Source: a virus. From it: a stretch of 39,337 nt of DNA. Shown here piece by piece: positions 1-39,337 of the stretch; within the stretch, counting starts at the first letter, position 1, and each line of letters opens with the position of its first letter. A model generated the notes under the pieces. It was not told the DNA's origin. It searched no databases and saw only the letters and a program-made list of their open reading frames with translations. A program made the translations under genes and the position numbers. The stretch covers positions 1 through 39,337 of IMG/VR virus record IMGVR_UViG_3300021364_003044; one strand, given 5' to 3'.

Positions 1-342
1 TAATGAATTATTGGTACCTCCATTTGTATTAATTGTCACTAAAATATTTTTTTTATTAAAATAATCAATAATTTTTAAAATATCAGGATTTAAAGTTGGT
101 TCATCTATGTTTCCGCAAAGTTTTACATATTTTAAATTTTTTAATTCAAATTTGTTAAACCATTTTTGAATTTGATAAATCGATACAAAATTACTATTGA
201 TTTTAGAAACATATGGACTAGGTTCAATGAGTTCATTTTGTCTTTGACATGAAGGACATTTAGCATTACAAAATGAAGTAATCTCTAATTGTATTTTTCT
301 GAGTTGATTTATACCAATTGGCCAATAATTATTTCTATTCAT
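1..342 (-). CDS. Radical SAM protein, N-terminal part (runs off window)
   Basis: The gene starts with ATG at 342 and reads in frame to the window edge, so only the first 114 residues are visible. The radical SAM cluster motif CxxxCxxC is at C25, C29 and C32 (SFCNAKCPSC), close to the N-terminus, with no preceding cysteine-rich domain. Where most of these enzymes carry GGEP, this one has CGNIDEPTLNP, followed by a TNGG strand. The same arrangement (CGxxxxPxLNP, then STNGG) occurs in the radical SAM gene at 6255-7247, so the two are probably paralogues. It sits 12 nt downstream of the next radical SAM gene. The radical SAM assignment is firm. The substrate is unknown and the C-terminal auxiliary domain lies outside the window. 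Confidence 0.85.
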   Translation of the reverse strand, partial: MNRNNYWPIGINQLRKIQLEITSFCNAKCPSCQRQNELIEPSPYVSKINSNFVSIYQIQKWFNKFELKNLKYVKLCGNIDEPTLNPDILKIIDYFNKKNILVTINTNGGTNNSL

Positions 343-354
343 TTTTAATTTAAA

Positions 355-1479
355 TTAAATTCTTGAATACATTTTTTTTAATTCTGGAAAAGTATTTAAA
401 AAATCAGTATTTCTTTTTATATCGAATAATGTTATAGATTCATAAAAAACTTCTCTAAGTCGAATCAGTCTTGAGTGATCTATTTCTTTATTTAATAAAT
501 TGTAAAAAATATTTTTGTTCCATCCAAAATATTTAGGAATTTTCTGCACTTGTTTTAAAGATTTATCTAGTAAATCAGAATCAGATTTTATAATATCTAC
601 ACTGTAACACTGTGGATGTGCCCAAAATTTTAATTCTACAGGTTTGATATTATTATCTAAAAACCATTCAGCAAATTTATCTAAAATCAAACAATTAAAG
701 ACATTATAGCAAGAATGCACATTTAAAAATAAACCAGAACGTTGAATTTTATCGTAAATTTTTAACCATTTTTTTTGATTCAACCCCCATCTAACATATT
801 CGCCTCTTTTTTCAAAATTATCTAAACTCATGACAACACTTGCTTTATTAAAATGCACCAAATAATCATATACTATATCTACACCTTTATATTTGTCAAC
901 ACTACCATTTGTGTGCGACCAAACATGTATTTTTTTATTTAATTTTTTTTTGATTAAATAATCCAGCAATTCATAAATTCCATCTTGTAAAAAAGGTTCA
1001 CCGCCATTCAAATGTATACTTTTTATGTTAGATGCATTTTTTGCAATAAAATCTAACTTTTTTTTATTAAATGTACTCCATTCATCAGCACGATCAGACA
1101 ATTCATCACCTTCGTTGGCAATGTGAAAAGGTTCTCGAAAAAGTTTTCCTATTGTAGAGCTTAAAGAAGATTTGCACCCAAGACAGGCAAAATTACATTT
1201 ATTAGAAAACAATAAATCCATATACCTAATATCATATCTTTTATCATTACCCAGCTTAAGAGAGAATGATTCTCTTAGGCTATCAGGACAATTTTCACAT
1301 TCAATAGGTACTATTTGATTATCATATTGATCTCTTAAATGTTGCCATTTTAAATATGCTTCATCATAATCATCAGATTCATAAGATACTGGTAACTGAC
1401 AACAAGGAGATAGTACACCCTTTGGGCCTTCGTATATTGAATTCCAAGGTGCTAGACAGAGTTTATCGAAATGATCCAT
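355..1479 (-). CDS. Radical SAM protein with N-terminal cysteine-rich (N-twitch type) domain
   Basis: 374 residues. The N-terminus carries C8 in LCLAPW, C26-C27 in LSPCCQ and C61/C64 in ECENC. This is the pattern of the twitch domain-containing radical SAM family, in which an auxiliary Fe-S site precedes the SAM domain (family known to me by recall). The radical SAM motif is C95-C99-C102 (NKCNFACLGC) and the GGEP motif is in LNGGEPFLQDG. It is the third of three consecutive radical SAM genes. The upstream one ends at 1483, just before this ATG at 1479. The substrate cannot be deduced. Peptide or small-molecule modification is usual for enzymes with auxiliary clusters. Confidence 0.88.
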   Translation of the reverse strand: MDHFDKLCLAPWNSIYEGPKGVLSPCCQLPVSYESDDYDEAYLKWQHLRDQYDNQIVPIECENCPDSLRESFSLKLGNDKRYDIRYMDLLFSNKCNFACLGCKSSLSSTIGKLFREPFHIANEGDELSDRADEWSTFNKKKLDFIAKNASNIKSIHLNGGEPFLQDGIYELLDYLIKKKLNKKIHVWSHTNGSVDKYKGVDIVYDYLVHFNKASVVMSLDNFEKRGEYVRWGLNQKKWLKIYDKIQRSGLFLNVHSCYNVFNCLILDKFAEWFLDNNIKPVELKFWAHPQCYSVDIIKSDSDLLDKSLKQVQKIPKYFGWNKNIFYNLLNKEIDHSRLIRLREVFYESITLFDIKRNTDFLNTFPELKKMYSRI

Positions 1480-1482
1480 TTC

Positions 1483-2907
1483 TTATTTATACCACTCTAA
1501 CCATTCTAAGTCTGGAAAAATTTCAATAAAATTCAATTCTCTTTTTTCTGCTATTTTAAAACACCATTCAGACATTTCAGGTAATCTTTCAGACCAATCC
1601 TCTGAGTTCATGAAAGATATTAAACCTTCTAACCGTTTAATACCGTATGGTAAATCTTTCCACTCATCAAAAGTCAATTCCTCAACACCATTACACTTAT
1701 GCCAATTATCTTTTAGCCAAATATAAAACTTTTCATATTTTTGAGTAGTTTCTTTCTTAAACCATGTTGGTAAAATTTTGCAATTTAATTGTGGTGGCCA
1801 ATATGCCAAATGCAAATCTATCATACCTGCACCTGCAGGAAATTTGTTCAACAATTTCCATTCTTGACTCAATTTCCAAGTAATAAATTCAGGTAAATAA
1901 AAAATATTAAGTGCTGTAATTGTTGTAGCAGTTGTTAATCTCAAATTACCATGAGGGTAAGAATCTAATTGTTTAAGTTGATGTACAACTCTTCTCCATG
2001 GTGACGGATATCGTATAAAATGATTTTTTTCCGCATAACTGTCTATACTAAAATGAAAAATAACATTTTTAAATTCTTTCCATAAATCAAATAATTCTGG
2101 ATACCATTCCAATCCATTTGAATTATATCTAACTTCTATATTTTTAGCATATCCCATTTCAATAATTTTTTCAAGAACCATGTAATGTTCTTTCATTATT
2201 AAAGATTCGCCACCTGCCCAGTATAATTGTTTTAATGTCGGAACTTGTGTCCAAAATTCATTCCAAAATTCTGGATTTTTTTTATGCCATGCATATGAAC
2301 CCCCGGACCATGCCAATTTACCAGAATCTTTTTCCCACAATTGTGATTTTTTTAGTCTTTCATTTGTGAGAGAAGGATATATTTCTTTATATTCTTTCAC
2401 CCAATTTGATGAATCATGTGGACTACACATCACACAAGCTAATTGACATTTAGATCCCAGTCTCAAGTCAATATATCTAACCCTAGGAGGTATAGAACCG
2501 TCATCAGCGGTATCTTTTATTATATCCTCTATTCCTAGTTCATTGACCCATTTAGCGGTTTCCCATTGCCTCTTACTCCTATGACCTGAATCTTCCTCCT
2601 TAAAACATTTTAAACAAGAATCAGGACGTTCTCCTCTCATCATCATTCTGCGTACCGCTTTCATATAGTCATTATTCCATGCCTCTAATAAACCGGTAGT
2701 TGCTAAATTAGCAGGTTTACCATCATCTCTTCTCAACACACCTGCTTCAGAAATTGTTTTCTTAGTGGAATCTTTATCTTGTACTGCGGACGCATTAGCA
2801 GTACAGCAAACACGCATATGTCCATTAGGTCTTGTCGAAATGTGCATCCAAGGTAATGCGCAAAAAGTTGAGGAGGGTAAATCAATAGGATCTTTATCTA
2901 TTATCAT
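1483..2907 (-). CDS. Radical SAM protein with N-terminal cysteine-rich (N-twitch type) domain
   Basis: 474 residues, the longest non-fused radical SAM protein here. N-terminal motif FCALPW (C16), then RVCC (C34-C35) and CLKC (C98, C101), a likely auxiliary cluster site. The radical SAM triad is C154-C158-C161 (SKCQLACVMC), followed by WAGGES, a degenerate GGEP motif. The long C-terminal half has no recognised domain and is rich in tryptophan. It lies between a QueC-like gene (2929-3699) and another radical SAM gene and is probably co-transcribed with both. The ATG at 2907 has only a weak A-rich leader. Function beyond radical SAM chemistry is unknown. Confidence 0.88.
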   Translation of the reverse strand: MIIDKDPIDLPSSTFCALPWMHISTRPNGHMRVCCTANASAVQDKDSTKKTISEAGVLRRDDGKPANLATTGLLEAWNNDYMKAVRRMMMRGERPDSCLKCFKEEDSGHRSKRQWETAKWVNELGIEDIIKDTADDGSIPPRVRYIDLRLGSKCQLACVMCSPHDSSNWVKEYKEIYPSLTNERLKKSQLWEKDSGKLAWSGGSYAWHKKNPEFWNEFWTQVPTLKQLYWAGGESLIMKEHYMVLEKIIEMGYAKNIEVRYNSNGLEWYPELFDLWKEFKNVIFHFSIDSYAEKNHFIRYPSPWRRVVHQLKQLDSYPHGNLRLTTATTITALNIFYLPEFITWKLSQEWKLLNKFPAGAGMIDLHLAYWPPQLNCKILPTWFKKETTQKYEKFYIWLKDNWHKCNGVEELTFDEWKDLPYGIKRLEGLISFMNSEDWSERLPEMSEWCFKIAEKRELNFIEIFPDLEWLEWYK

Positions 2908-2928
2908 TTTTTAAATTTTATTTCTTTA

Positions 2929-3699
2929 TTATTGTAGTTTTCCAAATGCCCATAATCTTTCTTCACACCACCAACACTTACCGCAATGATAGGTGTAATT
3001 ACCAGAATCTTCAATTGAACCTTCACAACTTCTAGTAATAGGAAATAATGTGTTTAATAGATCAAATTTATGATAAATTTTATAAATAAATTTTTTATTG
3101 ATATTAAAAAAAGGATTTATGAAACAACCGTCCGGACTTTCATTGTAAATTTCTCTTTTAGCATCAACATCTCTCACTCTTTCTTTATTTTTATCAATAG
3201 GAGCATCATTCGGCGGATTGCAAGTTATTCCACTATATAGAATTTGCATTTCATCTTTTTCGAATAATTCAACATTCCTATCTCTAAATTCCTTATCTTC
3301 ACATTGATAAGAATCGTTTATATCAGGATAAAAAATTTTATGATCTAAAAATTTAAATTTTAAATTGTCCTCAATAAAATCAACAACATTTTGTGCATAC
3401 AAAGGATTCCAAGGTCTGGTTCTGCGCACACTCAAAGGCAAAATGTTTATTGATAATTTCTCATCAATAATTTTTTTCGCCAATAAATATGCCAAAATAG
3501 AACTATCAGCACCACCAGACATCCATATTCCCAGTGTTTTAACTTCTTTAAATTGATTTTTCATTGTATCATCAAAAAATTTTATATTACCTAGTTTATA
3601 CTCTTCAATATCATAATAAACTCGCTTAAACATAAATTTATGACTAACTTTTTTAGGTATAATAATTTCTACTTTTTGATTCTCAATTTCAATAATCAT
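2929..3699 (-). CDS. QueC-like ATP pyrophosphatase (copy 1)
   Basis: 256 residues. A PP-loop (SGGADSS, S61-S67) marks an N-type ATP pyrophosphatase that adenylates its substrate. Four cysteines at C225, C239, C242 and C245 (SCEG...HCGKCWWCEER) match the zinc site of 7-cyano-7-deazaguanine synthase QueC. It is a close paralogue of the gene at 5464-6258: both share the N-terminal EIIIPK, the PP-loop region, SVRRT, NVVDFI and LFPITRSCEG. QueC itself converts a carboxylate to a nitrile through an amide. No QueD, FolE or classical QueE is evident nearby, so amide or nitrile formation on another substrate is equally possible. The start at 3699 has AGGA upstream. Confidence 0.75.
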   Translation of the reverse strand: MIIEIENQKVEIIIPKKVSHKFMFKRVYYDIEEYKLGNIKFFDDTMKNQFKEVKTLGIWMSGGADSSILAYLLAKKIIDEKLSINILPLSVRRTRPWNPLYAQNVVDFIEDNLKFKFLDHKIFYPDINDSYQCEDKEFRDRNVELFEKDEMQILYSGITCNPPNDAPIDKNKERVRDVDAKREIYNESPDGCFINPFFNINKKFIYKIYHKFDLLNTLFPITRSCEGSIEDSGNYTYHCGKCWWCEERLWAFGKLQ

Positions 3700-3704
3700 A
3701 GTTC

Positions 3705-3824
3705 CTATTCATAAATATAGATGTCGTAATTATAATTTTTTTCTAAATTTGAATCATCATCAGATTCATCTTCATTAGATTCATCTTCATCAACTTCATT
3801 GTTTTTATCAGGCATATGTGACAT
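3705..3824 (-). CDS. Small acidic tyrosine-rich peptide (39 aa)
   Basis: A short reading frame fills the gap between the nitroreductase and the QueC-like gene. It begins with ATG at 3824 (an internal ATG at 3815 would drop three residues), overlaps the nitroreductase stop at 3808-3810, and ends in TAG at 3705-3707. The middle (residues 10-24) is almost entirely Asp, Glu, Ser and Asn. The last nine residues hold four tyrosines (Y31, Y33, Y36, Y38). No signal peptide or zinc motif is seen. Size and position would fit a leader-core substrate for the neighbouring radical SAM enzymes or a small regulatory protein. The ribosome binding site is weak, so translation is not certain. Confidence 0.45.
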   Translation of the reverse strand: MSHMPDKNNEVDEDESNEDESDDDSNLEKNYNYDIYIYE

Positions 3825-4428
3825 TTATTTTCTTATTGAATGATGGTATCATATCATCAGTAATATGATGTTGTCTTCTATTTTTCATAGAATCTTTAAT
3901 ACCCACTCCCATCAATAGTACAGGATCAAATTCAGTATTCAAGATTCTTTTTACTTCTTGTGCATCAAAACACTTACAACATCCTGTCTCATAATCTAAC
4001 ATACTAGCTGTTAAATTAACAAATCCAGCAGCAATACCTATCGCCTGATGCAAATCTTCTTCAACGGTCACTTCATCATTTGAAGTCATGTTACCATTAA
4101 CATTGTTAACATTTTCTTGATTTTTAGAATTTTCTAATTTATTTTTAGAAAAAACCAGTAATGCATTTGCCAATACTTGAGGATTGGTTCTTCCTTCTTG
4201 ATTGTCATTTTCAAAATACGTTTTATCATGAATATCTTCAATTATATCTCTGTCCTGAATAACATGTAAATTATAAAATTCAATATTTTGTTTTGTTGGA
4301 CATTCAGTCGCAGAAGTTACTATTAAATCCAAATCTTCTTTTGGAATGATCTTATTCAAATCCCAATTTCTCTGACATCTCTGAGATTTGAAAATGGATT
4401 TCTTAATTTTGTCTTTAAAATCTTTCAT
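3808..4428 (-). CDS. Nitroreductase-like flavoprotein
   Basis: 206 residues. The N-terminal half has the family-like QRCQRNWDL and ATECPTKQN segments that contact FMN in nitroreductases. The second half has the helical AIGIAAGFVNLTASMLDYE and a closing VLLMGVGIK strand (PLLMLGIG-type). A polar, low-complexity insert (about residues 97-120, Asn/Glu/Ser-rich) separates the halves. Such flavoproteins oxidise or reduce C-N, C=C or nitro groups, and azoline oxidation in peptide pathways uses related enzymes. ATG at 4428 has AAGG upstream and overlaps the preceding radical SAM gene by 14 nt. The exact reaction is unknown. Confidence 0.7.
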   Translation of the reverse strand: MKDFKDKIKKSIFKSQRCQRNWDLNKIIPKEDLDLIVTSATECPTKQNIEFYNLHVIQDRDIIEDIHDKTYFENDNQEGRTNPQVLANALLVFSKNKLENSKNQENVNNVNGNMTSNDEVTVEEDLHQAIGIAAGFVNLTASMLDYETGCCKCFDAQEVKRILNTEFDPVLLMGVGIKDSMKNRRQHHITDDMIPSFNKKINVTYA

Positions 4429-5467
4429 GAAACCTTTCTAATTCGTTTAAGAAATTACTCAAATTTTTTGGAAACTTTTTATGTTTTATATTATTGTAGT
4501 TCAATAAAAATTCAGAAACAACATCATGATTATATTTATTTGATTTTAAATGTTTATCGATTAAATCTAAAAATTTAGAGTTTTTAGAGTATTCCAGTAT
4601 TATTTTTTTAAATTCATCGGGTATATATGAAACATCTAACATCTTAGGATTATACAGAGGAGTGAATAAAATATCATCAGAATATCTGTTCATAACTTTT
4701 TCTATGTTTAATATATCAAGACAATTCATTATTTGATAAACTAATTGAAACGATATGAAAAAATCGTTTTTTTTCCATTCTTCTAAAGTTTTTAAAAAAT
4801 TTTCATATTTTATACCTCTTCTAATTAAAACTACAGTGTCAGATGTAGCATCAAAACTGACTTTAATATTGACATTTTTGAATTTTTTCAATTCACTTAA
4901 AATTTGATCATCGGGAAAGATTGTACAATTAGTATTTATGATTAATTTAGTATTCTTACTCATTTTATCTAAAATAGAGTATAATCTTTTTTCGGCAAAA
5001 GGTTCACCTCCCGATAAAACAGCTTCATCAATTTCATCAAAATCTAAATTTGTAAACACATCAAAATTATTAATTTCTCTATAACCTTTAAATCTATTAC
5101 TGTAATCCGAACTGCACATTATACATTTTAAATTGCAAATGTTACTCAAAGAAAATTCTAAGTATTTTATCCTAGGATTTTTTATGTATTCTTCATCATA
5201 AAACTTTGTGTTTAATTGATTTCTTAGACTCCAATTACCCTCACTTTCATATTTGTGACAAGCAAAACAATTTTCCACAAATTCTCCATTTAAAAATTTT
5301 TTTCTCAAATCTTTATTTTCATCACTATTAAATGTTTCTAATATGGAATATTTTTTAAACTTTTCATCTTTATAAGGCAGAGGCTTGAATAAACAACATG
5401 GTCTATAATATCCATTTGGCATTAATGACATTGATATGAATGGGGCAATACAGAATTTATCGTTCAA
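4415..5467 (-). CDS. Radical SAM protein with N-terminal cysteine-rich domain, TTG start
   Basis: I place the start at TTG 5467 (350 aa). It is preceded by GGGAGG with a five-base spacer and overlaps the upstream TGA stop as TTGA. The longer ATG-started form (5512) would add 15 residues that merely overlap the QueC-like gene. From the TTG the protein opens with NDKFCIAPF (C6), as family members do, then RPCC (C24-C25) and CFAC (C67, C70). The radical SAM triad is C111-C115-C118 (NICNLKCIMC), with GGEP in LSGGEPFAEK. It sits between QueC-like copy 2 and the nitroreductase. Substrate unknown. Confidence 0.87.
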   Translation of the reverse strand: MNDKFCIAPFISMSLMPNGYYRPCCLFKPLPYKDEKFKKYSILETFNSDENKDLRKKFLNGEFVENCFACHKYESEGNWSLRNQLNTKFYDEEYIKNPRIKYLEFSLSNICNLKCIMCSSDYSNRFKGYREINNFDVFTNLDFDEIDEAVLSGGEPFAEKRLYSILDKMSKNTKLIINTNCTIFPDDQILSELKKFKNVNIKVSFDATSDTVVLIRRGIKYENFLKTLEEWKKNDFFISFQLVYQIMNCLDILNIEKVMNRYSDDILFTPLYNPKMLDVSYIPDEFKKIILEYSKNSKFLDLIDKHLKSNKYNHDVVSEFLLNYNNIKHKKFPKNLSNFLNELERFHERF

Positions 5468-6258
5468 ATATACCTCCCAAATGCCCAAAATCTTTCTTTG
5501 CACCACCAACATTTTTCACAGTGAACTGTATAATTTTTTGTATCCTGTTCAAACCCTTCACAACTTCTAGTAATGGGAAATAATGTTTCTAACAAGCCGA
5601 AATCATCATATATTTTCGCTAATATTTTTTTGTTTATTTTAGCAAAAGGATTATAATATGTTCTCAAAGGCCAATCATCTTTAATTAAAATAGTTCCTTG
5701 ACCATCGTCTCTATTTGTTTGAGTACTTTCTTCATCCAACTCACCTTTGGGGGGATTTGAAGTTATACCACTATACATAACTTGCAATAAATTTTTTGAA
5801 AAATTTTCATGATCCCTGTCAACAAATTCTTTAAAATTTGCCTGATAATCATCATCAAGAGATGGCCAATATGATTTCAAATCCAATATGTTATCAACTT
5901 TCAATTGATCTTTAATAAAATCCACAACATTTGCTGCGTATAAAACATTCCATGTTTTAGGTGTCCTTCTAACACTTAATGGTTGTAATAAAACATCAAG
6001 ATTCTCATCTTTTATTTTTTTTGTCAACAGATAGGCTAACAAAGAACTATCAGCACCTCCTGACATCCAAATACCGATAGTTTTTACTGGTATTTGTTCA
6101 ATATTATTTTGATCACTATTAAAAGTTCCCTTTTTTTCTTGCTCTACTATCCAATCGACATCGTGCTGATACAAAAATTTCAATACATCTTCTTTATATC
6201 TAGGAACTGTTTTAGGTATAATAATCTCAATTTTTTTATTATCATAATTCAATTTCAT
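5464..6258 (-). CDS. QueC-like ATP pyrophosphatase (copy 2)
   Basis: 264 residues, paralogous to the protein at 2929-3699. The PP-loop is SGGADSS at residues 66-72. The QueC-type zinc cysteines are C233, C247, C250 and C253 (SCEG...HCEKCWWCKER). The region between (LSVRRT, NVLYAANVVDFI, ITSNPP) is also shared with copy 1, so a single ancestral gene was duplicated or acquired twice. The ATG at 6258 overlaps the upstream radical SAM stop as ATGA, and the stop overlaps the next TTG. It may act as a QueC (carboxylate to nitrile) or as an amide-forming ligase on an unknown substrate. Confidence 0.75.
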   Translation of the reverse strand: MKLNYDNKKIEIIIPKTVPRYKEDVLKFLYQHDVDWIVEQEKKGTFNSDQNNIEQIPVKTIGIWMSGGADSSLLAYLLTKKIKDENLDVLLQPLSVRRTPKTWNVLYAANVVDFIKDQLKVDNILDLKSYWPSLDDDYQANFKEFVDRDHENFSKNLLQVMYSGITSNPPKGELDEESTQTNRDDGQGTILIKDDWPLRTYYNPFAKINKKILAKIYDDFGLLETLFPITRSCEGFEQDTKNYTVHCEKCWWCKERFWAFGRYI

Positions 6259-7247
6259 AATTTTTCCTTTATTACTGATCTTTTACCACCATCGCCACAA
6301 GAGAACCAACATCTAGGCACATGAAATTTACTATTTTTATTCCAACCATCTACTAATGTCTTCAAATACCATTCAGAATTCAATATCTCAGTTAAGGAAT
6401 GTATATTTAAATCATTAAAATTATTACCATAATTATTAAAAACATTACTCAATCCAAGTTCTACAATTGATTTTTCTTTTACATTTTCATCATACAGATG
6501 ACAACAAGGCCATAATTTATTATCCACACTTATAAAAATTTCATTTTTTATTTTATGTCTGCATTTAATATTTACTGAATCGTAATCATCATCCAGTATT
6601 TTTTGTTTTATACTTTCAACACTGTTTACATCCAATTCTTTTGAATTAGTTGATTTATTATGTTTTGCAGATTCACTGTTATTTCTCCAACTATTTCTTG
6701 TTAAAAAAGTCATTCCTTTCTCATCTGCTATTTTCTTTGCTAAAGTTAATTCACTAAAATTATAGTCAAACAATATGTATTGCCACACACTCAAACCTCC
6801 TGCTTGATTGTATGTATTTACATTTTCCCAAACTTTGTTAATGTTTACGTTTTCTCTGTAATCATTTCTAGTCACACCATCGATTGACCAATGTACAACA
6901 AATTTTTCATTTGACATTTTAGATAATTCACCTAAATTTTTCCAAAAATCCTTAGTTTTTGCTCCACCATTAGTTGACATCTCAATATTTTTTACATTTT
7001 TGCTAAAAATAAAATATTCTATTATAAGTTCTAATTCTGGATTTAACATTGGATCACCCAAAACACCGCATAATTTAATTTTAGTATTTTTCATATCTAA
7101 ATTATAAAAATTTTGTTTGATCTGCTTTAATGATAAATTACCCTTAAAGTAAGAAATTTTTTTATTGTCCAATTTAGTTCTCATGCAATCAGAACATCTT
7201 GCATTACATAAAGATGACAATTCAATTTCTATAACATCAATTTTCAT
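6255..7247 (-). CDS. Radical SAM/SPASM-like protein
   Basis: 330 residues. The radical SAM triad is C14-C18-C21 (SLCNARCSDC) at the extreme N-terminus. In place of GGEP it has CGVLGDPMLNP, then MSTNGG. The C-terminal third has cysteines arranged like a SPASM domain: NIKCRHK, LWPCC, then PRCWFSCGDGG. This suggests one or two auxiliary Fe-S clusters. SPASM proteins generally modify peptides or proteins, though sugar-modifying members exist. It resembles the partial gene at 1-342. It overlaps the preceding radical SAM gene by 11 nt and the following QueC-like gene by 4 nt, so translational coupling is likely. Confidence 0.87.
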   Translation of the reverse strand: MKIDVIEIELSSLCNARCSDCMRTKLDNKKISYFKGNLSLKQIKQNFYNLDMKNTKIKLCGVLGDPMLNPELELIIEYFIFSKNVKNIEMSTNGGAKTKDFWKNLGELSKMSNEKFVVHWSIDGVTRNDYRENVNINKVWENVNTYNQAGGLSVWQYILFDYNFSELTLAKKIADEKGMTFLTRNSWRNNSESAKHNKSTNSKELDVNSVESIKQKILDDDYDSVNIKCRHKIKNEIFISVDNKLWPCCHLYDENVKEKSIVELGLSNVFNNYGNNFNDLNIHSLTEILNSEWYLKTLVDGWNKNSKFHVPRCWFSCGDGGKRSVIKEKL

Positions 7248-8376
7248 ATTCTATGGTCTCAAATAATTTTTTCACATGCAAATCCCTCTCATAATTACTA
7301 TTTTTCTGTGATATTATTTCATATCCCAATTCATCTATAGTGTGTGCATTAAACATTTTACTTATATCATTTTTTGATTTTGTTATGCACATCCCACACC
7401 CACAGAATGATTTTGGACAAGTAATAATAGGCGCCTTTTTAGCATATAATTTATCAGCTAATTCTTCTATAATTTTATCAAACTCAGATATTTTACCCAA
7501 AGGCGCAACATCTCCATTTAAATTTACCGCACATGTTTGGTGAGTATATACAGCATCCAATTCTGAATTTAAAAACAGAAAATACCAATTTACCATACAA
7601 TTCCATCCAAAAAAATTTGTATCTGGTAAAAAATAAGAATCTACACCATCCGCCCTAAAACGTCTACCTCCACAACAAGGTCTACCAAGGCCTTTTTGAC
7701 TTTCACCCGAATCCGCAACGTTTTGTCCTTTTTCTTTCCAAAAATTTCTGAACCATTTCATTTGATCTCTAGTATACTTATGCGCATAACCTAACTCTAT
7801 TGCTTTCTCATCACTTTCTTCATCCCCAATGATTCTAGGTATAAATTTCACTCCATTCTTTTCCAATTTTTCACATACCTCTATACATTCATCAAAAAAA
7901 TTTTTATGAAACATGACATTAACTTTAAAATTTTCTTTTAAGGCAATAGCATTTTCAACCACTTTAGACTTCATTGAAGAAGTGGCCTCACAGTGATATG
8001 AGAGAGTGCCTCCTGTCGTTAACTCCATGACCTGATTCAATATTTTAGTACCAAACCAACCATTCGTTGTCAATCCTCTACTAAAATCTGGATATTCATT
8101 TTTAATAAACTCTAAAAATTTAAAGAAATCTGGATGTATTGTCGGTTCTCCTCCCGTAAAACTTAATTTTTTTCTAGATGGAAATTTTCTAAAGGTATCA
8201 TATAATTCAGCATATTCTGCCACATATCTCATTGATTCGCACAATGTTTCATAGTCAATAAATTTAGACGTTTTATTATTCCTATGAGGAGGACAATATG
8301 TACATGCATAAGAACATCTTCTACCCAAATCCCAAATTATCTGGTATCGATTAGACAAATCTTCAATATTTTTCAT
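7237..8376 (-). CDS. Radical SAM protein
   Basis: 379 residues. The radical SAM triad is C21-C25-C28 (RRCSYACTYCPPH), with a canonical GGEP in FTGGEPTIHPDF. The C-terminal portion is rich in cysteine (RPCCGG, WNCMVNW, HQTCAVNLNGDVAPLG, CPKSFCGCGMC), so auxiliary clusters are likely. The sequence around the cysteines departs from the other seven radical SAM proteins, marking a separate subfamily. It begins at ATG 8376 just after the small gene ending at 8378. Substrate unknown. Confidence 0.87.
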   Translation of the reverse strand: MKNIEDLSNRYQIIWDLGRRCSYACTYCPPHRNNKTSKFIDYETLCESMRYVAEYAELYDTFRKFPSRKKLSFTGGEPTIHPDFFKFLEFIKNEYPDFSRGLTTNGWFGTKILNQVMELTTGGTLSYHCEATSSMKSKVVENAIALKENFKVNVMFHKNFFDECIEVCEKLEKNGVKFIPRIIGDEESDEKAIELGYAHKYTRDQMKWFRNFWKEKGQNVADSGESQKGLGRPCCGGRRFRADGVDSYFLPDTNFFGWNCMVNWYFLFLNSELDAVYTHQTCAVNLNGDVAPLGKISEFDKIIEELADKLYAKKAPIITCPKSFCGCGMCITKSKNDISKMFNAHTIDELGYEIISQKNSNYERDLHVKKLFETIEYEN

Positions 8377-8377
8377 T

Positions 8378-8650
8378 TTAATCTTTTATCATATAAGGAC
8401 ATACTTGAATCTCATCTACCATCTCCAAACACTTATAAAAATTTATATTTGTATTTTTAGAAAAGTATAATTTTATTAATGACGTTTTTCCAAAAATATA
8501 ATTCTCGTTGTGAGAGATGGTGAACATTTCATGTTTAGTGTTTTTATGTAATTCTATTTCGTGGTTAAAAAATTCAATATCTATTTCTCCATCGTAATAG
8601 GCAATTGTAAAATTTTCAAATTGAAATAATTTTATATTCTCTGGGTATTC
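8378..8650 (-). CDS. Hypothetical protein, about 90 aa
   Basis: I do not recognise this protein. The likely start is ATG 8650 (EYPENIKLF follows the Met), giving 90 residues. An earlier ATG at 8689 would give 103 residues but overlap the upstream gene by 74 nt instead of 35. It is rich in aromatic and acidic residues (FENFTIAYYDGEIDIEFF), predicted beta-rich, with a single Cys near the end (QVCPYM) and no signal or membrane segment. It lies between an unknown protein and a radical SAM gene. A substrate-presenting or accessory role is possible but nothing in the sequence proves it. Confidence 0.55.
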   Translation of the reverse strand, partial: EYPENIKLFQFENFTIAYYDGEIDIEFFNHEIELHKNTKHEMFTISHNENYIFGKTSLIKLYFSKNTNINFYKCLEMVDEIQVCPYMIKD

Positions 8651-9380
8651 CATTTCTCTCCAAATTTGGTCTCCACTTTTCATATCCAATTCTACCTATC
8701 TTTAGTCCATATCCGTCCAATACACACAATCTCACCATTTCCGAATCAAATATTATTCTTTTAAAATTTTCTACATTAAAATAATCTTTATAAAAATCAA
8801 TTAATCTTTGATTACAATTTTCTTGAATTTTTAAAAAAGTTGAAGTGTCACACCACCAAAAATTTTTACAACCTTTTCCCATGGATTTTTTGCAGCTATA
8901 ACTATCCGCAGTTATGAAACTCTCTTCATGTTCTATAAACTCTCTGACAGTCATTCCTTTATTTTTTCTATCAGAAAAATGATTGTCATTTTTAATGATA
9001 GTAGATGAACAAACAACTATTTTATCATAATCGTCAACTTTCATTTCCTTTAAAAAAACGAATTCATTCATTCTTTCTTGTATTTCATTAGTTCTCATTG
9101 TCCTAATGTCAACATCAGTTTTAAATCCAGAAAATTCATAAAAATTTTTTAGCAACATTTTCATTACTTCTGGAAAATAATCAGAGTATAATCCGTACAA
9201 TTCTTCCATAGTATATTTCGTTTCAAAATTAGAATATATGTATACAGTTTTATGAAAATCCATAGAAATATAATTTGTAAGTAAATAATTTATGTCAAAC
9301 CCGTCAAACATTTCTTCCCATATAGGTCGTTTTTCTTCTAATAGAGAAGGCATTCCTACAATATAAACTTTAGTTCTCAT
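8616..9380 (-). CDS. Hypothetical protein, 254 aa, in the radical SAM cluster
   Basis: I do not recognise this family. The protein opens with a beta strand and glycine turn (KVYIVGMPS). It has an internal strand KIVVCSSTII and a cysteine-containing segment (SYSCKKSMGKGCKNFWWC, about residues 161-178). The C-terminus has SEMVRLCVLDGYGLKIGR. The alternating strands and helices suggest an alpha/beta fold such as a transferase, but no catalytic motif is convincing. ATG 9380 overlaps the aminotransferase stop (ATGA-type coupling), so it belongs to the same transcription unit. Confidence 0.65.
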   Translation of the reverse strand: MRTKVYIVGMPSLLEEKRPIWEEMFDGFDINYLLTNYISMDFHKTVYIYSNFETKYTMEELYGLYSDYFPEVMKMLLKNFYEFSGFKTDVDIRTMRTNEIQERMNEFVFLKEMKVDDYDKIVVCSSTIIKNDNHFSDRKNKGMTVREFIEHEESFITADSYSCKKSMGKGCKNFWWCDTSTFLKIQENCNQRLIDFYKDYFNVENFKRIIFDSEMVRLCVLDGYGLKIGRIGYEKWRPNLERNGIPREYKIISI

Positions 9381-10240
9381 CTATCTATTAAATCCATTGA
9401 GCATAAAGCCATTCTGAAAACATCGTTAGATTCAAGTATTTTAATATTTTTTTTAATGAACATAGGTCTTTCTTTTAAAAAAACTGAATTTGAATAAGAT
9501 TTGATGTGGTCATACGTATTTTCTAAATATTTTTTTGTATTTTTCATTCTTTGAATATGATCATTTTTGTGTGAAAATAAAAAATCTGTAGTCAATCCAG
9601 AAAGAGATGTTGATGAAAAATTCATCCTGTTTTGTTGAATCTTATTAATTAATTTTTCATTTGAAAAAGCAAATGCCTGACGAATACCAGTGAAAGAAAA
9701 AAGTTTAGAAAATGTTTTAGTAATAAAAACATTTTCGAATTCCTCACCAAACATTTGATATGTTCCAAAATCACCATAAGCCTCATCAATTATCACCAAC
9801 TTATAATTTTCAATCAATTTCAATATCTCATCTTTGGACAATTGTTCACCTGTTTGTCCATTTGGATTTTCTAAATATAAAACATCTGCATTATTAGAAA
9901 ATTTATAATTATTTTTTTTTGATATTAATTGTATGTGATTCCACGTAGGTAAACTATAGTATATTGTTTTATAATTAAATGTGTATAAAATTCTATCTAT
10001 TAATTCCCATGTACCCAGGCCAATAACCAAATTTGATTTTTTTAAGTTATAGTGAGATGAAATAGAATCGTATACAGTAAAATCATCAGGAAACAAATGA
10101 ATATCAAAATATATCTCATTTAAAAATTCATTAAATTTTTTATTAAGCACGGTATCATAACAGCAATTTTTAGATAAATCAATAATTTCTTTGTTAGAAT
10201 TTTCGTTCTTTATTGTCCAGTCGGGTCTTGAAATACTCAT
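9377..10240 (-). CDS. PLP-dependent aminotransferase, class I/II fold (HisC-like), short
   Basis: 287 residues, against about 350 for histidinol-phosphate aminotransferase. Visible family motifs are the substrate loop NPNGQTG (residues 125-131), the cofactor aspartate in IIDEAYGDF (D152, Y155) and the PLP lysine K179 in TKTFSKLFSFTGIRQAF. The N-terminal cofactor-binding turn is reduced to GLGTWELIDR. The C-terminal small domain looks shortened. It probably transaminates an amino acid or keto acid in the surrounding radical SAM pathway. It overlaps the upstream radical SAM gene by 47 nt. No better start is seen, since ATG 10240 is the only Met before the core fold. Confidence 0.8.
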   Translation of the reverse strand: MSISRPDWTIKNENSNKEIIDLSKNCCYDTVLNKKFNEFLNEIYFDIHLFPDDFTVYDSISSHYNLKKSNLVIGLGTWELIDRILYTFNYKTIYYSLPTWNHIQLISKKNNYKFSNNADVLYLENPNGQTGEQLSKDEILKLIENYKLVIIDEAYGDFGTYQMFGEEFENVFITKTFSKLFSFTGIRQAFAFSNEKLINKIQQNRMNFSSTSLSGLTTDFLFSHKNDHIQRMKNTKKYLENTYDHIKSYSNSVFLKERPMFIKKNIKILESNDVFRMALCSMDLIDR

Positions 10241-11012
10241 AATTTTTTTCGCCTATAAATGTTCCGTTTACATCGCAGTTTTCACAAGAAATAATGCATT
10301 TTCTTTCACCCCTTGTAAGATGCATTCTCATTTTGTTTACATAATCGCTCAACCAAATATCTCTAAAAGAAGATTGCTCTAAATTACCTATGATAATTTT
10401 ATATTTCCAGTCATTATTACAAAATCTTAAATTTAAATTGTAATCCACAACCGTTTTATAAAAAGGAAAATAACAAACCTTATTCTCAAATTGATTATCG
10501 ACATGTTCTCTTTTCCTATTCGTATAATTTAATGGAAATTTAAATTGATTTTTAACAATAATATTTCTACCCCTTACCATTTTCATTTTTTTATCATAAT
10601 TTTCATTCGAATCATATTCATTAAGAACCAGATAATTTAAACCATTATCAAATAAATGATCTATTATTTTTTCATTTTTTAAAATTCTATCACCATTAGT
10701 TATAAGATAAGGTTTATATTTTTTCAAATTATTAATAATACTGTAAACATTTGGATTCAATAAAGGTTCCCCATTACCAGAAAAAGCAAGAGTTCCTGTA
10801 AAATTTAGTTCATCTAATCTATCTTTTAAAATTATAGAATTTTCCACACTCATGTTTAAATTTAAATTAGGATAAAAAGATGATCTTGGACAAAAATAAC
10901 ATTTTCTATTACATAATTCGGTTATGTTGACCTCTATAGACGATAGACCATAATTATTTTCATTAAATTTAACACGTTCTTTTTTAAAATTAATATATTC
11001 TGATTCTATCAT
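10194..11012 (-). CDS. Radical SAM/SPASM protein
   Basis: 272 residues. The radical SAM triad is C34-C38-C41 (ELCNRKCYFCPR), with GEP in FSGNGEPLLNP. A SPASM-type C-terminus is clear: NKVCYFPFYKT, LRFCNNDW, then IGNLEQSSFRDIW and CIISCENCDVNG. This supplies cysteines for auxiliary clusters. SPASM enzymes characterised so far act mostly on ribosomal peptides or proteins. The ATG at 11012 overlaps the stop of the radical SAM-LRR gene (ATGA), so the two are probably translated together. Confidence 0.88.
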   Translation of the reverse strand: MIESEYINFKKERVKFNENNYGLSSIEVNITELCNRKCYFCPRSSFYPNLNLNMSVENSIILKDRLDELNFTGTLAFSGNGEPLLNPNVYSIINNLKKYKPYLITNGDRILKNEKIIDHLFDNGLNYLVLNEYDSNENYDKKMKMVRGRNIIVKNQFKFPLNYTNRKREHVDNQFENKVCYFPFYKTVVDYNLNLRFCNNDWKYKIIIGNLEQSSFRDIWLSDYVNKMRMHLTRGERKCIISCENCDVNGTFIGEKNYEYFKTRLDNKERKF

Positions 11013-13018
11013 GGTATGAAATCGTGTATATCAAAACAAATACTATTATTAAAATAATTTTTATATCCTACATTATCTATTATATCACATTTCATCAATT
11101 TCATTTTTTTAACTTCACCATATATTTTAATGGCATTACCTTCTCCAATTCTTAAAAATTTTAATTTTTTTAATTTAGACAATACACTTATATCTTCTAT
11201 TCTATTATTGATTATTGATAAAGCTTCTAAATTTTTCAATTCCCCTATTTCAGAAATATCAAAAATATTATTGTTATCTAAATTTAAAGATTTTAATTTT
11301 TTTAATTTTTTTAAAAAATTTAAATTTTTTATTTCATTATTATTACAGTCTAATTCTATCAAATTCTCAAACATAGAAATATTTTCTGGATCTTTTAACC
11401 CTATAGAATCTATACTTAAAACCTGCAAATTTTTAAAATTCTTAAATTGCAAAATATGGCCTACTGGATTACCATGAATCCATAAATACTCAATATTTTT
11501 ATTTAAAATAGAAGAAAAATCGCTTACGTTATTACCACCCATCGATAACCAATATAAATCTTCTAAAACATCTAAAGACGATATATCCTTTATATTATTA
11601 TATCCAATATCTATTTTTTTTAATTTTTTTAAATATCTAAAACAAAACGTATCTATGTTACAGTTATGCAGATATAGTTCTTCTAGATTTACCATATCAT
11701 ATAAAAAAGAAACATCCCTCAAATCCTCATCGGACACTTTGAATGTTCTATTTTTTTTAATTGTTTTTAATTCACCTTCATGCTTTTTAATTATTTGGTG
11801 GGCACTATCACTTATTTTTAAATCATTCACTAATTCCCAAATTTCCGGATTCACATTCTTAAATTTTTTACCCTGATATTCATCTAAAATATTCATACTT
11901 TCTATAAATTGATTCATTAAATTCACTGATTGATGATCATTTAATATAATATTATTAAATTGTTTTCTATATTCTATTTCATGGTGTGAATTAAATATTT
12001 CAATGTTAAATTTTTCTCCATTATCTGGAATTATCCATTTTTTTCTAAAATCTAGAGGTATCATATTCTGACGTAAAAATTCTGGAAATTGCAATTGCGC
12101 AGGAACTATCTTTATTTTCATATCCTCAACAAAATTAACTAAGTCATTAATTTTGTTGATATTCATAATACTAATAGTTGGGTGAATTTTAATTTCAAAT
12201 TCCGTTTCGTCAATAAATTTCTTTAATGTATTGAGAACTAATTTCCAAGGTCTACCATACCTGATCACTTCGAATAAATTTTCAGTAGCGTCTATGCTAA
12301 CATCCAAATATACTTTTTTCATCTTCTTCAAAATATTCATTCTATCTTTGGAAGGAAAAATACTACAATTAGTATTAATTCTTATAGTTATCTCAGATAA
12401 ATCACATTGTTTTTCTAATAACTGTAAAAACCAGAAAAATCTAAAACTCAAAAAAGGCTCACCTCCCACTAATGCCACTCTTCTTATTTTACTCAAATCC
12501 GTTCTACCCAACAATTCCACAATTTTATCATGTCTTTTCTGGTTTGCAGTAAAATCTTGATAGTGATTTTCATCTATATCAAATAATTCAGGAATTTTAC
12601 TTATCGCATCATTCCAGACACTACTTTGTCCTGGTCGACAAATTCTACACATAAAATTGCATTTATTATCTAATGATAATTCCAAATCTTCTAATTCTAA
12701 TTCTTGATATCCTTCCTGTTTACAAATATCAATGTAATATTGTCTTTTGCTGATGTACCCCATTCTCTCCGCTTCCCAGCAATTTCGACAGCCTGGAAAT
12801 CCATTACCTTCCTCCAGCAATCTTTCACGCAAATCAAACCAGGCATAACTTCTATGGATTTTATTCAGGTTTTTGACTTTATCAGTGAAAAAATTATCCC
12901 ACGAAAAATTATCCAAATCCTTGTCGTTGAACCAGCAGCAAGGCCGAATTTCCCCATTATTTTGAGTGATTGCAATATGATTAGTTTGATACAAGCATAC
13001 TAAATTTGAATTTTTCAT
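11009..13018 (-). CDS. Radical SAM protein fused to leucine-rich repeats
   Basis: 669 residues in two parts. Residues 1-about 400 form an N-twitch type radical SAM enzyme: C27-C28 in IRPCCWF, C77/C80 in GCRNC, radical SAM triad C120-C124-C127 (DNKCNFMCRIC), and GGEP in LVGGEPFLSF. Residues about 432-633 contain some nine leucine-rich repeats of 21-22 residues of the SDS22/internalin type, for example LKSLNLDNNNIFDISEIGEL. The frame is open throughout, so this is a genuine fusion and not two genes. LRRs bind proteins or peptides, so this domain may recruit a protein substrate. It is coupled by ATGA overlaps to both neighbours. I know of no characterised protein with this architecture. Confidence 0.9.
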   Translation of the reverse strand: MKNSNLVCLYQTNHIAITQNNGEIRPCCWFNDKDLDNFSWDNFFTDKVKNLNKIHRSYAWFDLRERLLEEGNGFPGCRNCWEAERMGYISKRQYYIDICKQEGYQELELEDLELSLDNKCNFMCRICRPGQSSVWNDAISKIPELFDIDENHYQDFTANQKRHDKIVELLGRTDLSKIRRVALVGGEPFLSFRFFWFLQLLEKQCDLSEITIRINTNCSIFPSKDRMNILKKMKKVYLDVSIDATENLFEVIRYGRPWKLVLNTLKKFIDETEFEIKIHPTISIMNINKINDLVNFVEDMKIKIVPAQLQFPEFLRQNMIPLDFRKKWIIPDNGEKFNIEIFNSHHEIEYRKQFNNIILNDHQSVNLMNQFIESMNILDEYQGKKFKNVNPEIWELVNDLKISDSAHQIIKKHEGELKTIKKNRTFKVSDEDLRDVSFLYDMVNLEELYLHNCNIDTFCFRYLKKLKKIDIGYNNIKDISSLDVLEDLYWLSMGGNNVSDFSSILNKNIEYLWIHGNPVGHILQFKNFKNLQVLSIDSIGLKDPENISMFENLIELDCNNNEIKNLNFLKKLKKLKSLNLDNNNIFDISEIGELKNLEALSIINNRIEDISVLSKLKKLKFLRIGEGNAIKIYGEVKKMKLMKCDIIDNVGYKNYFNNSICFDIHDFIP

Positions 13019-13749
13019 AATATTAACTCTTTTAATGTATCATAACTTGATACATCTAAGGAAATAAAAAATTGATACACATCATCACCATAAGCAAAAG
13101 CATCATGCCATTTTATACTATCATGGAGATAAATTCTTCCGTCCTCAATATTTCTCTCTTCAACATAATTCTCATATCTTTTTTTAATATCATTCCATTG
13201 ATTACCTTTTTCATTGTCATTCAAGTATCTAATTTTCATTTTTTCGGAATTCACAGTGCCCCATAATCTCAACCATTTTGTGGGATGATCCGTATCATAA
13301 TGAGGTTTCAAATGGCCCATAGAATGCCATTTTAAAATGCAAGATCGTGTCATGTGTTTTTTTAAAACTCTTAAAGGTTCTAAAGATTTCAATTTCATCA
13401 AATCGGTGGGAATTCTAAAAGAGGTTTCGATCAATGCGTCTTCAGGTATATTTGAAAAACTTAAATTATTATAAAAATTAGTAAAATTTTCAGGTGTATC
13501 TTCATAATGATTGATAAAATACCATCTGTCTAAAGGCCAACAAGATGGTTCATCAACATTATCTAATTTACCGTTTAGATTCACAAGTGGTATAGCATAT
13601 CTAGGAAATTCTTTAAATTTATCACCCCAAACTCTAAAAAAAGAATCATACTCTGTTATTTCTTTTAAAAAAAGCTCTTTATCTATCTTTATTTTAAGAG
13701 GTGTTAAATTTCTCAAATGAATTTTATAATAATCTTCTCTACTAATCAT
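13015..13749 (-). CDS. Putative Asp/Asn beta-hydroxylase-like 2OG-Fe(II) oxygenase
   Basis: 244 residues from ATG 13749; a TTG four residues' distance earlier is not needed. An HxD iron motif is in LKPHYDTDHP, followed by WLRLWGTVN. The distal histidine is probably in IKWHDAFAYG, with DDVYQFFISLDV as the final strand. This order (HxD...H, cupin-like strands) is that of aspartyl/asparaginyl beta-hydroxylase-like oxygenases, which use 2-oxoglutarate and O2. The gene directly upstream (13742-14188) is a second enzyme of the same fold and overlaps it by 8 nt. The substrate may be a peptide, a free amino acid or a pathway intermediate. Confidence 0.65.
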   Translation of the reverse strand: MISREDYYKIHLRNLTPLKIKIDKELFLKEITEYDSFFRVWGDKFKEFPRYAIPLVNLNGKLDNVDEPSCWPLDRWYFINHYEDTPENFTNFYNNLSFSNIPEDALIETSFRIPTDLMKLKSLEPLRVLKKHMTRSCILKWHSMGHLKPHYDTDHPTKWLRLWGTVNSEKMKIRYLNDNEKGNQWNDIKKRYENYVEERNIEDGRIYLHDSIKWHDAFAYGDDVYQFFISLDVSSYDTLKELIL

Positions 13750-14188
13750 CAATTAATACTCCAACAATATGTAATCTTTTTTCCAATGATGCATTTATTG
13801 CTGTATGAGGTTTTGTTGTATCTAAAATATAATAATTTCCATCTGCGGGAAGTTGTAAAACCTTTTTATCAACAATGAAAAAACAGCTGCTATTTGTTAT
13901 GATTGGAATATGTAATCTTTTGGTGGGATCTTGATGATATGTCAAACAAGTTTTAGGTTTCATTCTCATCAGTCTGGTTCTAACTAAATTCAATTCAGAG
14001 ATGATTGAATTTATATAAGGCAAATCGAATAAAAAATATTTAAAATCACTCTCAGTGTGATTCATCTCTGATATTCTTCTAGAACCATAAAAAGGATCTT
14101 CACAACCTTTTACGGTTTGTAAACAAATTTGATCATCATATTCTGGAATATTTTCTAAATCATATAAAATTTTTTTTATGTCATACAT
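13742..14188 (-). CDS. Small Asp/Asn beta-hydroxylase-like 2OG-Fe(II) oxygenase
   Basis: 148 residues, essentially the catalytic cupin core only. Motifs are RMKPKTCLTYHQDPTKR (HxD), HIPIITNSSCFF, then TTKPHTAINAS (distal His) and KRLHIVGVL (Arg that would bind 2-oxoglutarate). This matches the HxD...H...R signature of aspartyl/asparaginyl hydroxylase-like proteins common in marine phages. It lies beside a larger relative, forming a tandem oxygenase pair upstream of the radical SAM-LRR gene. Hydroxylation of a peptide, amino acid or lipid is plausible. The substrate is unknown. Confidence 0.72.
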   Translation of the reverse strand: MYDIKKILYDLENIPEYDDQICLQTVKGCEDPFYGSRRISEMNHTESDFKYFLFDLPYINSIISELNLVRTRLMRMKPKTCLTYHQDPTKRLHIPIITNSSCFFIVDKKVLQLPADGNYYILDTTKPHTAINASLEKRLHIVGVLIDD

Positions 14189-14191
14189 ATA

Positions 14192-14614
14192 TCATGCAAT
14201 GTCTGCCACATCTACGGTTTCACTTGAAATAACAGTTAATCCACTTTCCGAAATTCTCGTAGTAAAAGATTGCAAATATTGTAATGCCACGTCATAATGC
14301 TCTAAATGATGAAAATAGTATCTTAATTTAATATTACCCTCGGTTGTATAAGATGCATTGTTTTTCATATCAGAATAATATATTTCTTCACTTAAATATT
14401 TCGCCAAACAATAATAATAATTTATAAATGTAAATCCGCCATGCACACTTTCATCGTATGTTGAAAAATCTTGATGATCTGCAGTACCAGAATTGTAAAA
14501 ATCTTCATATAATTTTTGCCCAGAATTTGCAATAAATACATTTTCCGCATCAGCAATCGATAGACCATCATATTGTTCTGATTTTGATAAAATTATTATT
14601 ATTTCTTTTGCCAT
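14192..14614 (-). CDS. Hypothetical protein, 140 aa
   Basis: Not recognised. The start ATG 14614 has a good AGGA sequence seven bases upstream. The protein begins with a hydrophobic strand (KEIIIILSKSE). Its middle is rich in Tyr and His (FTFINYYYCLAKYLSEEIYYSD, split by charged turns), and it ends in an acidic Ser/Thr tail. No membrane segment, signal peptide or metal motif is clear. It sits between the SGNH hydrolase and the small oxygenase and is likely in the same operon. Confidence 0.55.
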   Translation of the reverse strand: MAKEIIIILSKSEQYDGLSIADAENVFIANSGQKLYEDFYNSGTADHQDFSTYDESVHGGFTFINYYYCLAKYLSEEIYYSDMKNNASYTTEGNIKLRYYFHHLEHYDVALQYLQSFTTRISESGLTVISSETVDVADIA

Positions 14615-15339
14615 TATAGTCCTATTAATTTATTAATTTTTTTAAAAATTTTATAATGAGATTCCTCATTGGGATGATTATCAAATTTTGACAATCTATT
14701 GTATACTTTTTTGTCACTCACCACATTGTACCCTAATCCGCAAAAACCAAATGGATAACCAAACATTTCTATTTTATCATTAAATTTATGTTTTTGTATT
14801 TTTAAATATATATCTTTTTCATAAATTAATGGAGGAGGAGATGATTTTACATGAAATTTTTGCTTAATATCAGAATTTAATTTTTCAAAACAATCTACCA
14901 TTTCTACTAAATCATCGTTCCATGGTTTTGGACCACTAATTCCAAAATATTTTATTTTTCGATTTTTACATATTTCCTGTAATAAAAATATACTTCTTAA
15001 ATTATTCTCAATCATGTCATCAATATTTAAGTAATCATAAGGTAATCTATATTTATAATTATTGTTAAACTCGTTCAAATATCTTATATAAACACCTCCA
15101 TTAAATGTCGAATCTAAAAAGTTAAATCTACTCCATTCAGTCCACATCACGATAATAAGATCATAATCATTCTTAAATATTTCAGATATTAAACTATTAA
15201 CAATTTGTTCATTACTAGAACCTCGCAAGGCTACATTTTTCACGTAATTATTTTCACTGAAAAAGTCGGGCCATTTTTTTATCGATGAATTTTGAGTTTC
15301 GGTGAAACTACATCCTCCAATTAAAATTCTACTTTTCAT
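14614..15339 (-). CDS. SGNH/GDSL-type hydrolase
   Basis: 241 residues. The N-terminal GGCSFTETQ supplies the nucleophile block (S11, in the phage-style GCSFT form of GDSL). Block II is LRGSSNEQI, block III is DLIIVMWTEWSR, and the Asp/His block is DNHPNEESH (D220, H222) near the C-terminus. SGNH hydrolases cleave esters or remove acyl groups, often from sugars. No signal peptide is visible, so a cytoplasmic role is expected. It is coupled (ATGA) to the small gene upstream and follows a glycosyltransferase, hinting at glycan or acyl-sugar chemistry. Confidence 0.75.
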   Translation of the reverse strand: MKSRILIGGCSFTETQNSSIKKWPDFFSENNYVKNVALRGSSNEQIVNSLISEIFKNDYDLIIVMWTEWSRFNFLDSTFNGGVYIRYLNEFNNNYKYRLPYDYLNIDDMIENNLRSIFLLQEICKNRKIKYFGISGPKPWNDDLVEMVDCFEKLNSDIKQKFHVKSSPPPLIYEKDIYLKIQKHKFNDKIEMFGYPFGFCGLGYNVVSDKKVYNRLSKFDNHPNEESHYKIFKKINKLIGL

Positions 15340-15590
15340 GTCACAAAATTATTAAAAAATTTCGTGTGTTCATTACGAAAATGAATCATCATAAATGGCA
15401 TGTTTAATTCTAAAAAAAAATTAGGTTCTAAATATAAGTTTGATAATATTCTAACATATCTTTTTCCATTCTTTTTGATGCTTGCATATTCTAATAGTGT
15501 GATATTTTCAATCAATGCTCTCTTATCCAATGAAAAAGCAAATTTTTTAAAATCTTGATTTTTAGTGATTAAAAAAGTAATATATGTCAT
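15336..15590 (-). CDS. Hypothetical protein, 84 aa
   Basis: Not recognised. The ATG at 15590 overlaps the stop of the glycosyltransferase gene as TGATG, which decides the start; an upstream TTG would only extend into that gene. The protein is basic and aromatic with strands TYITFLITK and FFLELNMPFMMIHF, and has no cysteine or clear motif. It is probably translated by coupling with the glycosyltransferase and may assist it or the SGNH hydrolase that follows. That is inference from position only. Confidence 0.5.
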   Translation of the reverse strand: MTYITFLITKNQDFKKFAFSLDKRALIENITLLEYASIKKNGKRYVRILSNLYLEPNFFLELNMPFMMIHFRNEHTKFFNNFVT

Positions 15591-16195
15591 CAAAAGTCTA
15601 ACCAAATTTTATCGTAGTCAGTTTTTATGTAATTTTCATACCAAGGTCCGCCAAGAGTATAATGTAATGCAGAAGAATCACTATTATATTCATATTCACC
15701 AACTAACCAATTCCATGTTAAAGGTATACTACCTATATCATCATTATTTATCCATTTAAACTGATGTAAATCCATTAAATTCATATTCAAAATTTGATGC
15801 ATAGATAAATTAAATTTATCTTTATTGAAAATCATCAAACTAGACCAATTTTTACAATGATAATTGTTATTGATTTTGTTATTCATTTTTATATCAGTAT
15901 TGGAAACATAATCGTGTTTACACAAATAAACTATTTTATCATCGCTTAAATTACTCATTAATTTTTTAGGATTTTTTAAGAATAAAAAGTCATCGTCACA
16001 AAATGCAACCCACTTATTATCAGAACTATCCAAAAGAGGTGTTAAAAATCTAGTTCTGCTAAAATTATTAGTAGTGCTATCTTCCACATAAAGTAAAATT
16101 TTGTTTGTTTTAATATCATATCTATTGAGAGATTTCTTACATTTTTCATAGACAATAGGATAATCAATATTAAAACCTAACCAAAATTCAAACAT
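15590..16195 (-). CDS. Putative glycosyltransferase (GT-A like)
   Basis: 201 residues. A metal-binding DxD motif is in WVAFCDDDFLFLKNP (D67-D69), following an N-terminal alpha/beta half (NKILLYVEDS). The C-terminus has TWNWLVGEYEY and ALHYTLGGPWYENY, typical of small phage GT-A enzymes that end with an H-x-T-x-GGPW segment. These transfer a sugar from a nucleotide donor. Together with the nearby SGNH hydrolase it suggests glycosylation of a pathway product or cell-surface component. The start ATG 16195 overlaps the symporter stop by 8 nt. Confidence 0.7.
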   Translation of the reverse strand: MFEFWLGFNIDYPIVYEKCKKSLNRYDIKTNKILLYVEDSTTNNFSRTRFLTPLLDSSDNKWVAFCDDDFLFLKNPKKLMSNLSDDKIVYLCKHDYVSNTDIKMNNKINNNYHCKNWSSLMIFNKDKFNLSMHQILNMNLMDLHQFKWINNDDIGSIPLTWNWLVGEYEYNSDSSALHYTLGGPWYENYIKTDYDKIWLDF

Positions 16196-17621
16196 TTTGT
16201 TTTATTTTTGAAAAAATAAAATATGTTAAAAAGGATACCAACAAAGTAGGAACAATTGTTTCAACAAAATTAATTTTACCTAGATCAATTGTGATTCCAG
16301 TAAATAATTTTGATTCTTTAAAATGAACAAAAAATAACCAAAATAAAGATGTTAATGAGCCTAAAATTATCGACCAAATAGCCGCATTTTTGTTATGTTG
16401 TCCTCTTACCATTGCAATAAGACTAGGCAATATACTACCTCCAAGAAGTGAGAAATATACTGCTGTTGATCTTGAAATGAAGGCCGGTTGATTTTCGTTA
16501 ATTATACTCATCAATATAGCAAAAAATATTACCAGTAGCATCGATATAATTCCCATATTTTTATTTTCTTTTTTTAACAAATCATTAGATACTGTGGTAG
16601 ATAATAAATGCATTAATGAATTTAGTGTAGTAAATGCTGCTGCCAAAATTGTGACAAATATGATCATACTCATCCAAAAAGAATAACCATCATTAATCCA
16701 TTGAGGAATTATATTGTCTATTGATCCTGCATACTGAACTGCCGTTTGTGAATAATTTGCATAATAATATGCATTTGAAGAAATTCCAGCAATAAAAAAA
16801 GATCCAATAACAACAAAAGGTATGACTACACCATAAGGAGCAATTTTTTTAAATGATTCTTCACTTTTAGAAAGCATAAATCTAGTTTGCATTTGTGGAA
16901 GAGCAATTAAACCAACTGGGATAGTAACACATAATAAAGAAAATTCAAACAACCAACCTTTTGATAAGAAATCAGGAAAATCAGTGAATCCTGTGAATCC
17001 TATACTCTTGGTAAAACCTATCAATTTATTTTCAGAATTATCAAATGCCATTCTAAGAAAATCCAAGTAATCTATTGGAATGATATGATTAAAAATAGTA
17101 TACACCAACACAATTGTCGATCCGGCAATTGTTATAAGACCTAAAATGGTATCATTTTTTACTACAGTTTTCATCCCTCCATAAAATATAGTTGAGAAAA
17201 CTAATAATGAAAAAACGGTTAAAGACATTAAATAATTTAATCCAGTTGTTGATTCTATGAATTTACCAACCCCAATGATAACTGCTGTACAATAAAAAGG
17301 TATTAAAATTACTGTCATAAATGCCAGTAATTTTCTCATCAAAGCAGAATCATAGTATCTAGAAATCAATTCTATGAAAGTTTTAGCATTCATTTCTTTG
17401 TTCAATTTATAGACTTTAGGACCGATATAAATTGTTGATAAATAAATTGTCATTAACATAAAAAAAGGTAATAAAAATGCAGAGTATCCAAGCCAACCTG
17501 CCAACCCTCCAAATCCAATTATAGCAGATGTTGATATAATGGTAGCTCCATAAGATAAACCTACCATTATATTTTTCACATTACTAGTCAAGTAAAAACT
17601 TTCTGTTTCAAATTTCATCAT
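16188..17621 (-). CDS. Sodium:solute symporter family (SSS) transporter
   Basis: 477 residues. I choose ATG 17621 because GGAGG lies six bases upstream. An earlier ATG would reach back into the preceding gene. The protein has about 12-13 hydrophobic membrane segments. The signature is in segment 1-2 (GLSYGATIISTSAIIGFGGL, AGWLGYSAFLLPFF), with FYGGMKTVVKNDTI as in YGG-K-V-W-TD of SSS proteins and a loop QMQTRFMLSKSEE. SSS carriers couple Na+ entry to uptake of sugars, amino acids, vitamins or carboxylates across the inner membrane. The substrate is not deducible. A full-length secondary transporter of this family is unusual in a phage. Confidence 0.85.
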   Translation of the reverse strand: MMKFETESFYLTSNVKNIMVGLSYGATIISTSAIIGFGGLAGWLGYSAFLLPFFMLMTIYLSTIYIGPKVYKLNKEMNAKTFIELISRYYDSALMRKLLAFMTVILIPFYCTAVIIGVGKFIESTTGLNYLMSLTVFSLLVFSTIFYGGMKTVVKNDTILGLITIAGSTIVLVYTIFNHIIPIDYLDFLRMAFDNSENKLIGFTKSIGFTGFTDFPDFLSKGWLFEFSLLCVTIPVGLIALPQMQTRFMLSKSEESFKKIAPYGVVIPFVVIGSFFIAGISSNAYYYANYSQTAVQYAGSIDNIIPQWINDGYSFWMSMIIFVTILAAAFTTLNSLMHLLSTTVSNDLLKKENKNMGIISMLLVIFFAILMSIINENQPAFISRSTAVYFSLLGGSILPSLIAMVRGQHNKNAAIWSIILGSLTSLFWLFFVHFKESKLFTGITIDLGKINFVETIVPTLLVSFLTYFIFSKIKQNV

Positions 17622-17946
17622 AAAATGCCTCCATTGGTTCACTTACTTGAATTAAAAAACCATGTTCATTTAAAAAATCTAATGTTTTTTTTCTTAAAAC
17701 CAACATATTGTTATATTCAGTCCAATCATAATATCTTTGTGTTAAAACAATTATATTTGGTTTTATAAAAGTCATGGAAAAATACTCTTCACCATGTTTT
17801 TTTGCGATATTAAAATTATATTCTCTAAATTTATTAATATCAGGTCCTTCATCTGGTAAATAATTTTTAGTTATCCAAGATTTAATCTCTTCTTTATTTT
17901 CAAATGTTCTCCATGGACATTGAATTATAATATTAACAATAATCAT
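17608..17946 (-). CDS. Hypothetical protein, 112 aa
   Basis: Not recognised. A small alpha/beta protein starting with a strand MIIVNIIIQCPW, then a helix and loop (NYLPDEGPDI), a strand FIKPNIIVLTQRYYDW, and a helix with LDFLNEHGF near the end. No metal motif is seen. A ferredoxin-like fold is conceivable, but this is a guess from strand order. It is coupled by ATGA to the gene upstream, and its end contains the ribosome binding site of the symporter, so the three genes are tied together. Confidence 0.55.
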   Translation of the reverse strand: MIIVNIIIQCPWRTFENKEEIKSWITKNYLPDEGPDINKFREYNFNIAKKHGEEYFSMTFIKPNIIVLTQRYYDWTEYNNMLVLRKKTLDFLNEHGFLIQVSEPMEAFYDEI

Positions 17947-18539
17947 AAAAAATTATAAAACCTTTCCTTTCCATAAAATTTTTCTCCTAAAAATATCGCA
18001 TAATCTACATCTATATCATATATATATTGCTCAGTGTACCAAATAGTACCAGTTCTAATAGTGAGATTATTAAAATAAGGTGAAAAATTTTTAGGATTAT
18101 TTAAAAATTTTGCCAACCTAACGCTAGCATTAGTACCGCTCTTATCATCGACTGAAATATTGCAAGACATAATTACATTGTAGTCGGGTCTAATTCTATT
18201 GGCATAAAGAGTCTGTATTGAACCATGTAATTTTGGCAACCAAGATAAATTTTCTAATCCTATACCTTTTTGTCTAATATTGCAAGAATTTGTTACTACA
18301 GATCTTGTTTTAATTCTATATGTATTGTCAATCCAATTTGATGTATCCTCTAAACCAGAAAAACAATATAATTCTCCTTTGTAAAAAGTAACCAGAGCAA
18401 GGTCTAATCTTTCTATTTTGAAAGATTCTAAATCTGAATTATTTCTATATCCTTTGCGTTTCCAAAAATCGAGCCACTTTATTAAATGTTTCTCATGTTT
18501 TAATTTATTATATATTTGCGTATCAAAATCTTCAATCAT
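17943..18539 (-). CDS. Hypothetical protein, 198 aa
   Basis: Not recognised with confidence. The middle contains ALVTFYKGELYCFSGLE, a strand-turn-strand that recalls acyltransferase-like folds, then YNVIMSCNIS and TIRTGTIWYTEQYIYD. No catalytic motif is definite. Its start overlaps the AMP-forming ligase stop by 8 nt. Position between the ligase and the transporter suggests a role in the same pathway, perhaps accepting the activated acyl group. That is inference only. Confidence 0.55.
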   Translation of the reverse strand: MIEDFDTQIYNKLKHEKHLIKWLDFWKRKGYRNNSDLESFKIERLDLALVTFYKGELYCFSGLEDTSNWIDNTYRIKTRSVVTNSCNIRQKGIGLENLSWLPKLHGSIQTLYANRIRPDYNVIMSCNISVDDKSGTNASVRLAKFLNNPKNFSPYFNNLTIRTGTIWYTEQYIYDIDVDYAIFLGEKFYGKERFYNFL

Positions 18540-19512
18540 AAGATGCGGTTCTTACCAATTTATTCATATGATTAACTTCTATTTTATCAACTTTTTTAAC
18601 AACATTTACAATTTTATTATCAGAAAAAAACCAATCAGACAACGTAGATTTAACTAAATTTTCATCCGCATCACCCTCATAATATAAATGAGGTTTTTCA
18701 TCTTTTATCTGTAAAATTACACGATTAATGTTATTAAAGTTATCTAAAATATGTTGCTCAACAGCTTCAGGATTTATTGTTGAACATCCCTGTAATTTTA
18801 AAATGTTCTTTTTTCTGCCTATTATTTCAAAATCTTCGGTGAATAAATCACCACTCTGCCAATATTCACTCTGTGATTTCCATTTTACAAACAGTTCGCC
18901 ATCATCTCCAAAATAATAATCCACAAAAGGACTTAATCTAATGCCAACTTTTCTCTCATGACTTGAATCTGTTATGGAAGGAGGAGCTTCAGTTGAACCA
19001 TAGTCCATTTTAAAACGTTTTACACCTTTTGAAATAACTTCAGTTGCCATATTTTCAGGTATTAAATCAGCTCCACATGCGATTGTATTAATAGTCGATA
19101 AATCTGCTTCTTTCCATTTTCTAGTCTTTCTCATTACTCTATATACCGAAGGCAATATAAACATATGAGTTGGTCCACTGATCATAGTATCAACAAATGT
19201 TTTAGGATCAAATTTTTTAATTCTAATTTTACACCCAGATATCAATGCCGGTAAAACAGAAAGAGCAGGAAAACCAATTGATGTGGGAGGTAATGTATTA
19301 TTAAGAATATAAGAGTCTTTATTATAATTATTCTGTCTAGCAACCTCCTCCGCAACCTGTTTCATCACATTGTAACTATGAACTATTTTTTTTGGTTTTC
19401 CAGTACTACCGCTCGTATTGTATACAAACTCGTCTTTTGAATTAAAACGTTTTATTATATCTTTGACTTGGTCTTCAAAATCATCTATTTCAAAATTTTT
19501 CAATGTTGTCAT
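18532..19512 (-). CDS. Short AMP-forming acyl/aryl ligase (ANL superfamily)
   Basis: 326 residues, much shorter than typical ANL enzymes (500-600), lacking most of the N-terminal lobe before motif A3. Visible are the P-loop TSGSTGKPKK (residues 33-42), YGSTEAPP (A5), SGDLF (A7, ribose-binding Asp) and GRKKNILKLQG (A8 hinge). The closing HMNKLVRTA has K318 as candidate catalytic lysine. These activate a carboxylate as acyl-AMP, usually for CoA or carrier transfer. Its size recalls short MenE-like ligases. No acyl carrier protein gene is evident in the window. It overlaps the halogenase gene by 23 nt. Confidence 0.85.
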   Translation of the reverse strand: MTTLKNFEIDDFEDQVKDIIKRFNSKDEFVYNTSGSTGKPKKIVHSYNVMKQVAEEVARQNNYNKDSYILNNTLPPTSIGFPALSVLPALISGCKIRIKKFDPKTFVDTMISGPTHMFILPSVYRVMRKTRKWKEADLSTINTIACGADLIPENMATEVISKGVKRFKMDYGSTEAPPSITDSSHERKVGIRLSPFVDYYFGDDGELFVKWKSQSEYWQSGDLFTEDFEIIGRKKNILKLQGCSTINPEAVEQHILDNFNNINRVILQIKDEKPHLYYEGDADENLVKSTLSDWFFSDNKIVNVVKKVDKIEVNHMNKLVRTASYD

Positions 19513-20704
19513 TTCTCTCTTTCCAATTATTGAGGTTTTTATAATAATATGCCAATGTTGCCCATAATCCTGATGGAAAAATATATTTCATTTCCGAAGT
19601 TCTATATCTATAATAATGCCATAGTTTTTCAGTATATTCATCTTTAGATTCTTCGAAACTTTTCCAAAAAGGAGTATGTCTTCTGTGAGATAAAACATAC
19701 TCTGATACTATAAAATCTAAAGCATCATTCCATATATTGTTCATTTGTTTATTATATATTTTTTGAGACTTATTTCTCTTTAAACATTCCACCAATTGTT
19801 CAATACCACATTGTGTCATGAACAATGTAGTAGATTCCAGAGGATCAACAAAACCAGCAGCTGCGCCAATTGAAACAACATTGTCAGTCCAAGGATTTTT
19901 TAAAACTTTTGGTTTCCATTTAATTAATCTAGGTTCTTGGAGAATCTCATCATCTTTGAGCATATTTTTAAAATCTTCAAGGGCCTTTTCTTCACTCAAA
20001 TATAAATCAGAGAACACATAACCAGTACCTATACGATTTCTTAAAGGTATTTCAAATTGCCAACCATAATCCCTAGCAATTGAATTTGTATATTCAGTGA
20101 TGGTACCGGGTCTAGTTTTTATGTTACTAACCCAACATCTATTCATAATATGATGCTTGCTGATTTTCATTTCAGTCAAATCTTTTGAAAATTGAGATCT
20201 AAAACCAGTACAATCTATATATAAATCATACCCTTCAGGAAGTGATTTCAATTGCTCATTTATAATCGTAACATTTTTAGTGGATTCTCTAACTATTCTT
20301 GCATTTTCATAAGAATCGATGTGATAAGCATGTTCTATCCATTCATTAGGATTTTTAATATGATCATTATAGATATCATCTCTTATTTCTCCTCTCATCC
20401 ATTTATCAAAGATTTTATCATTATCATACCAAAAAGTAATTAAATAATCCATAGATTTTTCGTAATCCCAACCTCTATGATTATTTCCGGTTTTTATGAC
20501 AGCCGTAGTTCCCATCCAAACTTCTGTTGGTAAATCTAGTTTATCAAAAAATCTTTTTATTTGCGGTATACAAGATTCTCCTACTCCTATAACTGGAATT
20601 TTTTCCGTTTCATATAAAGTAATTTCTACATCATCTAGATTTTTTTCAAAATATGCAGCAGTCCACCAACCAGAGTGTCCTCCTCCTATTATACAAATTT
20701 TCAT
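19490..20704 (-). CDS. Flavin-dependent (tryptophan halogenase-like) halogenase
   Basis: 404 residues, against about 530 for PrnA and RebH. The FAD motif is GGGHSGWWTA (G7-A16), then IGVGESCIP. The candidate catalytic lysine is K71 in VIKTGNNHRGW. The WxWxIP element that separates halogenases from monooxygenases is present as W215-x-F217-x-I-P with the second Trp replaced. The chloride-loop/Glu region reads GFVDPLESTT (E290, S291). It would use FADH2, O2 and halide to halogenate an aromatic or other substrate. A marine viral homologue (VirX1 of cyanophage Syn10) has been shown to iodinate substrates. ATG 20704 has AGGA upstream and follows a carbamoyltransferase. Confidence 0.85.
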   Translation of the reverse strand: MKICIIGGGHSGWWTAAYFEKNLDDVEITLYETEKIPVIGVGESCIPQIKRFFDKLDLPTEVWMGTTAVIKTGNNHRGWDYEKSMDYLITFWYDNDKIFDKWMRGEIRDDIYNDHIKNPNEWIEHAYHIDSYENARIVRESTKNVTIINEQLKSLPEGYDLYIDCTGFRSQFSKDLTEMKISKHHIMNRCWVSNIKTRPGTITEYTNSIARDYGWQFEIPLRNRIGTGYVFSDLYLSEEKALEDFKNMLKDDEILQEPRLIKWKPKVLKNPWTDNVVSIGAAAGFVDPLESTTLFMTQCGIEQLVECLKRNKSQKIYNKQMNNIWNDALDFIVSEYVLSHRRHTPFWKSFEESKDEYTEKLWHYYRYRTSEMKYIFPSGLWATLAYYYKNLNNWKERNDNIEKF

Positions 20705-20711
20705 GTGTATC

Positions 20712-22109
20712 CTATAAAATTTTTAAACTTTTAAATTGTATCAAATCTTTCTCATCATTGACCATTGGTTTACCCTTAATATTTAATGATGTATTAACAA
20801 TCATGGGACAGTTTGTTTTTACCTTCCACTTTTCTAATAATTCTCTTAGATTTGTTTCACGATCAACAATTTGTAATCTTGTCGTACCATCAATATGTAT
20901 AGCCGAAGGATATTTTGTAATAGTTTTTTCTTTTGCCTTAAAAACACAATTCATATATGGACTTCTTATACCCGAATCATAATACCATTCATCCACATCC
21001 TCCTTTAATATCATAACCCCAAAAGGTCTGAAAAACTCCCTGCCTTTCAATTCATTCAATTCATCTTTTAGATGTTCTCTTCTAACATCACCAAAAATAG
21101 ATCTATTACCCAGTGCCCTAGGTCCAAATTCAGATTTACCTTTTGCTACACCAACAATAGTGTTTTCGACCAAATTGTAGATAATATCATCAACTGGATA
21201 TTTACCAACAATCTCATATCCCAAATAAGGAGTAGAAGATATTTTCTGTTTCGTAGAAGAAAGCACACAACCTATGGAAGATCCACCATCACCGGGATTA
21301 CATGGTATGTAAACATTATCAAATTTATTTAAAAACCTATTCGCCTTAACATTTAAAGCACACCCTCCTACAAATATTAAGTTACCGTTATAATTAGGAT
21401 TTTCAATTACTTCTTTTAAAATTTTCTGAAAAATCTCTTCATATAAAATTTGTGTAGAGGCAGGTATATCATTTTTATCAAAATTTTCTAAATCTATTCC
21501 AGTGTGAAAATTAAAATTATTATTCCATAAACTTCTTAAATATTCTGTTAAAATTTTATTTTCTTTAAAAATTGAAGAGGCGCCCATCATAATATATTCT
21601 TCCTCATTCGGTTTCCAACCTGCTGATTGTGTACAGGCAGAATACATTAAACCCAATGATTTAGGATAAGACCAATTTTTTAATTTTGTGATATTTTGAG
21701 TATCAGATTTCCATAGTGTCAATGTATCCCATTCTCCTATAGCATCAATCACTAAAATCAAAGATTCTTCAAAATCACTTGTGTAATATCCATAACATGC
21801 ATGAGAATAATGATGATTTATGTACTTAACTTTATATTTTTTAGAAATTTCGGGATGCTTGACGGTCAAAGTTTCATCTTGTTTTGAAAAATGTCTTCTC
21901 TGTGCCTTTAGGTAAGGATCTTCATAAAAAAATATTTGATCCGGTTCACCATATTTATTTAGAGCATACTTCAACAATTTTTCAGGTATTTCTTTATCAT
22001 TTTTAATACCTGAAAATCTTTCAGCATCAGAAGCAAATAATAAATTAGCATTTTCAAACACGGAAAGCGCACCATCATGCGAACCAGAAGTAATTCCCCA
22101 TTTAATCAT
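20712..22109 (-). CDS. NodU/CmcH-type O-carbamoyltransferase
   Basis: 465 residues, somewhat shorter than NodU-type enzymes (about 520-580), with the C-terminus ending soon after NTSLNIKGKPMVND. N-terminal: WGITSGSHDGALSVF, the HHYSHACYGYY metal-binding HxxxH region, VIDAIGEWDT and the FVGGCALNVKAN glycine motif. C-terminal: VAKGKSEFGPRALGNRSI, the carbamoyl-phosphate-binding YrdC-like part. It would move a carbamoyl group from carbamoyl phosphate to a hydroxyl on a sugar or small molecule. Such genes occur in other marine phages. Immediately followed by the halogenase, it implies a decorated product. Confidence 0.88.
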   Translation of the reverse strand: MIKWGITSGSHDGALSVFENANLLFASDAERFSGIKNDKEIPEKLLKYALNKYGEPDQIFFYEDPYLKAQRRHFSKQDETLTVKHPEISKKYKVKYINHHYSHACYGYYTSDFEESLILVIDAIGEWDTLTLWKSDTQNITKLKNWSYPKSLGLMYSACTQSAGWKPNEEEYIMMGASSIFKENKILTEYLRSLWNNNFNFHTGIDLENFDKNDIPASTQILYEEIFQKILKEVIENPNYNGNLIFVGGCALNVKANRFLNKFDNVYIPCNPGDGGSSIGCVLSSTKQKISSTPYLGYEIVGKYPVDDIIYNLVENTIVGVAKGKSEFGPRALGNRSIFGDVRREHLKDELNELKGREFFRPFGVMILKEDVDEWYYDSGIRSPYMNCVFKAKEKTITKYPSAIHIDGTTRLQIVDRETNLRELLEKWKVKTNCPMIVNTSLNIKGKPMVNDEKDLIQFKSLKIL

Positions 22110-22112
22110 TTT

Positions 22113-23249
22113 CTACCCAAATTTATTTATTAGCTGTTCTATTAATTCTGAATTGTTTTCTCTACAACAATTGATATAATCTTTTTCTCTAACTAAAATT
22201 TTTTCATATGTTTTTTTATTTAACACAACTTTGTATTCTATTTTTTTTAGAATTTTTTTAAAATCTTCGGGATTTAAATTTATAAATTTTTTTATTTCCA
22301 AAATCAACATATTCATTCTAGTAATAATATCATCCTGTCGATCAAACTCGTAATTAAACACATCATCATATATAAAAAATCCTAATTGTTTGAGTTTTAC
22401 ATTTTGGTTTTTTGCACCTAATATCAAAAAAGGTTTACCATAATAAATGGACTTCCATGTTTTCTCAGTGTACATTACACTATCTTCACAATAAGATTCG
22501 CATACAATGTTTACATTCGACTTTAAAAATTCTATTGGAACGTAATGAATTAAATCCTCTAAAATTAATTTATCATCCTCATAATAAAATTGACTAAACT
22601 CTGATAAATTTTTATTTTTTGCACAAGATATTTTAAATGGATTTGTTTTATCAGAAATAATATTTTTTGATAATCTGTGATAATCTAAATCATTTTCTAA
22701 CATACTATTTTTTTCATCAGTATGAGATAATGAATATTCAAAATACTTATAATTTATTAAATTATTCAAAAAAATTAATCTATAATTTTTAGGCTTTGAA
22801 ATTAGACATATAAAATTTTTATTTATTTTAAAATTTATTTTTTTAGTTTTATCAATTATCAAACTATTGTAACTAAAATTCAATCTTTTCATAAATTCTT
22901 TTTCTAATAAATGACCTGACATGTCTTTAATCAAAGTAGAAAAAGGATATATTACTATGTGAATTTTTTTCTTTAAATTATTTTCTTTTAAGTATTTTTC
23001 GTATAATTCTATTGCAGATAAATCAGCGGTGACATAATATACATCGTTATCAAAATTTTTAAAAAAACCTGTTAATACATCTATTACGTTTCTTCCGTAT
23101 TTTTGTATTGGCCAGAAAGCATCAGCTTCTATATAGTCAATAATCAGTACTTTCTTATCAGTTGTTAGCACATGTTTGAAATCTTCAAAAAATTTTTCCG
23201 AATGAATCTTAAAATTAAAATTTTTCGTAAGATCTATTATTTCGTACAT
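22113..23249 (-). CDS. Glycosyltransferase-like phage protein (TEKTWK motif)
   Basis: 378 residues from ATG 23249; a TTG at 23255 overlapping the upstream stop is an alternative. The N-terminal half is a Rossmann-like set of strands (KVLIIDYIEADAFWP, DVYYVTADLS, IHIVIYPFS). The C-terminal motif is MYTEKTWKSIYYGKPFLILG, then LKQLGFFIYDDVFNYEFDR. This matches a family of phage and bacterial proteins with a GT-B or fucosyltransferase-like C-terminus, in which the TEKxWK region binds the nucleotide sugar (from recall). Sugar transfer is likely; donor and acceptor are unknown. It precedes the carbamoyltransferase. Confidence 0.6.
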   Translation of the reverse strand: MYEIIDLTKNFNFKIHSEKFFEDFKHVLTTDKKVLIIDYIEADAFWPIQKYGRNVIDVLTGFFKNFDNDVYYVTADLSAIELYEKYLKENNLKKKIHIVIYPFSTLIKDMSGHLLEKEFMKRLNFSYNSLIIDKTKKINFKINKNFICLISKPKNYRLIFLNNLINYKYFEYSLSHTDEKNSMLENDLDYHRLSKNIISDKTNPFKISCAKNKNLSEFSQFYYEDDKLILEDLIHYVPIEFLKSNVNIVCESYCEDSVMYTEKTWKSIYYGKPFLILGAKNQNVKLKQLGFFIYDDVFNYEFDRQDDIITRMNMLILEIKKFINLNPEDFKKILKKIEYKVVLNKKTYEKILVREKDYINCCRENNSELIEQLINKFG

Positions 23250-23251
23250 GA

Positions 23252-23908
23252 TCAAAAATCAAAATCAAATTCATTTCTAAGTTCAATGAATTTATCAATC
23301 CAGTTATCTCTTTTTTCCATAAAAACTTGAGGTTCATTTTGATCAACTGCAATAATAATAGCAATGTTGGATATAGGGATCGCTGTCATTTCTTCCCACA
23401 TCACCGAATATCCAGATCCTTGCATAAAATAATTGTCAATCCATTCTTTCTTTTTAGGTTTTGATGATGTTTTAAAATCTATGATACATTTTTTACCTCT
23501 GAACTTACCAACACAATCAACTCTACCTGCTGTTTTTAAATGATGTGAAAATAATGTTGTTTCTTGTGTATATACAATTTCAATATCATCTAAAATATTT
23601 TGAATAGATTTAAACATTTCTATATTATCAGGAGTATATCCTTCAAAAATATTTTTTTCATTGTTTAAGTAATCTTCGCATAATTTATGCACCTTCGTTC
23701 CTCTGCGAGATGCTTTGGTTGATATTTTATTCGCTTCTTGCTCACCTACTCTTTTTCTCCACTCGTAAATGGATTTTTTATTATAATTTGATAATACAGT
23801 TGTTATCGATGGATATTTTTTTCCATCAGGTGTCACATACAATCTCTTACCATTTACAGTTATGCTTTGTAATTCAATATCTTCTAATATATTTTCATGC
23901 TTAAACAT
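23252..23908 (-). CDS. PD-(D/E)XK exonuclease (MGME1/RecB-like)
   Basis: 218 residues. The N-terminus has YPSITTVLS and RGTKVHKLCEDYL, the usual helical lead-in of this family. The catalytic core is GRVDCVGKFRGKKCIIDFKT (Asp, then DFK), followed by YFMQGSGYSVMW, the Q-motif helix. These are two-metal DNA exonucleases, and such genes are common in T4-like marine phages, where they probably act in recombination, DNA turnover or host genome degradation. It lies at the boundary between the phage-like region and the metabolic module. The start at 23908 abuts the upstream stop. Confidence 0.83.
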   Translation of the reverse strand: MFKHENILEDIELQSITVNGKRLYVTPDGKKYPSITTVLSNYNKKSIYEWRKRVGEQEANKISTKASRRGTKVHKLCEDYLNNEKNIFEGYTPDNIEMFKSIQNILDDIEIVYTQETTLFSHHLKTAGRVDCVGKFRGKKCIIDFKTSSKPKKKEWIDNYFMQGSGYSVMWEEMTAIPISNIAIIIAVDQNEPQVFMEKRDNWIDKFIELRNEFDFDF

Positions 23909-24175
23909 TTAATCATAAACCTTCACATTATTACCAAAGTGTGCTTTTTTAATTTCTTTGAGTTTATCGTTAAATGCTCGGTCAGGTTTTTTCAAACCTT
24001 GTCTCATAGCATCACCTACAAAAGGAGTGGAAACTTTAAGTAATATTTCACATTGAGATTCTATTTCTTGACAGTAAGTAGAAGGTGCTGTGCAAGGTTT
24101 ATTTCTCTGATCAATAGGTAATATTTCTTCGAATTCTAAACCACACGTTTTGCAATAATAATCATAAGCTGGCAT
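23909..24175 (-). CDS. FmdB-like zinc ribbon protein
   Basis: The start at ATG 24175 is chosen by AGGGG five bases upstream and by the family opening MPAYDYYCKTCGLEFE. A longer frame to 24199 would overlap the next gene. 88 residues. The first zinc knuckle is CKTCG; a looser second pair is PCTAPSTYC and SQC, so the FmdB zinc site is rearranged. The C-terminal part is basic and helical (DRAFNDKLKEIKKAH). Related small phage proteins are widespread and of unknown role, possibly nucleic-acid binding. Confidence 0.7.
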   Translation of the reverse strand: MPAYDYYCKTCGLEFEEILPIDQRNKPCTAPSTYCQEIESQCEILLKVSTPFVGDAMRQGLKKPDRAFNDKLKEIKKAHFGNNVKVYD

Positions 24176-24183
24176 ATTTTCCC

Positions 24184-25224
24184 CTAAAATGTCATACAAA
24201 TTCCATAATTAAACTTATTTGATAAATCAAAAAATGTTTTTTCTATATCATCAAAAAATATTTTTACGTATCTTGAATCTGGTCTTGGAATAAGTTCAAT
24301 CCATTGATTGGAACTCAAAGGAACAAATTCAAAGTGTTTTTTCTCAAAAGTAGAATCGTATTGTTCTATTTTTATGTTTTGTGAATAAGAATTAGAATTA
24401 CTAATATTTATTTTACTCACTCCTTCATACATATAAGGTATAATTATAACACCATCTATATTGGAATTTAAAAGCACTACAGTATCAACTTTATCTCTAA
24501 AATCAAATTTCAATCTACCAACGTCAAAATCATCTTGTTTAAAAAACCCTAAATTCTTTATTTTTTTACCCTTGAACATTATTTTATATTGCTGTTCCAG
24601 TGATGGTGATCTAAAACTCTCATATTCTTCTAATGATAAAACGGAACACATAGAATCAACTGCCGCATTAGTTCTGGCAGAAAAAAATTCAGTTCCCATA
24701 CCATCATCAAAATATTGATATGCGACCAAATCATATCCATCGGATTTTAAAAGTTTATAGTGAACGTTTAAAGTTTCTACTACGTCTAATCTAACATCGT
24801 AATTCACATAATGAATAAATTCTATCCTTTGATTTTTTGCCAATGCTGTAGAATCATTTAATAACATATGATGAGCATAACCGTGATATAACTGGTTTCT
24901 CATCAATCTTAAATTTTTATCACCTCTATATGTCCAGGTATTCCACCACCATGAGCTTTTTGAAAAATCTGTGTTTATTTCTTTGTTAAAAATAGGATTA
25001 TTTTTATTATAAACAACATAATCCACATAATCATAAATTTCTAAATCAACGGGCAAATGTGTTGCATATATAATACAACAATCCTTAAATTTATTTTTTA
25101 AAAGTTCTAGCAATTCAATGAGCATAACTTTTTTAAAAAAATTATTACAATGACCATTCACGACAATGGCACGGTCTGGAAAAGTTTTATTGATTTTTTC
25201 AGTTTTTTCAATTATCTGTCTCAT
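24184..25224 (-). CDS. Putative glycosyltransferase-like protein, 346 aa
   Basis: The N-terminal segment reads as a GT-A-like alpha/beta start (DRAIVVNGHCNNFFKK, CCIIYATHLPVDLEIYDYVD). An acidic pair, FIHYVNYDVRLD, may serve as the DxD-like metal site. The central YQYFDDGMGTEFFSARTNA also recalls sugar-transferase loops. The C-terminal third is beta-rich, ending DSRYVKIFFDDIEKTFFDLS, perhaps an added binding domain. AGGAT lies before ATG 25224. It follows a sugar nucleotidyltransferase, which supports transfer of a sugar. The family assignment is tentative. Confidence 0.5.
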   Translation of the reverse strand: MRQIIEKTEKINKTFPDRAIVVNGHCNNFFKKVMLIELLELLKNKFKDCCIIYATHLPVDLEIYDYVDYVVYNKNNPIFNKEINTDFSKSSWWWNTWTYRGDKNLRLMRNQLYHGYAHHMLLNDSTALAKNQRIEFIHYVNYDVRLDVVETLNVHYKLLKSDGYDLVAYQYFDDGMGTEFFSARTNAAVDSMCSVLSLEEYESFRSPSLEQQYKIMFKGKKIKNLGFFKQDDFDVGRLKFDFRDKVDTVVLLNSNIDGVIIIPYMYEGVSKINISNSNSYSQNIKIEQYDSTFEKKHFEFVPLSSNQWIELIPRPDSRYVKIFFDDIEKTFFDLSNKFNYGICMTF

Positions 25225-25230
25225 TTCATC

Positions 25231-25947
25231 CTAATAATATATAAAGTCATATGAAGACCAAGTTTTACATTCTCGTATATAATCATTAGAACTATAAAAT
25301 ATTTTATTTTGTTGTTCTATTATAATGTCTATTTCAGATACTATCTCCGGCAATAAATCATCAATTAAATCATAGTGTTTATCAGTTATTTTTGAATGGA
25401 TTGATGGATTTGAAATAAATGCTCCTGAAGTCATAATCATCTCATACTCAGAAGTATAATAAGGTTTAACAATAATTTTGTCAATATTATTTTCATTATT
25501 TTCTTGCATCTTTACAATATTTTTATTTCTATTAATTCCTTTCCCTCTATGACAAATCAATGATATTGTGTTATTCTTCTTTTTATGCTTGGAATATACT
25601 TCATCTAAATTAAAATCATACAAAACATCTCCATGCAGAAACACAAAAGGTTCGTCATCAAATTTATAGTGCATATTTTTTAACGTTTTTGCAGTTCCAA
25701 CAATTTTAGGTTCTCTGTGTAAATGTATAGGAATACTTGATTTATATGAATCTAATTTCATCTTTAATTGATTATGTCGATAAGAGGAACTAATAACTAT
25801 ACCTTCGACATTGAACTTGTGCAACCAATCCAAATTATGATAAAGAATCGGTTTTCCTTTTATCGGCAACAATGACTTTGGCATCATATCTGAAAAGGGA
25901 CGTAATTCTGTATTTATTCCAGAACAATACATTAATACTTTCATCAT
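25231..25947 (-). CDS. Sugar-phosphate nucleotidyltransferase
   Basis: 238 residues. The N-terminal signature is a variant of GxGxRxxPxTxxxPKxLLP: SGINTELRPFSDMMPKSLLP, then IKGKPILYHNL. The nucleotide-binding HGDVLYDFNLDEV gives the metal-binding Asp. VISSSYRHNQL and GTAKTLKNM are also as in this fold. The enzyme would make an NDP-sugar from NTP and a sugar 1-phosphate. The second glycine of the usual loop is replaced, so specificity may differ. The ATG (25947 or 25944) overlaps the upstream stop and has AAGGA nearby. It supplies a donor for adjacent glycosyltransferase-like proteins. Confidence 0.82.
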   Translation of the reverse strand: MMKVLMYCSGINTELRPFSDMMPKSLLPIKGKPILYHNLDWLHKFNVEGIVISSSYRHNQLKMKLDSYKSSIPIHLHREPKIVGTAKTLKNMHYKFDDEPFVFLHGDVLYDFNLDEVYSKHKKKNNTISLICHRGKGINRNKNIVKMQENNENNIDKIIVKPYYTSEYEMIMTSGAFISNPSIHSKITDKHYDLIDDLLPEIVSEIDIIIEQQNKIFYSSNDYIRECKTWSSYDFIYY

Positions 25948-26477
25948 TCTTCCTTTTTCTTCCTAGAAAAACGCCCTTTAGTATCTCTTTTAAGTTTTTC
26001 TTGGGGTTGACTAACAAACTCCGGAAATGCTTTATGACAAAATTCATGAGTTATATTTTTATATTTCTCATGTAATTTTTTATCTTTGCATAGTGATATA
26101 TCCTCAGCCTCATCAGATCCTAAAGAATTTAATAATTGTATCCACAAAGTTTCTCTCTTCAATTGTGTAATATTTTCAGGAGATGATCCTTCAACAAATA
26201 AATACATCTTTCGTATTTCATAATTTAAAGTTGCGCCATCATCACCAGAAGAATTATTGGGAAAATAGTTATTCTTTGGTCTAAATTCACCCTCTTCACC
26301 AAAATTTAAATCTGGACTACCTTCTGGTAATAAAAATTTTACATTTGGATTAAAATTGATATTGATCATTTCTTTTACCGCTATTGTAGCGTTTTCTCTA
26401 ATATACTGCATTCTAGCATCATCATCTTTGAAACTATTTGCAGTTTTTAATATGTCACTAGTTATTCTAGACGGCAT
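25944..26477 (-). CDS. Conserved T4-like phage protein (DUF6433-like)
   Basis: 177 residues. It starts MPSRITSDI at ATG 26477 with AGGAG five bases upstream. The central TLWIQLLNSLGSDEAEDISLCKDK and KYKNITHEFCHKAFPE resemble the small family I recall as DUF6433, found beside RNase H in T4-like marine phages. The C-terminus is Lys/Arg-rich (KGRFSRKKKEE). Location next to the rnh-like gene fits that arrangement. Function unknown; a basic tail hints at nucleic-acid or protein contact. Confidence 0.68.
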   Translation of the reverse strand: MPSRITSDILKTANSFKDDDARMQYIRENATIAVKEMININFNPNVKFLLPEGSPDLNFGEEGEFRPKNNYFPNNSSGDDGATLNYEIRKMYLFVEGSSPENITQLKRETLWIQLLNSLGSDEAEDISLCKDKKLHEKYKNITHEFCHKAFPEFVSQPQEKLKRDTKGRFSRKKKEE

Positions 26478-26485
26478 TATTACTC

Positions 26486-27352
26486 CTAAAATTCATTTAA
26501 ATTTTCCATTAAATTTTTAAGACGATTTTTAACAAAATAGTTGAAAAGTTTTCCTCGTCCCACATCTTTTTTATTTACATACGTATTGATAATTTCATCA
26601 TATAGTTTTGTCGGTATTTTAGTTAAATCTATTAACATTTCATTTCTGCGGTAATTTCTCAACATTTCACCTTCACAGAATTCTTCAGGATCAAGTTCAA
26701 GCCAAACACTTAATTTTTTAGAAGATAATGGTTTTTGACGTTTATTGTCTGACACAAAAGCGTCATCATCTGATAAAAAATTAGGAACCCCATCACTCGT
26801 ATCTCCACGCATTATATGTTCTTTGAGAAATTGCTTAGGATTACTTGTTTTGATGAATTTTTTCTTTAAAGGGGAGTATTGCTTAACATTTTCAAATTTT
26901 TGAAGTTGCTGAAAATCCTTATCACTGGATAAAATTAAAACAGGTTCAGGTTCTTCAAACAGACCATTCATCACTTTGTTTTCACTAGTATATATAGTTA
27001 ATGCGGAAATGATATCATCTGCCTCAGCACCATCCAAATGAAGAACCTTGTAAGGAAAGTATTCATCAAGTTCTTCACGAATTAAGTGTAATATTCTAAA
27101 CAATTCATTCCAATCAAATTCGGATTTATCTCTAGTTGTTTTACGACTTGCTTTATAATGTTCAAAATAACCACGGCGCCAATTATTAGATCCATCGCAA
27201 CAAATAATCAGATCACCATATTCTTCTTTAAATTTTTGATTATACATTCGAATGGTATTCAATACAAGATGTCGAATAAAATCAACACCCATATCTTTAG
27301 GATTAGTCATCACATTTGCGATAACAATTTGAGAATAATCAAGAAGTATCAT
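26486..27352 (-). CDS. rnh: T4-type RNase H / 5'-3' flap exonuclease
   Basis: 288 residues, close to T4 RNase H (305). The N-terminal LLDYSQI has the first metal-binding Asp. LIICCDGSNNWRRGYFEHYKASR is the conserved Asp-and-basic helix region of FEN/T4 RNase H. HLDGAEADDIISAL provides the EADD acidic cluster. LILSSDKDFQQLQ carries two further aspartates, and IMRGDTSDGVPNFLSDDD the second metal site. It removes RNA primers and processes flaps on the lagging strand. This is the clearest replication gene in the window and anchors its T4-like affiliation. Confidence 0.92.
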   Translation of the reverse strand: MILLDYSQIVIANVMTNPKDMGVDFIRHLVLNTIRMYNQKFKEEYGDLIICCDGSNNWRRGYFEHYKASRKTTRDKSEFDWNELFRILHLIREELDEYFPYKVLHLDGAEADDIISALTIYTSENKVMNGLFEEPEPVLILSSDKDFQQLQKFENVKQYSPLKKKFIKTSNPKQFLKEHIMRGDTSDGVPNFLSDDDAFVSDNKRQKPLSSKKLSVWLELDPEEFCEGEMLRNYRRNEMLIDLTKIPTKLYDEIINTYVNKKDVGRGKLFNYFVKNRLKNLMENLNEF

Positions 27353-27358
27353 AATATT

Positions 27359-27964
27359 TTACCTATATGTTAATCTTTCAACAGAACCAATTCCCTGTAA
27401 ATTTACATTAAAAGAAAAGGAGATTCTTTTAGTATTTGAATTATTGGGAATATAAAATTTATCAACACCATGAAAAAAGTAAGATCTGAAAAGAAGTAAA
27501 TCACCAGATTTCACAGAAACACAATCTTTATTTTCATAATACGATTTAAAATCCTTTCTTAATATATCCAAGAAGTTTCCTACAACAGGCTCAATGTCAT
27601 AAAAACAAATAGAATCATTTTCAATTGTTTCATAATAATAGACACCAGAATATATACTATTCTGATGAGAATGTGTTTCATGAAAATTAACACTTTTATC
27701 AAAAATATTGATCCAGTTTAAAGGTATCGAATACGATTCATATTTTACTTTTTCACTTAAAAGGGTGAAGTTTATACAATCATTCAAAAAATTTTGAAAA
27801 TTTTTAGGATATAAATCAAAATCAAAAATTTTTTGATATTTAGGTTTAGGATTAAAATTTTGATTCTTATCTGAAAGAATATTCAAAACCAACTTTTCTA
27901 GTGAACTATTTTCATCATACTCAAATTTAAAAATTTCTTTTGGTAGAATTTTTATAGTTTTCAT
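27359..27964 (-). CDS. 2OG-Fe(II) oxygenase, phage type
   Basis: 201 residues. The core is WINIFDKSVNFHETHSHQNS, then IYSGVYYYE, DILRKDF, VKSGDLLLFRSYFFHGVDKF and NTKRISFSFNV. This is the layout of the phage 2OG-Fe(II) oxygenases that open with W-x-N and an H-x-H or H-x-D, with the distal His in FHGV and an Arg (KRIS) for 2-oxoglutarate. Such enzymes are abundant in marine T4-like phages and their substrates are unresolved. The ATG overlaps the preceding stop (ATGA). Confidence 0.78.
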   Translation of the reverse strand: MKTIKILPKEIFKFEYDENSSLEKLVLNILSDKNQNFNPKPKYQKIFDFDLYPKNFQNFLNDCINFTLLSEKVKYESYSIPLNWINIFDKSVNFHETHSHQNSIYSGVYYYETIENDSICFYDIEPVVGNFLDILRKDFKSYYENKDCVSVKSGDLLLFRSYFFHGVDKFYIPNNSNTKRISFSFNVNLQGIGSVERLTYR

Positions 27965-29124
27965 TTAAAAACACGTAACAGTATAGTTTCATTATTAATT
28001 CTTCCAGTTAATGTTTGTTCTTTAGATTTAATAGATTCGAAAAATTTGCGTGTAGAAACTTTTGGACCTTTCAATATCAAATTCAAAACATCTTCAGGTT
28101 TTCTTATTGTTTTTTGAACAGATTTTTCTTTATCAAATCCTTGAATACTACTTCCTTTAACAGTTAGCCCATCGGATTGCAATGAAGTATAAATTCCTAA
28201 TTTTCTGTATTTGACATTGAAAACCCAAAGTACAGAAGCTCCAATGATTTGAGTTGAATCAATAGATTTTATCTTGTATTCAGAATCTTCAATTTTACAA
28301 TTTAATTTAGAAACTATTTTATCCACAGTAATAGGTTTTTTCTTTCTCGGTTTTCTCTGTTTATTTTGATTTGAAGAATATCTATCACAATCTCCAATCA
28401 AAGTATTCAGAAAATCCAAATATTTTTTACGTTGACTTTTTTTAAGATGACTATATGCTTCTCTCAGATCATCATCCACTTCAATATTGGAAATTTCTTC
28501 GAATAAAGGCTTAAATTCCTCACCTATTTTTTTCGCTATAAGTCCTTTAACATTTTTTTGCTTCAACCATTCATAAACATTTAAATTTGTTTTAAAACCA
28601 TTATCATAGAAATCATCTAACTCACCTTCAAGTTCACCGCACAAATTACTGACTTGAGATTTGATATGTTCTTGAATTGACTTATTGTCAACATCTGATG
28701 GCTCATTCTGAACATTAGCAGAAACAGAAGAAAAACTAATAGCTCTAGTTTTTATACAATAATCTATTACAAGATTCATTCTAATAGTATAATTTTCAGG
28801 AATAATTTTTTTATAACCTCTATTATACAATCTAGAAACAAATCCTGCAAATTTTAAATTTATAATATTTCCATTTTCAATTTCAAGTCCTGATTTATGC
28901 CAAGATAAAGATTTTACCTTAGCGATATTTTCTTTAGTATAACCAGAATTTTGCATATATTCAAGCAACCATTTTTTTGATTGTGAAGAATCACAAAAAT
29001 CAGAGTACCATTTCATACATTCCGTAATATCTTTTAACGTAGATTTTTCATCTAAAACTGGTTCATTTTTTTTACGGTTTGAGGATACTGACTCTCTAAT
29101 AGCCTTACTATTTTTTCTCACCAT
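27961..29124 (-). CDS. Conserved T4-like phage protein, about 390 aa
   Basis: 387 residues from ATG 29124; an in-frame ATG at 29142 would overlap the glycosyltransferase. The basic N-terminus (MVRKNSKAIRES) precedes a helical middle. Recognisable conserved stretches are WHKSGLEIENGNIINLKF, FVSRLYNRGYKKI and SHLKKSQRKKYLDFLN. The C-terminal GASVLWVFNVKYRKLGIY leads into LTVKGSSIQGF. I recall proteins of this type in T4-like cyanophages, without a known function; a replication- or DNA-associated role is possible. It lies among replication and repair genes. Confidence 0.65.
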   Translation of the reverse strand: MVRKNSKAIRESVSSNRKKNEPVLDEKSTLKDITECMKWYSDFCDSSQSKKWLLEYMQNSGYTKENIAKVKSLSWHKSGLEIENGNIINLKFAGFVSRLYNRGYKKIIPENYTIRMNLVIDYCIKTRAISFSSVSANVQNEPSDVDNKSIQEHIKSQVSNLCGELEGELDDFYDNGFKTNLNVYEWLKQKNVKGLIAKKIGEEFKPLFEEISNIEVDDDLREAYSHLKKSQRKKYLDFLNTLIGDCDRYSSNQNKQRKPRKKKPITVDKIVSKLNCKIEDSEYKIKSIDSTQIIGASVLWVFNVKYRKLGIYTSLQSDGLTVKGSSIQGFDKEKSVQKTIRKPEDVLNLILKGPKVSTRKFFESIKSKEQTLTGRINNETILLRVFK

Positions 29125-29125
29125 C

Positions 29126-30103
29126 TTACTTTTCACTATCATGGTCCATCTCGTAAATCAAATTATCTAAAAATTCAATCCATTGATTGATTCTTTTATC
29201 CCAACAAAAGTTATTATGACTGTATTCCACCTGAATGTCAAGATTTTTTTTCATAGCATCTGAACCATAATCATCCATGACATTCTCTAAATTATCTGCA
29301 AATGCTTCGGCATGTTCAACTTTATTCTCATTATACTGATTCATATAAGCAAATTCGCCACAAGTTTCAGGCAACGCCCCCCAATTAGATGTGACAACAG
29401 CACAACCTGCGCTCATTGCTTCCATAGCAACCCGACAAGACGTTTCTTGCCAAGTTGAAGGATATGCCAATATATGTGCTTTCTTATACGCTTCACGTAC
29501 AACACTATAAGGTTGTGATCCCCAATAAGTGATATTTGGATGTTCATTGCATATTTCAAAAAGTTTCTCAAAAGGTTTATCATTCTCAGGCCAACCGTAT
29601 AGTTTAAAACTTGAATATACATCTAAATGCCAATCGTCACGTTCTAACATTGTCAAAGCATATAACAAAACATCTAATCCTCTTTGAGGTGTTGATGCAT
29701 ATATCAAATTTAATTTATCTGTTTTTTCCTTTTCATGTTTTTCTATTGGATCTATAGCATTTTTAATAACAACACTCTTTGAGTATGGAATTTTTAAATA
29801 AGTATTAAATTGTTCCATTTGCCAATGGCTAACAAAAATAAGTTTTTCAAAAATGTCTAATGATTTCGAATCTTTCAATAAGGAGTGTGCAGGATCTAGT
29901 GCAAGATCATGTAACCAATACAATTTTGGTTTATCTTCATCTATTTTCATAACTCTTGACACTATTATCTGGAAAGCATCTTTATATTTCTGAGGTAATC
30001 TTCGAAAAAGTTCCATTGTAACAAGTTCGGTGCCGCCTAGAGAATTTTCAGCAGGATTACCTTCTTCATGTTGAGGAATTTTCACATCTAAATCTTTTAT
30101 CAT
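29126..30103 (-). CDS. Glycosyltransferase, GT4 family
   Basis: 325 residues. ATG 30103 is preferred over one at 30136 because AAGGA precedes it and because it avoids overlapping the SleB gene by 29 nt. The GT-B C-terminal signature is YPSTWQETSCRVAMEAMSAG (an E-x7-E site), with KLNLIYASTPQRGLDVLL as the first strand of the donor domain and LIFVSHWQMEQF before it. It would transfer a sugar from a nucleotide donor, perhaps onto DNA, LPS or a virion component. The stop lies just before the next gene's ATG. Confidence 0.85.
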   Translation of the reverse strand: MIKDLDVKIPQHEEGNPAENSLGGTELVTMELFRRLPQKYKDAFQIIVSRVMKIDEDKPKLYWLHDLALDPAHSLLKDSKSLDIFEKLIFVSHWQMEQFNTYLKIPYSKSVVIKNAIDPIEKHEKEKTDKLNLIYASTPQRGLDVLLYALTMLERDDWHLDVYSSFKLYGWPENDKPFEKLFEICNEHPNITYWGSQPYSVVREAYKKAHILAYPSTWQETSCRVAMEAMSAGCAVVTSNWGALPETCGEFAYMNQYNENKVEHAEAFADNLENVMDDYGSDAMKKNLDIQVEYSHNNFCWDKRINQWIEFLDNLIYEMDHDSEK

Positions 30104-30107
30104 TATG

Positions 30108-30647
30108 TTATTCCTTGTAAAAAATGTGTTTGTCAATTGACACTGTTTTTGCGTAAACTTTTGACCAATATGGTCTTTTTATATAATTCGTATGATAATG
30201 TGTTGAGCCATCAGTTATATCTGGAATTTTTTCACGATTTACATAAAACCATTTTGCTAATTTTTGTGTTTCCTTCCAAACAGGACCATTAAAAGGAATG
30301 TCTGGTTTACCATCACAATACCAACTAAATTGGCAACGATTTAAAATTGGGTTGTTGTGAAAATCTTTTCTAGAATCGTGAACAACATCACAAATGGTAT
30401 TAGGGAAATTCTTGGATATTGTTCTATTATATGTTACTAATGCAACAGCAAGTTTACCGGCAGTTGATTCCACCGCAGCCTCAAAATATATATTTTTTGC
30501 CAGACAATGAATTTCATCCTTCTCATTAACTGAGAATGATTGCATTTTCTTTTTTTGAGGTTTTTCTACCACTACAATATTTGCAGTCCCTACTGATTCT
30601 AGAAATGAAAAAATAAAAACAATTACTAAGAAAAAAATTTTTCTCAT
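30108..30647 (-). CDS. SleB-type cell-wall hydrolase with signal peptide
   Basis: 179 residues from ATG 30647, preceded by GGAG six bases upstream. A longer frame would start inside the neighbour. The N-terminus is a signal peptide: MRKIFFLVIVFIFSFLESVG. The mature part has the SleB/Hydrolase_2 core: IYFEAAVESTAGKLAVALVT (catalytic Glu region), YNRTISKNFPNTICDVV, CQFSWYCDGKP, then THYHTNYIKRPYWSK. These enzymes cut peptidoglycan and are common endolysin candidates in T4-like marine phages. The signal peptide implies export, perhaps SAR-like or through Sec. Confidence 0.85.
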   Translation of the reverse strand: MRKIFFLVIVFIFSFLESVGTANIVVVEKPQKKKMQSFSVNEKDEIHCLAKNIYFEAAVESTAGKLAVALVTYNRTISKNFPNTICDVVHDSRKDFHNNPILNRCQFSWYCDGKPDIPFNGPVWKETQKLAKWFYVNREKIPDITDGSTHYHTNYIKRPYWSKVYAKTVSIDKHIFYKE

Positions 30648-30705
30648 GTAATTCTCCGATATATATAAAAATTTATTTTTTATCACTAAAAAATTATTAT
30701 TATAT

Positions 30706-31068
30706 TTATGCGACATTTTTAACTAAAGAATTTAGTTCATTGCTCTTGTTCTTCACCCAAGTATGAAAAGATTCGATACTCTTTAAATTAACCTTTTTAT
30801 TAAATTCATTCAAAGGAGAAGATGTCCAAGTAATCATAATTGCTCTAGAAGAAAATATTCTCACATCTCCGTTTATTTTATCAACTGTTCTAAAACTAAA
30901 GCCGCAGTAATTGGCACCAAATTTTGTTTTCGCCTTGTAAAAACCTAAACCTACGGTATCATTTAAACCGTAGGCATAAATTAGATCAAATAAATGATCT
31001 CTTTTCATTGATGATGTTAAATTGAAACCTTGCAAATCACAACATGCTTGAAAAACATTTTTCATCAT
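30706..31068 (-). CDS. Hypothetical protein, 120 aa
   Basis: Not recognised. Two adjacent ATGs (31068, 31065) open the frame. The protein has DHLFDLIYAYGLNDTV, a beta-rich middle, and a basic tail (FHTWVKNKSNELNSLVK). No signal peptide or metal site is visible. Its coding sequence contains a perfect inverted repeat at 30950-30974. It is upstream of the SleB gene, with its stop (30706) 59 bases before the SleB start. Confidence 0.55.
   Translation of the reverse strand: MMKNVFQACCDLQGFNLTSSMKRDHLFDLIYAYGLNDTVGLGFYKAKTKFGANYCGFSFRTVDKINGDVRIFSSRAIMITWTSSPLNEFNKKVNLKSIESFHTWVKNKSNELNSLVKNVA
30950..30974 (-). repeat. Perfect inverted repeat inside a gene
   Basis: Arms CCTACGGT (30950-30957) and ACCGTAGG (30967-30974) flank a nine-base loop. 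This is a strong hairpin for such an AT-rich sequence. It lies within the 120-aa gene and has no U-run after it, so it is not a terminator by the usual rule. It could be chance, a transcript processing site or a protein-binding site. Confidence 0.35.
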
Positions 31069-31091
31069 AAAACCATTATAAAATATTAAAA

Positions 31092-31343
31092 TTAGGTGGG
31101 TGATTTTTGATTCTTCTCGTTCTTCTCAATTTCTAAAACTTGACATTGTGCTATCGACCATTCGATATCTTCTAGACATACATCTAACTGAATCAGAGAT
31201 TTTCTAACCGATAATAAGTTTTTTATCAATTCATTTCTTGCAGGAGATTTAGGCAAATTTGCTATCATCTCTTTTGCCATACGAATTAGTATGGGTCCTT
31301 GCTCTAACATTTCTACTACATCTTTAATTTCCTTCTTCGTCAT
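31092..31343 (-). CDS. Hypothetical small helical protein, 83 aa
   Basis: Not recognised. The start ATG 31343 has AGGAA upstream. The protein is almost entirely helical (EIKDVVEMLEQGPILIRM, LIKNLLSVRKSLIQLDV), with two cysteines and a charged tail. A coiled-coil or helical bundle is likely. It overlaps the upstream small membrane protein gene by 20 nt, so the two may be coupled, and it precedes an unknown gene. No function can be assigned. Confidence 0.6.
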   Translation of the reverse strand: MTKKEIKDVVEMLEQGPILIRMAKEMIANLPKSPARNELIKNLLSVRKSLIQLDVCLEDIEWSIAQCQVLEIEKNEKNQKSPT

Positions 31344-31509
31344 ATTGTTTCCTATTATGATTTCTTAGATCTTGATGAATATTATTCAAAGTTTCATCCG
31401 ATAAATAACTCAAAAAAGTAGATTCTCTTATATTTGAAAAAATTTTTTGCACTAAAAACCCCAACATAAATGCGATTATTTGTGCCATTATTGCGTATTC
31501 TTGAATCAT
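31324..31509 (-). CDS. Small membrane protein, 61 aa
   Basis: Not recognised. ATG 31509 has GAGG five bases upstream. The N-terminal part has one hydrophobic segment (IMAQIIAFMLGFLVQKIF), followed by a polar, Asn- and Glu-rich tail. This looks like a single-span membrane protein, and holin or lysis-accessory roles are possible given the SleB gene nearby, but no class-specific feature proves it. It is the first coding gene after the tRNAs in transcription order. Confidence 0.5.
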   Translation of the reverse strand: MIQEYAIMAQIIAFMLGFLVQKIFSNIRESTFLSYLSDETLNNIHQDLRNHNRKQYDEEGN

Positions 31510-31558
31510 TGTTGCCTCATGTGAGTTATGTTAGGAATATTTATGATTTGATGAGAAG

Positions 31559-31635
31559 TGGTGGACCCTCTCGGACTTGAACCGAGAACCTGCCGATTAT
31601 GAGTCGGATGCTCTAACCTATTGAGCTAAGGGTCC
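31559..31635 (-). tRNA. tRNA with CAT anticodon, probably tRNA-Ile2 (AUA)
   Basis: The gene runs from 31635 to 31559 and encodes CCA. The acceptor stem GGACCCT pairs perfectly with AGGGTCC, followed by discriminator A. The anticodon loop is CTCATAA (CAT). D-loop TTAGCTCAATAGGTTAGAGC and T-loop GGTTCAAGTCC are standard. The CCTTAGCTCA and CGACTCATAATCG context is closer to E. coli ileX (lysidine-modified Ile2) than to elongator Met. An AUA-reading tRNA would suit this AT-rich codon usage, but Met identity is not excluded. Confidence 0.9.
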
Positions 31636-31640
31636 TCAAA

Positions 31641-31715
31641 TGGCGTTCCGACCAGGAATCGAACCTGGAATAGAGGATTAGAAGTCCACTGTTATATCCG
31701 TTTAACTATCGGAAC
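31641..31715 (-). tRNA. tRNA-Arg(TCT)
   Basis: The gene runs from 31715 to 31641, 75 nt including an encoded CCA. The acceptor stem GTTCCGA pairs with TCGGAAC, discriminator G. The anticodon loop is CTTCTAA (TCT), reading AGA and AGG; the stem above it has one T-T mismatch. The T-arm is CAGGTTCGATTCCTG. It is separated from the next tRNA by five bases. AGA is a common Arg codon in AT-rich phage genes, so this supports phage translation. Confidence 0.95.
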
Positions 31716-31741
31716 ACTGACTGAAATATAATGATAACAGA

Positions 31742-31969
31742 TTAATCTTTTTTTGTCAATACACTTTCTTCTATTTTCACTAAAGTTATTGTCAGGGTTT
31801 TTTTATTGAATTTAGAATTTTCCATTAAATATTCTCTCTCTTCAATTATATCAGATCTTTCCCAGTCGAAAATTTGAAAGGATTTAGTTTTACCAATCTC
31901 TTCATTATTATGACTAATCATCCAATAATACAAGGTTGGCTTCATAAACCACTCTCGGGTTTCTCCCAT
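31742..31969 (-). CDS. Hypothetical protein, 75 aa
   Basis: Not recognised. ATG 31969 follows GGGAGA; a second ATG at 31945 (MKPTLYYW) follows GAGAG and is equally plausible, giving 67 residues. The protein begins with an aromatic strand (TLYYWMISHN), then FQIFDWERSD, and a beta-rich C-terminus (KTLTITLVKIEES). It lies between purC and the tRNAs in the same orientation. No function can be assigned. Confidence 0.5.
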   Translation of the reverse strand: MGETREWFMKPTLYYWMISHNNEEIGKTKSFQIFDWERSDIIEEREYLMENSKFNKKTLTITLVKIEESVLTKKD

Positions 31970-32004
31970 GCTCCGTCTCCCAGGTTTTTATGTAATTAAA
32001 AAAA

Positions 32005-32961
32005 CTAAAACATTTTTACTATATCCGAAACTTTCTTATAATTACTGATTATATTATCCAATGAATCTCCATCACGATATGCCTGTTTATCTAATTGATT
32101 ATTTTTATCACCCATAGGCCATATTCTCCAACTGTCGTTATCAATAACATCTCCAATAATTAATTTACCATGATCGAAATCATAACCAACTTCTAATTTT
32201 AAATCTATTAATTCTATATCAAAATCATTAAATCTTTTTTCTAGTAAATGAAAAACACTTTTTATCAATTCCATAATTTCCAAATATTCTCTAACATTAA
32301 TTATAGAATCTATTTGTAACAATTTTTCTTCTGTTGGTTTTTTTGCTGAATATAAATCATATTTAAATCCTATTTTCGATTCATTATCTTGATTCTTATC
32401 TCTCCATTCTCCAAAGTTCCAAACCAACAAAGGATCTGTTTCTACAGGAACTGTCCATTCACCATTCTTCAAATAAAACTTTCTAGCCTGTTCTTCTGGA
32501 ATCAATTTGGGAATATCCGTTATTGCATTTGAATCTTCATGTGATAAAACGGTAGGAATTAGTGCATACTTATGAAAAAATTCAACATGTGGAATGTAAA
32601 ATTTTGTAGCTTCTTCTACATTAGGATATCTTTTTAAAAAAGAACCATAGGCTTTTCTTCTAATCACGCACTCATAAGGCAACATTTTGCATTGTTTTGC
32701 AACAAAACTAAAACTATCTAATTGTTTTACAAATGATGTTGGTATATTATTATCCTCTAAAAACCTAAAAATACTGCAAGTTTGATTTGTTTTATAGGAA
32801 GCAACACCAACATCATCTTTTTTTAATGCATCATTTGCAGTCAAAACATTTTTTGTTGTGATTTTAACTAAATTTTTATAATCAATTTTTTCATCAATAT
32901 AAGATTCTAATATTTTAGTTTTTCCTTCTATCAGATGCACTAAATTTTCTTGATTATTCAT
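32005..32961 (-). CDS. purC: SAICAR synthetase (PurC)
   Basis: 318 residues, longer than most bacterial PurC (about 240) and nearer the yeast enzyme (about 306). The N-terminal strand HLIEGKTKIL is the ATP-binding glycine region. Next come TANDALKKDDVGVASYKT, LPYECVIRRKAYGSF (substrate arginines), and LIDLKLEVGYDFDHGKLIIG with GDVIDNDSWRIWP, the metal/ATP-binding acidic segment. It joins CAIR and aspartate in purine synthesis. PurC is a known metabolic gene of marine T4-like phages. It overlaps MazG-like by 8 nt and acts with prs just upstream to raise purine supply. Confidence 0.92.
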   Translation of the reverse strand: MNNQENLVHLIEGKTKILESYIDEKIDYKNLVKITTKNVLTANDALKKDDVGVASYKTNQTCSIFRFLEDNNIPTSFVKQLDSFSFVAKQCKMLPYECVIRRKAYGSFLKRYPNVEEATKFYIPHVEFFHKYALIPTVLSHEDSNAITDIPKLIPEEQARKFYLKNGEWTVPVETDPLLVWNFGEWRDKNQDNESKIGFKYDLYSAKKPTEEKLLQIDSIINVREYLEIMELIKSVFHLLEKRFNDFDIELIDLKLEVGYDFDHGKLIIGDVIDNDSWRIWPMGDKNNQLDKQAYRDGDSLDNIISNYKKVSDIVKMF

Positions 32962-33247
32962 CGATCAAGTCACTCCATATTTTTAGTTTTTGACGTTTTA
33001 CTTGAGATCTCTTTTTTAATTCATTCCAGTTTGTAATTTTATGGTCTACTAATAATTCTAGCATACAATAAACATCACCAGCCTCTTCTAAAAATTTAAT
33101 ACGCTGTTCTTCCTCAATTTGATCGATAGTTTCATATTTGCGAACTATTTTACTACATCGTTGTGTAAGTTCTCCACACTCTTCTGCAGTAATTATCATC
33201 AATTGTTGTAGTTTATTGATGGGATTACCCTGCGATGCATTCATCAT
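32954..33247 (-). CDS. MazG-like nucleotide pyrophosphohydrolase
   Basis: 97 residues, the size of a single all-alpha NTP-PPase domain. The metal site ExxE...ExxD is visible: ITAEECGELTQ and FLEEAGDVYCMLELL. It would hydrolyse (d)NTPs or related alarmone-like nucleotides to monophosphates. Marine phage MazG proteins are well known. It starts with two ATGs (33247, 33244) overlapping the preceding stop (ATGA) and is coupled to purC. Its place between prs and purC fits control of nucleotide pools. Confidence 0.8.
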   Translation of the reverse strand: MMNASQGNPINKLQQLMIITAEECGELTQRCSKIVRKYETIDQIEEEQRIKFLEEAGDVYCMLELLVDHKITNWNELKKRSQVKRQKLKIWSDLIDE

Positions 33248-33426
33248 TTTTTCATATTCTTTATAGTATTTTCTAAAGCAATGGTCATTCTACTTAATTT
33301 CAACTCTACTTTTTTATATTCCTCATCATCACGCTTGAGATTTTTTAACATATGCTGATATTTTTCCACTGTTTTTTCAAATCTTTCGACAGCATTTTTT
33401 TGACGAAAATATTTATTTTTTTTCAT
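33244..33426 (-). CDS. Small basic coiled-coil protein, 60 aa
   Basis: Not recognised. It is highly charged and helical, with heptad-like spacing (FEKTVEKYQHMLKNLKRD, KKVELKLSRMTIALENT), consistent with a short coiled coil. Lys and Arg dominate the first third (MKKNKYFRQK). It lies between prs and the MazG-like gene, with an ATGA link to the latter. Likely a real gene given the tight spacing and uninterrupted frame; function unknown. Confidence 0.6.
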   Translation of the reverse strand: MKKNKYFRQKNAVERFEKTVEKYQHMLKNLKRDDEEYKKVELKLSRMTIALENTIKNMKK

Positions 33427-33443
33427 ATAAACACCTTTAATAA

Positions 33444-34370
33444 TTAAGTAAATAAATTTGACACACTCTCATCATTATGTACTCTTCTAATTGCTTCAGC
33501 AAAAACATGATAAACACTAACAACTCTAATTTTATTAGTATCTTTGTTTATTGTTCTATCATAATGAATAGTATCTGTAATTACAAGTTCATCTAACTGT
33601 GATTCTAAAATTCTTTCCACAGCAGGACCACTCAAAACTCCGTGTGTGATATAAGCACTAACTTTTTTTGCTCCATTTTTTTTCAACGCACTAGCAGCAT
33701 TTGATAGTGTTCCACACGTATCGGCTATATCATCAACTATAATACAGTTCTTTTCTTCGACATCTCCGATTACATTCATAACTTCTGACTTATTCGCAAC
33801 CTCTCTCCTTTTATCTATAATTGCTAATGATGCGTTTAATGGTTTAGCAATACTCCTTGCTCTAGGTGCTCCACCAGCATCTGGTGATACAATACACAAA
33901 TTTTCTAAATTCTTTTTTTCAATATCTTTGATAAAAGATTTTTTTGCATATAAATCATCTACTGGTATATTAAAAAAACCTTGAATTTGTCCAGCATGTA
34001 AATCCATAGTTATAACTCTATCAAAACCAGTTGTTTGAATCAAATCTGCAAGTAGTTTTGCAGTGATAGGTGTTCTACTTCTAGATTTTCTATCTTGTCT
34101 GGCATATCCATAGTACGGCACAACAGCAGTTATTCTTCCAGCACTTGCACGTTTTAAAGCATCTCCCATAATGAATAATGACATTATAGAATCACATGAT
34201 GATAATGTCTGAACAACATAACAATCTTCACCTCTAACATTTTCTAAAATCTGAAAGTTTATTTCACCATCAGAAAATTTCCCTAAACTAGCATCAGTAA
34301 GTTTAATATCAAGATACTCAGAAATTTTTGTGGATAGATCAATATTACTGTTTCCGGATATGATTTTCAT
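33444..34370 (-). CDS. prs: Ribose-phosphate pyrophosphokinase
   Basis: 308 residues, the normal length (about 310). Motifs: FSDGEINFQILENVRG, PYYGYARQDRKSRSRTPI (ATP flexible loop), VITMDLHAGQIQGFF (divalent metal/ATP), and the PRPP loop CIIVDDIADTCGTL. It makes PRPP from ribose 5-phosphate and ATP for purine, pyrimidine and NAD synthesis. Prs occurs in several marine T4-like phages, often in pathways with nicotinamide salvage; no NAD salvage gene is in this window. The start has AAGGT upstream. It works with the purC and MazG-like genes downstream. Confidence 0.94.
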   Translation of the reverse strand: MKIISGNSNIDLSTKISEYLDIKLTDASLGKFSDGEINFQILENVRGEDCYVVQTLSSCDSIMSLFIMGDALKRASAGRITAVVPYYGYARQDRKSRSRTPITAKLLADLIQTTGFDRVITMDLHAGQIQGFFNIPVDDLYAKKSFIKDIEKKNLENLCIVSPDAGGAPRARSIAKPLNASLAIIDKRREVANKSEVMNVIGDVEEKNCIIVDDIADTCGTLSNAASALKKNGAKKVSAYITHGVLSGPAVERILESQLDELVITDTIHYDRTINKDTNKIRVVSVYHVFAEAIRRVHNDESVSNLFT

Positions 34371-34380
34371 GTCTATTACC

Positions 34381-34869
34381 TTACCAAGATGATGAATAAT
34401 AAATCAAGTCACCAGAATCTAATGACTTTAACATTTTATCAATACATTCCATATCATGAGTGTTTCTCCATTCTCTATCCTCATCATCTAAATACGACTC
34501 TCCAAAAAAGAATCCTTGAGTATCAGGCAATTTATCATTCTCAATATCTTCTTTAAGTTTCAAAACATCTTTCTTCATTAGAAAAACAATGTCATTGTTA
34601 AAACCTGTTTCACTCTCACCACCTTTATCATAAAATAAATTTTTCATCCAACCATGCAAATTAGGGTGTTTGCGCCAATAGCACAATTCACTACCCACAC
34701 CATAAGGAATCATAATAGTAGGGTATCTAGTTATGTATTCCTTTAAATCAAAATCTACATCTTTATCATTAACATTTAGACTCATGGAATTAATTATAGT
34801 TTTTGTAAATTTTTCTAAATCAACAATATCCCATTTTCGAACTACTCTAACATACATATCTAAGCCCAT
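34381..34869 (-). CDS. Conserved phage protein (MGLDMY family)
   Basis: 162 residues. ATG 34869 has GAGG four bases upstream. It opens MGLDMYVRVVRKW and contains LCYWRKHPNLHGWM, a combination I recall from a widespread family of phage and bacterial proteins without a known function. The C-terminus is acidic (DDEDREWRNTHD, SLDSGDLIYYSSSW). No catalytic motif is clear. It stands upstream of prs and is probably co-transcribed. Confidence 0.7.
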   Translation of the reverse strand: MGLDMYVRVVRKWDIVDLEKFTKTIINSMSLNVNDKDVDFDLKEYITRYPTIMIPYGVGSELCYWRKHPNLHGWMKNLFYDKGGESETGFNNDIVFLMKKDVLKLKEDIENDKLPDTQGFFFGESYLDDEDREWRNTHDMECIDKMLKSLDSGDLIYYSSSW

Positions 34870-34875
34870 AAAACC

Positions 34876-35133
34876 TCACATTTTTTTAGGGTGAATTTGA
34901 ATCAGGAAACCATCATCATCTTGTATTATATCATAAGAATTAAATCTATTATCCATTACTATACCATATTTTTTAAAATAAAGTATAGTCACATATGAAT
35001 AATTGTCATGCATATCTACAGCATCTAGAGTTTGTGTGGCATAATCTATACCTACATTATGAAGTTTATTGAATCTATAATAATCCAAGGACCAAGGAAA
35101 TTCTAATTCCTCGTTTTTTATTCGAATTTGCAT
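34876..35133 (-). CDS. Hypothetical protein, 85 aa
   Basis: Not recognised. The start is ATG 35133, supported by AAAGGA upstream; a longer frame to 35175 lacks such a site. The protein reads MQIRIKNEELEFPWSLD, then a beta-rich middle (YVTILYFKKYGIVMDNRF), ending GFLIQIHPKKM. Its first 59 bases overlap, in another frame, the end of the zinc-ribbon gene upstream. The family is unknown, but the ribosome binding site and compact packing support it. Confidence 0.6.
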   Translation of the reverse strand: MQIRIKNEELEFPWSLDYYRFNKLHNVGIDYATQTLDAVDMHDNYSYVTILYFKKYGIVMDNRFNSYDIIQDDDGFLIQIHPKKM

Positions 35134-35260
35134 AAAGTTTTCCTTTAACTTTACCCTTATTATAGTTTTTTCCATTAATTATGTCAAGTGAATTTCCGCA
35201 ATTTTTACAAATTTCTTCGGAATCATCATTCACATATCTACAATATATACAAATATTCAT
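35075..35260 (-). CDS. Small zinc-ribbon protein, 61 aa
   Basis: The ATG at 35260 follows the RmlB-like gene's TAA directly (TAAATG). The N-terminal 25 residues form a typical zinc ribbon: ICIYCRYVND, then EEICKNCGNSL, giving two CxxC pairs. The rest is Lys- and Gly-rich (NYNKGKVKGK). The last part overlaps the next gene by 59 nt in a different frame, which is long for this genome. The cysteine spacing makes chance unlikely, but the protein may end up shorter or be a minor product. Confidence 0.55.
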   Translation of the reverse strand: MNICIYCRYVNDDSEEICKNCGNSLDIINGKNYNKGKVKGKLYANSNKKRGIRISLVLGLL

Positions 35261-36292
35261 TTAAATTTCCAACCAAACTGGGTTTTTCAAAGACCAATCT
35301 ACAACTTCTGATACTCTATCTGTAAATTTAATTTTTGGTTGCCATCCTAATTTTTGCATCAAACTACCATCTAGTGCATATCTCAAATCGTGACCCGGCC
35401 TTTGGGAGTGAAAATCGACCATTTCATATTTTAATTTTTTATTCTGCACATTGGCAATTATTGATGCAAGTGTTAAATTATCAATTTCTTCAGGTCCAAC
35501 TAAATTAAATTTAAAATTTTTACCAACACCCACTGCATCATTGGTTCTATCGTTTACATCAACTTTAGCATTCATTAAAAAATGAACACCTTCTGCAACA
35601 TCTTTTGCATGAATATAATGTCTAGATCCCGCTACAGTTTTTTCAGGATTTGAATGGACTGTAATATGCTCATCATCTCTAACTTTTCGAATACACATTG
35701 GTATATATTTTTCAGGATGCTGTCTTTCTCCAAAAACATTCATCGTGTGTGTAATATAAGTTGGTATTTTATATGTATTTTCATAAGCAACAACCATTTC
35801 CTCAGCTCCTGCCTTCGATGCACTGTATGGATTTCCAGAATTGTATCGATCCCATTCTTTAAATTTTATTCCATTCGGAGCAGGACCGAATACTTCGTCC
35901 GTGCTAAAATAAATAAAACGTTCTAAATTGTCAATTCCTTTAGCAAAATCCAAGAGATTAACAGTCCCGACAACATTATCCATTACAAATTCCATCGGAT
36001 ATTCAATGCTACGATCAACATGTGATCCAGCTGCCATATGAATAATGTAATCTATCTTACCGATATGTGAAGATATTTGAGAATTTATGGGAGATTTCAA
36101 ATCATGCCAAACAGTTCTCACTCTTTTTCTTTCAGAATTATTTTTTAATATGTCTACCATTCGATTTAAGTTACCACCAAAATCAATACGATCCAATGTG
36201 ACTATATTATAATCTGTTTTATTTAAAGTTTCTTCAATAAAATGATGAGCAATAAATCCTGCACCGCCTGTCAATAAAATAGTTTTACTCAT
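35261..36292 (-). CDS. RmlB-like dTDP-glucose 4,6-dehydratase / NDP-sugar SDR
   Basis: 343 residues. The NAD-binding glycine motif is TGGAGFIAHH. The dehydratase-type triad is FSTDEVFG (Thr-Asp-Glu) and YSASKAGAEE (YxxxK). HMAAGSHVDRSIE, TMNVFGERQHPEK and RPGHDLRYALD are all as in RmlB. It would convert an NDP-hexose to the 4-keto-6-deoxy sugar, which is the entry to deoxysugar synthesis. No RmlA, C or D is in the window. AAGGTG precedes ATG 36292. It belongs with the epimerase and mutase upstream for phage- or host-surface glycans. Confidence 0.9.
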   Translation of the reverse strand: MSKTILLTGGAGFIAHHFIEETLNKTDYNIVTLDRIDFGGNLNRMVDILKNNSERKRVRTVWHDLKSPINSQISSHIGKIDYIIHMAAGSHVDRSIEYPMEFVMDNVVGTVNLLDFAKGIDNLERFIYFSTDEVFGPAPNGIKFKEWDRYNSGNPYSASKAGAEEMVVAYENTYKIPTYITHTMNVFGERQHPEKYIPMCIRKVRDDEHITVHSNPEKTVAGSRHYIHAKDVAEGVHFLMNAKVDVNDRTNDAVGVGKNFKFNLVGPEEIDNLTLASIIANVQNKKLKYEMVDFHSQRPGHDLRYALDGSLMQKLGWQPKIKFTDRVSEVVDWSLKNPVWLEI

Positions 36293-36303
36293 TTAACACC
36301 TTT

Positions 36304-37104
36304 TCAATTATTTAATATATTATCCAAATTCCATTTTTTTATTTCATTTTTCATAAAACCAAAATTTTTATTATTTAAAGTTTCCATTAGATCAAACAAT
36401 TCATCCGCATAACTAACTCCACATTTTTCATCAACTGTAAAACTAACCAAATTTTTCTCATAAAAACTAGAATAATATTCTATAAATTTTGGATAATCAA
36501 CAGACTCATCAACAAAATTTGATAGTTTTATAGTGTGATTTGGAATATCCTTAATAAATTCAGAAAAATTCAAATACAAAACATTATCCGTATCTTTTAA
36601 ATTATTTAAAATATTATAATTGTGATAAAACCAAACTTTTGCACCCTTAGGAATATCAATATTTTGATAAGCTTTTATTGTTGATTTAGTATACAATAAA
36701 GGAGATCTATATAAAACTAAAAAATAAATTTTACAATCTATTTTAGAAAATATTTCTTGCCATAAATGAAAAGTTTTAGAAATTCTAGGTTCCTTAATTA
36801 CAAGATTTTCTTTGACAGTCAACAGATTATTCAAATATAAAACCATTTCATCAGAATATCTAGTTCTAAAATAATCGTTTTCTTCATTTGAAAATTTTTT
36901 TGTGGACCAAAAATTTTTTCCTATAGTTTGTAAAAAATGCTCATTTCTGTTCATTATAATAACATCTTCAAAATGTCCTTTTACGTTGGTAGGATGTCCA
37001 CCAATTAAATGATCGGATAATTTGAATCTTATAGAACTGGCAATATTTGATAATACACTTGTACCACTTCTTCCAGTTGAAAGTATACAGAGCAATTTTT
37101 TCAC
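36304..37104 (-). CDS. Sulfotransferase-like protein
   Basis: 266 residues. A GTG start at 37104 overlaps the epimerase stop as GTGA, with AAAGG upstream. The 5'-PSB P-loop is CILSTGRSGTSVLS near the N-terminus, and the 3'-PB region is FLVLYRSPLLYTKSTI (Arg and Ser that hold PAPS). GHFEDVIIMNRNEHFL and VLYLNFSEFIKD follow. It would transfer sulfate from PAPS, most likely onto a sugar given the neighbours. No PAPS synthesis gene is in the window, so the donor would come from the host. Confidence 0.78.
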   Translation of the reverse strand: MKKLLCILSTGRSGTSVLSNIASSIRFKLSDHLIGGHPTNVKGHFEDVIIMNRNEHFLQTIGKNFWSTKKFSNEENDYFRTRYSDEMVLYLNNLLTVKENLVIKEPRISKTFHLWQEIFSKIDCKIYFLVLYRSPLLYTKSTIKAYQNIDIPKGAKVWFYHNYNILNNLKDTDNVLYLNFSEFIKDIPNHTIKLSNFVDESVDYPKFIEYYSSFYEKNLVSFTVDEKCGVSYADELFDLMETLNNKNFGFMKNEIKKWNLDNILNN

Positions 37105-38060
37105 AATTCGCCTTTGTAATATTCCCTATACCAATTAACAAATTTTTCAACACCATTTTCTATGGATGTTTTTGGTTCATAACCTAGTTTTTTTATTTCT
37201 GAGGTATCTGCCCAAGTTTCTTTCAAATCCGCAAAATGCTTTTCGCCATATTTTATCAATGCTTTTTTTCCAACATTTTTTTCAATAGCACGAACAAAAT
37301 CCATTAAGTTAATCGATTCTCCTCTACCTATGTTGTATATTTCATTATATTTTTGGTGATTATCATCAGATAATATTTTTTTTAATACTAAAGAAATACC
37401 ATCAACAATATCTTCAACATAAGTGAAGTCTCTTTTCATATCACCATTATTAAACAATGTTATTTCTTTTTCTCTGAAAATATGTTTAGTGAAATCAAAT
37501 AAAGCCATGTCTGGTCGACCATATGGTCCATAAACAGTAAAAAATCTAAGACCAACAGTTTTATCAATTTGAGATGCTAAAAATTGACATTCATTTACCC
37601 TTTTAGTATATCCATAAGGACTTGTCTGCATTCCAGGATTATCAGATTCTTTGAAAGGTAGTTTTTGACCATGCTGAACGCATGAAGTGGAAGCATATAT
37701 CACATTATTAATAGAATTCTTTTGACAAGCATCTATCAACTTCTGCGTTGCTACAATATTATTTTCAATATATTCGTATGGATTTTCTGAAGAATGTCTA
37801 ATTCCAACGCTTGCTGCTAGATGAATAACGCAATCAACATTATTCAAATAGTCCGACCATTTGTTAGTTCTCAATACATCATCATTCAATACGGTTATGC
37901 CACTTTCATGTAAAATTTTTGTTCTGTCGTATTTTAAATTAACATCATAATAAGTATTATAGTTATCAATACCAACTACATGATAATTCATTTTTTTAAG
38001 TAGTAAAGATAAATGAAAACCAATCATTCCCGAAATGCCAGTAATAAATATTTTATTCAT
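37101..38060 (-). CDS. UDP-glucuronate 4-epimerase-like NDP-sugar epimerase
   Basis: 319 residues. The glycine motif is TGISGMIGFHLS, then GIDNYNTYYDVNLKYDR, which is typical of UDP-glucuronate epimerases. The SDR active site is YASTSCVQHG (Ser) and YGYTKR (YxxxK); LRFFTVYGPYGRPDMALF is the substrate region. It would epimerise a UDP-sugar at C4. The ATG overlaps the mutase stop by 8 nt and the product could feed glycan building with the mutase and dehydratase. Confidence 0.9.
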   Translation of the reverse strand: MNKIFITGISGMIGFHLSLLLKKMNYHVVGIDNYNTYYDVNLKYDRTKILHESGITVLNDDVLRTNKWSDYLNNVDCVIHLAASVGIRHSSENPYEYIENNIVATQKLIDACQKNSINNVIYASTSCVQHGQKLPFKESDNPGMQTSPYGYTKRVNECQFLASQIDKTVGLRFFTVYGPYGRPDMALFDFTKHIFREKEITLFNNGDMKRDFTYVEDIVDGISLVLKKILSDDNHQKYNEIYNIGRGESINLMDFVRAIEKNVGKKALIKYGEKHFADLKETWADTSEIKKLGYEPKTSIENGVEKFVNWYREYYKGEL

Positions 38061-39138
38061 TCAGTTCCTCAATAAATTTAAATGCTGAAATAATAACTTT
38101 ATCCATGTCATAATACTTATACTCACCTAATCTACCTCCGACCAATATATTAGATTCACCTGATATTTCATTTCTGTATTTTTGATAAATCGAATTATTG
38201 AATTGATCATTAACTGGATAAAAAGGTTCATTAATTTTAGGATTATATTCTATAGGATATTCATATGATAACCATGTAGTATTAGAATGGATATTTTCAA
38301 AATGTTTATGTTCTATTATGCGTGTGTAAGGAGTTTCAATATCTGTAAAATTCATCACAGCAACACCTTGATAATTATCAGAATCAATTTTTCTGTGATT
38401 TAAACTAACTGTTTTATATTCTAAATAACCAAATTTATAATCAAATAATTTGTCAATCGGACCAGTATATATTATTTTGTTGAAAGAAGGTAATTTACTT
38501 TTAAAAAAATCTGTGTTTAATGAAACGTCAATATCTTTTAATAATTTTTCAAAAATTTGCGTATAACCACCTATAGGTATACCTTGATATTTGTCGTTAA
38601 AATAATTATTGTCATAATTAAATCTAACAGGAAGCCTTTTGATTATTTCCTTGGGCAACTCTTTACATTCTTTTTTCCATTGCTTTTCAGTATAACCTTT
38701 AATTAAGGTATTGTACACATCTTTGCCCACTAATTTAATTGCTTGTTCTTCTAAATTTTTAGGATCTTTGATTTCAAATCCCTGCTCTTCTATAATATTT
38801 TTAGCATCCTCAGGTAATACGATATTCCACAATTTTGAAAATGTCCACATATTAAATGGTATAGAAAAAACTTTACCTTTAAAATTAGCAACTGGCCTAT
38901 ATGTAAAATCATTAAAACTGCAATATTGATTTATCCAATTCCAAACAAATTCATTTGAGGTATGAAAAATGTGCGGTCCGTACATATGAAGGTTGATATC
39001 ATCTCTTTTTTCAGTGTAACAATTACCACCGACATGATTTCTGCTATCTATTACTAGAATTTTTTTGCCTTTTTTCTGTAACTCACGGGCGCATATCGAT
39101 CCAAAAAAACCAGCACCAACTATTAAATAATCATACAT
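38053..39138 (-). CDS. glf: UDP-galactopyranose mutase
   Basis: 361 residues, close to bacterial Glf (about 365-390). The FAD-binding GAGFFGSICARELQKKGK, RNHVGGNCYTE and HMYGPHIFHTSNEFVW are hallmark stretches. GYTEKQWKK, IPIGGYTQIFEKLL and LGEYKYYDMDKVI complete the flavin site. It interconverts UDP-galactopyranose and UDP-galactofuranose, the donor for galactofuranose in surface glycans. ATG 39138 overlaps the upstream stop (TAATG). It starts the sugar-nucleotide cassette seen here. Confidence 0.94.
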   Translation of the reverse strand: MYDYLIVGAGFFGSICARELQKKGKKILVIDSRNHVGGNCYTEKRDDINLHMYGPHIFHTSNEFVWNWINQYCSFNDFTYRPVANFKGKVFSIPFNMWTFSKLWNIVLPEDAKNIIEEQGFEIKDPKNLEEQAIKLVGKDVYNTLIKGYTEKQWKKECKELPKEIIKRLPVRFNYDNNYFNDKYQGIPIGGYTQIFEKLLKDIDVSLNTDFFKSKLPSFNKIIYTGPIDKLFDYKFGYLEYKTVSLNHRKIDSDNYQGVAVMNFTDIETPYTRIIEHKHFENIHSNTTWLSYEYPIEYNPKINEPFYPVNDQFNNSIYQKYRNEISGESNILVGGRLGEYKYYDMDKVIISAFKFIEELNE

Positions 39139-39337
39139 TAAATACCAAGTTCTATCATTCTATTTTTATGTTCTTCAGGAATAAGTATTTTATTTTTCAA
39201 AAATACCATGAAATGTTTTTTCTGTAAATCAAAATCGATAGATTTATTATGAGAACCGCCCAAATCTTCTTTTTTCAAAACTCTATTTTTTAAACGATGT
39301 GAGTTTCTTTTTAAATTTATATCCCAATCGATTTTAT
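39138..39337 (-). CDS. Unidentified gene, C-terminal part (runs off window)
   Basis: The frame is open from the window edge to the TAA at 39138-39140, giving 65 residues of a C-terminus. The visible sequence includes IDWDINLKRNSHRL, LKKEDLGGSHNKSIDF and KNKILIPEEHKNRMI. No domain is recognised. The stop overlaps the mutase start as TAATG, so it is part of the same operon, perhaps a transferase of the surface-sugar cassette, but this is only position. Confidence 0.6.
   Translation of the reverse strand, partial: KIDWDINLKRNSHRLKNRVLKKEDLGGSHNKSIDFDLQKKHFMVFLKNKILIPEEHKNRMIELGI

Follow-up and report, generated by a model that had tools for sequence, protein, structure and literature searches.

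In bacterial immunity, enzymes with the QueC fold were recently found to attach a base to proteins. QueC itself is the 7-cyano-7-deazaguanine synthase (PF06508; PDB 3BL5, 2PG3), with a Rossmann-like PP-loop core, an SGGxDS motif, a TPL...K segment and a four-cysteine C-terminal end. The residues of its YPDC, YxQxHxxE and VPxRN motifs are essential or bind CDG (PMC13329287, PMC13279940). Cap9 of type IV CBASS (PDB 9NTO) retains a CDG-binding YxDC and has as its partner a CD-NTase that starts with Met-Gly, whereas QatC of the qatABCD defense system (PDB 9Y01) has lost the Y/D pair (PMC13279940) and differs from QueC in its motifs and in being extended at both termini (PMC13329287). In phages, QueC-family and radical-SAM genes meet in 7-deazaguanine DNA modification systems, which are built on preQ0 genes and a transglycosylase (PMC6884629). 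Multiple radical-SAM genes have also been described in uncultured marine T4-like phages, from environmental viral genomes (PMC5332604) and from pelagimyophage cassettes (PMC7029224), in passages that mention no QueC-like partner, fusion or paralogue sets. A pairing of QueC-like with radical-SAM enzymes is not described in the open-access literature searched.

Two QueC-like genes in a radical-SAM gene run

The window analyzed here is a whole stretch of 39,337 nucleotides of viral DNA (IMG/VR record IMGVR_UViG_3300021364_003044). It contains two QueC-like genes, A and B, within the following set of features:

355..1479, (-) strand: N-terminal-twitch radical-SAM protein (NF033640, 179 bits; CX3CX2C)
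1483..2907, (-) strand: core N-terminal-twitch radical-SAM protein, 474 aa, the next gene after A (NF033640, 394 bits; CX3CX2C)
2929..3699, (-) strand: QueC-like ATP-pyrophosphatase A, 256 aa, CWWC type (PP-loop SGGADSS, CX13CX2CX2C, sub-threshold Pfam QueC, viral-family profile, tree)
3808..4428, (-) strand: nitroreductase-family protein, between A and B (Pfam Nitroreductase, 2.2e-10)
4415..5512, (-) strand: N-terminal-twitch radical-SAM protein directly after B, reading frames overlapping (NF033640, 204 bits; CX3CX2C)
5464..6258, (-) strand: QueC-like ATP-pyrophosphatase B, 264 aa, CWWC type (motifs, alignment to A, AlphaFold2, nearest folds)
6255..7247, (-) strand: radical-SAM/SPASM-like protein directly before B, 4-base overlap (Pfam SPASM and Radical_SAM near threshold; CX3CX2C)
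7237..8376, (-) strand: second radical-SAM type, rSAM2 (Radical_SAM, 40 bits)
9377..10240, (-) strand: HisC/CobD-like PLP aminotransferase (TIGR01141, 95.7 bits, under cut-off; Pfam Aminotran_1_2)
10194..11012, (-) strand: radical-SAM/SPASM protein (Pfam Radical_SAM 37.1 bits, SPASM 33.5 bits)
11009..13018, (-) strand: N-terminal-twitch radical-SAM protein with C-terminal leucine-rich repeats (NF033640, 232 bits; LRR_4, 79.5 bits)

The cut-off of NF033640, the N-terminal-twitch radical-SAM family, is 170 bits. A sequence-only reading of this DNA had reported two paralogous QueC-like proteins at 2929-6258, with a PP-loop and four QueC-type cysteines, amid radical-SAM genes; both open reading frames were confirmed over that span, and radical-SAM genes flank the pair on both sides in a one-strand run. 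A and B are 51% identical across their entire length (E 3e-82). The SGGADS of the PP-loop begins at position 61 in A and 66 in B, and the family alignment (A2) shows no variation at G68, D70 and S71 and almost none at G67. The C-terminal cysteines are C225, C239, C242 and C245 in A and C233, C247, C250 and C253 in B, giving a spacing of CX13CX2CX2C against the CX8CX2CX2C of QueC; all four are kept in the family and, as a putative zinc site, align with the zinc end of QueC. Pfam QueC scores A at 21.5 bits and B at 15.7 bits, against a curated cut-off of 22 bits, matching the C-terminal zinc part only, and 6 of 16 related contigs reach that cut-off. A profile of the viral family matches A at E 5.9e-73.

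A separate clade of the QueC superfamily

The family of A and B numbers at least 72 loci in IMG/VR and 13 in MAGs, with zero matches among 50,697 GenBank phage records. Its signature is GxTxNPP...R...SCE...HCGKCWWCxER. The YPDC substrate motif, present in 14 of the 15 true QueC proteins used as a control, occurs in 0 of 37 viral members, where GxTxNPP and a near-invariant Arg replace it (alignment A2); YxQxHxxE and VPxRN, which the control set carries, are likewise not conserved in this alignment. The sequence-only reading had proposed a phylogeny in which firm clustering of both copies with true QueC, together with full preQ0 genes elsewhere in the genome, would indicate ordinary preQ0 synthesis. 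No such clustering was seen: the family is monophyletic, a clade of its own (support 99/99, branch 2.04), although long branches limit its deeper placement. Within the QueC superfamily, whose members are zinc-type PP-loop ATP pyrophosphatases, it is a separate, undescribed clade.

Divergent paralogues, of CWWC, C[FY]FC and CFWC types, recur within single viruses. A recent tandem duplication giving A and B was rejected, since the starred six-row set of the tree that holds B lacks A; the copies are thus older paralogues or were acquired separately.

The AlphaFold2 model of B has a mean pLDDT of 92, and its nearest folds are Cap9, TilS, QueC and QatC. Cap9 is the best structural match (Foldseek E 3.6e-5; Z 13.2 over 164 residues); QueC 3bl5 scores Z 11.7, QatC Z 11.2, and TtuA, NcsA and LarE Z 10-11. 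Profile-profile comparison matched canonical QueC at 97% probability over the zinc end. Besides that end and the SGGxDS motif, the family has in common with QueC the Rossmann-like PP-loop core and the TPL...K segment. The fold is common to the amide-forming NadE, QueC and AsnB, the lysidine-forming TilS, the sulfur-transferring TtuA, LarE and NcsA, and adenylyltransferases, all within about 3 Z units of the best match; because it serves several chemistries, the one proposed below is guessed from what the closest relatives do. A structure search of viral models found no close relative, returning only annotated phage QueC, PAPS-reductase-like and TilS-like proteins at 13-17% identity.

Association with radical-SAM enzymes

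The tie between QueC-like genes and radical-SAM enzymes drawn from the sequence alone was right, and gene fusion now backs it: two contigs, 76% identical, encode open reading frames of 830 and 832 aa in which an N-terminal-twitch radical-SAM protein is fused to a QueC-like one. N-terminal-twitch radical-SAM genes occur in 41 of 44 QueC-like contigs, with up to 21 per contig. When contigs were instead picked only by the core radical-SAM gene, 28 of 44 held a QueC-like gene, and up to four; the other 16 imply that the QueC-like gene is not obligatory for the radical-SAM enzyme, although fragmentation may explain part of this number. A radical-SAM gene is the immediate neighbor of 37 of 65 QueC-like copies, compared with a mean of 24.4 and a maximum of 35 over 500 shuffles, an excess kept modest by the high density of radical-SAM genes. 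Reading frames mostly overlap between such neighbors. The core radical-SAM protein of the window, whose CX3CX2C motif reads CQLACVMC, is 80-84% identical in near relatives (orthologue table, alignment A3), and rSAM2, a type that repeatedly adjoins QueC-like genes in other viruses, is 68-76% identical. The fold of the radical-SAM enzyme was tried as a guide to substrate and set aside: the nearest structures to the core model (SkfB, BlsE, DesII, SuiB, viperin and MoaA) lie within about one Z unit of each other, so the fold does not discriminate.

Proposed function

Taken together, we think it rather likely that this clade serves as ATP-dependent ligase in the radical-SAM-centered biosynthetic cassettes of uncultivated tailed phages and some Bdellovibrionia. 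A and B are most likely carboxylate-activating, amide-forming ligases of a viral biosynthetic pathway, acting together with radical-SAM enzymes as partners. The QueC-like enzyme would bind ATP and adenylate a carboxylate on whichever substrate or intermediate its radical-SAM partner handles, and the adenylated carboxylate would then couple to an amine, giving an amide or amidine. Of the two roles put forward in the sequence-only reading, 7-deazaguanine DNA modification is unsupported, and the other, an amide- or nitrile-forming step on something else, fares better, agreeing with the QueC/Cap9-type fold and the remodeled pocket; the phages probably build some molecule or modification other than the modified DNA/RNA base of QueC. 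Of the two reasons offered there for keeping two copies, two substrates or a possible heteromer, the first agrees with the recurrent divergent paralogues, of which one 16-kb stretch holds four, each close to a radical-SAM gene. A and B would act on different substrates, or at different positions, within one pathway. A more ambitious version is possible, but we hold it tentatively: each radical-SAM enzyme may have a dedicated QueC-like ligase, in some cases as a fusion, in a modular system of uncultivated phages and Bdellovibrionia that assembles a metabolite or a heavily modified peptide or glycan, which would amount to a natural-product-like pathway encoded by viruses and using a new class of ligase. 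A divergent, widespread viral branch tied to radical-SAM enzymes would widen the known roles of the QueC scaffold, and the fused enzyme offers a concrete, testable entry to the marine T4-like phages that carry a dozen radical-SAM genes, noted so far without explanation.

Alternative roles

Conjugation as in Cap9 or QatC would make a partner protein the target: its N-terminal glycine, or one of its side chains, would receive a base or another carboxylate from the ligase, possibly for anti-defense or self-modification. Besides the structural match, Cap9 shares the CE that starts the zinc end and branches beside the viral family, albeit at a point of the tree where long branches come together. 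Of 37 members, 31 match the PADLOC QueC model; the QatC model matches 4 of 37, weakly (best E 0.0048), and QatC shares the fold, the zinc end and the loss of the Y/D pair. However, the YxDC of Cap9 is absent from the viral family, whose corresponding loop conserves no aromatic-x-acid pair; no small partner is conserved, Met-Gly starts in neighboring gene families are at background (2% overall), and the recurrent partner is a radical-SAM enzyme. We therefore regard conjugation as rather improbable.

A lineage that gathers accessory enzymes in hypervariable regions could also bring QueC-like and radical-SAM genes together without functional link. Pelagimyophage radical-SAM cassettes are placed in a hypervariable host-recognition cluster (PMC7029224), adjacency exceeds shuffles only modestly, and replication or structural modules hold some solitary QueC-like genes with no adjacent radical-SAM gene (L006, L020-L027, L030, L042, L045). 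Such chance company is an improbable account of a fusion found in two diverged contigs, of overlapping reading frames, and of the same combination on Bdellovibrionia chromosomes.

Were the four cysteines to hold an iron-sulfur cluster, the adenylated substrate might be thiolated as in TtuA, NcsA and LarE, whose structural scores and the iron-sulfur-rich surroundings fit this reading. TtuA, NcsA and LarE have three cysteines placed elsewhere than the QueC zinc end, with which the viral arrangement aligns, and no sulfur-carrier gene was recognized nearby; we give sulfur transfer little credence.

True preQ0 synthesis, by a divergent QueC supplying 7-deazaguanine for DNA or tRNA with CDG from phage or host, is highly improbable despite the QueC-type fold and zinc end, and was rejected on the motif loss, the phylogeny and the missing pathway genes.

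As the sequence-only reading had noted, the window lacks FolE throughout, and neither QueD nor a standard QueE is among its 30 Pfam-scanned or ten NCBIfam-scanned proteins; the partner genes are radical-SAM genes rather than queD or queE. A wider search found FolE in 7 of 44 and QueD in 6 of 43 QueC-like contigs, which are fragments, with both in three (G009, G027 and G034) that lack canonical QueC. Canonical QueC itself was found in 0 of 16 contigs, and a TGT-family transglycosylase (PF01702) in 0 of 44, compared with 14 of 14 controls, although a divergent phage DpdA could escape the model and the contigs are fragments. Several divergent paralogues per genome also argue against preQ0 synthesis, as do the Bdellovibrionia genomes G052 and G053, which carry the QueC-like family and retain a separate canonical QueC. 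It may also be that not every viral gene listed as "queC" among auxiliary metabolic genes makes preQ0.

Other neighboring genes

Scans for promoters and terminators scored the same as shuffled sequence or close to it, and an Rfam scan found two tRNAs and nothing else. The most frequent neighbor clusters have zero Pfam matches, so the names given to them (SDR, aminotransferase, amidinotransferase, methyltransferase) were assigned by eye. The nitroreductase-family gene between A and B (cluster 17) is present in 8 loci. In the proposed ligase pathway, the HisC/CobD-like aminotransferase (9377..10240) is a probable member.

Two QueC-like paralogues within a radical-SAM gene cluster

The 39,337-base window is a whole IMG/VR virus record, a linear fragment in which the cluster genes, running from about 13 kb to base 1, lie on the minus strand and mostly overlap or are closely spaced. 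The contig end truncates a radical-SAM-like gene, so the cluster extends past the window.

1-342 (-), radical-SAM-like gene truncated at the contig end (cluster 44)
1483-2907, core radical-SAM protein of the N-terminal-twitch family (N_Twi), the gene after A
2929-3699 (-), QueC-like protein A
5464-6258 (-), QueC-like protein B
11009-13018 (-), N_Twi radical-SAM protein fused with leucine-rich repeats
16188-17642 (-), sodium:solute symporter
18532-19512 (-), AMP-binding ligase
19490-20704 (-), tryptophan-halogenase-family gene
20712-22109 (-), carbamoyltransferase
right part of window, phage genes: two exonucleases, endolysin, purC-like and PRPP-synthetase-like genes
right part of window, two tRNAs

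A and B are full-length paralogues (51% identity), each with SGGADSS and four C-terminal cysteines; one radical-SAM gene and one nitroreductase gene separate them and radical-SAM genes lie on both flanks, which confirms the pair described in the sequence-only reading. Both fall narrowly below the Pfam QueC cut-off, the matched part being the zinc end only, and the PHROG "QueC-like" family matches across the same end. Near the radical-SAM block, the halogenase, carbamoyltransferase, ligase and symporter genes give the window a natural-product-like content that is unusual in phage.

A distinct branch of the QueC superfamily

A profile built from both window proteins and five relatives uncovered 72 viral loci, while a single scan of GTDB genomes gave 13 MAG loci. 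Among the latter, one contig comes from an archaeal MAG and several from Bdellovibrionia, where lengths of 710 and 937 kb mark two as cellular; two further contigs, from marine MAGs, could be viral DNA placed in the wrong bin. Two single-sequence tblastn searches of GenBank phage records, which distant members would escape, returned no family match. Alignment of the window proteins with 35 from the 72 viral loci revealed 16 invariant positions, including PP-loop residues, one Pro in GxTxNPP, one Lys, one Thr, and both the cysteines and the Trp-Trp pair in HCxKCWWCxER.

A confident AlphaFold2 model (mean pLDDT 92) had Cap9 as its top Foldseek match (E 3.6e-5), with VIA-align Z scores of 13.2 for Cap9, 11.9 for TilS, 11.7 and 11.6 for QueC, and 11.2 for QatC. 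Compared profile to profile with 15 canonical QueC proteins, the family gave a significant match (97%), confined to the last 62 columns. The QueC catalytic signature comprises YxQxHxxE, VPxRN, YPDC and a Tyr following the first of the zinc cysteines (PMC13329287). In both QueC and Cap9, YPDC uses its Tyr and Asp to bind the substrate CDG (PMC13279940). YPDC is present in 14 of 15 QueC controls but in none of 37 viral members, whose loop instead carries GxTxNPP and a near-invariant Arg; likewise, SCY of QueC is SCE in the viral family. Maximum-likelihood phylogeny groups the viral proteins with those of Bdellovibrionia in a single clade (99/99), set off by a long branch from QueC, QatC and a Cap9 row that is partial and was joined from two aligned stretches; as long branches come together deep in the tree, placement at that level is unreliable. 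The QueC-family survey lists canonical QueC, QatC, Cap9, LarE, WbpG-like proteins, GMP synthase and small archaeal clusters, none of which appears to carry the viral signature (PMC13329287). The family of A and B is real and widespread, and as a branch of the QueC superfamily apparently undescribed.

The 7-deazaguanine DNA modification considered from the sequence alone is not supported, given the loss of YPDC, a clade set apart from true QueC, and the scarcity of pathway genes in contigs with the family, which are fragments (FolE 7/44, QueD 6/43, and TGT 0/44 with a model that divergent phage DpdA could escape). FolE and QueD occur together only in G009, G027 and G034, large viral contigs of 328, 519 and 158 kb that also carry QueC-like genes. 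A residual preQ0 role would best be looked for in these three; canonical QueC was not found in any of them, which makes such a role unlikely there. Two Bdellovibrionia genomes (G052, G053) have canonical QueC in addition to the new type. A non-preQ0 role for A and B is well supported, and the alternatives raised by the sequence-only reading survive.

Partnership with radical-SAM enzymes

The core N_Twi protein (80-84% identity in near relatives) is better conserved than the adjoining QueC-like proteins. Of 44 contigs having a QueC-like gene, 41 also carry N_Twi genes, as many as 21 in one contig; the other three are short fragments of 14-30 kb. Viral relatives of the core protein number at least 595, including those on the IMG/VR contigs behind loci L132-L211. 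Conversely, when contigs were selected by this protein alone and 44 of the longer ones searched, 28 carried a QueC-like gene, with up to four each. The background rate for this co-occurrence comes from GenBank phages only, where both families are nearly absent (four weak matches to the core protein among 50,697 phages). A radical-SAM gene is directly adjacent to 37 of 65 viral QueC-like copies, whereas 500 within-locus shuffles gave 24.4 on average and 35 at most. The adjacent pairs mostly have overlapping frames. In two contigs the domains are joined in one protein of 830/832 aa (radical-SAM 19-430, QueC-like about 590-826; 76% identity over the protein). As it is kept in two diverged genomes, this fusion points to a shared function more strongly than any other single observation. 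Through fusion, adjacency and co-occurrence, partnership of the family with radical-SAM enzymes is well supported.

In four loci (L020, L023, L025, L026), the QueC-like gene directly follows a T4-type DNA-polymerase-like gene and is followed by UvsX- and helicase-like genes, with no adjacent radical-SAM genes.

Multiple copies recur, with more than one in 13 of 52 distinct viral loci within the short stretch fetched. Besides CWWC there are C[FY]FC types and CFWC types with an N-terminal extension, and one contig (G370) holds four different QueC-like genes in 16 kb, a radical-SAM gene close to each. Such recurring paralogues are easier to reconcile with separate substrates or steps than with gene dosage, consistent with the earlier suggestion of two substrates. 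In the tree, a starred set of six includes B and lacks A, which rules out recent duplication as the origin of the pair.

Possible chemistry and cluster context

Enzymes with this fold use ATP, bound at the PP-loop, to convert an acceptor into an activated adenylate or phosphate; in QueC and Cap9 the activated group is a carboxylate and the product an amide. By analogy, the same chemistry may apply to A and B, on a substrate that the adjoining radical-SAM proteins would supply or finish; amide formation is likely at best.

Three Bdellovibrionia-type loci (L084, L089, L090) have gene clusters in common with the viruses: the N_Twi radical-SAM proteins, the second radical-SAM type (7237-8376 (-) in the window) and a larger radical-SAM protein whose N-terminus is cobalamin-binding-like. 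Further shared clusters were labelled by eye as SDR, PLP-aminotransferase, methyltransferase and 2OG oxygenase, and Pfam did not recognise their representatives. Whole clusters look closer to natural-product or surface-glycan pathways than to DNA modification, which is a lead and not a result. Radical-SAM cassettes have been described within the host-recognition region of pelagimyophages (PMC7029224), and a 2017 paper counted twelve such genes in a single environmental genome of T4-like type (PMC5332604). Near QueC-like and radical-SAM genes, L089 has predicted membrane-protein pairs at 5274-6708 and 8639-10088 (clusters 43 and 65), where the protein at 9129-10088 had no Pfam hit, and L090 has a similar-looking pair at 4607-5969.
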